Assembly: GCA_016647705.1 (NCBI GenBank)
Contig: CM028332.1
Span: forward strand, 29,641,300 to 29,705,299
DNA length: 64,000 nt
Direction of reading: 5' to 3'
Source of the DNA: Eucommia ulmoides
Lineage: Eukaryota; Streptophyta; Magnoliopsida; Garryales; Eucommiaceae
Below are positions 1-64,000 of this stretch, in pieces. The position numbers and the translations under genes were made by a program. The first letter of the stretch is position 1. Every line of letters begins with the position of its first letter. Under the pieces are notes generated by a model. It saw only the letters and a program-made list of their open reading frames with translations, was not told where the DNA came from and did no database searches.

Positions 1-164
1 AGTACTAGATTCGTCACTAAAGCTTTTTAGTGAGGAAATGGATTCGTCGTTACGGTTGTTGTAGAAACTTCGTCGTTAAAAGTGTTTAGTGACTAATTTT
101 GAATTCCTCACTAAAACTATATATTTAGCGAGGAATTAACTTGTCGCTAATTTCCTCACTGAAG

Positions 165-560
165 GAACTACTTGGTTGCTAAAAGTCATCTTTTCCAACA
201 AAATTTATTTGAATAATTTCGTCGCTAATAGTTAACGACCAACTAAATTTCTCACTAAAAGTAACAATTCGCAACAAATTTTATTTGAATAATTTTCTTG
301 CTAATAATTCACATTTAACAACAAACTAAATTTCTCACTAAAAGTAAGATTTTGCAACAATTTTGTTTGAATAATTTCCTCGCTAATAATTCATATTTAG
401 AAACCAACTAAATTTCTCGTAAAAAGTAAGAATTTGCAACAAAATATATTTGAATAATTTTCTCACTAATAACTTGTGTACAGAAACCAACTAAATTTCT
501 CGCTAAAAGTAACAATTTGTAACAAAATTCATTTGAATAATTTCCTCACTAATAAAAGCA
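165..560. repeat. CACTA subterminal tandem repeats, ~82-bp unit
   Basis: The motif TTTGAATAATTT recurs at about 208, 284, 366, 449 and 532, giving five units of 76-83 bp. Each unit also contains a version of AACTAAATTTCTCGCTAAAAG and a CCTCGCTAATA block. In CACTA elements, subterminal repeats are where the TNPA/TNPD-type protein binds; that role is inferred here from position and family. Confidence 0.75.
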
Positions 561-904
561 TACATTGATCGCCATTAGAACTTGAGACATATATTTAGAA
601 TGTGAACTGTTTATCACATCCAAAATAAAGAGAAACAAAAATCTATTGCATGCATAATCTATAACAATCTCATTCTTGCAAAAAAGAAAAGAAAAAAAAG
701 AAGAAGAAAAAAACAGCAAAATATTTGTATTAAATATCTTCACTTGCACAAAATAGTCTTCTCAACAAATAATTAATTTGCATCACAAACAAATCAAATA
801 AATCGATAAGTCACAACTAATTTGTTTAAGAACCAATGAGCAAACATGAATAAGATTCACGAAAAAGTTTTGAGCATCAATTTAACTCAAACAAATTAAG
901 GAAT

Positions 905-2190
905 ATGGAAAAGCCCCATATCAACTCTAGTCTTTTTATAGTGTTATGCTTTTTTGTTTTTTTTTGTTTAAATTATCTGTGCAGTGTTTTCTGTTAAGAA
1001 ACGAAAAATCAACTGAACAGATACTAAAAAAAAATGTTTTGTTCGATGTTTAAGAATTAAATAGGTTCAATATTTTTTTTTAAATGAACAAATACTCAAA
1101 ATAAAACCAAAACTAATTAAAAAAAAAAAAAAAGTCAAACAGAGCAAGATGAATTACACAGAAGCACCGTGAGAGAAGAGAACAAATGGAAATTTCCGTC
1201 TGATCTGTAAATCCGAAACACTTGAAAGTAGAAAGTAGAGTTTTTTTTTGGCACTACCTCTCCCTACAATCATTGTAATTTGCGGGTCAATTGTTCCTTT
1301 ACTTTTAATAATTTTGGGTATTTGGGCAACTTCGGAATGAACTAATGACCATTGTCATTTTGGGCAACTCTAAATGAATCCACTTGCATGTCACTATTTA
1401 TCTACACAGTATTGTAAGTGCACTGTACCAAAGAGGAAAAAAAAAAAAAACAGAACAAGAAAAACTGAACACAAAAAATAGAAAAACAGAGGAAGGACAG
1501 ATGAACTGCACACTAAATCTACACAGTATTGTAAGTACATTATACCAGAGAAAGACAAAAAAAAAAAAAAAGAAAAAAAGAGAGACAGAACATGAAAAAC
1601 TAAATTTAAAAAATGGAAAAACAGAGCATAGAAAAGAGAAAAGTGAAATGCACTGTAACAAGGAAAAAAATGGACACCCAACCTCATTCCCTTTTTTTAC
1701 TGTGTTTTTTTTTTTTTTTTTACTGCCTTTTTTTTTTCTCTTGTTTTTCATTTTGTTTCCAGTTACTTTTGTTCTTTTTTTTTTTTTTTCCTAGTTCTTT
1801 GTTCTGTCCCTTTTCCTATAGCAAATATTTTTTCCATTTTTGTTTCCTTTTTCTTAGATACATTAACATTAATTAACATGAAAAATTGAACAGAAAAACA
1901 GAGCAAGGACAGATGAACTGCACACTAAATCTACACAGTATTGTAAGTGCATTATACCAGAGAGAGACAAAAAAAAAAAAAAAGCAGAACATGAAAAACT
2001 AAATATAAAAAAAGGAAAAACAGAGCATAGAAAACAGAAAAGTGAAGTGCACTGTAACAGAGAACAAAATAGACACCCGACACCATTCCTTTTTTTTTTG
2101 TTATTCCAGTTGTTCTCTGTTCTGTCCCTTTTCCAATAGCAAATGTTTTTTTCCTTTTTGTTTCATTTTTCTTAGATACATTAACATTAA
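905..2190. repeat. CACTA-internal direct repeat, left copy, with ~120-bp A-rich subrepeats
   Basis: The block starts with CATATCAACTCTAGT, followed by TTATCTGTGCAGTGTTTT and GTTTAAGAATTAAAT, and continues into units built around TCTACACAGTATTGTAAG (about 1399, 1519 and 1931) with poly-A tracts between them. The same order of motifs returns at 9250-9720 in the same orientation, so the two transposase genes lie between direct copies. Open frames in this stretch are low-complexity poly-Lys or poly-Phe and are not taken as genes. Confidence 0.7.
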
Positions 2191-2219
2191 TTAACTTATA
2201 AAAAAATCAAATATAAAAA

Positions 2220-3900
2220 TTACCATGACGACGATGACGATCCCATTCCACCATATGATTGTTGTACTATCATTTGTGTCAGTGCTTCAATTTGAGCCTT
2301 CATGTTATCAAAATCTTCTTGTGTTAGTCCACGGGAAGATGTAGAGCCGCAAGTGGAGGTTGGTTTTGGACTGGGACCAAGGCCTCTAACATATCCCGAT
2401 TTGTGGCCAAGAACAGCCTCATGAATCTCCTCATCACTCATAGGTTTTTCTCCTTCTTCTATAAGCTTTTCTTTCATCTCTATCATTTGTCTCTATAAAA
2501 TAAAATTAACTAGTAAAGGAATTTTTTTAAATTTTAACACGCTATGAGGATTTTAGCAATACTCAAAGTTAAAATTTTAATATAATATTTACAAACTTAC
2601 ATATAGATTTTCAGCTATCGGTGCAACCCATGTCCCATCAGTCCTTTGTTGTGTGTCCCTATAGACATAAAAAATATCTGGGCATGTACCTATTTTTGGG
2701 TTCTAAATTTCCAAAATATTACTATAGAATAAAAAAACTTGCACCATTAATTTAAAATTTGTAAATTACTTTATTAGAACCTTCGTGCACAAGCGTGTTG
2801 CGTATGCCTTGGATCCAGATACATGATTATACAATAGTTTCCTACGATTCTTTTGATTTGCAACCGATCGCTTCTACATTATATGTATACGAAGTCAATG
2901 AATATGTATACAATTAAATCATTGATGAGATATTAATGTTGACTCTCAAACATAGCATTTACTACCTGGAATTTTTCTGACTCAAAGAGATATCAAAGAT
3001 TATGCCATACATCAGTGCTCAAGTCCTCGTAAGGATGCTCGCGTGGATTATTCCCTTTCTCAATAATTTTTTTTTATAGTGTGTGTGGAGTTTATTTCTA
3101 TATCCCGTGTACCTTCTCGCTAACATAGCATCCATAGCTTTCCTTACTCTTGGGGTATCAATATCAACGATGTCAAACTTACACTACAAATTAAAGAAAT
3201 TAAATTTTAAAAAGAGAAAAGTTAACATTAAAGATAAATGTAGAGGTAACAAATTATAAACTTAATTTTTAGTTTCACATACCTGTGCTCTTGTATAAAT
3301 TGGTTGCTTATCAATCTCCTTTACATCACTCCATGATTTTATATCAACAAGTGGCGCATTAGTTCTAACTAAGTGGCCTAATTCACTCGCAAACTTGCTT
3401 GCAACATCGTCAACCGGCTTGTTGAATATTGGATCAAATACAACTACCAACTTATTTTTACCATTACATATTTTTTCTACTCCACAACTTCTAGTCTTGC
3501 CTCGACCCTTTTTCCCACCAATCGTTGGCGAACCTACAAAAGGGAACACAAGAATAACGAATGTATTGAACGAGTTTCGCTTTGAAAAAAGTTCAAAAAA
3601 ACAATGAATTTACCTAGAGGACTATTATTTGTCAAAGACTTAGGCAAATCATTTGCTTCCTCAAACTCCACAGATGGTGGAAGGGAATGAAATGGTTGGG
3701 AGATGGATCTTACTCGTGCGGACGCAACAACAGATAGAAGCACCGCAGCTGGTCGGATACCATCGCTTGACGTAGCTCTTGATGGTGGTTGTATTGTTTG
3801 AGAAGCACAAGATCCTAATGATTGCAGGATTGCCCTTGATCGTGTGGCCAATAAGCCTGGTGCAATAAAACAAGTTGACGTAGACTTCACACATGGTCAC
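2220..3900 (-). pseudogene. CACTA TNPD/Ptta-type (En/Spm plant transposase family) gene, decayed
   Basis: This is the second gene of the CACTA element, of the plant Ptta/En/Spm family, whose products bind the element's ends. About six exons can be traced. Exon 1, to about 3614, is Ser/Pro-rich. Exon 2 (about 3533-3283) contains KKGRGKTR and ASKFASELGHLVR. Exon 3 (about 3183-2966) contains DIDTPRVRKAMDAML. Exon 4 (about 2873-2783) contains SGSKAYATRL. Exon 5 (about 2660-2601) contains QQRTDGTWVAPI. The last exon (2492-2220) contains EAVLGHKSGYVRGLG and ends in a Ser run. Most junctions have GT/AG. Exon 3 has a frameshift near a lysine run, and no convincing start codon remains upstream of about 3900. 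It lies about 290 bp downstream of TNP2 on the same strand. Family assignment is secure; exon edges are approximate. Confidence 0.85.
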
Positions 3901-5918
3901 ATGTCCAGCGATAATATGGTTCTTTTTTTTTCGGGTGACATTTAATTAACCTTCAAAACTGATATTGTTAGATAATTGATATAATATTTACATTAAGGAT
4001 AAATAATGAAAATTCAACAATCATTAATAGATGAATAACGAAAACAATGTGCATGTATAAATCATTAATTTATTGCAGGAATTTTAATTAAATTAATCAA
4101 CAAAATGGTTAAGTAAATCTATTAAAAACTAACAAATAACATAAAATTAAAGACTTCTAACTAATTTCAAGAGTAACCAAACACCCTAACTATCTATTCT
4201 ATGCTATCTGAATCTGTGTCTTCTGAGCTTTCTTCATCGTCCCATTACTCAACTAGTGTATCATCTACTTTGTTGTCACTATCCGTAGGTCTAGGTAGAG
4301 ATTGTTTAGCAATAGAGTTGGGATCAATTTCATCAGCTTCAATACCAGACCTGTTCAAATCGTGTACTTCATCCTCAATTATCTACAAAATCTCAATTAT
4401 ATCGTTCTCCTGATAAGCATCAAATTTCTCAATATCATCTTGGTTATCTTCTTCTACCTCCGGCACATCCCACAAATGTCGATGATGTATATGTTGTACA
4501 AGTTTTCAATTTCTCCCTAGTCTCGTGTCATTGATGTAAAAAACTTGTTGTGCTTGGTCTGCTAGTATGAAAGAGTCATTCTTATACCACGTTTTAGTGA
4601 CATCGACACTGGAGTAATGTGAATCCTTTTGGAATATCTTCTTGTTGCTAAGGTCAAACCAATCACAATTGAACATCAGAAGTGAATGATCATATATGTA
4701 ACTTAACACAATAATTTGTTTCACAACACCATCGAAATCAATAGCTTTTCCACAATTTTGACTTGTGCGACGATCATCACAGTCCTTTGTGTGGAATCAT
4801 ACACTATTGACTATGCAGGCTAGGTACAACCAAACTCTCTTGTCAGGGTCGTTGGCTAAGGCGTACAATTTATCTGTGGCTTCAGGAGATCCCTTGCTGC
4901 GCAATTTTCTCATCTAAATGATAAACAATACAAATACCATAATTTTAATTAGTTATTGTTCACCTTGAGGATTCGTCATCGTCCTCATGGTATTGACTAC
5001 TTGCAAGTATACAAGGTCTAGTTTTAATATAGTGGATCTTGTAAGATCGGATATCGTTCCACTGGGAACACGTGTAATTTGGTTGAATATTGTGATTGAC
5101 ATAATCTCATATTATCTCGACTAATAAAAATTTATTTGTATTCTATTTAATCTACTAAGATAAATGACAACTATTAGGTTAGTTCTAATCACACTAATTA
5201 GTTAGGTAATTATTTCTTTCACATAATGCATAATTAACTTCATTTAGTTAGCTATAACGATGTTTATCTATTCCGACAATCTCTATATCGATAACTCCTC
5301 TGCTACCTCTCCCAAGTGTAAGACGGGAGATTACACGACTTCGTGTCAATGAAGAAGTCCCCCTCAATGCCTTAACGATCCTAAGTCGCGTGAGTCTTGA
5401 GCCAACATCATGGATTGCATACGTTTTAACGCCCTCCCGAGTCGTTAGAACGTCACGTTGCATTTACCCTAGTCCAAATCCAGGGTTACCTCTCCCGAGT
5501 GTCAAACCCCGTATTCTTAGTTGATCAATACAAGCATAATATCAAGAATAACGGTAAACACAATCGGATTTAGACAAACAACACGTTAAAGTAACATTAA
5601 TTCATTCAACTTAACATTTACATGATTTCAACAACACCTAAGTAACATTTAATTAATACTACAAGATATTAGCTATATACCGTACAAAACAAGAGTGATT
5701 CAACATCATTAGATATGGAAAAGTAATTACAAAGATAAAAACAAGAGAAGAACGATCAAATCTAAAAGTGAAATGATCCACTGTCGCTAATGATCAATCC
5801 GCAAATGATTCCTCTTTGCCCGAATGATGAACCTCCTCCTTGATCTCTCAAAGATAGCTTAAGAACTCTATACTAGGGTTAGGGATCATGAACCACCCTT
5901 TTCAGACGTGGGAAAGGG

Positions 5919-5930
5919 GTATAAATAGGC
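5919..5930 (-). promoter_or_regulatory. LTR TATA box
   Basis: On the minus strand the sequence reads GCCTATTTATACCCC. It lies about 50 bp downstream of the palindrome array of the same LTR. The homologous position in the LTRs at 15007 and 59436 has CCTATAAATACC and CCTATATATATCC. Confidence 0.6.
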
Positions 5931-5979
5931 CGAAGGTTTCAAAAATATCTAAACAGATATTTTGCCCTATTCTACGAAA

Positions 5980-6210
5980 TTCGCCTAAGCGGTAGAATCT
6001 TTGCCTAGGCGAAGGTTAAGTCGGTTAGAAATCTGCCTAGGCGATGGTTTATTCGCCTAGGCGGAGGACTAACTTCTTAGTCTTCTTTTCACTCTGACTG
6101 ATTTCCGCCTAGGCGGTAGTTTCTTACCCTAGGCGGATTTCAGAACTGTAGTATTCCAACTTTTTGACAGAATTCCGCCTAGGCGGTGGTTTTCTTTGCC
6201 TAGGCGGATT
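5980..6210. repeat. Array of paired CGCCTAGGCG palindromes in LTR U3
   Basis: Eight near-palindromes built on CCGCCTAGGCGG have centres at 5986.5, 6006.5, 6038.5, 6058.5, 6110.5, 6130.5, 6180.5 and 6201.5. They form four pairs with internal spacing of 20, 20, 20 and 21 bp; pairs recur every 52-72 bp. The array lies just upstream of the LTR TATA box on the minus strand. Confidence 0.9.
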
Positions 6211-9200
6211 TTTTGCTGGCTTTGAAACCTCAATTTTTCATCTTTTCTTTATCGATTTTCCACCGTTTTGCTCGGTTTGTAAATTGTTTACGTCCCTTCA
6301 CCTGACTTATGTAAAAAACAACTAAAACGTAATTAAAACATTAATAAAATACTCGAAAACTGGCAAATTCAGTTTAGAAATAGATAGGTATTTTACACCT
6401 ATCAGTTATATCACTGTATCGTAATTTTTAGTTAAATATGAACTTTGATACTTACATGTGCTTTGAACCACGAAGGGAAATATTGTTGTTGCCTCTCATA
6501 AATGTTTTCTTCACTTTCCAACATCAATTCATATTCATGTTGACTATGAAAAAAATATTTATATTACATAAAGAATTAAAAAAAAATGTTGCTAGTAGAT
6601 ATTAACAAATGAATTTCAACTTACTCAATATATGGTTTCACCTCCTCGCAGTTATTCAAGACATACCACTGCATGAGTTTGAAATTTGTTCCCAATTCAA
6701 TACATACACGTGCATGTCCGAAAGGACGCACCTTTTGCGAAAAACTTGATAACTCTTTCTTGATTACCACCATCATCCTTCCATTCATCGCAATTAAATC
6801 TAGTTTCGATTCCTTTCAGATATGTTGAACAGAACGTCAAACTTTCTTTAGCGATATAGGCTTCATCTATCGATCCTTCAGGACGTGCTTTGTTGGTAAC
6901 GAAGCCTTTTAGAGTTTTGAGATATCTCTCAATTGGATACATCCATCGATAATGTACAGGTCCCCCGAGTTTTGCCTCAGCAAGAAGGTGGACAACTAAG
7001 TGTACCATCACATCGAAAAATACAAGAATAAATATCATCTCCAATTTACAAAGTATGAGAACAATATATTTTTCTAATTGCTTTATCTCCTAAAGTTGCA
7101 ACGTCTTTGAACACAATTGTCGAAAAAGTTCTCCCAACTCAAATAGTGTCGTGCATACTTCTTTGTCTAAATAACCTCGTATTCCAGCAAGAACAAGACG
7201 TTGCAACAATACATGATAATCATGAATCTTTAATCCCAACACTTTACCATAAGCAATGCTTACACATCATGATATATGCGCTGCATAACCGTCTGGGTAT
7301 CGAATAGACTTCAAAAACTCGAAAAATCCCTATCTCCTACTCTTAGACAAAGTGTAACATGCGGGAGGCTTCACATACAAATCACAATGCTTTTTTTTTT
7401 TTTAGGTGTAACTCAGTTCTTATTCCCATGTCAGCTAAATCCATTCGTACTTTTCTTGTATCTTTATTCTTGCCTTCTATATTGAGTAAAGTTACAACAA
7501 CATTATCACATATATTCTTATCGATATGCATGACATCAAGACAATGTCTCATTTGGTGCTCTACCCAATAAGGTAGTTCAAATAAAATACTCTTTTTTGT
7601 CTAGTTACTTTCATCTTCCTGACGCTTTCTCTTCTTTTTGGTTTGATGTTTTCCTCGTGTGAAAGTCCCCGATAAATCCAAAAGTTGTTGTAATACATCA
7701 TGCCCAGACATTTGTTGAGGTCTTGGATCAAGCTCTAACAGTCCGTTAAATTTCTTACTATTACGCTAAGCATGATTTGCTGGCAAAAAACGACGATGTC
7801 TCATATAACATGTTTTGGAACGTATTCTTGTTGAAAGAGCTTCATCGTTGCATGTAGGGCATGCCTTAAACCCATATGTGCTCTACCTAAACATATTGGC
7901 ATAAGTAGGAAAGTCATTTATAGTCCAAAGAAGTGCAGCATGTAGGGTGAAATGACTTGAAATATAGTCACCGTAGGTGTGCACCCCATTCGACCATAAA
8001 TCTTTCAATTCATCAACTAACGGTTGCATATACACATCAATATCTTTTCCTGGAGCTTTTGGTCCTGGAATTAACAATAACATCAAAATATTTGGCTCTT
8101 TCATACACTTGGTGGCAAATTATAAGGGATGAGCAAGACAGGCCACATACTATAAGAATTACTCATGTTCCCAAATGGATTGAACCCATCCGTAGCCAAA
8201 CCCAATCTCACATTTCGATGATCATTAGAAAATGCAGGAAATTTTCTATCCAAATTCTTCCAACCTTCGGCATCAGCAGGATGCCTCAAAACACCATCAT
8301 CAACGCGCTTCTCTTTATGCCACCTCATATCTTCGACCGGTTTTTGAGACATAAACAATCTTTGCAACATGGGTTTCAATGGAAAGTAGCGTAGCACTTT
8401 ATGCGGAATCTTCTTGCCCTTTCTGTCATTCCTTTTCCATCTACACTCACCGCATACTGGACAATTGTCATCATTTTCATTCTCTTTCCAGAACAAAGCA
8501 TAATCATATTTGCAAGCGTGAATTGACAAATATCCCAATCTCAAATCCCATAACATTTTTTTGGCCCCATAGTGTGAAGAGGAGATTGTCTCACCTTCTA
8601 GAAAAGCATCATTCAAAAAAGGAAGAAACGAATTGATGGATTTGTTACTCCACTTGTTCATTACCTTTATGTGAAGGAGCTTTACAACAAATGAAAGTGT
8701 TGAATACTTAGAACAATCAGGATATAGTTCGCGTTGTGATTCTCTAAGCATCCTCTCAAATGCTATATTTTCACCATCATGCAAGTCCTCTTGAAATTCC
8801 CCTCCACCATCACCATCATCCATACTCACATCTATATGGTTTGTGCCTAGCATGTCTTCCAACATCTCAGGAATTTCATCGTCGCTTGTATGATCAACAA
8901 TTGTCAAAGAAACCCTCTCCCCGTGAAATATCCATTCTCTGTAACTTAATTGAAATCCATACATAAGTATGTCACGCTCAACATCGTAGAATGTTTTGGA
9001 CACAAAATTCAAACACTTTCAACAAGGACAATGTATCTTATTCGAATTATTGACAACATTAGTTCACGCAAATTCTATAAAGACTTCTACCCCTTTCATG
9101 CATTCTTCGCTAAATCTATATTTGACATCCATCCAACTCTTATCCATTTTCCTAATAGTACTTACAAAAAAAATTAACAACGATAAAAAAGAAATTGAAA

Positions 9201-9249
9201 AAAAAAATAGTACTACAAGTAAATGCCAGCGAGAAAACAGTCAAGTATG

Positions 9250-9720
9250 ACCACTCTAGGCATTCCTCATATCAACTCTAGTTTTTTTTTTAGTGTTCTT
9301 TTTCTTTTCTTTTTTCTAATTATCTGTGCAGTGTTTTATTTTAAAAAACAAAAAATCAGCTGAACGGATACTCAAAAAAAATGTTCAGTTCAGTGTTTAA
9401 GAATTAAATCGGTTCAATTTTATTTATTTTTTTGAATGAGCAAAAAAAAAAAAAAATTAAAAAAAAAAATCGAAACATAAAAAACAGAAAAACAGAGCAC
9501 AGAGAGATGAATTGCATAATAAATCTACATAGTATTGTAAGTGCACTGTACCAGAGAGAGAGAAAGCAGAACATGAAAAACTGAACATAAAAAACAGAAA
9601 AACAGTGCACGGACAGTTGAATTGCACACTAAATCTACACATTATTGAAATTCCACTGTAATAGAGAAAAGGGGGGGAAAAAACAAATAAAAATAGCACA
9701 TGAAAAACTGAACATAAAAA
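9250..9720. repeat. CACTA-internal direct repeat, right copy
   Basis: The motifs CATATCAACTCTAGT, TTATCTGTGCAGTGTTTTA, GTTTAAGAATTAAAT and two TCTACA(C/T)A-type units (about 9524 and 9633) follow in the same order and orientation as at 905-2190. Fewer subrepeats are present than in the left copy. The stretch lies directly upstream of the TNP2 start, so it overlaps the probable transposase promoter. Confidence 0.7.
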
Positions 9721-9779
9721 ACACTGAATCTGAAACTGAATTTACTAAGCAAAAGGAAAAGGATTTACACACTTAAAAC

Positions 9780-11460
9780 ATTTTAACTTCTTTTTTAACT
9801 TTGTTCAAATTATCTATTTGTATATAAATCCTAAACTACTCATCCAAAATTGATTCGTTTTCTTCCTACAAGACTTAATAGCCTTGGTGACGCTAATCCT
9901 CGAGTTTCGAGCCAATCAGACCCTGTTTGGGCATTTGGACATCCAACTCCATTTTAACTTCTCTAAGTGTTCAAATTCTATATTTGCACATAAATATGAA
10001 ACTGTTTACCCAAATTCGATTCGGTTTCCTCCTACAAGTCTTAATGGCCGTGGCAACGCTAACCCTTGAGTTGCGCACCAATCGGACCCCGTTTGGGCAT
10101 TTTGGACATCCGACCCCATTTTAACTTATTGAAGTGTTCAAATTCTATATTTGCACATAAATCCTAAACTGCTTATCCAAATTCGATTCGGTTTCCTCCT
10201 ATAAGTCTTAATGGCCATGATGATACGAACCCTCGAGTTGTACACCAATCAAACCCCATTTGGGCATTTGGGACACCCGACACCATTTTAATTTCTTTAA
10301 GTGTTCAAATTCTATATTTTCGCATAAATCATAAACCGCTTATCCAAATTCAATTCGGTTTTTTTCCTACAAGTCTTAATGGTTGTGGTAACACTAACCC
10401 TCGAGTTTAAGGCCAATCGAATCCCGTTTAGTCATTTTAGACACCCGACCCTATTTTAACTTCTTTTAAGTGTTCAAAATTCTATATTTTCACATAAATC
10501 CTAAGCCTCTTATCCAAATTCGATTCGGTTTCCTCCTACAAGTCTTAATGGCCGTGGCAATGCTAACCCTTGAGTTGCGCACCAATCGGACTCCGTTTGG
10601 GCATTTTGGACACTCGACCCTATTTTAACTTCTTCAAGTGTTCAAATTCTATATTTGCACATAAATCCTAAACCGCTTATCCAAATTCGATCCAATTTCC
10701 TCCTACAAGTCTTAATGGCCGTGATGACGCTAACCCTCGAGTTGCACACCAATCGGAGCCCGTTTGGACATTTGGGACACCCGACCCCATTTTAACTTCT
10801 TTAGGTGTTCAAATTCTATATTTTCACATACATCATGAACCGCTTATCCAAATTCAATTCGGTTTCTCCCTACAAGTCTTAATGGTCGTGGTAACACTAA
10901 CCCTCGAGTTTCGCGTCAATCGAACCCTGTTTGGGCATTTTGGACACCCGACCCTATTTTAACTTCTTTTAAGTGTTCAAAATTCTATATTTGCACATAA
11001 AACCTAAACCGCTTATCCAAATTCGATTCGGTTTCTTCATACAAGTCTTAATGGATGTGGTAACGCTAACCCTCGAGTTGCGCACCAATCGGACTCCGTT
11101 TGGACATTATGGACACCCGACCCCATTTTAACTTCTTTAAGTGTCTAAATTCTATATTTACATATAAATCCTAAACCGCTTATCCAAATTCGATTTGGTT
11201 TCTTCCTACAAGTCTTAATGGTCGTGGCAACGCTAACCCTCGAGCGCACCAATCAGACCCTATTTGGACGTTTTGGACACTCGACCCCATTTTAACTTAT
11301 TTAAGTGTTCAAATTCTATATTTCCACATAAATCCTAAATTGCTTATCTAAATTCGATTCCGTTTCTTACTACAAATCTTAATAATCAGGGCGACGCTAA
11401 CCCTCGAGTTTCACGCCAATCAACTTTGTTTGGACATTTTAGACACCTAACCCGTTATAT
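9780..11460. repeat. Ten-copy ~167-bp tandem array inside the CACTA element
   Basis: The anchor AAGTCTTAATGG or a close variant begins at 9870, 10036, 10203, 10371, 10540, 10707, 10874, 11043, 11210 and 11374, giving steps of 164-169 bp. Each unit also has TCTATATTTGCACATAAAT, TTATCCAAATTCGATTCGG and CTAACCCTCGAGTT. Units differ by scattered substitutions and 1-5-bp indels and are in one orientation. The array is upstream of TNP2, between the right internal direct repeat and the 12217 terminus. No coding potential was recognised. Confidence 0.93.
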
Positions 11461-12217
11461 GTGTGTGTTATTATTCATGTATGCAGGATTTAACAATTAA
11501 ATAGTTAAGAATTAAACAATTAAATTATTAATCAGCTGTAAATAAAAAGATAAATAGGACAGTGACTGAACTAAACAATTAAACAGGGTAGCAGTTGAAA
11601 AAAAAAAAAAACACTCTAAAGCTGAAGAAGAACAGTGCTGGAAAAACGAAATAATTGGCACGAGCTGTAAAAACAAAAAATCGATTCAGATACATATGCA
11701 TGGTTTAGAAACATATACATATACGAGTTGGAAATAATTGGCACGAGCTAGACATATATAGATTCCAAAGTATCATCTCAATCCATTAAAAAACAATCAA
11801 AATCGATCATGAGATAAACAGATCCAAATCTGTAAACAAGATTATTAACCAAAACACTTAAAGATATTAACCTTATCATCACAATCTTTTGAACAAAAAT
11901 AATTAGTGAGGAATTATTTGGCGGCTATAGGCTATATATTTTAAATCTTTTAGTCACAAAAAAATAATTGTTGTTAATAATTAATTGTTTGTTGCTAAAA
12001 TAAAGTTAAATAGTGGTAAAATATTTGTGACTAATTTAGTGACAAATTTTATATATACTCACTAAAACTAACTTTCAGTGAGGATTTTTTTGTGTCGTGG
12101 CCAATAGTCATTGAGTTTTAGCGAGGAAAATAAATTTTCTCGCCAATACTACCCTTCTGTGATGAATTTTATTTTCGTTGTTAAAGTTTGTCACTAATAC
12201 TACTTTTTCTTATAGTG
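11461..12217. other. CACTA subterminal region and terminal inverted repeat
   Basis: There is no coding sequence here. The last 300 bp carry several copies of AGTGAGGAA or TTAGTGACAAAT-like motifs in both orientations, and the final 15 bp are the TIR ending TATAGTG at 12217. This is the counterpart of the repeats at 1-560. Confidence 0.8.
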
Positions 12218-12595
12218 AAAGTCTCTACTGACCGGAGCTTCAGCAATGGCTTCCCCGGCACAGCACGCCGGGAAATCTAGAGCATGTCGACGTTGTTCCT
12301 TTGACATAGGAAAACAAAGCCTGTCGACGTTATTCTTCGAGGTTGACAAAGCGCGAATCACTGGAGGGCATTTCAGTAATCTTATCGCCGGTCATATTTG
12401 GAAAGGGGACTAATCGGTGCAACAATTGCCGGTGATGGGAGTAAACGGTGCAAGAAAAAGTCGGGGGGAGTAAACGGTAAACTGTAACTTATTTTGGGAG
12501 TAAATGGTAATTTTTTCATTTTTTAAATTAAAATAAACAATTTTCACGCAAATTACAAAAATTATTTGAACATTTTCAAATCGATGCAAGTTTCG

Positions 12596-13114
12596 TCAGT
12601 GACCGACTCCCAACATAATTGCCACTGCATGCACTCCCACATGCAGCGCTACATGCGCCGCCGCTTTCCCGAGTTCTGCCAGAGAATTAGATTTTTTCTC
12701 GACCACAAATGTTTCTCCCAAACTATACGAAAGATCAAGTCTACCATAAGAATCCGAGGAGTCAGATCTCCGGACAGTGAACCATAATCTGTCGCCCGGC
12801 TCGTGTAAGTCGAATAGCTTCTTGAGCGAGATATTCACCTCGCCGACGTACCGGTCACCCAAGGTCCGGTCGCAGTACAGCTTGATGACGACTGTGCGGT
12901 CCTCCCGTCGGACCACATCCTCGCGGATATGGTACTTGGAGGTGCAGTTCCAGGCTGGGTTAGTTCCGCCGTTTGTGTCGATATGGGTACGCTGCTCTGT
13001 GCCAGAATCGCCGGAGATGGAGATTTTTGCGTAGACCTTCATTTCGCCGAACTGTCGGACGTTCGGGAGGTCGGTGGCGGAAATGATTGTGACAGCAAAG
13101 TTCCGCCATTCCAT
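12596..13114 (-). CDS. C2-domain protein, SRC2-like (copy A)
   Basis: A single-exon 172-residue protein. Residues about 4-115 form one C2 domain: FAVTIISATDLPNV as first strand and loop, VYAKISISGD, GGTNPAWN and DRYVGEVNISLKKL. Similar plant proteins (SRC2, BAP types) bind phospholipid, often in a calcium-dependent way, at plasma or endomembranes and act in cold or defence responses; that role is inferred from the family. Only some of the acidic loop residues expected for calcium are visible. The tail, from about residue 147, is rich in Ala, His and Val (AAAHVALHVGVHAVAIMLG) and could sit on or in a membrane. The start is supported by a TATA box 85 bp upstream and by an identical start in copy B. 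It is undamaged, unlike everything around it. It differs from copy B by five residues. Confidence 0.87.
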   Translation of the reverse strand: MEWRNFAVTIISATDLPNVRQFGEMKVYAKISISGDSGTEQRTHIDTNGGTNPAWNCTSKYHIREDVVRREDRTVVIKLYCDRTLGDRYVGEVNISLKKLFDLHEPGDRLWFTVRRSDSSDSYGRLDLSYSLGETFVVEKKSNSLAELGKAAAHVALHVGVHAVAIMLGVGH

Positions 13115-13198
13115 GATGGGTTTGTGTGTGTTTTAATTGGTCATGTGGCTGAGAGAAGAACCAACCGAAAAGGCAAATAATTGGGTTAGAGGAGAGGG

Positions 13199-13208
13199 GT
13201 ATATATAG
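13199..13208 (-). promoter_or_regulatory. TATA box of C2 gene copy A
   Basis: On the minus strand the sequence reads CTATATATACCCC, 85-95 bp upstream of the ATG, which leaves room for a 50-60-nt leader rich in AC (CAATTAAAACACACACAAAC). It is preserved in copy B at 44964-44973. Confidence 0.75.
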
Positions 13209-13209
13209 T

Positions 13210-15001
13210 GGAAACAATGTCTTTATTAATATTTTTTTATTAATTAATTTATTTATTTTATTACAAATAGTTGAAGAGTATTTGAACATTAAATTTTCTA
13301 CAAGAAAAACACACTAAATAACTATTAGATTACAAATCTTGGTTTTAAAAGTTATTGTTTATATAAAACTAAAAGTTTTGAAGTTTCACTGAAATGTCAA
13401 ATTTGCCCCCAATTTTACACTTGTTTGTCTCTGTTTTTTTTTTTTTTTTAAATATTGTTCCAAATCGAGATAGACTTGTAATAACGTTAAAAAATTGGAC
13501 GGAAATTGCCCTCGAAACCAATTTCTCAGAAGGTACTTAGGCTATTGTTCTTAATAATTCAGGAACAACAACACAATATTAGGAACAAAAAAATACAAAA
13601 TTATATTCGGAGGACAAATATTGAATTTCAACAAAACTACAGGACCATTTGAATAAAAAATTATTTGGTATCAATTATTGACAAAGAAGTATTGCGTCAA
13701 TTCGATACAAATTCAATACTCAATAAATAATTCATAATTCATAATTTAAAATTTCAAGGCCAAGTAGTGTAAATTATCCAAAAATAATAATTTTTTTAAT
13801 GCATGTTGGGTGAGAGACCTAGTAAGAACTAATAAGATGGAAAACTACTTTAAAAGAATAAAAAATAATAACGTTGACCTTCTAATTTATTTTACTTTTA
13901 TTTGGATCTCTACTTGCAATTTCCTTGTGCTGATCTCTATGAGTTCCAAATAACAAATGGAAAAATTATATTTTATTTTACAAAAAATTATAGAGATAAT
14001 CAGTGATTAGTCCCAAATAGTAGATGTGATATGTTATTAGTGTTATTTAAAATATATTTTTTAATTTAGTCGCTTGAATTTTTTTTTTTATTTGTGTTAC
14101 AGAATAAAATGTAACATAATTACATGTAGTTTGTTATATCTAAAAAAAAATTTACACACAAATTAGATGCATATAACTGTAGGAGTGCAACGTGTGTATT
14201 GAGTCTTCCGATTTTTTAATATGTGAAACTAAAACGCAAGTTGAACTTATGTATGACACTGTTTTAAAATTAAAGGTAAAATAAGAGACTTGTCACAAAA
14301 ATAAGAAAAATTCTATTTCTAAAAATGTAGGGCGAGTGTTTTGTACAACATGAGATTTATTAAAGGTTTTTTTTTATTGTTTGGACCTTTTTAAACTTTC
14401 TCTTTCTTCACTAATTCTTTTTTTGAAAAAAATTATTTTTTAACCCTTTTGAAAAACATTCTTATAAAAAGTCCCTTTCAAAATTAAAAAAAAAAAAATT
14501 GAAATAGGCAATAATACCCTTATATATATATATATATATATATATGAAACCCTAAATTTCTAAATATCAATAAAATTTGCACAATAGCTGCCTCCCCCAA
14601 CCCTCTTTCTCTCTCTCTTCCCTCTCTCTCGCTTAGTTGTAGCCCGAATGTTCGTGTTCAAGAAATTCACCAGATCTAGGCTTGTGTTCAACAAATTCAC
14701 CAGCGAAGACAATAGCCATCAACGTCTTCAATGATAATGTAAATGACAAGAAATTACGGCCACCTAATGAGACCTTTCCCTGAGCTCGCCTCTCTCTCTC
14801 TCTCAAGAAATTCCAACTACCAAGCAAGAAATTCCAAATCGAGGGACGAGAAATTCCGGCCACCTGACAAGAAATTTCGACCGGAAACGATTGCATTGGT
14901 TAACATCAGCTACCGTGCATTCAAATCTGCGACTGGGTTTTGTGGATTGCGGTGAACGATTTGGCGGTAAATGTTCACAACAATCAATCTTGCAGTAATT
15001 G
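13210..15001. other. Non-coding spacer of duplication copy A
   Basis: AT-rich DNA without a credible gene. It includes a diverged repeat at about 13975-14200 (GATTAGTCCCAAATAG and runs of ACATGTA), which resembles 19245-19635, a (TA)n microsatellite at 14521-14544, and a CT-rich block at 14600-14635 followed by AAGAAATTC repeats and GTGAACGATTTGGCGG. Copy B (44975-46800) is collinear; copy A lacks about 70 bp near 14095 that copy B keeps. Short frames here are not conserved as proteins between the copies. Confidence 0.7.
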
Positions 15002-15006
15002 ATTCT

Positions 15007-16868
15007 TGATATGTGTGATATACCTACGTATTTTCAAATCGAATTAAGTTGGTTTTCGAGTGTTTAGATAGTATTTTATTATGTTTTAATTAGTTTTCAT
15101 ACTTTTTGTATAAATCAGGTGTGTAGAGCAAAAATATAGGAAACTGTATCGAAAACGATGAGATCGAACCGAAGGCGAGTCGAAGTTACGGTGGATAAAC
15201 AAGCAATGAGGCAAAAATATGAAGGAAACCCACCGCCTAGGCATCCAGACCTCCGCCTAGGCAGTGAAGATGCTAAGAATGAAAAAGGCTACTGACAGCC
15301 CACCGCCTAGGTAGGAAATTCCTCCGCCTAGGTGGAAACTCCAGTAGAAACCTTTCCAAGTCCACCGCCTACTTCTTCGCCTAGGCGGTCACCAAACCTA
15401 CAAAGCCAGTACAGGTGCTGCAACTTTATGGTTATTTTAGACTACGATGAAATCCTATTTTGGAAACACTCAAAACATGGAAGTTGTAGATCTTTTTCTT
15501 TGATTTCCATAGGTTTTTGAATTACCTCAATCGGAGTTCGGATGAAGAAGTTACAGTCAAAACAAAATTAAAAACCTGCAGTAACTTCGCCTAGGTGAAG
15601 TTTCCTTCGCCAAGGCGAAGTTCCGGCAGAAAGTTAACCGACCTAACTTCGCCTAGGCAAAAATCCGGCAACACAGTCTTGATGTTTATTAGATATTTTG
15701 AGATCTTTTGCCTATAAATACCCCTCTTCTCCCCCTTCTCTAGCTTCTATTGGGTTTTTGAGCACCTTAGGCTATATTTAAGCCTAGGTTTAGGAGTTTT
15801 AGAGGTGGAGCTCACATCCCGAAGTGGAGAAGACAGCGAATCGATCGTTGAGCGTTCTTAGCGATTTATCTTCGGACAAAGTTTAGTTCTTCGATTGTTT
15901 TTCCTTATTTCTTTATCTTAGGATCATGTGAGCATATTTAGCTCGATTTATATGTTTATGCGGCTATGGCCACGAGTTAGATATGGATTGTAGTAGGGAT
16001 TAACTATATATTTATAAATATGTTTGTTTGGATGATTTCGGTGTTGCGTTTATGTTTGTTCTTCGTAGTTTGATTGTGTTTATCATATTGTTTGTTTATT
16101 ATGCTTAGAATGGTAAATGGAGAATATGGGATTTTGACAAACCTCGAATTCGAATTAGGGTTAACAAACGCCACGATTCTATAACCCGGTCGGGGTTTGA
16201 ATCGTGGACAATCGATGACGTTGGGGCAAGACTCAAGCAACCTAGAGTTGTTAAGACATTGAGGGAGACTTCTTCGTTGACACAAAGTTGCGTTATATCC
16301 CTCATCTTACACTTGGAAGAGGTGACGAGGGAGTTTTAGAACAGAGATTGTCGATAGGGAAAATACAACGTCATGATCCAATAACCCGGGAGGGAGTTGG
16401 ATTGTGTACAATTAATGATGTTGGGCGAGACTCACGTGACCTAGGGTCGTTAAGATGTTGAGGGGGATTTCTTCGTTGACTCGAAGTCATGTATTCCCCC
16501 GTCTTACACTTGGGAGAGGTGGTGGTGGAGTTTACGTACCGAGATTGTCAAATAGGTCAAACATCGTAAACGTGAGTAAATCGAGATCGAACACGTATTT
16601 GTAAACACGTTAATCCCTAAGCAATTCTTGACCCTAAAACATATTAGCATATTAGTGTAGTTAATTTAGGTTATATTAGTATTAATTTAATTAATTAAAT
16701 ACATTGGTTTTCACCTAGATAAAGTTAGGTCACGACAAACGCGGTATTCGAAAGTAACGACACCAATTCTTGTGGATACGATAACCCGATCTTAACGATC
16801 ACACTATATTAAAACTTAGATCTCGTATAATTGCGAGTGTAAGTAGCGGCGTATTTTATGCACTACCA
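15007..16868 (+). mobile_element. Solo LTR (LARD/gypsy-like family) in copy A
   Basis: It starts TGATATGTGTGATATACC and ends GCACTACCA, with exact 5-bp target duplications ATTCT at 15002-15006 and 16869-16873. Copy B keeps the empty site (GATTTTAGATCTC near 46812). At 1862 bp it is the longest LTR of this family in the window. It contains palindrome arrays (15231-15390 and 15585-15660), a TATA box CCTATAAATACC at 15711-15722 and, near its end, ACTATATTAAAACTTAG as in the other members. No internal domain or second LTR is present. Confidence 0.94.
15231..15660. repeat. Paired CGCCTAGGCG palindromes in solo LTR U3
   Basis: Centres lie at 15238.5/15258.5 (20 bp), 15308.5/15329.5 (21 bp), 15370.5/15382.5 (12 bp, the exception) and 15592.5/15612.5 (20 bp), plus one single at 15654.5. 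Cores are CCGCCTAGGC or TTCGCCTAGG variants. The last ones lie 55-120 bp upstream of the TATA box at 15711. Confidence 0.88.
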
Positions 16869-16873
16869 ATTCT

Positions 16874-17956
16874 AGATCTCAGCCATGTTCATTGTCTATT
16901 CATCGTATGTGAATATTTATACCGTTGTGTCTCTGTTTGAATGTTCTTTTATCCAATTTCTCTCTTTCTCTCTCTCTATTTTTTAGATCTCAATGAATGT
17001 TCATGTGAAGAAAACAACATCTGCTGTTCATTTCTCAGTGTGTGGGTTGGTGGATGTTGATTTTGCAATTTTATGAATATTCATACCAATTTTTGTTAGA
17101 TATGTTTTGAATTTGAGATTTTTGTGACTATTCTAAGATTTTGATTTGTTGTTCAGACAGTGAATGTGTGTATTAGGAATGTTGGTTTGAATGTTCATAT
17201 TAATTTGCTCTCGTTCTCAGATCTTAATTTCCAAAAACATAAACAGTCACAAATTTACAAAACGTTTTCCAAAAATATCGAAATTCATATTGTCGGAAAT
17301 AGGATTTTTCGTGGATTAATTTAGTGTATTTTTTTTCATTTCTATCAATCGTGAATCGTGTGGGATGATTTTAGCTATTTAGTAGGTTTTGAAAAATTGA
17401 ACACTCACATTTTTTAACAGAATGACATAAATTGTAAATACAACACAAATAAAGGGCAATAACCAGAAACTAAACTCTAAGAAGATTACGGAAACCAAAA
17501 ACTTAATGTAGGCATTTGGAGGATTATTTTCTCAATACGCTATCTTATGAGGACCAAATAATGAAATCTCCTTACTAAATTGCATATTTGATCTCTCAAA
17601 TTTTACATTTTCTTCAATTCAGCAAAATTGAAAACGTTGATAATGACTTGTACGGAAAAAAAGGATTATAGTACTCAGCATGTGGCCTTTTAATAAAAAT
17701 ATTTTCATCATTACATCACTTTACTAAACCTAAAATATTTTTTCCTAATAATGATTTAGATTTCTCTATCTCATTTTTCAGACAAAGTTGTTAGGAAAAA
17801 AGTTAAAAAAAAATAGGTTTAGTACAGAATGAAATGAATCACAATAAGAAGCCAACGTGCTGAGCACAATCTATTTTCTACAACAAAAAAAATAAAATCA
17901 TTACCATTATTTTAATTTTGCGAGATTGAAACAAATGTGAAACTTAAAAGACTAAC
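16874..17956. other. Non-coding stretch with many GAATGTTCA-type motifs
   Basis: No gene was recognised. It contains many variants of GTGAATGTTCAT or GTGAATATTCAT at irregular spacing, then an AT-rich tail containing CACATTTTTTAACAGAATGACAT. Copy B (46810-48036) is collinear, and 39990-41100 is a more diverged relative with the same CT-rich start and motif style, so this is probably a dispersed repeat family of unknown class. Confidence 0.55.
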
Positions 17957-19074
17957 GGTACGTTTGGTTGATGGAATAGGGGTGGAATGGAATCACAATT
18001 CCACTTTCGATTCAGATTCCTATGTATGGTTGTCCAATGGAATCAAAAATTTGATTCCATTGGAATGAAAATTGATGGAATAGGATACCATATTTCATCG
18101 GTCCGAATTGGATACCATATTTCATGGGCCAAAATTGGATTCCATAAATAGCGGTAGGGATTTTTTTGTGTTACACCTAAAATACCTCACCTCATTGTGG
18201 TCTATAATTCTAAATTTGACAATGACTTTGTTATTTTCAATAAATTGCTTTATCAATTTAGTCCTATATTAATTTGAATAAAAACAAAAACAAAAAAAAA
18301 ATGTTATTCATTAAATGACGGAAATAAAATATTTTTTTCTCAAGTTTATATTTTATTTTTGTAAAAAAAATAGATTTTTTCTAATATTCAATTTTTGTTT
18401 TGGGAATACAAATAGATTTTTTTTGTTCTCGATTTTTATTTTTTTTATTTGTTTTGGAATATAAACATATTTTCGTGTTCACAAATTTATATTTCGAACA
18501 AAAATAAATAATTGAAAGAAAAAAAAAAAAAACCAGTTCATGTTCCTGAAATAGAAGCATAAATTTGAGAACAAAAAATATTTTAGTATTGTTCCTGAAA
18601 TAGAAACAAAAATCTAGAAATGAAAAATCTATTTATTTTCCTGAATCATAAATAGAAATTTAAGGGGGAAAAAAACTATATAAGAAATGGAAGTAGAAAT
18701 CTGAAAACAAAAAATATGCTTCTATTCCTAAACAAAATAAATATTTGAGAAAAAAATCTAATAATGTTTCCAAAAATGAAAACAGAACAAAACAATTTTA
18801 AATGTTGGTAAATTTTGAATATTTTCTGCATGCGATATTACTCATATTTTGTAGCCATTTTTTTAAATAAAATATTATTAGGTATATAATATGAATGAAT
18901 TTGATCTCAAAATTAATATGTAGAAGAGTATTATTCTATTCAATTTCTTTAAGTACACAATAACAATCAAAAAAGAGAATTCAATAATGATTTGACTGGT
19001 TTACATCTCTTCTCTTATTTCATTCCTTCTCCGATTCCATTCCAACCTATTTGTATTATATCCAATCAAATGAG
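17957..19074. mobile_element. Non-autonomous inverted-repeat DNA element (copy A)
   Basis: The left end reads GGTACGTTTGGTTGATGG, then GGTGGAATGGAATC; the right end is its imperfect inverse, GATTCCATTCCAACC followed by CCAATCAAATGA. The interior of about 1.1 kb is AT-rich and non-coding, with repeated GAAATAGAA(A/G)CA motifs. Such GGAATGGAAT-type termini are common in plant MITE-like elements. The superfamily and target duplication could not be fixed. The element was present before the segmental duplication, since copy B has it at 48037-49160. Confidence 0.6.
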
Positions 19075-19244
19075 ATGTAAATTTGCAGTTTCGCGAATTT
19101 GAGGGTATACAGAGTTACTTATTCTATACTTTAGGAAACCTAAATATAAATTTTCCTTTATTCTTATCTGGACATTAAATCCCTATCGATTTTAACAAAA
19201 TTCACTCCTATCACCTTTTTTTATATTGTTGAAATCAATAAATT

Positions 19245-19635
19245 TTAGGGATAATTGGCGATTAGTTCCTAACAGTGGGGTAATATATTATTAGTTATCT
19301 TTAAAAGATAAGTTTTGATTTAGTCGCTAGATTGATTTTTGGTTCCGTATTAGTCTCGCATGTGCTCACACATTGCGTGTAGAGGATAGAGAGAGCTTCG
19401 TGAGTAAAACCATATTATAGTGAATATTAGTTATATATAACTATAATTAATTACAAGTTAATAATTACAAATCACATGTAACTATAATACATATATTTGT
19501 GTAATATTAGTTATATGTCCTTATGCAATATTAGTGACATGTAATTAAATTACATATTATGATATATTACATTTACTTGTGTAATATTTGTTACATTTAA
19601 CAAATATTTTACACACAAGTTAGATACATGTAACA
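19245..19635. repeat. ACATGTA-rich interspersed repeat joined to copia gag
   Basis: It begins GGGATAATTGGCGATTAG and contains ATTAGTCTCGCATGTGCTCA and several ATTACATGTAA-like units, ending TTAGATACATGTAACA. A shorter relative is at 13975-14200, and copies of both are in segment B (about 45757-46030 and 49329-49730). Its right end joins the copia gag homology directly, replacing the 5' LTR, primer site and gag start that should lie there. Confidence 0.6.
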
Positions 19636-20850
19636 ATGAGAGTGCATATACGGGAGCCGAAGGTGACCACAATTGAAGAAGTTAAGGATCTTACCAAATA
19701 CGAAATCGATGACCTCATCGGTAACCTGATGACACATAAAACAACAATTCGAGGATATGAGAATGACACCAGAAATAGCAAAAAGAAATCCTTAGCACAA
19801 AAAGCTCAGAAAACTGAATAAGATTATGATAGTGATGATGAGAGTCTTGATAGTGAGCAAGAAAAAGACGTGGCGCTTCTTACGAAGAATTTTAGAATAA
19901 TGACTTGATGTACATTCTGTGGGAAAAGAAACTTGAACATGAACAATGTGGAATGCTACAACTGTCACAAGACTGGTCATTTTCAAACTAATTGTCCCGA
20001 ATCGAAGAAGAATGAGGAAAAAGAGAAGAAAATAAATGAGAAGAAGAAATGAAAGAAAATTAGGAAGAAAGCTACTTGCGATGATTCCGATTTAAGTAGC
20101 TCGGAAGAATCTGACAACAATGGATCGTCCGTGCTTGCCCTAATGTCCACTGGTAATGAGGTACCTAAAAGTTCAAGTTCTTGTCCTATTAATTTTGATG
20201 ATTTATTTGATGTATATCAAGAACTTACGCTTGATTATAAAAACTAGTGTTCAAAAATTAATGCCCTTCAAAGTACAATTAATACATTAAACAAGCAAGT
20301 GATGGATTATTAATCTAAAAATATTGAATTGAAATCCAAGGTATCGGATTTATATTCAATTGTTCTCAAATTTACCGTCAGTGAAAATGCTTTTGGAAAG
20401 TTGACGAGGTATCTTTGATAAAAGCCGGTATTGGATTTCAGAAAAATCTTAAACAAAAACGTTTTCACAAATTCTTTTCTAAAACCAAGGATTTTGTTAG
20501 ATGTTTTAAATGTAACATTATGGGGCATACTATTCGTAAATGTTTTTCAAGAATATCTGATTACAGGCAAGTTTGGGTTCCTAAGGGAACTAAAATTGTC
20601 CCGACTAATAAGATCAAACCCACTTAGATTGGGTACTACCTAAGAACTCTTTGAGGTTTTTCTTGCTGGTTATAAAATAAATATCTATTTGTAAGGACAA
20701 ATTGTTCCTAGGAAGTAGTTGTTCTCAACACGTGACAGGGAATAAAGTAAAATTTACGTCTATAACACCTAAAGACGAAAGTCATGTGATTTTTGGAGAC
20801 CATACCATGAGTAAGAAATTAAGTTTAAATAAGCAATAAGAATTTCTAAG
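19636..20850 (+). pseudogene. Ty1-copia gag and protease start, decayed (copy A)
   Basis: This is a remnant of a copia polyprotein resembling the SIRE/Maximus lineage. The first stretch (KVTTIEEVKDLTKYEIDDLIG) is the gag C-terminal part; a zinc knuckle CYNCHKTGHFQTNC follows at about 19960, then an acidic Ser-rich linker (about 20080), LQSTINTLNKQVMDY, a second knuckle CFKCNIMGHTIRKC at about 20500, QVWVPKGT, and at about 20710 CSQHVTGNKVKFTSITPKD, which aligns with the protease region DSGCSRHMTG of the family. The frame is broken by several stops and shifts. Integrase, reverse transcriptase and RNase H are absent: the element is gutted between here and its 3' LTR. Copy B is at 49731-50780. 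Confidence 0.88.
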
Positions 20851-21671
20851 ACCAATGTTGGTTTACATACTCTCTTATTGTCTCAGAATTATTGCTTGTT
20901 AATTAGAAAAACTTACATACTTATATGTGATATCTTTATGCTATATAAGATCTACTAGAAGTCATATTTAAAAGATATGAGAAATATGTTATATTAATTC
21001 ATGAATTTTTTACTATTAAGTTAAGTAAGTGTGTTAAAATGCATGATATCTTAACTTATTTGAAGTATTGCAGCTACTTAGATGATAAATATATTATACA
21101 TTGCATTCATTTGGTTTGAAAGCTAAGTATTGATTATGACCATGACAGAAGCATACATTAGATTTATGATTGAGGAATTCATAAATTATCATTGAGGAAT
21201 GTTTTATGCTCTAGTACGTTAAAGATTATATTTTTCTCCTAAGAATCAATTAGCTTGTTTACAGTTATATAGTGGGAGATTGCATGCTAAGAATGATGTT
21301 TTTGGTGTGGATAGGCGTATTGATATTTGCCTAGAGTAGCAGAGTTATTTTGTTAACTATTTATAAGAGAAAACCATAGTTGTGCTGTAATTGAGTTAGT
21401 TCTTGTTTAGGTTTTGTTCGCCTAAGTATTACACTGTTATAAGGGGAGAACAATGCAGATATGATCATGCTATGCCTTATTGAATATCTATGCTTGTTTT
21501 ATTGATTATATTTTGTGCTTTATTGAATATCTTATGATGTTATTGAATTATCTTTATGATTGTCTATAATGAGTTAAAAAATCCCGTCCTTGGATTTAGG
21601 GAGAGCGTGGTTACATCTTATTTTAATGAAAACATCAAAGTTAATTTTCATCATAAAAAAGGGGGGGATAT
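20851..21671 (+). other. Copia 3' internal remnant and polypurine tract
   Basis: Non-coding, degenerate internal sequence between the protease remnant and the LTR; no polymerase domain can be read in any frame. It ends with the polypurine tract AAAAAAGGGGGGGA (about 21655-21669) next to the LTR start. Repeated TTATTGAATATC units lie at 21478-21545. Confidence 0.65.
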
Positions 21672-23379
21672 TATTGATCCTAAGATTTTGATGAACAATT
21701 AAATGTTGACATTTTTAGTGAAACTAATGGTATTTGTTTAAGTGTTTTAGGTTAAAGGGTTCCAGATAATATCATGAAGTAATTATGGACGATCAGAGAT
21801 GATAATATCAAGAAAAAATTGTGAAGGATGCAGAAACGACAGCATTTTGAAGAAGTTGAAAAGGATGCTAAATGAATACTAAAGAAACTGACAAAGATGA
21901 TGGATATTAAGAGACTGAGACTGAAGATTTTGAAGAATCTAGGAAAAAATAACTTAGGTTAATTTTTACTCTTAATGTATCCCGATTAGGATCACACATG
22001 ACACAAAAATGATTTTAATGATTATGTATGTTTTTAATAGGATCCTAATTAGTCAACATACTTGCTCCTATGTGATATTGAAGAAGAAATTAAAATTGAT
22101 TTAAGGAGTTATTTAAGTTAATCAAGAAAATAAATCGGTTAATGGGGCAAAAACGTCGAAGAGTTGAAATGCAATGAATTAAGAAAAATGTGTTCTAGCA
22201 AGATCGGTCGACCTGCATAAAAGCGTCGGTCAACCGATGAAAAGGTGATGGGAATAGTGTAGTCCTTGAATCATTAAGTCGACCTATGGTGTATGGTAGA
22301 TCGACCTAGGGCAGTCTCTAAATCTTTAGATTGACCTGTAGTGTATGGTAGGTCTACCTAGGGAAGTCTCTAAATTGTTAGGTTGACACACAGAAGTGAG
22401 AGGTCGACCTGTCAAACTCTCTGAGCGTAGGTCGACCTATGGGTGAAGAGTTTTTGGCTTGGACTACATCCTGAATCGGAAGGTCGACCTACGCCTTCTA
22501 GTAGGTCAACCTATGGTTCGGTTTTAGGATTTGTGGAATTTCAGGATTTATTCAAAAACCAGCCGTTAACTAGCCGTTATTTGTTTACTTGATTGAGAGA
22601 TCTTAGAGATATAGATATATTAACGATATAATACTCTTATTTGAATATCCCTATAGATATGGTACATGAAATTAAGGTATTTCTCAATTTAGTTCATATA
22701 ATTCTTTCTATCTTATCTAATTAAGATTGAGAAAATGTTTGAGGGACTAAATTAAATATTCTAACAGATATAATTAAGTCAATTATACCAGGATTGAGTC
22801 ATAATGATAAAAATGGTCTATTGGAGTAATTATTTGTCATGATATATGAGAACTAGCCGTTGGAGGGCTTATTTTAAATCCCTATAAATAGACTTGTGAA
22901 TTTCATATATTAAATGATCAATATCAAGAACAATTCAGTTCCTAAGTTTTTCTAAGAGTCATCAGTCTGATATTATCTTGAGAGATCAATTGTTGAGAAG
23001 TTTTTAAGTTAAAGAGCAATTTGAGTGAGCGTAACCGATCTAAGCTGTCTTGCGATACTACGTCCAATCTATTTAGGTTCCTACCCATTAAAATAATCTT
23101 GAGTTTAGTGGGTGTAAATCTCCATGGAGTTTGGGGGACTAGATTAGCCAAGAGTAGCTTAGTGAACCAGTATAAATTTATGTGTGCTGCAATATTTACA
23201 ATGTTTATATTTTGTTATTTGGGTGTGCACCTAGTTGATAACATATATTCCCTGCTATAAAGATAATAATTAATTTTTGGATAAAAGTAATTGTTTGATT
23301 TTGAAGTGTAATTTTTTTATAATTTTTTAATACTACCCAATTCACCCCCCCCCCACTTGGGTAGCTCACTGGGCCAACA
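21672..23379 (+). mobile_element. Copia 3' LTR (copy A), internally deleted
   Basis: It starts TATTGATCCTAAGATTTTG (expected TGTTGATCC, first G changed) directly after the polypurine tract and ends GCTCACTGGGCCAACA. It contains the GGTCGACC palindrome array (22204-22512) and a TATA box CCTATAAATAG at 22881-22891. Copy B follows it base for base to CAATCTATT (23073), then carries at least 780 bp not found in copy A. Copy A therefore lost an internal LTR piece. At 22200-22220 copy A preserves the uninterrupted target of LARD1. Confidence 0.87.
22204..22512. repeat. Paired GGTCGACC palindromes in copia LTR U3
   Basis: Near-palindromes of type AGGTCGACCT are centred at 22209.5/22231.5, 22280.5/22302.5, 22332.5/22354.5, 22384.5/22405.5 and 22485.5/22507.5, giving pairs 22, 22, 22, 21 and 22 bp apart, plus a single at 22433.5. 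The TATA box is about 375 bp downstream. Copy B has the same array (52193-52197 continued at 57750-58082). Confidence 0.9.
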
Positions 23380-23499
23380 GTATTGGATCTTATTATAGTA
23401 TAGTTGTCGTATGACACTTTTTTTAAATTTTTCACCGGTTCTTGCTTTGGTGTTTCAAATGGTTTTAAGTGGAATTATTATCTGGTTTTAAAATGCTTG

Positions 23500-25705
23500 C
23501 GGTTATACAATGAAGTGAGAAACTCCTGAATCCCACGCCTTCTCGAGGTCTATTTTCATGAATCCACAGTTGACTATGTTGATCCAGGAATCATCTTGGA
23601 TTGGAAAGCTTGGTCGTCTACCCTGAGTGCTAGAATTCTCCTTAGTCGGGAAATTATTTTCCCAAAATGTTTTTGAGGCTTGGTTTGATTCGTACCCTTG
23701 GTCATCTTGACTTTGGTAAATGAGGTCAAATCTCTTCTTAGGTGGGAGTGATAGTGTGTTTCTCGAAAGTTCTTTCGAAGGCGGTTGATATACATTCAAG
23801 ACTTTCCCAACTACAACGGCTATATTCATGACATTTTTGTCCAACATACCAATTTATCGCACATTTGGTCTAACTCTTTTTTCTCTTGAGAGCTTTCTTA
23901 TTTTCCCCTTGTCACTTCTAAACCCTCATCTAGCGTGGGTCACTTTCATTTATTGTCTTCATCCTTAAACTCACTTCCCCAACTAGTAGGAGAGATTGGT
24001 CTATCATTTCTTCCCCACGAGGGAACAAACATATCTACCAATAGGCCTTAAGGAAGGTTCTAGTTTCTAACCATACGGTTTCAGATAGTATGGGATCAGT
24101 TTTCCATACTCCGGTATAGTCATTGGAATTGGTCTCCCAATCTCATCCAACTATGTTAACAGTTAGAGGTGAGTTATCATGCTTAGGTAACAGTTTTTGT
24201 TGACAATTGGGCTGATATGTCTCCCCATGTTTTGGGAAGTATATCACCTTGGCTTGTATGAGATTATCTATTTTGTGTTTCATAGAGTAGCAGCTATCAG
24301 TGTGGTGACCCGGTGCTCCAGAGTGATAAGTGCATAATTGATTTGGATCATAAAATGGGCTTTGGGTGTTTAAGCGTCTCGGGGATAAAGGTACGAGTAT
24401 CTTGTTTTAACACATTCCTCCAAAATTAGAGAAAGGGTTACAGGGAGAGGGGTAAAATGTCTTGGTTCTTTAAATGGTGGATTGGGTCTGAAGTTTTGTT
24501 GATAGTTAAAAGGATTTAGAGTTGGTAGCAGAGGTTTATAAGGAGTTTGATATAGGTATGGGTTGTATGCCAGATCCGGAAAAAGTGTAAGTTAAGGTGG
24601 TCTTGATTTTTGAAAGGCTTGGTTTTGATATTTGGGAGGATTTTGCTACAGAGGTTTGTATTGAGGTTGAACATTCGGTTGATTTCTTTGACCTTGGCCT
24701 ACCATTCCAACTTATGGAACTTTCATTTTAGGTGGTGTTGCTCTCTTGTTCTTGTGTTTTGTCAACTTTTGAATTATGTCAATCCTAACACCTTATTCTA
24801 TATATTCCCCTCGAAGAATTACATTGGAGAATGGGTCATTCAGTATGTTCAATAAAGTCTTGTAGTAGGGGTAAGACTAAGCCTGGATGAACATTTGTAC
24901 CATCTCGGCCTTCTTCGTTGGCGATACTACTTGTGTGGCTCTATCCCTCCATTGGACAGCATATTCCTGAAAAACATTTCCACTATTTCTACTTAGAGTT
25001 TAGAGAGAGATTTTGTCTGGCGAAACCTCCTGATTGTAGCCATATTGTTCACAGAAAATATTGACTATGTCAAAGAATGTATTCAACTTCGAATGTTCTA
25101 TTGTTGAATACCAACGAGCAATAGATTCATCTAACAATTGTTGGAAAATCTGAATGGCTAACGCTTCGTAATAGATACATGCCCCCATTTCGTTCTTGTA
25201 TTGTTGAATGTGTCAATCTGGGCACCCTGATCCATCGTACTTTGTGAATATGGGCATGATAAAGTTGTTAGGGAACTTCACTTGAGGCATAGAAGATAAA
25301 TCGAGATATCAGGCATTGGTTCTTAATTCTCCCTTCTTTACTTCTTAGAATTCTTTTTCTATTTGCAGTAACTTTTCAGTTAGTCGGGATGTCTTCTCAG
25401 AATGATCTTTTACTACTTTTTCAAATTGGTCATTTGTTTTTGGTATAACTAGGTTAGCATTTGGTTTAGCTAAGGTTGCACTTGGATATGGGCCAGTCAC
25501 AGTCAGAGTAACTAGTGCTTGAGATTTAACAGGGATTGATTCTCCAGTAGTAGGGCTAGGGCCTTGGAAACTGGAAGGCTGATGATTAGTTACTGGTTCT
25601 ATCGGATCCGGGGTTTGAAATGAGACAATAGGGTTTTACTCAGACAAGTAAAGTTGTTGCAGAATCTCGATAATCTGGCTAACGAAATATTTTTGCGAGA
25701 CCTTG
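23500..25705 (-). pseudogene. Ty3-gypsy gag, tandem unit A, decayed
   Basis: Second copy of the gag described at 31377-33370. The capsid part can be read at 25188-25000 (ARWYSTIEHSKLNTFFDIV), and the downstream part runs to about 23500 with QDDSWINIVNCGFMKIDLEK. Frame is lost in many places. Its N-terminal end continues at 31109-31376 because the nested gypsy element split it. The 23500-23810 part has no counterpart in unit B. Confidence 0.75.
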
Positions 25706-26752
25706 TGTAACGGCCCGGTTTCCTAGGGCCATTACTCGGTTTCTCCCTAAGGAGAATTAAAACTAAATCCGAATCACTAATATTTTATTTTACAAATCTG
25801 AGAGAATTTACGATGCGATGGCGACAAGAAATTAGTAATTCGTTCCATAAAAATCTTTTAATTTACAATGCAGCGACGATAATTATAATTATCGAATTTA
25901 TAATTTATCAAATAGATTTTGCAATGGTGAATAATAAATACAATAATTATAATTTAAACACAAATTCAAATAAAATTCTCGGCATCGTTTCGTTCTCACC
26001 AGCTATGTAATCAAAACAGTAGGGCAGTGAGTCAACACTCAGTAGAACTCTAACCCCTCTAATACGTGCATTTAATTAATATGATACATAAACAACATAA
26101 GCATGATTCCCATATAATTTTCACATAATCACAATTATTTCATAAAATTTAACAGTTAAAATTTAACAACAATAATAACATAAATCACACGATAAGAAAA
26201 TTAAATACATGTATTAAAAGAGTGACAAACTCTACCTGAATTCCGAAACCGAAATCTGAATCGGCATCGCCGTGGCATAAATTTTATCATTTTAGTTTCT
26301 CTTCTGCTCTTTTTTATTTTCGGCTCAAACAACATTTATATCCTTTTTTTTCCAATATATTAGTAGAATTTATGTATGATCGTTACCTAACTCATATGTC
26401 TAACATGTGTAATTCACCTAGATAATTATATATTATATATATAATATACTTTTTGTTTCCTTCTATGTGAAGGAAATGAATCATGATCACTATTTTATCT
26501 ATTTATTTATTTACTTAATGATCCCTTCTTGAAAATAAAATAAAAAATATTAATTATATCCCAAAAATCTTAAAAGTATATTTTAAATAACACATTAGTC
26601 CCAAAACTTATAAAATCAATTTAAAATAAACATTTAACTCCCAAAATTATCAAATATTATCTATACCATAAATTCGCAAAACCGTCCCAAAAATATTAAA
26701 CTTTTATAAAACAAATAATATTTTCAAAAATATTAATTTTTGGGGTATTACA
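25706..26752 (-). repeat. 3' LTR of the nested gypsy element
   Basis: On the minus strand it begins TGTAATACCCCAAAAATTA and ends GGCCGTTACA; it pairs with 30016-31108. The two differ by many substitutions and small indels, including a longer TC- or T-rich tract in the other copy, so the insertion is old. Confidence 0.88.
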
Positions 26753-27164
26753 ATCTACCCCCCTTAAATAAATTTCGTCCTTGAAATTTTGTTCAAAACA
26801 AAAATAATTCAGAATCGCACCGTACCGTCACTCTCGGTTAAATAATAACCGAACATCACCACCATACTCCCGCTGTGCTATTTTGATAAAAATAACAGTA
26901 AATAACAATATAAGTTTTTAAAATATCACGGTAGTCTCACTGGATTGGGTCTATCTCATTTCCAACAAGTCTACGACATTAATAATTTTTCCATTCAGCA
27001 TGACTTTTCAAGTCCACTGCCATATCTCATAACCAACACTTATCAATTTCCACTCAGCATTTCAACCAACAAGTTTGCAACCAATATCATAAGCAACATA
27101 TATCCCAAACTCCACGTATATTAGCCCGTAAGACTAAAAATAATTAATCCCAATACCCACATTA

Positions 27165-27560
27165 AAACTCCAATAATCTCCTAAACGTTTCATAAATATC
27201 AAACAATCTGGATTTCAAATAATAAATTTCTCGCAATACGTCTAAAACATATAAATATTTCTTAAACATATAAATACGTCTCCAAACACCTAAATACATC
27301 AAACTCATATAAATACATCTCAAAATACATAAATACAAACGAACCACATAAATACGTTTCGAACACATACATACGTGTCAATCAACTAAATGCGTCTCAA
27401 AACACATAAACGCGTGTCAAGATACACAAACACGTCTCAACCACATCGATACGTTCGAAACACCTAAATTCTTGTAAAAAACTATAAAAATCAAATATAT
27501 CTCAAATCACATAATTAGGTCTCAAAAGTCACGTAACGTAACAAGTTTAATATTGAATTC
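27165..27560. repeat. ~20-bp minisatellite ACATAAATACGTCTCAAA
   Basis: More than a dozen degenerate units of about 17-21 bp, such as ACATAAATACGTCTCAAAAC, lie in one orientation, densest at 27230-27480. They are inside the non-autonomous gypsy element near its 3' end. The one open frame through them on the minus strand is a by-product of the repeat. Confidence 0.75.
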
Positions 27561-27739
27561 AATACTCACATAAACTATATAAACAAAAATATTACTTAAA
27601 GCTTCCAATCACATTTCTACAACCCCAATTAAGTTTAAAAAATTCAAATTAACATTTTCAAGTAACAATTGGCCCCCACTAGTCTCATAATGACCTCCCA
27701 CTCTGACCCTATCTAATGTTAGTAGTAGACCAATGTCTA

Positions 27740-29060
27740 TCTGAGTTATTTTTATTGGTGTACTATCTTCGTAGTATAAAAATATTTTATGAATCAAGTA
27801 TTTTTATCCAAATTTACTTTCCAATAAAATATAGCAACACTGGGCAATATCCAACCCTCAACAAAAAATATCACCATAACAAAATAACCGAATTTAAATC
27901 AATTAGTCAACTCACTTATATATAGTAAAATAATATACTTCCTTACTAGCCATATGATCGTTTACCTTACGATCGAGAGTTATAACAGTATCATAACCTG
28001 TTCGACTGTGCCATCTAAGGTAACTATCAATGTCAGGGCCATTTAATATCTCCCATGGTAAGGGTAGCCACCTGCAGGATTTGCACTCCTAACAAGTCAA
28101 TATATATCCACCCTGCAGGACTTGCCTGACAAGCAACAACATATATCTACCCTGCAGGTCTTGCTTGACAGGTAATCCACAACTCGCAGGACATGCCCTC
28201 ATGACGAGAAGACAATTATGGCATAATCAGATAATAGAAACCAATTTCCATATTTAAAAATCTACTTGATCCGCGTAACGTTATAAAATAATACATTTTA
28301 ATAAATTCTTTTTTTTTTTTACATTTTAGTATGAAAATATAATTTGATAATTTACATAAAAGACAATGCACATGCTGTCTTCATAATATAAAAAGAATTT
28401 ACGGATCAAGTATATTTATCAACCACCACCTTTCAAGATATAATATAAATATAACCGCACACTAATCCGAAATAAAATTCCACTGCTACTATCACAATAC
28501 AATAATACATTGAAATCCACCAACCAAATCATTTTGATATATAATAAAATACCACACACATATTTTCCTACTAGCCATAGGATCATTTCACCTCATGATC
28601 GGGAATTATGACAATACCGTAATCTGTACAACGGTTCCATCTAAGGTGGTTAACAAATGTTAGAGCCATTTAATATCCCTAATTATAGGGGTAAGCACCT
28701 ACAGAATTTGCACTCCTAATAGGTCTCAACATATCAACAACATAATCAATCACCTGTAAGACTTGCCCTCCTGACAGGTCTCAACATATCGACAACATAA
28801 TTAATCACCTGCCGGACTTGCCCTTTTGACAGGTCACAATATATAGTCCTACAGGACATGCCCTCCTGTTAGGACCAACAACATCCAGCAGGACATGCCC
28901 TCCTGTCAGGATCAGAATATGGCATGACAAGATAATAAAATCATTTTCCATCTTTTAAAATTTTACTTGATCCATTTAATATCATAAAACTGTCTATTTT
29001 TTCATCGATATTTTTTCTAATTCAATATGAAAATAAAATTTGACAATTCATATAGAAGAC
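27740..29060. repeat. Two-copy tandem repeat (~640 bp) with CTGCAGGACTTGCC minirepeats
   Basis: Markers CTAGCCATATGATC / CTAGCCATAGGATC (27943, 28572), GGCCATTTAATATC / GAGCCATTTAATATC (28037, 28662) and TATGAAAATA(T/A)AATTTGA (28330, 29028) recur about 630-700 bp apart. Each unit contains a run of CTGCAGGACTTGCCCTCCTGACAGG-like units cut to various lengths (28070-28200 and 28690-28920). It is non-coding. Confidence 0.78.
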
Positions 29061-30000
29061 AGTAAACATTTTTTTTAATCGATCATTTTAATTTCAATGA
29101 CAATCCTATGGTCCACGACTAACACAATACTAATCCAACGTCACTTCACTACTATTGGCTACCTTTTTATTTTATTTTATTTTTTTCTTATTTTTATTTT
29201 TAAATTTTAGATGGATAACTCCTATATCTGCTGGAGTTGGAGATGAAGGAATGCACAGGTCATCAGTTTCCTATATCTTGGGCATCTCTATGAACCTTAC
29301 TGACTCAGGATTGGAGAAGATAGATCCTTAATTCTAAATTCCACTTGGTTTTTGCTACAAATGTTTTGGTGCCACAAATCTCCGTGCCTTGTGCCTGCTA
29401 TACGTTTTAGGGTATACTTCCTTTCTACAAGGAAAACACCTTTGAACAGAATATCATCTTATCTGTGGGGTTAAACATTGGATATTATCCATCATATGTT
29501 GAGGGATAGATCTTATAAGTTGTAAACACTTTTCCCATATTCTCTTCCCAATTTTCACCACCGTATCCATTTAACAAGGAACTTAATGTTCATTGGAATT
29601 TTACATTTGTGGAATACTTGTTGGACTTCTAAGCAATTAAGTATAGACTGATTCTCATATTTAATAGCATGCTCTTGACTTCTATCACACACTTTTTGTG
29701 GGAGATTACTGTTAACTTTAGATAGATCATACATGAGCAATCTATCTTATACACATAACTATCATTAGGTGAACACCTTAGATTCGGACGAACAAGCATA
29801 GAGCTGGTACGGGGTTAGGCAAGTCAAAGCAATATGAAAATATAAAGATATGAGATGACAAATCACAGGAGCGTATGACGTAATTGTTAGTCCCGTAACA
29901 AAGTGGGCCGTTCAATTTTTTTTAAAATTATTATTTTCATACTACTTAACTTATTATGAGTAATGAGTACCATTTCCCAGTCTCAGGGCGGTCATAAACC

Positions 30001-30013
30001 CGCTCTGATACCA
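30001..30013 (-). other. tRNA-Met primer binding site
   Basis: Minus-strand TGGTATCAGAGCG, complementary to the 3' end of initiator tRNA-Met, follows the end of the 5' LTR (30016) with two bases between. It fixes the orientation of the element. Confidence 0.9.
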
Positions 30014-30015
30014 CC

Positions 30016-31108
30016 AGTAACGGCTCAGTTTTCCAGGGCCATTACTTGATTTCCCCCTAAGAAGAATTAAAACTAAATTTAAATCACTAATATTTTATTT
30101 TACAAATCTGAGAAAATTTATGATGCGACGACGACAAGAAATTAGTAATTCATTCCTGAATTTTTTTTTAATTTACAATACGGCGTCGATGATTATAATT
30201 ATCGAATTTATAATTTATCAATTTATCAAATCGATTTTACAACGGTGAATAATAAATACAATAATTATAATTTAAATACAAATTCAAATAAAATTCTCGG
30301 CGCCGTTTCATTATCACCAGCCCTACAATCAAAATTGTGAGGTTGTGAGCCAACGCTCAATAGAACTTCAACCCCTCTAATACGTGTATTTAATTAATAT
30401 GATACATAAACCACATAAGCATGATTTTCATATAATTTTCACATAATCATAATTATTTCATAAAATTTAACAGTTAAAATTCAACAATAATAATAACATA
30501 AATCACACGATAAGAAAATTAAATACATATATTAAAAAAATTCTACTTGAAATCCGAAGCCGAAATCTGAATCGGCATCGCCACAGCATATTTTTTATCC
30601 TTTTAGTTTCTTTTCTGTTCTTTTTCATTTTCGGCTCAAACAACATTTATATTTTTTTTTTTTCCTTTTTTTTTTTTTCATTTGATCTTAACATCCTTAT
30701 ATATATATTAGTAGAGTTTATATATGATCATTACCAACTCATATGTCTAACACATGTAATGCACTTAGATAATTTTATATTATATCTATAATATACTTTT
30801 TGTTTCCTTCTACTGTGAAGGAAATGAATCATGATCACTATTTTATTTATTTATTTATTTATTTACTTAACGATCCCCTCTTGAAATAAAAAAAAAAAAT
30901 TAATTATGTCTCAAAACTCTTAAAAGTAGATATTTTAAATAACACATTAGTTCCAAAACTTCTAAAATCAAATCAATTTAAAATAAATATTTAACTCCTG
31001 AAATTATCAAATATTATCTAGACCATAAATTCAAAAAACCGTCCCAAAAAATATTAAACTTTTATATAAAATAATATTTTCAAAAATATAAATTTTGGGA
31101 ATATTACA
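30016..31108 (-). repeat. 5' LTR of the nested gypsy element
   Basis: It pairs with 25706-26752. On the minus strand it begins TGTAATATTCCCAAAAT and ends GCCGTTACT, with the last base changed from A to T. The target flank on this side is CCATA (31109-31113). Confidence 0.88.
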
Positions 31109-31376
31109 CCATATCTTCTTTTAGTTGGATTACCCCGACAGGTACATTTGGTCGTTCCTCTATGTCTTTTATTTGGATAGGTTTTCGTGTGCTGCGAACT
31201 AGTGAATAGGAGACGGGAGTTTTCCTACATGGAGCAATCTTCCTAACATACAAAAGTCGTGTCAATATTATTGCTTACAAAGGCATTTGGGTTTTACCAT
31301 AACTCAGTTTGCAATGAGATTTCCATTACTTCCAAATTTTATAGATTACAATCTCATCGCATTTTGACATGACTAC

Positions 31377-33370
31377 AACGGCTATATCCGTGACATTTTT
31401 GTTCAACGTATCAATTTATCCCCATATTTAGTCTAACTCTTTTCTCTCTTGAGAGCTTTCTTCTTTTTCCCTTGTCACTTCTAAATCCTCATCTGGCATG
31501 GGTCCCTTTCATTTATTGTCTTCATCCTCGAACTCACTTTCCCAACCGGTAGGAGAGATTGGTCTATCATTTCTTCCCCAAGAGAGAACAAACATATCTA
31601 CCAATAGGCCTTAGGGCAGCTTCTAGCTTCTAACTATACGATTTCAGGTGGTTTGGGATCAATTTTCTATACTTTTGTATAGTCATTGGAATTGGTCTCC
31701 CAATCTCATCGAACCATGTAAACAGTTAGAGATGAGATATCATGCTTAGGTAACTGGTTTTCATGACAATTAGGCTGAGATGTCTCCCAATGTTTTGGGA
31801 AGTATATCACATTGGCTTGTATAAGATCTTTCATTTCGTGTTTCAAAGAGTAGCAGTTGTCGGTATGGTAACCCGGTGCTCCAGAGTGATAAGTGAAGAA
31901 TTGGTTTGGATCATAAAATGGGCTTTGGATGTTTAAGCATCTTGGGGGGTATAGGTACGAGCATCTTGTTTTTAACACATTCCTTGAATATTCGAGAAAG
32001 GGTTACAGGGAGAGGGGCAAAATGTCTTGGTTCTTTAAATGGTGGATTGGGTCTGAAGTTTTGTTGTTAGATAAACAGGTTTAGAGTTGGTAGTGGAGGT
32101 TCATAAGGAGTTTGATATGGGTATGGGTTGTATGCCAAATCTGGAAAATGTGTAAATTGAAGTGGTCTTGATTTTTGAAAGGGTTGGTTTTGATATTTGG
32201 GCGGATTTAGCTGCAGATGTTTGTACTGAGGTTGAACGTTCTGTTGATTTCTTTGACCTTGGCCTACGATTCCAACTTATGGATCTTTTATTTTAGGTAG
32301 CGTTGCTCTCTTGTTCTTGTGTTTTGTCAACTTTTGAATTATGTGGGTCCTAACACCTTCTTCTATATATTCCCCTCGAAGCATTACATTGGAGAATGGG
32401 TAATTCAATATGTTCAATAAAGGTTTGTAGTAGGGGTAAGGCTAAGCCTGGATGAACATTTGTACCATCTCGGCCTTCTTCATTGGCGGTACTACTTGTG
32501 TGGCTCTATCCCTTCATCAGACAGCATATTCCTGAAAATTTTCTCCACTCTTTCTACTTAGAGTTTGGAGAGAGATTTTGTCTGGAGAAACCACTTGATT
32601 GTTGCCATATTGTTCACAGAAAATCTTTAATATGTCAAGGAAGGTATTCAACATCGAATGTTCGATTATTAAATACCAACGAGCAACAGGTTCATCTAAT
32701 GATTGTTGGGAAATGTGAATGGCTAACGCATCGTTATAGATATGCACCCCTATTTGATTCTTGTATTGTTGAATGTGCCAATCTGGGCACCCTGATCCCT
32801 CGTACTTTGTGAATATGGGCATGACAAAGTTTTCAGGGAACTTCACTTGAGGCATTGAAGATAAGTCGAGATATCGGGCATTGGTTCTTAATTCTCGTTT
32901 CTTTACTTCTTAAAGTTCTTTTTCCATTTGTAGTAACTTTTCGGTCAGTAGGGATGTCTTCTCATAATGATCTTTGACCTCTTTTTCAAATTGGTCATTT
33001 GTTTTTGGTATAACTGGGTTAGCATTTGGTTTAGCTATGGTAGCACATGGATATGGTCCAGTCACAGTCAGAGTGACTAGTGGTTGAGGTTTAACAGGGA
33101 TCTATTCTCCAGTATTAGGGCTAGGGCCTTGGGAACTAGAAGGCTGATGGTTAGTTATTGGTTCTATCGGATCCAGGGTTTGAATTGAGATAATAGGGTT
33201 TTACTGAGACTGGTGAAGTTGTTGTAGAATCTCGGTGATTTGGCTAACGAAATATTTCTGCCAGACCATGTCTTCTTTTAATTGGATCACCTCGATAGGT
33301 ACATTTGGTTTTTCCTCTATATCTTTTATTTAGATAGGTTGCCGTGCACTGAAAACTGGTGAACAGGAGA
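31377..33370 (-). pseudogene. Ty3-gypsy gag, tandem unit B, decayed
   Basis: Gag forms the virus-like particle of the retroelement. One frame can be followed from about 33370 to 31700 with only point stops. It holds a Gln/Pro-rich start, a coiled coil (about 33000-32900, EKTSLLTEKLLQMEKEL), a capsid domain (FTKYEGSGCPDWHIQQYKNQ at about 32800, ARWYLIIEHSMLNTFLDI at about 32680), a region GEYIEEGVRTHIIQKLTKHK (about 32340), a Pro/Gln/Tyr-rich linker, and a Cys/His motif YHSGAPGYHTDNCYSLKHEM (about 31880). Stops replace Gln or Trp codons. Its left end at 31376/31377 joins gag unit A, so the pair arose by tandem duplication of about 2.1 kb. Confidence 0.87.
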
Positions 33371-33521
33371 CTGGAGCAATTTTCCTAACTTACAAAAGTC
33401 GTGCCAATATTGTTGCTTACAATGGCATTTGGGTTTTACCATAACTCAATTTGAGACGAGATTTCCATTACTTTCAAATTTTATAGTTTACAATCACATC
33501 GTATTTTGACATGACTACCCC

Positions 33522-33970
33522 CATAGACGGGGTGCCCTTTTCTTTTATAGACTCAATTGACACTTTTTATTTGGATGAATGAAAATCTCATATCAATTCT
33601 TTGTCATTATTGACCTCAAACTAAAGCAAGGCCTAAATATGGACAAAACAAAGTTTCCAAGTGTAATAAGAATTCTTCTTATTCCTTCCCATGGCTTGTT
33701 CAACAGTCAATTATTTTTTGAACAATTTTCAGACTGTGACCAGGCTCGTAGGTAAAGAAGAATGATAATTTTTAATTGGCTAATCCATTCTTTACTAGTC
33801 CTAGAGGTCCTCTTTTGTATAATTTTAGAGCAACATATATATTAACAGCAAGATAAATGTCTCTCTCCAAGATAGTGTCCTAAGTACAATATGGTTTTAT
33901 TTAATCATAAATATAGACTTGGACTTCAATTAGGCTTGATCCTCAAAAGTCCCTAGTGGAGTCACCAGCT
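33522..33970 (-). other. Ogre/Tat-like leader and primer binding site
   Basis: Non-coding leader between gag and the LTR. The primer-site-like TGGTGACTCCA (minus strand, 33958-33968) lies two bases from the LTR end. The wider GACTCCACTAGGGA resembles PBS sequences of Ogre/Tat-type elements, but the tRNA was not identified with certainty. Confidence 0.65.
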
Positions 33971-34868
33971 GATGCACTACGGATTTTTTGAAAGCAGACA
34001 AAGTAGTGCACAGGAAGAAGACGAAAACAAAGTTTCATTCCTCCCTCTCGAAATCCTCAAAATCGCTTTATTGTCAAAAATGAGCTTTCAGGGGCTTTTC
34101 TCGGTGATGATTTTGAAAACGTTATTTAGGCTAAGATTTATGTTATAAAAGGTGCCGCCACTTAGCATGGGGTACGTGGTGTGGTAGGTCACCAAGATTT
34201 TGGAAAATCGTTTTTATTTGAAAAGGTTGGGATTTTTTACTCGAAACAATTGTTCTTTTACTAGATATTTCTTTAAGTTTGGGGGTCGGTTATGCTCGGG
34301 GAAGGTGTTAAGCACCCCAAGGCACCCGTCTGAACATGATACCTCAGTCTAAATATATGTTCACGCTTAAATAAAGTCCAAGTAATTTCCTATAGTTTTG
34401 TTTAACAAAATAATTCCCATTTTTATGTTTTTGTCTTTTTATGCATTTTATGTAAAGAAATCAAGTAAAAGTTAACTAACTATCAACAACAACAAATAAT
34501 ATTTTTTGTATTTCTAACGACCAAACTTTGTAAAGGTTGCCTAAGTATCCCGGTTTTCACTAGAAATCAAGTTGAAACGTAGTTCATCTGTTCAAGATGA
34601 ACTTATTTTTATTTAGATAGGTGACCAAACTCATACGTGGATTACCTATATATCTCAGGTAACTTAGAATCAGATCAGCACGTAGTTCATATCGAGATGC
34701 CTTTATTTTGTGTTTAATTTATTTTTACATGAAACAAGGACATGAATCGCACTAATAATATGTGGATATTCACTTTTTGTTTTATCAATAACACTCCAAC
34801 CGAACCTCTCTTACTTAGGAAAATTTAGTGTTTAGGTTTAAGTTATTAGTTCAAAAAGGGAAAAAAAC

Positions 34869-34911
<43 letters not shown>

Positions 34912-37085
34912 TATGTGCCAGTCCTACTCATAACTAAGAAAAATAGAAACGTTTCTGAAGAAGGTGTACACATATTCCCGAAGGAATAGAGATCCTTGTT
35001 TTCTTTCGAATTTTTAGCCACAAAGTTCTCCACGGAGTATTACATATAAATATATACACATATATATACATATGTGTGTGGTGCCAGTCCACGAACCTGA
35101 TGACTTAGTACCAAGTATTGATATAGGCTATTGTAGAAATATAAAATCTAGTTGTTAGCAGTTAGCGGTTAGTAGTCTGTAATTAGAGGTTTGTTTTGAG
35201 TTCTTTAGAGTTCGGTTTCATGTGCTCTTGAGAGAATCAAAGAAGCTATGCACAACTCATGATTGATGTTCTTGTTATGTTCTTGACATGTTCTTGACAT
35301 ATTCTTGATGTTCTTGACATCGTTTTTTATGTTTTTGACATATTTTGATGTTTTTGAAATGTTTTCGACGTTTTTAACTTGTTTGTTGATAATCTAAACT
35401 ATGCACATGAAATATGAATCTTAGAACCAAACAAAAGTACTATATACAAGTAATACAACAATGTTTAAGACAAGATTGGAGGGTGTTTAGGAAGACTTAC
35501 CTAACTTAGTGGGGTGGTCTTTCCCTAAGTGATTTCATTCTTCTCCTTATTTGAATCTTCTCGGTTATTCTCGATCGTTCTTCGACAACTTCTTGAGATC
35601 TTCCTCCAAGATCCTCAAGAACACTTTTAAGAATCTATTTTGACAAATTTTGGGGTGTTTATGAAGTAGAAGGCTTGAGAATTACCTAGACCCGACAGAG
35701 AAATTCAAGACTAGAGAGAGAAAGTTTTGGTTCAATCCCCTTCAAAATTTGAAAACAGGTTGCCTGTTTATAGGCTCAGGAAGCTTGCGCATTGGCCAAT
35801 TCACAAGGTATCCCAACCTATTCCTTAGGGGCTATTTGGTCTAGGTGTGACCTTTCGATGTCTTCTAGTTTAATGGTTTTTCACAAATCTTGAAGATTCA
35901 CTAAGATTTTGTATTGATTACAAAATCTCAAAATATCTCTCAAGTAATGATTGGTAATGATTGGTGATCATTAGAAATCATTGGTCATGATTGGATTGCA
36001 CATGGGATATTTAATGCTTGATGTGATGTTTTTCGGTTCGGTTTGCTTGCTAAATACCAGTTACTTGAACTAGTTCGGTTACTTTGCATTTACTGCTTTG
36101 GAGGTTCAAAGAATGTAGTCTCCATATGTCATTTTCATTTAATGCTGGATTATGACACTTGATGTGATGGGCATTTATTTCCCTTTGATGGGATGGAATT
36201 AGTCCAGTTAGTCTTGTAACCGTTAGTTACTTTTCAAGTAACTTAGTTTTCTTAAAATATTTTGTTCAAAATATCTAGGTTATTTGAATATAGTCTCCTT
36301 AGGTTATTTCAAGCATTTAATACTTTATAGGAGGTCTATTTTATGGCTCATTTAATGCTTGACTTGATGGGAAACTTAATCGGTTGGATTTGTAACCGAT
36401 AGTTACTTTTCAAGTAATTTGGTTTCTAACCTAGATATTTTGGTAGGAAATAACATAGAAATATCTTGGAATTTAATTCTCATTAATGAGTCATTAAATA
36501 CATTATGGGGCCCTTGATGTGATGGGCTTTGAATGCTTGTCATGATGATTTCGGTTTGGTTGGTTTCGAACCGAGTCCTAAGGCCTAGCTAGTTTGGGTA
36601 AATAGACTTGTCATGATAGTTTCTTTGACGTGATCAAGGTTTTTTGTCTTGATTTATTGGAAATTAGTACTTTAAACAAAAATTTAAAGAAATTGTTTTG
36701 GCATCAAACAAACGAAACCAATAATAGTAAATGTTTTAGGGGTCAAAACGGGTAGCAAAGGTATTTGGTGAAATTTCATTAAATTAATGGGCAATAACTA
36801 ATTTTTATTCATATTAAAGGCGATTTCATGAAAATCAAGCTTTAATAATGTTATTTCAATCCCCCATAACTTTAGGAATTTCAAGATTGACCCAAAACTT
36901 TTACTTATATTGAATTTAGTCAAATTTGGCAGTTTTGTGTTTTTTTGTGTTTTTTGGTTGTTTTTTGTAGTATCCAAAGTAATACAAGGTATAAATTATT
37001 TTCATTTAAACCTCATTTTAAAGTTTATTTGAACTTATACTTTCGATCCGATACTGAAAGGGCAGAACAAAATGCGATGTCTACA
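33971..37085 (-). repeat. 3.1-kb 5' LTR of the Ogre/Tat-like element
   Basis: On the minus strand it starts TGTAGACATCGCATTTTG at 37085 and ends GTAGTGCATCA at 33971, next to the primer site. It has no open frame of note. It contains GAAGGTGTTAAGCACCCC (34301-34318, plus strand), a (TA)n tract at 34872-34908, and TTCTTGA(C/T)(A/G)T repeats at 35270-35330. The matching 3' LTR is not in the window. The start is chosen from TG and CA ends and PBS distance. Confidence 0.7.
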
Positions 37086-38480
37086 ATTTAATTGCTAAAT
37101 ATTATGTAATATTTAGTCAAGAGTTGTATGTAAATTGTAAAATTTAGATGAATTTTTTATTAATATTTTTCATTTTGACTTTAAGGAGGAAGATAAGATT
37201 AAATACGGGAATGGGAAGAATTGAAGTTACTGTGATGAAATGTACACTTCTTTTTCGTAAATGTACAATATTAAAAAAAAAAAAAAAAAAAAAACTATAT
37301 AATTTTCAAATTACTATTTTTCCCTTTTAAAAATAATTTCACCTTTTTTTCCTTCTACTCCTATGTTTTCAAATAATTTTCACTAACCCCTACCCCCTAT
37401 GCCGATTGCCTCTAACCCCACCCCCTTAGTGAGTCACCTCTAACCCTACCCCCTCTGCTAGTCACCTCCACCCTTACATCCGCCTGCCACCAACCCCTCA
37501 TCCTCTTTTTTTTCTTCTTCTTCCTCTTCCTATCTCTCAAACTACCATCACCCCCCCCCCTCTCTCTCTCTACATACAAATAGGTAGATATGGAGGGGTG
37601 TTGACAGAGAGAGAAGGGCAAAAAGATAAGAGTTAGAGATAGAAGAAGATGAGGAGTTAGGGAAAATGGGAGGAAACGATTGAGATAGGAGGGAAACAAA
37701 AAATAAAAAAATAAAGATCGACCGTTACCGGAGAAAAAGGGTGGGAGGAAGATAGAAGGGGAAGAAAGTATAGAAAACGAAAAATCAAAGGGATATATAT
37801 GTTAATAATTTAAAAGATAAAATAGTAATTGATTTAAATAATTTTTTTTTAAGGGGTGTATGGGTAAAAACACTAGTGTACATTTATAAGCACCATTTGA
37901 TGACCCTCGCAAAGAGAGAGAAAATTAAGTGTTTAGAAGGCAAAATTAAAGGCAGATGGGGAAAGAAACGTTACCTTAGCGGCTAGGTCTACGGTAACAA
38001 ATCGTGAGCATTAGGATAAAGAGGATACGGATAAGAAATGAATTAATCTTCATCATGGTGGAGGGAGCAAAAGTAGGAGGCGAACGACGAGGAGGTAAGA
38101 GGTGGGCTCCGGTGTGGGTGCCGATGTTGATCGTGGGAACTTCTTCTCACACTACGTGGATGTTGATGTTGGGGAAAAAATAACTGAGATGAAGAAAAAA
38201 AGAAAAAAAATTGTGAAGGGATAGAAATTCGTTAGGGCTAGGATTAAAGTAGTGGTGGAAAAATAGAGAGAGGAAGTTTAAACCCACGACCTTCGATAAC
38301 GTTGGAATAAGGTCCACCATTTTAGCTACAACTAACTCTTAGAAAATTAAAAGCAAGGCCTGACCAAAAGTTGGTTGTTGTTTTTCTCCCTTAAAAATTA
38401 TCTGTTAATCTTAGCCGTGGATTCTCATAAAATGATTTAAGCCGTCAAAATATGTATCCATCATAATTTATATATATGGA
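37086..38480. other. Low-complexity intergenic DNA
   Basis: No gene was recognised. Contents are poly-A (37272-37292), a C-rich and CT-rich block with repeated CTAACCC(C/T)AC (37384-37560), purine-rich DNA (37590-37780), and a purine-rich block at 38090-38240 with AACCCACGACCTTCG at about 38282. The frames across 37412-37699 are repeat-driven. Confidence 0.5.
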
Positions 38481-38512
38481 CTAGTATATCACTCGCGCCT
38501 AAAGGCACGAGT
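38481..38512 (-). mobile_element. Helitron-type 3' terminus
   Basis: The minus strand shows a 9-bp stem (ACTCGTGCC with GGCGCGAGT, one G-U pair, 4-nt loop TTTA), then 6 nt and CTAG, followed by T outside. That is the Helitron 3' signature: hairpin, short spacer, CTRR, insertion before T. The body would extend to higher coordinates over the AT-rich array. A possible 5' end TCCTATATATATAAATT on the minus strand is near 39794, but the flanking base there is not the expected A. Confidence 0.6.
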
Positions 38513-38517
38513 AAAAA

Positions 38518-38554
<37 letters not shown>

Positions 38555-38559
38555 ATTAT

Positions 38560-39790
38560 TTATACAATTTAATTTCTATAAATTTAATTTTTCAATATTA
38601 TTACAAAATTTAATGTTCATTTATGATTTCTATAATTTTCGTTAATTTAATATGCATAATTTTCGTATATTGTATTTTTTCTTTATATGTTTTTAATTTA
38701 AATTTCATAAATTTTATATATTATTACTAAATTTAATGTGTATATATTATTTCTATAATTTTTGTAATTTTTTAGTATTATTACTAAATTTAATGTCAAC
38801 ATATTATTTCTATAATTTCTGTAAATTTAATATCCATTATTCTGTATATTGTATTTTATTTTTTATATTATTTATTTAATTTAATTTCTACAAATTTAAT
38901 GTTTTAGTATTGTTACTAAATTTAATATCCATATATTATTTGTATGATTTTTGTAAATTTAATATCAATAATTTTCACATATATTATACTAAGTACATTA
39001 TATTTTCTCTTTTATATTATTTTTTAATTTAATTTCCTTAAATTTAATCTTTCAATATTATTACTAAATTTAATGTGCATATATTATTTCTATTTTTTCT
39101 TGTAAATTTAATGTTATAATTTAGTATATTATATTTATTTATTTTTATATTGTTTCTCTAATTTAATTTTTGTAAATTTAATATTTTTGTATTATTACTA
39201 AATATAATGTCCATAAATGGGTGCTAGAGAGAAGAACGAAGACAGCGCTAGCACACCCTATGTCAACCTTTTTCTATAATTTTTTAAACTTATTGTTCAT
39301 AATTTTCATATATTATATTTTTTATTTTTTATTATTTCTTTAATTTAATTTGAATAATTTAATATTTTAGTATTATTACTAAATTTAATATCCATATATT
39401 ATTTATGTAATTTTAACAAATTTAATGTCCATAACTTTTGTATATTATATATAAATTTAATTTAATTTTCATATTATTTTTAAATTAATGATATAATTTT
39501 CATATTTCTATTTTAATTTAATTTTTATAAATTTAGGGTTTCATCATTATTACTAAATTTAATATGCATATATTATATATATAATTTTTGTAAATTTAAG
39601 CTTGGTAATTTATATATATTATTTTAGTTTAATTTTTGTAAATTTAATATTTCAGTATTATTACTATAATTTTCTTCTATTAAATTTTATATTTCATATC
39701 ATTTTTAATTTAATTATTGTAAACTTAATATTTTAGTATTATTAATAAATTTAATGTCCACATATTGTTTATATAAATTTATATATATAG
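38560..39790. repeat. AT-rich imperfect tandem array
   Basis: The phrase TATTATTACTAAATTTAATG or a close variant recurs at about 38596, 38719, 38778, 38908, 39055, 39192, 39371, 39546, 39655 and 39738, with TTTTGTAAATTTAAT and TATATTATATTTTT blocks between. Steps vary from 60 to 180 bp. It is non-coding. A GC-richer insertion, GGTGCTAGAGAGAAG and following, at 39219-39270 interrupts one unit. Confidence 0.75.
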
Positions 39791-39799
39791 GACAACATA

Positions 39800-39904
39800 T
39801 TCTCTCTCCTTAATTATACCCAAAAAAAAAAAAATTCTCTCCTCAATTACGTATAAGATATATAAGGTTCAATATAAATATGATTTTTTTATTATTTAGA
39901 CTTA

Positions 39905-39938
<34 letters not shown>

Positions 39939-41290
39939 AATTATTCTTTTAAACAAAAAGGTTATTATTTAAATCTTTTTAAGAACAATATTAAATATAG
40001 GTCCCCAACAGTTAAAAAAAATAGGCATGGATGGACGTTTGTACCTGTGTATAAAAATAAATAACCATAACCCTAATGCTCACTTCATTTTCTTCTACCG
40101 CTCCATCTTGCTCTCTCTCTGCAATTTTCAGATGCCGAGCCCTATCCCATTGGTTTGTTGTTGTCTGTCATCCAACGTCGATCATCCGCCGTCGTCATCT
40201 AGCATCGGTCATCCAAATTTACACATCCTTAGTTGTTCGTTCTCAATTGCTTGTTCTCAAACGTTCTTCGTCATTCACTGTTGTCTTTTCCACCGTTGGT
40301 TGTCCACTGCCGGTTGTTCACTGCCTTCGTCCTCAGCCTAGAGTTTGTTGTCGTGCTCTTTCTCTCCCTCTCTCTCTCTCTCTCTCTTTACTTCCAAATC
40401 TAGAACTTTTCAAATCTGGCTTGAATGTTCATGTAGAATACGTACCTAGATATGAGTTCATTCCCAGTGTTTGGTTTGGTGGACGTTCATTCGCAATTTG
40501 GTGAACGTCACGCTGATTTTGTTAGACCTGTTTTTATTTTGTTGTTTTTTGGGAAGTTTTTTATTTACTCAGGTAAATGTTTTTTTCGTTGATCTTAGGT
40601 TTCTTTCACATTTCTTGACTTTTTTATTATTATTATTTTTTTTGCTAATGTTTGTAATGGGTTTTAGAGCTATTTGGTTTAGCTATCGGGGTGAATATCT
40701 CATTAAATTGTGGTTAGTGAACGTTCATGCCGATTTTATTTTTGTTGATCTTAAGGGTTTTTCAATATCTTGATTTGTTATTCGTAATGTTTTGGGTGAA
40801 CGTTCATATGGTTCATGTGGTTTGATGAAATATTCACACCGATTTGTTTTTATTGATCTTTGTTTTGTTCAATTTTTTTGATTTCAAGTGGTTTTCGTTA
40901 AGGTTTATACCGAGATTGTATTTTGTTGATTTGTACACTTAAAGAACAATAAGCATTCACTATAGCAGAATCAGAGTTAAAATGTATTAAAATATTTAAG
41001 TCTTGATTTTTTAAAAGAATGACATTGTACGTAAATAATAGAAAAAAGATAATTAAATAACATATGATTGTTTTTTAAAAATCTCTAAGGACTAAAATTT
41101 TTATTATGGTAGTTGAAGAACCATTTTTCGATTCATATATCTCTTAAGAAATATATAATAAATTTCTCATACAAATACACATTTTGTATTTATGTTAAAT
41201 TTTTTGTTTACTCTAGACCATTTTGCGTCTCTGGGGACAAAAAAATGGATGAGATTTATTTAAAGAGTTTATGTATATTCTGTTTTATTA
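39800..41290. other. Diverged copy of the GAATGTTCA-type repeat family
   Basis: A (CT)n tract at 39908-39938 and a second at 40366-40387 are followed by GGTGAACGT, GAACGTTCATG and similar words, and then by AAAAGAATGACATTGTA at 41013. The order resembles 14570-17450 and 46380-47500, where GTGAATGTTCAT and CAGAATGACATAAATTGTA occur. Pyrimidine-rich frames (40027-40773) lack any recognised domain and are not called. Confidence 0.5.
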
Positions 41291-41297
41291 TATAGAC

Positions 41298-41327
41298 TAA
41301 TGTATAACCCGTGCCAAAAGGCACAGT
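41298..41327 (-). mobile_element. Possible second Helitron-type 3' terminus
   Basis: On the minus strand the hairpin arms TGTGCC and GGCACG enclose TTTT, and TTATACATTAG then T follow. It resembles 38481-38512 in stem sequence, spacer length and outer T, but the terminal CTRR reads TTAG. No 5' end was located. Confidence 0.4.
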
Positions 41328-44027
41328 TATTAAGAATGACTGAGTTATTTTTTTATCTAATTGCTACTAATATCCAGAGACATCCAACGGCTACCAAAAA
41401 TACCTAAATTTGAAAAAAATAAAATAAAAAATTGGAATTGGAATAATTTCAAAAACATATCCTAGAGAGAAAATAAATTGTATAAAATTATAAAAAAAAA
41501 TCTAAAGAAGAACAAAACAATACTAACAATTGGAATTAGAATGATAAAATAAATGAACCATCAAACTATTTAAAAAAATTATCATCAAATAATTCTAATG
41601 AATCACAATTAAGTACATATTAATAATACACATACAAATTTAAAAAAAAAAAAAAATAACAAAACTCCCATTGTGACAACAAATAACCGACGTTATCGAC
41701 ATAATATTTTCTATTTATACCACATTCTATATCTGTTTTATCAAAAAATCAACAATAATTAACATTTAAATATAATTACCAAGTAATTACAAATACGACA
41801 CAATCAGTATCCAACCATGCCGATATTCAACTATTAAAATAATACCACAATTAAGTATGAGTTAAACCAAAGCAAAATAAAAGTAAAAAAGTGCTTACTA
41901 CATATCCAAATCTCATTACTTCAAAGTCACATTTTAAAGACTCAAATGAAGAATAAGTCAAAGAGATTTAATAATACCATACAATTGTGTGTCATGCTCT
42001 CTAAACAACATTCCTTCCTAAACCAACAAATTTCGATCTAACAAAAAAAATAAAAAAACACAATAAACAAACAGGGCAATACCTGAAGGCAAAACAATAA
42101 ACACAGGATAACAATTAGAAGTGAGAGATCTATCAATTTCATTATGCAGAGTTGCAAATAACTTTAATAATGAAAAGTAAATAGTTTTTCTACATTAAAA
42201 GACAGACAAATTACAAAAGGTAGTACTTTAATTCTTGTAAACGCCTCAAACATTTAATGGCGAGAAGTGTGCTTTATTCCATCGTGTTATCTTACCAAAT
42301 GATACTTGAAATTATGTCCAAAAATCACTACAGGTAATAATAATAATAATAAAAAAAAAAAAAAAATCTAAATCACTACCAGTAATTCAAAAAAAAAAAA
42401 AAAAAACTATCTCTAATTTTAAAAAGCTCACCTTGTTAATTAATTCAATGAAGGGTGGTGTCAACTCGATCCAATAGGACATATTGGTCGCGGTTCATGG
42501 TGGTTCCGTGACTGACTTCATGGACCGCGCTACAAAAGACAGGGAAAGCAAGAGAAAACGATGAATGAGGTAGATCTGGGTCGTATCTGGCATACAATTC
42601 AGAATTTCAGTCGGTGGATCTGGGTCAAATCCGGCAGGCAATTCAGAATTTCAGTCACACAGATCCTAGAAAGATTGCATGTGCAAGAAAACAAATTACA
42701 AACATAACAGACATTATTTATGATGAAACCATTAAACACAAAAACAAATTCAACAACATGATTTTGAACTATAACACAATGAATTTAAATAGTTCAAACT
42801 TAAAATATAAATTAAAAACAAAACAAAAATTCAGAATGAAATTGAAAACATGAATTAGAAAATGGATCTTTACCATCATTGTCAGAACGGCAAGGATGAT
42901 GAATAGAGAAATCGAAAACCTGAAAAAATAAACAAAATTAGAAAATAAAAACAGAAAATTAGAAAATATATAAAAGAAAAACACAATTTAGAATCGAGAG
43001 ATGAAGGGAGAGATATTACAAAAATTAGGAATATGTGTCGTACAAAAGTAAGAAACAAAACATAGCATATAAGAAACAAAAACACTAAACAAATGACATA
43101 AACAAAAAAACACTAAACAAAAATTAACACTAATATCCAAAACCTTAAAAATATACCAGAAATTAGAAAATAGAAACATGTTCACCGAATTCATTACAGT
43201 AATCTTACTTCAATCAAACTCTTCACAACACACAAAATTATAAATGGAAATGCAGCAACACATGCATATAGCAATACAAATGACAAAATACACACACAAA
43301 TAGGATATAATATAAATGGTGTTCACAAATGGAGAAAAGGAAAACAACAACACATATGGTACCTCTTTTTGGTCAACCACCATGAGAGATCATTTCTTCA
43401 AGGAAATCATTAAAATCCTGTAAAGAAGTTGATAAATAGAATCAAAGTTGTTTAACAATGCTTACTGTTTACATTGGATTATACCAGATTTGCAAAATAC
43501 CCACCTCAACTTCTTCGTTGTTAGGGCCATAAATGCAGGCACCATACATGGTTCAAAAACTGCTCCAAAGAATCAGCCACAAAATGAATACATCTGGATT
43601 AGATGTTAAATAAACAAATTCACGTGACAGTATAGTAGGTTTTAGAGATCTGAAACCCTAAACGATTGCCGTTGTTGCGGGAGAAGGGGGCTGAACTGGC
43701 CAAATCGGACCTCAAATGGTGCCGGATTTGGCCAAATTGGACCTCGATTGGCTAGATCGTCTTTGGTATGGTCTCCAAAGCTCCTGTAATCGTCTTTGGT
43801 AATTGTATTCTTTTGAAAACTCTTGTAATTGTTCGACGAATCTCCAACAAAGGAATCGAAGATGAATCGAAAGAACAGACCAGAATCGAAGGAGCAGATC
43901 AACGAAGCTCCGAAGCAATTCCGATGTATGAACGAATCGAATGCAACGAAGAAGCAGACCACAAGGAGTGGTTCGAATCAGATATTCATAAGTAGATGGA
44001 ATCACCACGTAGATGTCGGCGTCAAGG
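41328..44027. other. AT-rich intergenic DNA left of duplication copy B
   Basis: No gene was recognised. A two-copy direct repeat of about 44 bp lies at 42573-42659 (GATCTGGGTC ... CAATTCAGAATTTCAGTC). The part 43640-44027 has higher GC content and a run of overlapping frames, with AGGAGCAGATCAACG-like text, but no known domain; it may be the true left part of the duplicated unit, whose partner in copy A lies beyond the CACTA element. Confidence 0.45.
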
Positions 44028-44360
44028 TCTCTACTAGCCGGAGCTTCAGCAATGGATTCCTCACACATAGGAAAACAGAGTCCGTCGACGTTGTTCTTTG
44101 AGGTTGACAAAGCACAAATCATGGGAGGGCATTTCGGTAATCTCATCGCTAGTCGTGTTTGGAAAGGGAACTAATCAGGGCAAGAATTGTTGGCGATGGG
44201 AATAAACGGTGCAAGAAAAAGTCGGTAGGACTAAACGGTAAATAGTAACTTATTTTGGGAGTAAACGGTAATTTTTTTATTTTTTTAATTAAAATAAACA
44301 ATTTTCACGCAAATTACAAAAATTATTTGCAAATTTTCAAATCGATGAAAGTAAGTTTCG

Positions 44361-44879
44361 TCAGTGACCGACTCCCAACATAATTGCCACTGCATGCACT
44401 CCCACATGCAGCGCTACATGCGCCGCCGCTTTCCCGAGTTCTGCCAGAGAATTAGATTTTTTCTCAACCACAAAAGTTTCTCCCAAACTATACGAAAGAT
44501 CAAGTCTACCATAAGAATCCGATGAGTCAGATCTCTGGACAGTGAACCATAATCTGTCGCCCGGCTCGTGTAAGTCCAATAGCTTCTTGAGCGAGATATT
44601 CACCTCGCCGACGTACCGGTCACCCAGGGTCCGGTCGCAATACAGCTTGATGACGACTGTGCGGTCCTCCCGCCGGACCACATCCACGGGGATATGGTAC
44701 TTGGAGGTGCAGTTCCAGGCTGGGTTAGTTCCGCCGTTTGTGTCGATATGGGTACGCTGCTCTGTGCCAGAATCGCCGGAGATGGAGATTTTTGCGTAGA
44801 CTTTCATTTCGCCGAACTCTCGGACGTTCGGGAGGTCGGTGGCGGAAATGATTGTGACAGCAAAGTTCCGCCATTCCAT
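44361..44879 (-). CDS. C2-domain protein, SRC2-like (copy B)
   Basis: 172 residues, single exon, the duplicate of 12596-13114. Domain layout is the same: C2 at about 4-115, an aromatic-poor linker with LDLSYSLGETFVVEKK, and an Ala/His/Val-rich tail from about 147. Differences from copy A are Q21E, R64P, E65V, F101L and R115Q; start, stop and length are unchanged. Residues 64-65 lie between the GGTNPAWN loop and the next strand. The TATA box and leader are kept (44964-44973), so both copies could be expressed. The role is by family: membrane-associated phospholipid binding, often stress-linked. Which copy is ancestral cannot be told from these two sequences. Confidence 0.87.
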   Translation of the reverse strand: MEWRNFAVTIISATDLPNVREFGEMKVYAKISISGDSGTEQRTHIDTNGGTNPAWNCTSKYHIPVDVVRREDRTVVIKLYCDRTLGDRYVGEVNISLKKLLDLHEPGDRLWFTVQRSDSSDSYGRLDLSYSLGETFVVEKKSNSLAELGKAAAHVALHVGVHAVAIMLGVGH

Positions 44880-44963
44880 GGTGGGTTTGTGTGTGTTTTA
44901 ATTGGTCAAGTGGCCGAGAGAAGAACCAACCGAAAAGGCAAATAATTGGGTTAGAGGAGAGGG

Positions 44964-44973
44964 GTATATATAG
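44964..44973 (-). promoter_or_regulatory. TATA box of C2 gene copy B
   Basis: Minus-strand CTATATATACCCC at the same distance from the ATG as in copy A. The leader between them is nearly identical. Confidence 0.75.
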
Positions 44974-44974
44974 T

Positions 44975-46311
44975 GGAAACAATGTATTTATTAATAATTT
45001 TTTATTAATTTATTTATTTATTTTATTACAAATAGTTGAAGGGTATTTGAACATTACCTCTTCTACTAGAAAAACACACTAGATAACTATTAGATTACAA
45101 ATTTTGGTTTTAAAAATTATTATTTATATAAAACTAAAAGTTTTGAAGTTTCACTGAAATGTCAAATTTGCCCCCGATTTTACAATTGTTTGTCTATGTT
45201 TTTTTTTTTTTTTTTTAAATATTGTTCCAAATCGAGATAGACTTGTAATATCATTAAAAAATTAGACGGAAATTGCACTCCAAACCAATTTCTCGGAAGG
45301 TACTTAGGCTATTGTTCTTAATAATTTAGGAACAACAATACAATACTAGGAACAAAAGAATACAAAATTATATTTGGAGGACAAATATTTAATTTCAACA
45401 AAATTACAGGACCATTTGAATAAAAAATTATTTGGTATCAATTATTGACAAAGAAGTGTTGCGTCAATTCGATACCAATTCAATACTCAATAAATAATTA
45501 ACAATTCATAATTTAAAATATCAAGGTCAAGTAGTGTAAATTATCCAAAAATAATAATTTTTTTAATGCATGTTGGGTGAGAGACCTAGTAAGAACTAAT
45601 AAGATGGAAAACTACTTTAAAAGAATAAAAAATAATAACGTTGACCTTGTAATTTATTTTACTTTTATTTGGATCCCTACTTGCAATTTCCTTGTGCTGA
45701 TCTCTATGAGTTCCAAATAACAAATGGAAAAATTATATTTTATTTTACAAAAAATTATGGAAATAATTGGTGATTAGTCCCAAATAGTAGATGTGATCTG
45801 TTATTAGTATTATTTAGAATATAATTTTTAATTTAGTCGCTTGAATTGATTTTTATTTGTGTATTAGTCTCGCATGTTCTCATATATGTATAATATTAAT
45901 TACATGTACCTATATAATAATAGTTACAGGTTACAGAATAAAATGTAACATAATTACATGTAATTTGTTACATCTAAAAAAACATTACACACAAATTAGA
46001 TACATATAACTACAGGAGTGCAATGTGTGTATTGAGTCTTCCGTTTTTTTAATGCGTGAAACTAAAACACAAGTTGAACTTACGTATGGATTGTTTTAAA
46101 ATTAAGGGTAAAATAAGAGATTTGTCACAAAAACACCCAAAATTATATTTCTAAAAATATGGGGCGAGTGTTTTGTACAGCATGAGATTTATTAAAGGAT
46201 TTTTTATTATTTGGACTTTTTTTAACTTTCTTTCTCCTCACTAATTCTTTTTTCAAAAAAAATTATTTTTTAACCCTTTTGAAAAACATTCTTATAAAAA
46301 ATCCTTCTCAG

Positions 46312-46347
<36 letters not shown>

Positions 46348-48036
46348 ACAATTATACCCTTATATATATAACCCTAAATTTCTAAATATCAATAAGATTT
46401 GCACAGCAGCTGCCTCCCCCAACCATCTCTCTCTCTCTCTCTCTCTCTCTCCCCTCTCTCTCGCTAGTTGTAGCCCGAATATTCATGTTCAAGAAATTCA
46501 CTAGATCTAGATTTGTGTTCAAGAAATTCACCAGCGAAGACAATGGCCATCAACGTCTTCAATGACAATGGAAATGACAAGAAATTACGGCCACCTAATG
46601 AGTCCTCTCTCTCTCAAGAAATTCCAACCACCTAGCACGAAATTCCAAATCGATGGACGAGAAATTTCGGCCACCTGACAAGAAATTTTGACCGGAAACG
46701 ATTGCACTGGTCGACATCGGCCACCGTGCATTCAAATCTACTGCTGGGTTGTTTTGGATTGCGGTGAACGATTTGGCGGTGAATGTTCACAATAATCGAT
46801 CTTGCGGTAGTTGATTTTAGATCTCAGCCATGTTCATCGTATGTGAATATTCAGACCGTTGTGTCTCTGTTTTTTGTGAAAGTTCATGTTTGTTTTGTTT
46901 TCTGTGAATGTTTTGCAAATAGATTAGATATGTTTTGGTTTTTCTATTGTTTTGTTGATTGTTTATGTATTTTGTTTGAATGCTCATGTTGAGTTGTTCC
47001 TCATTCTCAGATTTGGTTTGAATGCTCTCATATCTGATTTCTGTCTCTATTTTTTAGATCTCGGTGAATGTTCCTGTGAAAAAAAAACCAGATCTGATGT
47101 TCATTTCTTAGTGTGTAGGTTGGTGGATGTTGATTTTGTGAATATTCATGTCAATTTTTGTTAGATATGTTTTGAATTTGCGATTTTTTGTGAATATTCT
47201 CATATTTTGATTTGTTGTTCAGACAGTGAATGTGTGTATTAGGAATGTTGGTTTGAATGTTCATATTGATTTGCTGTCGTTTCAGATCTTAATTTTCAAA
47301 AACATGAACATTCACAAATCTACAAAAAGATTTCCAAAAAAAATGAAATTAATATTATCGAAAAGAGGATTTTTTGTGGATTAATTTAACGTTTTTTTTT
47401 TAATTTCTATCAATCGTGAATCACGTGAGATGATTTTAGTGATTTGGTAGATTTTGAAAAAGTGAACACTCACATTTTTTAACAGAATGGCATAAATTAT
47501 AAATACAACACAAATAAGGTGTAATGACTAATGACTAAACTCTAAGAAGATTACGGGGACCAAAAACTTAATGTAGGCATTTGGAAGATCATTTTCTCAA
47601 TACACTCTTTTATAAGGACCAAATAATGAAATCCCCTTACTAAATTGCATATTTGATCTCTCAAATTTTACATTTGCTTCAATTCAGCAAAATTGAAAAC
47701 GTTGATAATGACTTATACGAAAAAAGGGATTATAGTACTCAGCATGCGGTCTTTGACTAAAAATATTTTCATCATTACATCACTCTACTAAACCTAAAAT
47801 ATTTTCCCCTAACAATGATTTAGATTTCTCTATCTCATTCTTCAAATAAAGTTGTTAGGAAAAAGTTAAAAAATGAAAAATAAAATAGGTTTTGTACAGA
47901 ATGAAATGACAAAAATATCTCAATAAGAAGCCAACATGCTGAGCACAATCTATTTTCCACAAAAAAAATTAAAAAAATCATTACCGTTATTTTTAATTTT
48001 GTGAGATTGAAAAACTGTGAAACTTAAAAGACTAAC
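44975..48036. other. Non-coding spacer of duplication copy B
   Basis: Matches copy A 13210-17956 without the solo LTR. It keeps about 70 bp near 45860-45935 that copy A lacks. Contents are an ACATGTA-rich repeat (45757-46030), poly-A (46311-46345), a (CT)n tract (46426-46451), AAGAAATTC words, then many GTGAATGTTCAT variants (46770-47330). The empty site of copy A's solo LTR is at about 46812. Confidence 0.65.
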
Positions 48037-49160
48037 GGTACGTTTGGTTGACAGAATGGGGGTGGAATGGAATCGCAATGCCACTTTCAATTCTGATTCC
48101 TTTATTTGGTTGTCTAATGGAATCAAAAATGTGATTCCAATGGACTGAAAATTGATGGAATTGAATACCATATTTCATAGGCCAAAATTGGATACCATAT
48201 TTCTTGGGCCAAAATTGAATTCCATAAATAGCGGTAGGGATTTTTTTAGGTTACACCTAAAATGCCTCATCTCATTTTGGTCTATAATTCTCAATTTGAC
48301 AATGACTTCGTTATTTTCAATAAATTGTTTTATCAATTTAGTTCTATATTAATTTGAATAAAAACCAAAAAAAAAATGTTATTCATTAAATGAAGGAAAT
48401 AATTTGTTTTTTCAAGTTTATATTTTATTTTTGTAAAAAAAAAAAAAAAAAAAATAGATTTTTTCTAATATTCAATTTTTGTTTTGGGAATAGAAATAGA
48501 TTTTTTTGTTCTCGATTTTTTTTTTCATTTGTTTTAGAATAGAAACATATTTGCTTGTTCACAAATTTATATTTCAAACAAAAATAAAAAATTGAAAGAA
48601 AAAAAAAAACAAAAGAAACAGTTCATCCTCCCGAAATAGAAGCATAAATTTGAGAACGAAAAATATCTTAGTATTGTTCCCGAAATAGAAACAAAAATAT
48701 AGAAATGAAAAATCTATTTGTTTTCCTGAATCAGAAAAAGAAATTTAAGGGAAAAAAAAACTATATAAGAAATGGAAGTAGAAATCTGAAAACAAAAAAA
48801 AAATGCTTCTATACCTAAAAAAAATAAAAAATTGAGAAAAAAATCTAATAATGTTCCCAAAAATGAAAACAGAACAAAACAATTTTAAATGTTGGTAGAT
48901 TTTGAATATTTTCTACATGAGATATTACTCATATTTTGTAGCCATTTTTTTGAATAAAATATTATTAGGTATATATTATGAATGAATTTGATCTTAAAAT
49001 TAATATGTACAAGAGTATTATTCCATTCTATTTCTTTAAGTATACAATAACAATCAAAAAATAGAATTCAATAATAACTTAATTGGTTTACATCCCTTCT
49101 CTTATTTCATTCCTTCTTCGATTCCATTCCAACCTATTTGCATTATATCCAATCAAATGA
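48037..49160. mobile_element. Non-autonomous inverted-repeat DNA element (copy B)
   Basis: Same element as 17957-19074: left GGTACGTTTGGTTGACAG and GGTGGAATGGAATC, right GATTCCATTCCAACC and CCAATCAAATGA. It duplicated along with the segment rather than inserting twice, since its flanks match in both copies. Confidence 0.6.
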
Positions 49161-49328
49161 GTTGTAAATTTGCAATTTGGCGAATTTGAGGGTATACATA
49201 GTTACTTATTCTATATTTGAGCAAACCTAAATATAAATTTTCCTTTATTCTACTCTGGATATTAAATCCCTATCAATTTTGACAAAATTCACTCCTATCA
49301 CCTTTTCTTATATTGTTGAAAACAATAA

Positions 49329-49730
49329 ATTTTAGGGATAATTGGTGATTAGTTCCAAACAGTGGGGTAATATATTATTAGTTATCTTTAAAAGATAAGT
49401 ATTGATTTAGTCCCTAAATTGGTTTTTGGTTCTGTATTAGTCCCCCATGTGCTCACACATTGCGTGTAGAAGGTAGAGAGAGCTTGGAGAGTAAAACCAT
49501 ATTATAGTGAATATTAGTTATATATAACTATAATTAATTACAAGTTAATAATTACAAATCACATGTAACTATAATACATATATCTGTGTAATATTAGTTA
49601 CATGTCCTTATGCAATGTTAGTGACACGTAATTAAATTACATATTACGATATATTACATTTACTTGTGTAATATTTGTTACATCTAACAAATATTTTACA
49701 CATAAGATAGATACATGTAACAGAGATAGT
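49329..49730. repeat. ACATGTA-rich interspersed repeat (copy B)
   Basis: Matches 19245-19635, from GGGATAATTGGTGATTAG to GATAGATACATGTAACA, again joined to copia gag. Confidence 0.6.
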
Positions 49731-50780
49731 ACAAACGCAGGAGCCGAAAGTGACCGCAATTGAGGAAGTTAAGGATCTTGCCAAATACGAAATCGATGAC
49801 CACGTCGGTAACCTGATGACACATGAAACAGCAATTCGAGGATATAAGGATGACGCCAGAAATAGCAAAAAGAAATCCTTGGCAGTAAAGGCTCATAAAA
49901 CTGAATAAGATTATGATAGTAATAATGAGAGTCTTGATAATGAGCAAGAAAAAGACGTGGCGCTTCTTACGAAGAATTTTAGAAGAATGACTCGATGTAC
50001 ATTCCGTGGGAAATAAAACTTGAACATAAACAATGTGGAACGCTACAACTGTCACAAGACTGGTCATTTTCAAACTGATCATCCGTGCTTGCCCTAATGG
50101 CTACTGGTAATGAGGTACCTAAAAGTTCAAGTTCTTGTCCTGTTGATTTTGATGATTTATTTGATGTATATGAAGAACTTACTCATGATTATAAAAACTA
50201 GTGTTCAAAACTTGATGCCCTTTAAAGTACAATGAATACATTAAACAAACAAGTGATGGATTATGAATCTAAAAATATTGAATTGAAATCCAAGGTATCG
50301 GATTTACATTCAATCGTTCTCAAATTTACCAGCGGTGAAAATAATCTGAAAATGCTTTTGGGAAGTTCACGGGGTATCTTTGATAAAGCCGGTATTGGAT
50401 TTCAAAAAAATCTTACCCAAAAACGTTTTTACAAATTCTTTTCTGAAACTAAAGATCTTGTTGGATGTTTTAAATGTAACATTGTGAGGCATACCATTCG
50501 TAAATGTTTTTCAACAATCTAATTGCAGACAAGTTTGCGTTCCCAAGGGAACTAAAATTGTCCCGACTAATAAGATCAGAACCACTTAGATTGGATACCA
50601 CCTAGGAACTCATTGAGTCGATTCTTGCAGGTTATCAAATAAACATCTATTTGGAAGGACAAATTGTTCCTATGAAATGGTTGTTCTCAACACGTGACAA
50701 AGAATAAAGTAAAATTTACGTCTTTAACACCTAAAAACGAAAGTCATGTGATTTCTGGAGACTATGTCCTAAGTAAGAAA
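49731..50780 (+). pseudogene. Ty1-copia gag and protease start, decayed (copy B)
   Basis: Counterpart of 19636-20850. It keeps KVTAIEEVKDLAKYEIDD near 49750, the first zinc knuckle CYNCHKTGHFQT at about 50040, and an open stretch at 50232-50522 with LNKQVMDYESKNIELKSKVSDL and the second knuckle CFKCNIVRHTIRKC, whose glycine is replaced by Arg. Compared with copy A it lacks the Lys/Glu-rich linker and part of the acidic linker after the first knuckle (a deletion at about 50080), and has fewer stops in the coiled-coil part. Polymerase domains are absent here as well, so the element was already gutted before the duplication. Confidence 0.86.
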
Positions 50781-51659
50781 TTAAGTTTAAATAAGTGGTA
50801 AGAATTTATATATATATATTGTCTTAGAATTATTGCTTGTTAATTAGAAAAACTTACATATTTATATGTGATATCTTTATACTATATAAGATCTACTAGA
50901 AGTTATATTTAAAAGATATGTGAAATATGTTATACTAATTCATGACTTGTTTACTATTAAGTTAAGTAAGTGTGTTAAAATGTATGATATCCTGACTTAT
51001 TTGAAGTATTGCAGCTACTTAAATGATAAATGTATTATATATTGCATTCATATGGTTTGAAAGCTAAGTATTGATTATAACCATGACAGTAGCATGTATT
51101 AGATTTATGATTGACGAATTCATAAATTATCATTGAGGAATGTTTTATGCTCTAGTGCGTTAAAGATTTTATTTTTCTCCTAAGAATCAATTATCTTGTT
51201 TACACTTATATAGTGGGAGATTGCATACTAAGAATGATATTTTTAGTGTGGATAGGCATATTGATATTTGCCTAGAGTAGTAGAGTTATTTGTGTTTCTC
51301 CTTTCCCATTTTTTGAGATGACAAGGGGAAGAATTTAGTGATGTTTTGTTGAATATTTATAAGAGGAAACCATGAGCTTTAATTGAGTTAGTTAATATTT
51401 AGGTTTTGTTTGCCTAAGTATTACATTGTTATAGGGGGAGAATAATGCAGATATGATCATGCTATGCTTTATTGAATATCTATGCTTGTTTTATTGATCA
51501 TATTTTGTGTTTTATTGAATATCTGATGATGTTATTGAATTATCTTCATGATTGTCTATAACAAGTTAAAGAACCCGTCCTCGGATTTAGGGAGAGCGTG
51601 GTTACATCTTATTTTGACGAAAACATCAAAGTTAATTTTCATCATAAAAAATGGGAGAT
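50781..51659 (+). other. Copia 3' internal remnant (copy B)
   Basis: Collinear with 20851-21671. A (TA)n tract at 50807-50819 replaces part of the copy A text. The polypurine tract is weakened to AAAAAATGGGAGA before the LTR start. Confidence 0.6.
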
Positions 51660-52197
51660 TATTGATCCTAAGATTTTGATGAACAATTAAATGTTGATAT
51701 TTTTTATGGAACTAACGTATTTATTAAGTGTTTCAGGTTAAAGAGTTCCAGATAATATCATGAACTAATTATGGACGATTAGAGACGATAATATCAAGAA
51801 AAAATTGTGAATGATGCAGAAACGACAACATTATGAAGAAGTTGAAAATGATGCTAAATAGATGCTAAAGAGACTGATAAAGATGATGGACATTAAGAGA
51901 CCGAGACTGAAAATTTTGAAGAATCTAGGGAAAAACAACTTAGGTTAATTTTTACTCTTAATTTATCTCGATTAGGATCACACACGACACAAAAATGATT
52001 TTAATGATTATGTGTCTTTTTAATATGATTCTAATTAGTTAACATACTGGCTCCGATATGATATTGAATAAGAGATTAAAATTTATTTAAGGAGTTATTT
52101 AAGTTAACCGATAAAAGAAATCAGTTAAAGGGGCAAAAACATCGGAGAGTTGAAATGAAATGAATTAAGAAAAATGTGTTCCAGTAGGATCGGTCGA
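51660..52197 (+). mobile_element. Copia LTR (copy B), left part up to LARD1
   Basis: It starts TATTGATCCTAAGATTTTG as in copy A. It is cut at 52197 by LARD1, exactly within the first palindrome of the array; GTCGA at 52193-52197 is one target duplication. It continues at 57750. Confidence 0.87.
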
Positions 52198-53632
52198 TGG
52201 TGGCGATGGATTTCACGCACGCCACATTTACCGCAAGTGTACGGGTCAAGTTTTAGTATAAATGGGGAGAGTAAGAATTATCGTGTCCACAGGGATTGGT
52301 TGAGATTATTATCGAGTACCGTGATTATCATAACCTAATTTTATCTAGGCGATAAAAATAGAATTTATAATTAATACTAATACTAAACTAAGTTAATTAA
52401 TATAATTAAACTAATTATACTAATACTAATATGAGATGTTTAGGGGAATAGATTGCCTAGGGATTAACTTCATTTACTTCTATGTGTTTGATCTCGTTTA
52501 ACTTACGTTAATGGTATTCGACCTCTTCGACAATCTCGGTACATAATCCCACTCACTACCTCTCCCGAGTGTAAAGTAAGTGAATACATGACTTCGTGTC
52601 AACGAACAAGTCCCCCTCAACGTTTTATCGACACTAGGTCACGTAAGTCTCGTCCCAACATCATTGATTGCACACTTTCTAACTCTCTCCCGGGTTATTA
52701 GATCATCGCATTCTATTTACTCTAGTCCGAATTCGGGGTTACCTCTCTCGAGTGTCAAATCCCGTATTCTGAATATATCTAAATAAGCATTAATAAACAT
52801 GACAACACAGAAAACACAATCAAATAACGAAGAACAACCATCAACAAAACACCGATATCAAAATAACCACATTTTCATAAATTATATTAATCCCTAGACA
52901 AAATCTATTTAGCTAATGGTCATAACCATATATACAATGATACACATGCTCAAACAATAAATAGAAATTAAGAAATAAAGAGAGAAACGAAGAGAACTAG
53001 CCGTTATCCGAAAATTTATCACTAAAACCATTTCGGGATCGCTTCTCCTTCTTTGCAATGTGTTCTTCTCCTTCGGAATTGATGAGCACTCCCCAAAACC
53101 TCTCTAATATGCCTCTAATATGGTAAGAGGTATAATTACCAAAAATAGAGAGGAGAGGAGAAGATATAGGGCACAAAATATCCTAAAATATCTAAATAAT
53201 ATCTAAATCCAGTGCAGAGTGACCGCCGCGGCGGTGGGCATGTCGACAATAGTGACCGTTGCGGCGGTGGCTTGCTCGCTGCGGAGGTGGAACAGTGGGA
53301 AGTGTCTCTGTATTTTGACCACCGCGACGGTAAGTTCACTATTGCGGTGATGGATTTGCAGAGACATAAGGCTTCTTTCTGTGTTATGACTGCCGCGGCG
53401 GTGGGCTGCAAATCCTGGAAATTGGCCCCTTTGCTCATTTCTCCATTGTTCTTCCATCGCTCTTGATCCGATTTGATCGTTTATGATCCGTTTTCATCCT
53501 GTTTTCACCCCACACATTTGATTTATAGAAATATAATAATATAAACGTATTAAAAATGTAATAAAACGTTATAAACATACTTGAAGACAAACAAGTTTAG
53601 TTTGGAAATAGATAGGTAATTTACACCTATCA
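52198..53632 (-). repeat. 3' LTR of LARD1
   Basis: 1435 bp, partner of 56323-57749. Palindrome centres are at 53228.5, 53261.5/53281.5, 53324.5/53344.5 and 53395.5; both pairs are spaced 20 bp. A segment resembling the end of other family LTRs (TTAAAACTTGACCCGTAC, minus strand) lies next to its outer end. Confidence 0.92.
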
Positions 53633-55580
53633 AATACCCCTAAACTTATAATTTTACTAGTCCTCAAGCAAAACACCCACACAATACGAGAAAATATAAC
53701 AACTAATTACGAAATTAAAAATGAAAAATGAAAAACACTAAAAACAATAATGTGCAAGTTTTGATTATCATCTAACGGCCAAACGATTTTTTTCTCATAG
53801 GCCCCCAATCCTATCAAGTTCCAGCATAAAACGCACCATGTGGTGTTTTAGAATTTCAACATTCGACAATAGTAACCGTCATTCTAGATCTTGTCAAAGT
53901 GTGTGTTTTAAAACTTAATTATATAACTATCCGTCGATCGAATTTGATTATCCACCAAATAAGCTCATTACTAAAATCAAAAAGATATATGGAATCCATA
54001 AGCCTGACCCAGTTCTATTCTCCAATACTGTAGGCTCGAAAATTCAAAAAGATCAATAGGGTTTGGTTTGGTTTTACAAAATGGCCAAGGGTATATTGGA
54101 AATGGAAAATAGGTTAATATTGTTAACTTGACAATACTCAAGGTACATGCTTGGCACTCTCACACTCAAAACCCCATAGATAAAGTTGAAACAACCCTGA
54201 ACAATCATTCAAGAACATCGTAGTCACTTGTCAAAACAAACGGAAATAAAAACAATATCTATATATACTTTTTTTTTTCAAACTGAACCACACCCCTAAA
54301 CTAATTCGATTATTACAAATTAAAGGGTGTGTGAAATATGAACGAAAAATGACAAGTGAGTTCTCGAATACCAAACCAATTAAAAGTTCACCCTAAACCC
54401 AACCGCTCACATTAAGTAGCGAAATGCTAACTTGATTTTACTCAAATTGTGACTTTGGTTCAGTGATATATGTTTGGAAAAAATTTAATCGATCAGGGTA
54501 TTGGTTAAGTGTTCAGAATTGAAACGGTTTTTAGGCTTCGACAGGGTAATGAGGGATCATGATATAACAAGGTTAGCTTCAAAGGCTCAAGCGATAAAAA
54601 CGAATACCTAAATCAAATCTTCTGAACTACCTCGCCTAGGATTTCACCTCGAATTTCTCCCAAATCAAGTTCTAGAATCCCTATTGTCATGAATTTGGGT
54701 GACATATAATCATTCTCAAATCAATGAGACAATTATACATTGAGTTTACATGCTCATGCATTTAGGATCTACAATGACTTATACTAAAATATAATGTCAA
54801 GCACACAGAACACACATGAATGAGCTTTACGCTCGACCTCAATAAACAATCAAGGGACAGACTCATCATCAAGAAATGGCTCAGATAAATTCAAACTCAG
54901 CACAGCAATAAAAACTACCCTAAACAAACATGCACACGATAAAACAAATAAACATAACTAACAATACTAACACATAATAAACATACTAACACATCACCAC
55001 CAACTTAACACGGGCAATGCCCAAAATGACCCATCAGTGATCCCAATGATAGCATATAGCATGATAATAAAGACAGGGGTTTAGAATACATACCTGGGAG
55101 GCAAGAGAATCTCGCCTCGAAATCAAATCGGTGGAGATGGATCTAACTTATTTTTGCCTTGGGTTCCCTCCCAAGGTCTTCAGCATGACACGCCGAAGTG
55201 CTAGTCAAAGAGTGACTTCCACCCGTAGTACGTGTTAAATAACACCAGGTATGGGTCTTGGTTTAGAACGCCCTCAAGACTGGCGAGATATGGCTTTATT
55301 CGGCTCGGGCTTTCAACTCAACTCAGTTCCGAATTTTGTGCTTGGAGAGCTTGAATGTACTGAGGTGGAAACGGGGTAGGATAGGTGAGCGACGTTGGAT
55401 CCTCATAGATGTGATCATATTGGCTCGGGGTGGCATCACCAATTGGAATTCAAACAGTAAAAACTCACAACGATTAATATGTGAATCTCTATCGCCAATC
55501 CACACTTGGTTTATAGCATCTTCATGATCGTTTTAGATCTCACCCAAGTACCTCATGCTTATCTCCCGTTGCTTCCAGTG
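53633..55580 (-). other. LARD1 internal non-coding region
   Basis: Between gag remnant and 3' LTR. The polypurine-like tract is at 53633-53647. The region aligns with 61950-63437 of LARD2 in reverse orientation, including TAGTCCTCAAGCAAAACAC, CACCATGTGGTGTTTTAGAATTTCAAC-type text and the hairpin at 55157-55176. No gene was recognised. Confidence 0.7.
55157..55176 (-). other. Conserved hairpin downstream of LARD gag (LARD1)
   Basis: CCTTGGGTTCCCTCCCAAGG: a 6-8-bp stem. The equivalent in LARD2 is CTTGGGAGGCACCCCAAG at 61940-61957, in the same place relative to gag. Similar TTGGGAGGCAACCCAA-like hairpins occur in plant gypsy elements; the function is not established. Confidence 0.6.
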
Positions 55581-56177
55581 GATTTCATAATCGGATTAGG
55601 CTTGTGAATCTCTCAGTGTCACCGCTTTTATCTCGGCCTCAACAAAGCAGATAAGGTGATCAATTTGCATCTAAAGAGATGTTACGGTCGCATCAATGTT
55701 GACGTAGACCATCTCGATATTGTCAAGATAGTCCTCGTGCTCGTTGAGCTGATCATACATTTCCCTCAATAATCTCTGAGTCTCCCCCGTAACGGTTACG
55801 AACATTTCTTCCAAGTCGGGAGAAAACTCCACATCTTGAATCGGAGTGTCAATCTATGGCACCGTGGTATTGGAACAATCCCCCAAGCTTTAGTGACTTG
55901 GTGAATAATTCCAACTTTGATGATCAAAGGCCGCCATTTCCTCCAATGACCAAATGGCTTCGTCCGCGGTTAGGTCATAGAAAGTGGTGCTACCATTTCC
56001 TTCTACCCACATTCTTGTTGCCACTTGTAACCCATCGAGGAAATTCAAGAGTTGACATTCCCTCAGGAAACCATGATTCAAAAATCGAAATAGCAGCTCA
56101 TTGTAACAATCCCAAGTACAATAAAATGGCTCGGAATCTTGTTGAAAGAATTGCATCAATACTTATTGATCTAACAT
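55580..56177 (-). pseudogene. LARD1 gag-like remnant
   Basis: Start at 56177 (MLDQ), stop four codons later, then an open stretch to 55890: QFFQQDSEPFYCTWDCYNEL, FLNHGFLRECQLLNFLDGL, TADEAIWSLEEMAAF. This pattern (FLDGL...TR...TADEA...LEEMA) corresponds to the Retrotrans_gag core of Athila-like elements. After another stop, the frame continues with LREMYDQLNEHEDYLDNIE, a predicted coiled coil, to about 55650. It aligns over its full length with 60922-61419 of LARD2. No protease or polymerase follows. Confidence 0.82.
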
Positions 56178-56300
56178 CTTCAAGTACCCTGCAAGAGAAA
56201 TAAAAACAAAACCACAAAATAAAAATTATACACAAAAGAAATGCCTAAATTAAAATCGGGTCATTTACTCACAATATCAACAATAATCTAAAACACAATC

Positions 56301-56316
56301 CCGGGTAACGGCGCCA
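56301..56316 (-). other. LARD1 primer binding site
   Basis: Minus-strand TGGCGCCGTTACCCGG, 6 nt inside the 5' LTR end. It is close to the tRNA-Asp-type site TGGCGCCGTTGCCGGGGA known from Athila-like elements. Confidence 0.85.
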
Positions 56317-56322
56317 AAAACT

Positions 56323-57749
56323 TGGTGGCGGTTGATTTCATACACGCCACTTTCACCGCAAGTGTACAGGTCAAGTTTTAGTATAGATAGAGAGAGTACG
56401 GATTATCGTGTCTATAGGGATTGGTTGATATTATTATCGAGTATCGTGATTATCATAACCTAATTTTATCTAGGCGATAAAAATGGAATTTATAATTAAA
56501 ACTAATACTAAACTAAGTTAATTAATATAATTAAACTAATTATACTAATACTAATATGAGATGTTTAGGGAAATGGATTGCCTAGGGATTAACTTCATTT
56601 ACTTCTATGTGTTTGATCTCGTTTGACTTATGTTAACGATATTCGACCTCTTCGACAATCTCGGTTCGTAATCTCACTCACTACCTCTCCCGAGTGTAAA
56701 GTGAGTGAATACGTGACTTTTCATCAACGAAGAAGTCTATCTCAACGTTTTAATGACACTAGGTCACGTGAGTCTCGTCCCAACGTCATTGATTGCATAC
56801 TTTCTAACTCTCTCTCAGGTTATTAGATCGTCTTGTTCTATTTACCCTAATCCGAATTCGGGGTTACCTTTCTCGAGTGTCAAATCTCGTATTCTCAATA
56901 TATCTAAATAAGCATGATAAACATAACAACATGGAAAACACAATCGAATAATGAAGAACAACCATCAACAAAACATCAATATCAAAATAACCACATTTTC
57001 ATAAATTTTATTGATCCCTAGACAAAATCCATTTAGCTAATGGCCATAACCATATATACAATGATACACAAGCTAAACATACTCAAACAATACCAAAATT
57101 AAGGAATGAAAAGAGAAACAAAGAGAACTAGCCGTTATCCAAAGATTTGTCACTAAAACCATTCCGGGATCGCTTCTCCTTCTTTGCATCGTGTTCTTCT
57201 CCTTTGGATTTGATGAGCACTCCCCAAAACCTCTCTAATATGCCTCTAATATGGTAGGAGGTGTAATTACCAAAAATGGAGAAGAGGGGAGAAAATATAG
57301 GGCACAAAGTATCCTAAAATATCTAAATCTGCTACAGAGTGACTGCCGCAGCAGTGGGCTTGTCGAGAATAGTGACCGCCGCGGTGGTGGCTTGGTCACC
57401 ACGGCGATAGAACAATGGGCAGTGTCTTTACATTTTGACCATCGCGATGGTGAGTTCATCACCACGGTGGTGGATTACAAGAGACATAAGGATTCTTTCT
57501 GTATTATGACCGCAATGACGATGGGCTACAGATCCTGGAATTTAGCCTCTTTGCTCATTTCTCTACCGTTCTTCCACTGCTCTTGATCCAATTTAATCGT
57601 TTATGATCTGTTTTCATCCTGTTTCACCCCCACACACTTGATTTATAGAGAAAAGAATATAAACATATTGAAACATTATAAAACATAATAAACATAGCCA
57701 AAAACTAATAAGTTCAGTTTAGAAATAGATAGGTAATTTGCACCTATCA
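56323..57749 (-). repeat. 5' LTR of LARD1
   Basis: 1427 bp. Palindrome centres are at 57348.5, 57381.5/57401.5, 57444.5/57464.5 and 57515.5; the pairs are spaced 20 bp. A weak TATA-like CCCTATATTTTC on the minus strand lies at about 57291-57302, downstream of the array. Confidence 0.92.
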
Positions 57750-59435
57750 GTCGACCTGCCTAAAAGTGTCGGTCAACTAACGAAAAGGCGATGGGAATAG
57801 TATAGTCACTGAATCGTTAGGTCTACCTATGGTGTATGGTAAGTCAACCTAGGGCAGTCTCTGAATCCTTAAGTCGACTTGTGGTATATGGTAGGACGTC
57901 CTAGGGAAGTCTCTGAATCATTAGGTTGGCAGACAGAAGTGAGAGATTGACCTGTCAATCTCTCTGAATCGTCAGGTCGATAGACAAAGAATCGTAGGTT
58001 GACCAATGGGCAAAGAGTTTTTGGCTTGGGTTTCATCCTGAATCGGGAGGTCGACCTACGCCTTCTGGTAGGTCAACCTATGGTTCGGTTTCAGGATTTT
58101 AGGAATTTTGGGATTTATTCAAAAACTCATTGTTAACTAGTCGTTATTTGTTTAATTGATTGAGAGATTTTAGGGATATGGATATATTAAATATATAATA
58201 CTCATATTTGAATATCCCTATAGATATGGTACATGAAATTAAGGTATTTCTCAATTTGGTTCATATAATTCTTTCTATTTTATCTAATTGAGATGGAAAA
58301 TATGTTTGAGGGACAAAATTGAATATTCTAAAAGATAAAATTAAGTGAATTATACCAAGATTGAGTCATAATTATATAAGGAGTCTATTGGAGTAATTAT
58401 TTGTAATGATATATGGGAATTAGCCGTTGGAGGGCTTGTTTTAAATCCCTATAAATAGACCTACGGATTTCACATATTAAATTATCAATATCAAGAACTA
58501 TTCAGTTCCTAAACTTTTCTAAGAGTCATCATTCAGATATTATCTTGAGATATCAATTCTAAGATCAATTGTTGAGAAGTTCTTGAGTTAAAGAGCTATT
58601 TGAGTTAGCATCACCGATCTAAGTTGTCTTACGATATTATGTGCAATCTATTCGGTATTTTTCTAGTGAGATCATTCCAAACTTATTCTTTAATTGAATA
58701 TTTTATTATCATTACTTTCTTGGTGAATCGATCGTTTTGACAAATCATTTTTTAACTTTAAAAGCATAAAAATCTTTTAAAACGATTTGTGTGTTAATCT
58801 AATTATGTCCTTAATTGTGCTGCCTGCATTATTTATTATAATCAGATTTTGCTTTTTCACTTTATTTCTATCACTAGTTTCGAGACATTAATTGAGTTCT
58901 AATTAATTTGAGGTGGTAGAAGTTCTGAGTGAGAAAAGCTTATCAATTTTGTAATTGGTGAGTTGTGTGTGGATTACATACTATTGGGAGTGTCTAATCA
59001 GGGGTAGCTAGTTTCAATCTCTTCCGGTAAAGAGATTGAGGTTTGATCTTTGCCTAAAGTACAAAAAGGTTAGGTTACTCTTTTCTCGTCAAAAGAGATA
59101 GGCGTAATTATTCCTAATTAGAATTAGTGTGAGTGAATTGTAAAGGTTCTATCCTTACCTAAAAAAATAACACTTGGAGTGATTGTGATGCTTGATTCTT
59201 AGCCTAAGGTATAAAAGAATTAGGTTTGATCCTTGGCCTGTGAAAGGATTAGGTTATCCTTGAGCCTAGTAAAAAGATAAGGTTATGCCTGTGCTTGGGA
59301 AAATGATTAGGTGGTGATGTCTCCTTAATAGAATTAAGTTAGTCTTTAGCCTGGTAAAAAGATAGGGTTCTTCCTTAGCCTATGAAAAGGATAATTGTAA
59401 AGGTTGATTCTGAACCTGGTAAAAGAATCAGTGTA
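57750..59435 (+). mobile_element. Copia LTR (copy B), right part between LARD1 and LARD2
   Basis: Resumes with the second GTCGA and the rest of the palindrome array (to 58082). TATA box CCCTATAAATAG is at 58447-58458. From 58653 it contains about 780 bp that copy A lacks, including 59010-59430, where GATTAGGTT, CCTTAGCCT and GG(T/A)AAAAGAAT-type words repeat every 25-45 bp. It is cut at 59435 by LARD2, with GTGTA as the presumed target flank. Confidence 0.82.
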
Positions 59436-60773
59436 TGATAAGTATAAATTACCTATCTATTTTTAAACCGAACTATGTTAGTTTTCGAGCGTTTTTATAT
59501 TATTTTATTATGTTTTAATTTGTTTATATTCTTTTTTGTCATAAAATAGTTATTTAGGGTGAAAAGGGACTAAAACAGCCCTTAAGCGATCAAATCGGAG
59601 CAGAGCGGTGGACAAACAGTGGGAAAAAACAAAGTTTCAAAATAGTAAACCCACCGCCGCGGTAGTGAAAGTATTGGGAGAAGCAGAAAGCCCACCACCA
59701 CGACGGTGAAAGTTCAGGAAGTTTGCTACTATTCTACAGTCGCGACGATCATTCCACCGCCACGGCGGTCACTCTGTGGATATTTTAGAATATTTTGTGA
59801 TATTTTTTAGCCTATATATATCCTCTCTTCTCCCCTATTTTACAGGTGAGACGTTTTGGGAACTCTTGAGAGCTCCGAGGCCATTCGACCAAGGGAAGAT
59901 CACGTTGCGAAAAAGGAGAAAGCGTTCTCGAAGCGATTTTAGCGTCGGATCTTCGGATGAATGACTAGTCTCCTCGTTTCTTTCTTTCTCTCTTAGTTTG
60001 GTTGAATGTTTTTATATGTTTAGCTTGTATTTTATTGTATATAGGGCTACAGCCATAAGTAGCTAAACATATATTCTCTAGGGCTTGATTGAATTCATGA
60101 AAACGTTGTTTATATAAATTTGATGTTTTGTTAGTGGTTGTTCATGTTTATCTAATTGTGTTTACCATGTTGTATTGGTTATTATGCTTGTTACGATATA
60201 CCGAGAATACGGAGTTTGACACTCGGGAGAGGTAACCCCAGATTCAGACTAGGGTAAACACAACGCGACGATCCAATAACCTGGGAAGAAATTGGAAAAT
60301 GTGCAATCAATGACGTTGGGGTGACACCCACGTGACCTAGTATCGTTAAGACAGTGAGGGGGACTTATTTGTTAACGCAAAGTCACGTATTCACTCACTT
60401 TACACTCAAGAGAGGTAGTGAATGAGATTACGAACCGACATTGTCAGATAGGATGAACAACATTAATGAAAATAAATTGAAACGAACACGTTTAAGTGAG
60501 CGATATTAATCCCTAGGCAATAATTCCCATAAACATCCTACCAATATATTAGTATAATTAGATAAAATAGTATTGTAGTATTAGTATTTATTAATTATAA
60601 ATTCCAGGTATATCGCCTAGATAAAATTAGGTTTTGATAATTACGATACTCGACAATATTCTCAATCAATCTCTGTGGAACGATATCTGACCGAAAGGTC
60701 CACTGTATTAAAACTTGACCGCATGCACTTGCGAGTCAAATCAACCGACGGGCGATCGAATTCGCCCCGGTCA
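59436..60773 (+). repeat. 5' LTR of LARD2
   Basis: 1338 bp. The palindromes are fewer and more degenerate than in its 3' partner (59653-59770, e.g. ACCGCCACGGCGGT at 59756). TATA box CCTATATATATCC is at 59811-59823. Confidence 0.87.
59811..59823 (+). promoter_or_regulatory. LARD2 5' LTR TATA box
   Basis: CCTATATATATCC, about 40 bp downstream of the last palindrome. It is identical in the 3' LTR at 63896-63908. Confidence 0.7.
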
Positions 60774-60778
60774 AATTT

Positions 60779-60797
60779 TCGGCACCATTGTCGGGGA
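60779..60797 (+). other. LARD2 primer binding site, drifted
   Basis: TCGGCACCATTGTCGGGGA differs from the tRNA-Asp-type TGGCGCCGTTGCCGGGGA mainly by C/T and G/A changes. Confidence 0.75.
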
Positions 60798-60921
60798 ATG
60801 TGTTTTCAAATTATTGTTGATATTGTGAGTAAATGACCTGATTTTAATTTAGACACTTTTTAGTGTTTATAAATTTTTTTCTTTGTAGTTTTGTTTTTGT
60901 TTTCCTGCAGGGTGCTTGACG

Positions 60922-61419
60922 ATGTTAGATCAACAAGTGCTTTTGCATTTCTTTCAACGGGATTCCAAGCCATTTTATAGTGCTTGGGATTAATTAAAAG
61001 AATTGTTATTCCAGTTCCCCAATCATCGTTTCCTGAGGGAGGGTCAACTACTGAACTTCCTCGATGGGTTACTAGCTGCAACAAGAAGGTGGGTTAAAGG
61101 AGGAAACGGTACCACTTATTTCGACCAATTAACCGCAGACGAAGCCTATCGATTGTTGGAAGACATGGCGGAGTATGATTTTTACTGTTGGAATTATTCA
61201 ACAAGCTACCAAAGCTTAGGGGTTAATTTCACCATTTTGGCGCCATGGATTGACATTCTGGGTCAAGATGAGGAGTCTTCCCCTGCCTTAGAAGACGTAC
61301 TCGCTACAGTTATGCGGAAAACTCAGAGATGCTTAAGGAAGATGAATGACCGACTGAATGAGCATGAGGATCGTCTTGATTTTATTGAGACGGTTTGTGC
61401 CGACATTGATGCAACATAA
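60922..61419 (+). pseudogene. LARD2 gag-like CDS with one in-frame stop
   Basis: The frame starts at 60922 (MLDQQVLLHFFQRDSKPF), meets TAA at 60991, and is then open to the TAA ending at 61419; the open part from 61003 has 138 residues. Core: FLREGQLLNFLDGLLAATRR, LTADEAYRLLEDMAEYDFY, then an acidic hinge and a C-terminal coiled coil (CLRKMNDRLNEHEDRLDFIE). It aligns with the Retrotrans_gag region of Athila-like elements and with LARD1 55580-56177. It is the best preserved coding piece of this family and lacks a zinc knuckle, protease and polymerase. Confidence 0.82.
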
Positions 61420-63437
61420 CGTCTTTGCAGACGCAAATTGGTCAGCTAATCTGGTTGATTGAGGCTGAGTCAGACACAGTGGTACTGGGAGATACAAACG
61501 CCATATGCAATGAAAGCCACCGTGAGGAATCAAAAATGAACGGGAGGAGCTTGGGAGAATTCATTGATGAAACTGAAGAATAGAAAACCCAAGTATGGAT
61601 GGGCGATAAAAATTCACATATTAATCATTGTGAATTTTCACCGTTTGTATTCCAGCTGGTGATGCCGTAGTCAATCTAAGAAGATCACATTTACAAGGAT
61701 CCGATGTGGCTCACTTGTCCTTCACCGTCGATAGCAACGTCCTTTCATGCCCACAAAGTAAATGAGCCGGTGAGGAGTCTTGTTGAAAGCCCGAGTCGAA
61801 TAGAGCAATATCTCGCCAATCTTGAGGGCGTTTTGAACCAAGACCAGTATATTGTGTTGTTTGGCACGTACTATGGGTGAAAGCCGCTCTTTGATAATCC
61901 CTTCGCCGTGTCAAGCCGACGACCTTAAATCAGGCGCTTCTTGGGAGGCACCCCAAGAAAGAAAAAAAATAAATCAAATCTGTCACAACCGACTTGATTC
62001 GGAGGCGAGATTCTCTCGCCTCCCTGGTACGTGTTCTAAACCCCCTTCATCAGAATGCTATATTTTAGATGTTGAGAATGATGATTGGGTCACTGAGGAC
62101 ACTATCCGTTTTAAGTTTGGCAGTGATGTGTAGTATAGTATATTAAATGTTTTATTGTTTTCTTGTGTGCGTGTTTGTTTAGGCTAGTTTGTGTTTGTTT
62201 GTATTTGTTGTTGCATGTTGAGTTTTGCGTTCATCTGGGCCATTACCCGATGATGAAATTACCCCTTAATTGTTTGTCGTAGTCAAGGGTAATACCTATT
62301 CATGTGTGTTCTATGTGCTTGGCATGTCGTTTTGGTGAAGGTTATTGTAGATCCTAATTTGCACAAGCACATAGACTCAATGTATAGTTATTTAATTGAT
62401 TAGAGGCCAATTATCCATTAGTAAGTTTATGACTATTTTCGGGATTCTAGAACCTGATTGGGGGAAGCTTGAGGCGAAATCCTAGGTGAGGTAGTTCAGG
62501 AGATATGATTTAGGCATTCATTTTGTCACTTGAGTCTTTTAAACCTACCATGTTATATGTTTATCCCTCATTACCATGTCGAAGCCTAAATGTCGTTTCA
62601 ATTCTGAACACATAATTAATACCCTGGCCAATTGAACTTTTTTCAAACCTATATCGCTGAACCAAAGGCACAATTTAATTGAATCAAGTCAGCATTCATT
62701 TATGCTACTTGAAGTGAGCGGTTGGGTTTAGGGCAAACTTTTAGTTGGTTCAGTATTCGAGTACTCACTTGTTATTTTTCGTTCATATTTCACACACCCC
62801 TTAAATTGTAATAATCGAATAAGTTTGGGGGTGTGGTTTGACAAGTGATTACGTCGGTCTTAAATGTTTGTTAGGGATTGTTTTCAATTTATCTATGGGG
62901 GTTCGAGAGTAATTGTGTCATGCGTTGAGCCTTGGGTAACGTTATGTTAACAGCGTTAACCCGTTTTCTATTTTGAAATACCCTTGGCTAAATTCCAAAG
63001 CCGAACCAAATCCTTCTGATCTTTATGAACCTCCAAGCCTACATTAGTAGAGAGTGGACCCCAATCAGGCATATGGATATCTTAGTCCTTTACAGTCTAA
63101 GTTGTGAGTTTTGGTGGTAGATAATCCAATCCGATCTTGAATAGCTATATGATTGAGTCTCGCACAAACACACTGACAGGATCTAAAATGGCGTTTACTA
63201 TTACTTGAATGTTGAAATTCTAGAATACCACATGGTGTGTGTTACTCCTAAACTTGACAATATTTGGGGGTTGTTGAGGGGAAAATGTGTTGGTCGGTAG
63301 AAGAATGTAAAACTTGCATAGTGTTATGTTTAGGTTGTTTATATTTAGGTTGTTTGTGTTAGTTATTTCATTGTGTTTTTCATTTTAGTATGAGTGTTTT
63401 GCTCGAAGACTAGCAAAATTCCAAGTTTGGGGGTATT
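61420..63437 (+). other. LARD2 internal non-coding region
   Basis: After gag it contains scattered decayed frames (61440-61900), the hairpin 61940-61957, and TTCTCTCGCCTCCCTGGTACGTG at 62010. A tail at 62150-63437 is collinear with the reverse of LARD1 53640-55080. It ends GTTTTGCTCGAAGACTAGCA and the polypurine tract. The frame at 61852-62133 has no partner in LARD1. Confidence 0.65.
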
Positions 63438-64000
63438 TGACAGGTATAAATTACCTATCTATTTCCAAACCAAACTAAGTTAATTTTCGAGTGTTTTTAT
63501 AGTATTTTATTATGTTTCAATTTGTTTATATTCTTTTTGAAATAAAACAGGTATTTGGGGTGAAATGGACTAAAACGGTCCTTAAGCAGTCAAATCAGAG
63601 CAGAACGGTGGACAAACGGTGGGAAAAACAAAGTTTCAAAATAGCAAACCCATCGTCGTAACGGTCAAGCCGCCGCCATGGCGGTAAAAGTATTGGGAGA
63701 AGTAAAAAGCCCACCACCGCAGCGGTCAGGCTACTGCAGTGGCGGTGAAAGTTCAGGGAACTATTCCATCACCGCAACAATTATTCCACCGCCGCGGCGG
63801 TAACCCTACCGACCTGCACACCGCTGCGGCGGTGATCCCACTACCGTGGCAGTCACTCTGTGGATATTTTAGAATATTTTGTGATATTTTTTAGCCTATA
63901 TATATCCTCCATTCTCCTCCATTTTACGGGTAAGACATTTTGGGTAATCTTGAGAGCTCCAAGGCCATTCGACTAACGGAAGATCACGTTGCGAAGAAGG
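63438..64000 (+). repeat. 3' LTR of LARD2 (partial)
   Basis: Starts TGACAGGTATAAATTACC. TATA box CCTATATATATCC is at 63896-63908. The window ends 563 bp into it. Confidence 0.88.
63652..63853. repeat. Best-preserved paired-palindrome array (ACCGCCGCGGCGGT)
   Basis: Eight 14-bp near-palindromes have centres at 63658.5/63678.5, 63719.5/63739.5, 63774.5/63794.5 and 63826.5/63846.5: four pairs, each exactly 20 bp centre to centre with a 6-bp gap. Successive pairs begin 61, 55 and 52 bp apart. The perfect form ACCGCCGCGGCGGT is at 63788-63801. The last palindrome ends 43 bp before the TATA box. Confidence 0.92.

Follow-up and report, generated by a model that had tools for sequence, protein, structure and literature searches.

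The stretch of the Eucommia ulmoides genome analysed here (64,000 nucleotides, hereafter the window) contains several long terminal repeats (LTRs) with arrays of short palindromes, or dyads, in the U3 region. The first-pass annotation had described these as 14-bp dyads in pairs with centres exactly 20 bp apart, both members facing the same side of the DNA as a platform for a dimeric protein. The locus raises the question of what rule the spacing of these dyads follows, and why a retrotransposon promoter should hold to such a rule.

Elements and arrays in the window

Two of the elements, LARD1 and LARD2, have paired LTRs. LARD1 is on the minus strand, with LTRs at 57749 to 56323 and 53632 to 52198 that are 86.6% alike. 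LARD2 is on the plus strand, with LTRs that start at 59436 and 63438 and are 74% alike where the window covers both (59436–59916 against 63438–64000). Judged by eye, the 5’ LTR of LARD2 has one 20-bp unit fewer than the 3’ LTR at each of two places, and two of the 3’ pairs are present in it as single dyads (lengths also by eye). Because its LTRs are so dissimilar and differ by single 20-bp units, LARD2 is probably either very old or recombinant. The LARDs have the core ACCGCCGCGGCGGT and two solo LTRs have TCCGCCTAGGCGGA; the half-sites are identical and the central dinucleotide differs.

At the place of the primer-binding site (PBS), LARD1 has TGGCGCCGTTACCCGGG and not the TATCAGAGC of Sireviruses, whose only occurrence in the window is at 30002. 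We take TGGCGCCGTTACCCGGG, which was seen in LARD1 only, to be of the tRNA-Asp / Athila-Tat type, and on this presumed PBS type the hosts of the CCGCC/GGCGG arrays are called Athila-like Ty3/gypsy LTRs.

The window also contains a duplicated block (12296–23073 and 44057–58652), with copies about 30 kb apart and LARD1 inserted in one of them. An ORF within this block (12596–13132, minus strand) is presumably C2-domain-like. A 167-bp repeat is found in about 10 tandem copies at 9802–11447.

Table 1. Palindrome arrays and associated features in the window
Feature	Position	Strand	Details
Solo LTR 1 array	5980..6208	-	TA-centred core CGCCTAGGCG
Solo LTR 2 array	15232..15661	+	TA-centred core
Second element array, 11 TAGGTCGACCTA-type dyads	22204..22513	+	gaps 22, 49, 22, 30, 22, 30, 21, 28, 52, 22
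LARD1 array, LTR 53632 to 52198	53222..53402	-	53228.5, 53261.5/53281.5, 53324.5/53344.5, 53395.5; partners 53281.5 and 53344.5 weak
LARD1 PBS-like sequence TGGCGCCGTTACCCGGG	56300..56316	-	immediately inside LTR
LARD1 array, LTR 57749 to 56323	57342..57522	-	57348.5, 57381.5/57401.5, 57444.5/57464.5, about 57515.5
Diverged copy of second array, 8 dyads	57747..58080	+	gaps 71, 22, 30, 22, 103, 52, 22
LARD2 5’ LTR array	59653..59769	+	two single dyads (about 59659.5 and 59700.5), one pair (59742.5/59762.5)
LARD2 3’ LTR	63438..64000	+	start of LTR; continues past window end
LARD2 3’ LTR U3 array	63652..63853	+	four pairs of 14-bp dyads
LARD2 3’ U3 dyad centres	63658.5/63678.5, 63719.5/63739.5, 63774.5/63794.5, 63826.5/63846.5	+	three of eight are weak palindromes
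18-nt insert AACCCTACCGACCTGCAC in 32-bp gap of LARD2 3’ array	63802..63819	+	contains CCGAC box recurring in such gaps
TATA-like box	63897..63905	+	downstream of LARD2 3’ array

Dyads were accepted if 2 or fewer of their 7 base pairs were mismatched. In the LARD2 3’ LTR, the coordinates and pairing given earlier for eight dyads were correct, but only five of them (63678.5, 63719.5, 63794.5, 63826.5 and 63846.5) pass this threshold, while those at 63658.5, 63739.5 and 63774.5 fail. The same arrangement had been reported for the other LTRs, and there too it is partly made up of weak sites – two of four named dyads pass in one LARD1 LTR and three of four in the other, and three of six and three of four pass in the two solo LTRs.

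The six U3 regions in the window contain 35 GC-rich dyads with at most 2 mismatched pairs, compared to 9.8 ± 2.9 in 500 dinucleotide shuffles. The comparison with shuffled LTRs, which the first-pass annotation had recommended, also bears out the pairing: the six U3s hold 4 pairs at 20 bp, compared to 0.04 in the shuffles. When each U3 was matched to itself, a shift of 20 bp was among the top three in all six and the best in three.

Spacing of the cores genome-wide

Motifs and related loci were searched for in the whole genome (947 Mb, 391 contigs). The core CGCCTAGGCG is found twice with 0–30 bp between the copies at 4814 places, and a control read backwards at none. At 3811 of these places exactly 10 bp lie between (20 bp centre to centre), giving the 20-bp peak for which a genome-wide plot had been proposed as a check. 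With any centre allowed, there are 4498 core pairs with 10 bp between, of which the 3811 are TA-TA.

Pairs of the GC-centred core CGCCGCGGCG are far fewer: among 50 of 52 matches listed, 34 are 20 bp apart, with three at 19 bp, five at 21, four at 32, two at 33, one each at 37 and 40, and none at 10–18 or 22–31 bp. The scarcity of GC-GC pairs is possibly due to decay of GC cores by deamination; a change of centre from GC to TA eliminates both central CpGs of the core.

Longer spacings, with 31–60 bp between CGCCTAGGCG cores, are found at 5869 places. Among the first 50 matches listed, all on one contig (C1) and several from one array, the distances were 42–43 bp (9), 50–53 bp (23), 62–65 bp (11) and 68–70 bp (7), with none at 44–49, 54–61 or 66–67 bp. 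Longer centre distances peak near 32, 42, 51–52, 62 and 70–72 bp.

Twenty base pairs is the commonest small step, but it is a special case of a grid of ca. 10.3 bp. As a general rule exact 20 bp was rejected, because LTRs selected by their flanks prefer 21 bp – 35 of 126 neighbour gaps in 35 such pieces were 19–21 bp, 9 of them at 20 and 20 at 21 – and because a second family, described below, uses 22 bp.

Helical phase of the arrays

Four sets of arrays were gathered: one selected by similarity, one fetched by TA-core pairs, one fetched by GC-core pairs, and one selected by flank only. Entries L011, L012, L014, L018 and L019, which are the same arrays as L010, L013 and L017, were removed before counting, as were clusters with fewer than three sites (in the phase, clustering, TATA and second-family counts).

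The spectrum of distances peaked at 10.2–10.4 bp in all four sets, with a mean cosine of 0.548–0.676 by set. When 90 distinct layouts were pooled (934 distances), the period was 10.3 bp and the mean cosine 0.574, compared to a maximum of 0.091 in 300 trials of random placement. The period was the same at site thresholds of 7.5–9.5 for arrays with two or more sites. Two of the sets were gathered with pair patterns, which builds in part of their short steps; when only gaps above 25 bp were used, the mean cosine was 0.636 (n=252).

The main statistical caveat is that the layouts of CCGCC/GGCGG LTRs are not independent: the LTRs are related, which leaves few independent choices of gap, and the basic gap classes are few (20, 32, 40–43 and 51 bp). 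Single-linkage clustering by spacers chained 97 of 98 arrays into one group, and average linkage at four cut-offs was used instead. With one array per cluster (37, 20, 12 and 8 clusters from the 98 arrays), the mean cosine was 0.58–0.63, and the random maxima were 0.15–0.31. Gaps off the grid, of 36, 45, 48 and 68 bp, also occur.

The dyads are thus real, far above chance and found genome-wide, and their sites follow a helical grid of ca. 10.3 bp. Placement on one face of the helix, which had been proposed for the 20-bp pairs, holds for 20-bp gaps, for gaps above 25 bp and for an unrelated LTR family.

A second, unrelated LTR family

This other family is represented in the window by the array of TAGGTCGACCTA-type dyads and its diverged copy (Table 1). 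Some genome matches of the second element are 5.6–7.5 kb apart, as expected of LTR pairs. Near the 3’ end of its LTR it has a polyC-rich signal of the kind known from Sireviruses, CACCCCCCCCCCACTTGGGTAGC...CAACA (in the 22.9–23.7-kb stretch). The Sirevirus PBS TATCAGAGC after CA/ATTGG is absent from it, the sequence reading CA/GTATTGGATCTTATT, and because of this difference in the PBS the element is called only Sirevirus-like.

In 22 arrays (2 from the window and 20 fetched), the commonest gaps were 22, 52, 40, 30, 51, 70 and 82 bp, and seven gaps were of 12 bp. The spectrum, computed from distances of 14 bp or more and so without the seven 12-bp gaps, again peaked at 10.3 bp, with a mean cosine of 0.640 (at most 0.177 with random placement), rising to 0.712 at a stricter site threshold. 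Off-grid gaps include 48, 49, 64 and 73 bp. A search for exact pairs of AGGTCGACCT found just 9 places at mixed distances; the tolerant scan of the 22 arrays was clearly phased.

Position of the arrays in the promoter

The arrays sit in U3, upstream of a TATA-like box where the loose pattern used for this box was matched. All 28 flank-selected arrays (the three-site minimum drops 7 of the 35 pieces) had a match to this loose pattern after the last dyad, 20 of them at 31 bp. In the similarity-selected set 27 of 39 arrays had a match, and 12 had none despite the looseness of the pattern. In the flank-selected set the dyads are in phase with TATA (R 0.77, null maximum 0.31), but the phase is weak in the similarity-selected set (R 0.35, null maximum 0.31), so that same-face placement with respect to TATA is well supported for the first set and weakly for the second.

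A CCGAC box is found in 23 of 42 gaps of 31–34 bp (the one at 63802–63819 and 41 from fetched loci), compared to 5 of 100 gaps of 36–60 bp, and the inserts in the 31–34-bp gaps resemble GACCCTACCGACATGCCC. The box resembles the DRE/CRT core. It may be a further lead to the bound factor, beside the GCC-box-type binder suggested by the first-pass annotation, which is a candidate and likewise a lead only.

Constraint on half-sites, centres and spacers

Across 43 aligned U3s, not counting the reference row, transversion diversity was 0.047 in half-sites, 0.119 in the centre, 0.125–0.155 in spacers and 0.125–0.228 in flanks. In the 35 flank-selected U3s it was about 0.078 in half-sites, 0.235 in the centre and 0.13 in spacers, the half-sites being just slightly below the outer flanks (about 0.097); half-sites had fewer transversions than spacers with p 0.006–0.04 over six reference rows. 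Misaligned dyads could be a cause of the lower count in half-sites.

Plain identity was not raised in half-sites (0.679, compared to 0.626–0.681 in spacers, with 0.681 between pairs, and 0.718 in 5’ flanks and 0.595 in the others). The reason is the high frequency of transitions in half-sites, which fits the decay of CpG/CHG sites.

Compensatory evolution of the two half-sites, as in a folded strand, was considered and rejected: symmetric covariation was absent at the five inner position pairs, in a test limited by the choice of sites scoring at least 8 of 11, and was present at the outer positions 1/14 (0.800, compared to 0.698) and at the centre. The absence at inner positions is what would be expected of protein contacts rather than of a folded strand. 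A freely variable centre was also dropped in favour of one with mainly two states, GC at 236 of 534 sites and TA at 136; other types, e.g. AC, GT and AT, are as expected of decay from GC.

A proposed model of operators on one helical face

The proposal of a dimeric binder fits both the fewer transversions in half-sites, a deficit that the centre does not share, and the independent decay of the inner positions. We infer from these features, with the phase, that the arrays are probably co-operative operators for an activator, a dimeric and most likely host-encoded factor. Each dyad, ACCGCC-NN-GGCGGT, would be an operator in which a homodimeric DNA-binding protein contacts both half-sites. Upstream of TATA in the U3 of the Athila-like LTRs there would usually be three to nine or so that can be recognised, and up to 17 in one array (L021). 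With centres on a grid of ca. 10.3 bp (20, 32, 41, 51, 62 and 71 bp), bound dimers would share one side of the DNA and could make contact with one another and with the basal machinery, making the whole a co-operative activator array. Operators on one helical face explain jointly the symmetry, the half-site constraint, the freedom of the centre, the drift of the spacers and the phase. LBD and ERF are candidate families for the host factor, as leads only; among the matches listed for LBD factors in open-licence literature, no usable palindromic consensus was found.

The spacing might instead be inherited rather than selected, as a by-product of tandem repeats in which slippage or template switching during reverse transcription amplified a unit of ca. 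20 bp, later of ca. 52 or ca. 70 bp. Such a process has left traces. The LARD2 LTRs differ by single 20-bp units, and two subfamilies (L017 and L021) hold recent, near-identical repeats of ca. 70 bp containing a pair with the spacer GGAAAC. Spacers are also slightly more similar to the neighbouring upstream flank than to swapped partners (0.349, compared to 0.291), which indicates that some 20-bp duplication took part. The pairs in general are not recent copies with identical spacers, however, a possibility raised earlier as counting against the platform: 44 distinct spacers were found among 105 twenty-bp pairs, and half-sites have been retained while spacers diverged in transversions. Gaps of 32, 42, 51 and 62 bp are whole helical turns and not multiples of 20, and the second family, whose palindrome is a different one and whose step is 22 bp, has an identical period of 10.3 bp. 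Pure tandem duplication accounts for copy number and for some subfamilies, but not for the 32-, 42- and 51-bp classes or the second family, and as the whole explanation we regard it as unlikely.

Folding of U3 RNA into hairpins that feed silencing, as proposed for the palindromes of maize Sireviruses, appears improbable as the reason for the arrays. Compared with shuffled sequence, two arrays do fold better (z −3.06 and −2.81) and one adjacent U3 stretch does not (z 0.15), and in maize the palindrome regions of LTRs of Sireviruses are small-RNA hotspots (PMC5311732, PMC10760457). For folding, however, the distance to TATA need not be fixed and no B-DNA phase of 10.3 bp is required. The inner half-site positions also lack symmetric covariation, within the limit set by score-chosen sites. 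It better explains why the host would target an array than why the element would retain one; RNA folding may turn the arrays into silencing targets.

A transposon-derived factor that removes silencing, coded by the element or co-opted and recruited by the array in the manner of VANC, is more doubtful still. VANC proteins bind dense arrays of motifs in the same orientation that co-evolve with them (PMC5735166). Changes of core from a GC to a TA centre would then track changes in the recruited protein, and the centre does switch between the two, often matched within a pair (39 TA-TA and 26 GC-GC among the 105). An element-coded binder was looked for in the LARD interiors by ORF, Pfam and protein searches without result – three ORF pieces, fragments only, had no Pfam family above the cut-off, and one of them searched against proteins had no match at E 0.001.

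Rotational positioning of nucleosomes over U3 by GC-rich blocks every ca. 10.3 bp is very improbable: the sites are GC blocks within AT-rich DNA and their period approximates the nucleosomal one, but each block is longer than one turn and would give little rotational bias, positioning requires no dyad symmetry and no defined half-site, and the second-family core TAGGTCGACCTA, only half G+C, is equally phased.

Implications for LTR promoters

The operator model suggests that same-facing sites let a paired protein switch the element on. A broader reading, which we offer tentatively, is that a rotational grammar is general in plant LTR promoters. Athila-like gypsy and Sirevirus-like copia elements would each have built their own palindrome arrays, accepting indels and duplications mainly in whole turns. 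The operators, sometimes together with TATA, would share a face of the DNA, from which an extended assembly of proteins could grow along that side, and switches of core from GC to TA might alter recognition or methylation and leave the grid intact.

A sharp rule of helical phase, shared by two families that are unrelated, makes a direct promoter prediction out of palindromes whose role was unclear – insertions of half a turn should break promoter function, and insertions of whole turns should not. The dyad is also a concrete probe in a search for the factor. If the sites are operators, the thousands of pairs in the genome would offer one host factor a large sink, or a large source, of regulatory sites.

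Comparison with known systems

Among the matches listed from one open-licence library, none reported helical phasing, and none described such arrays for gypsy LTRs. One of three exact core strings occurs in 75 papers, and the 15 of these that were listed are unrelated by title. The heat elements of ONSEN and the 13-bp repeat of Tto1 are host-factor sites that drive transcription from plant LTR U3s. So are the BII boxes of Tnt1 (PMC3316501). ONSEN is also named in PMC12786077. Tnt1, ONSEN and Tto1 have fewer sites than the arrays described here. We know of no helically phased palindrome grid in any of the three.

VANDALs are DNA transposons and not LTR elements. Their VANC motif arrays resemble the present ones as a dense, short motif in the non-coding DNA of a transposon, tandem-expanded and bound by a sequence-specific protein (PMC5735166). 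The motif, YAGTATTAY, is non-palindromic and the binder is element-coded; a search of the main text for words beginning with ‘palindrom’ or with ‘cooperativ’ found none (PMC5735166). Palindromes as insertion targets (PMC6911290) are a separate matter. The palindrome clusters of the maize Sirevirus LTR cis-region, which attract small RNAs, differ in superfamily and motif, and phasing is unmentioned in the available text (PMC5311732, PMC10760457).

The closest known system is the repeated motif (RM) of Sireviruses (Bousios et al. 2010, PMC2829016), a palindrome of 10–20 bp with mostly GC-rich cores, whose many copies cluster upstream of TATA in the LTR’s upper half. Its function was left open in 2010, other Ty1/copia elements (the ‘classic’ ones) were reported to lack it, and no analysis of the distances between motifs was found in the available text, where ‘helical’ and ‘spacing’ occurred in the reference list only (PMC2829016). 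Its hosts are Ty1/copia (PMC2829016), whereas those here are Athila-like Ty3/gypsy, and its core is CGG-CCG, whereas the order here is the reverse, CCGCC...GGCGG. The RM is defined by at least 8 copies clustered in U3; the LARD2 3’ U3 has 8 dyads counting weak ones and 6 by a scored scan, and many arrays hold fewer than 8. A TATA box after the cluster, another part of the definition, is found here with the loose pattern. Palindromes in multi-copy clusters upstream of TATA are thus common to both systems, and the second element shares the core GGTCGACC with the Vitis Sirevirus motif CGGTCGACCG (PMC2829016).
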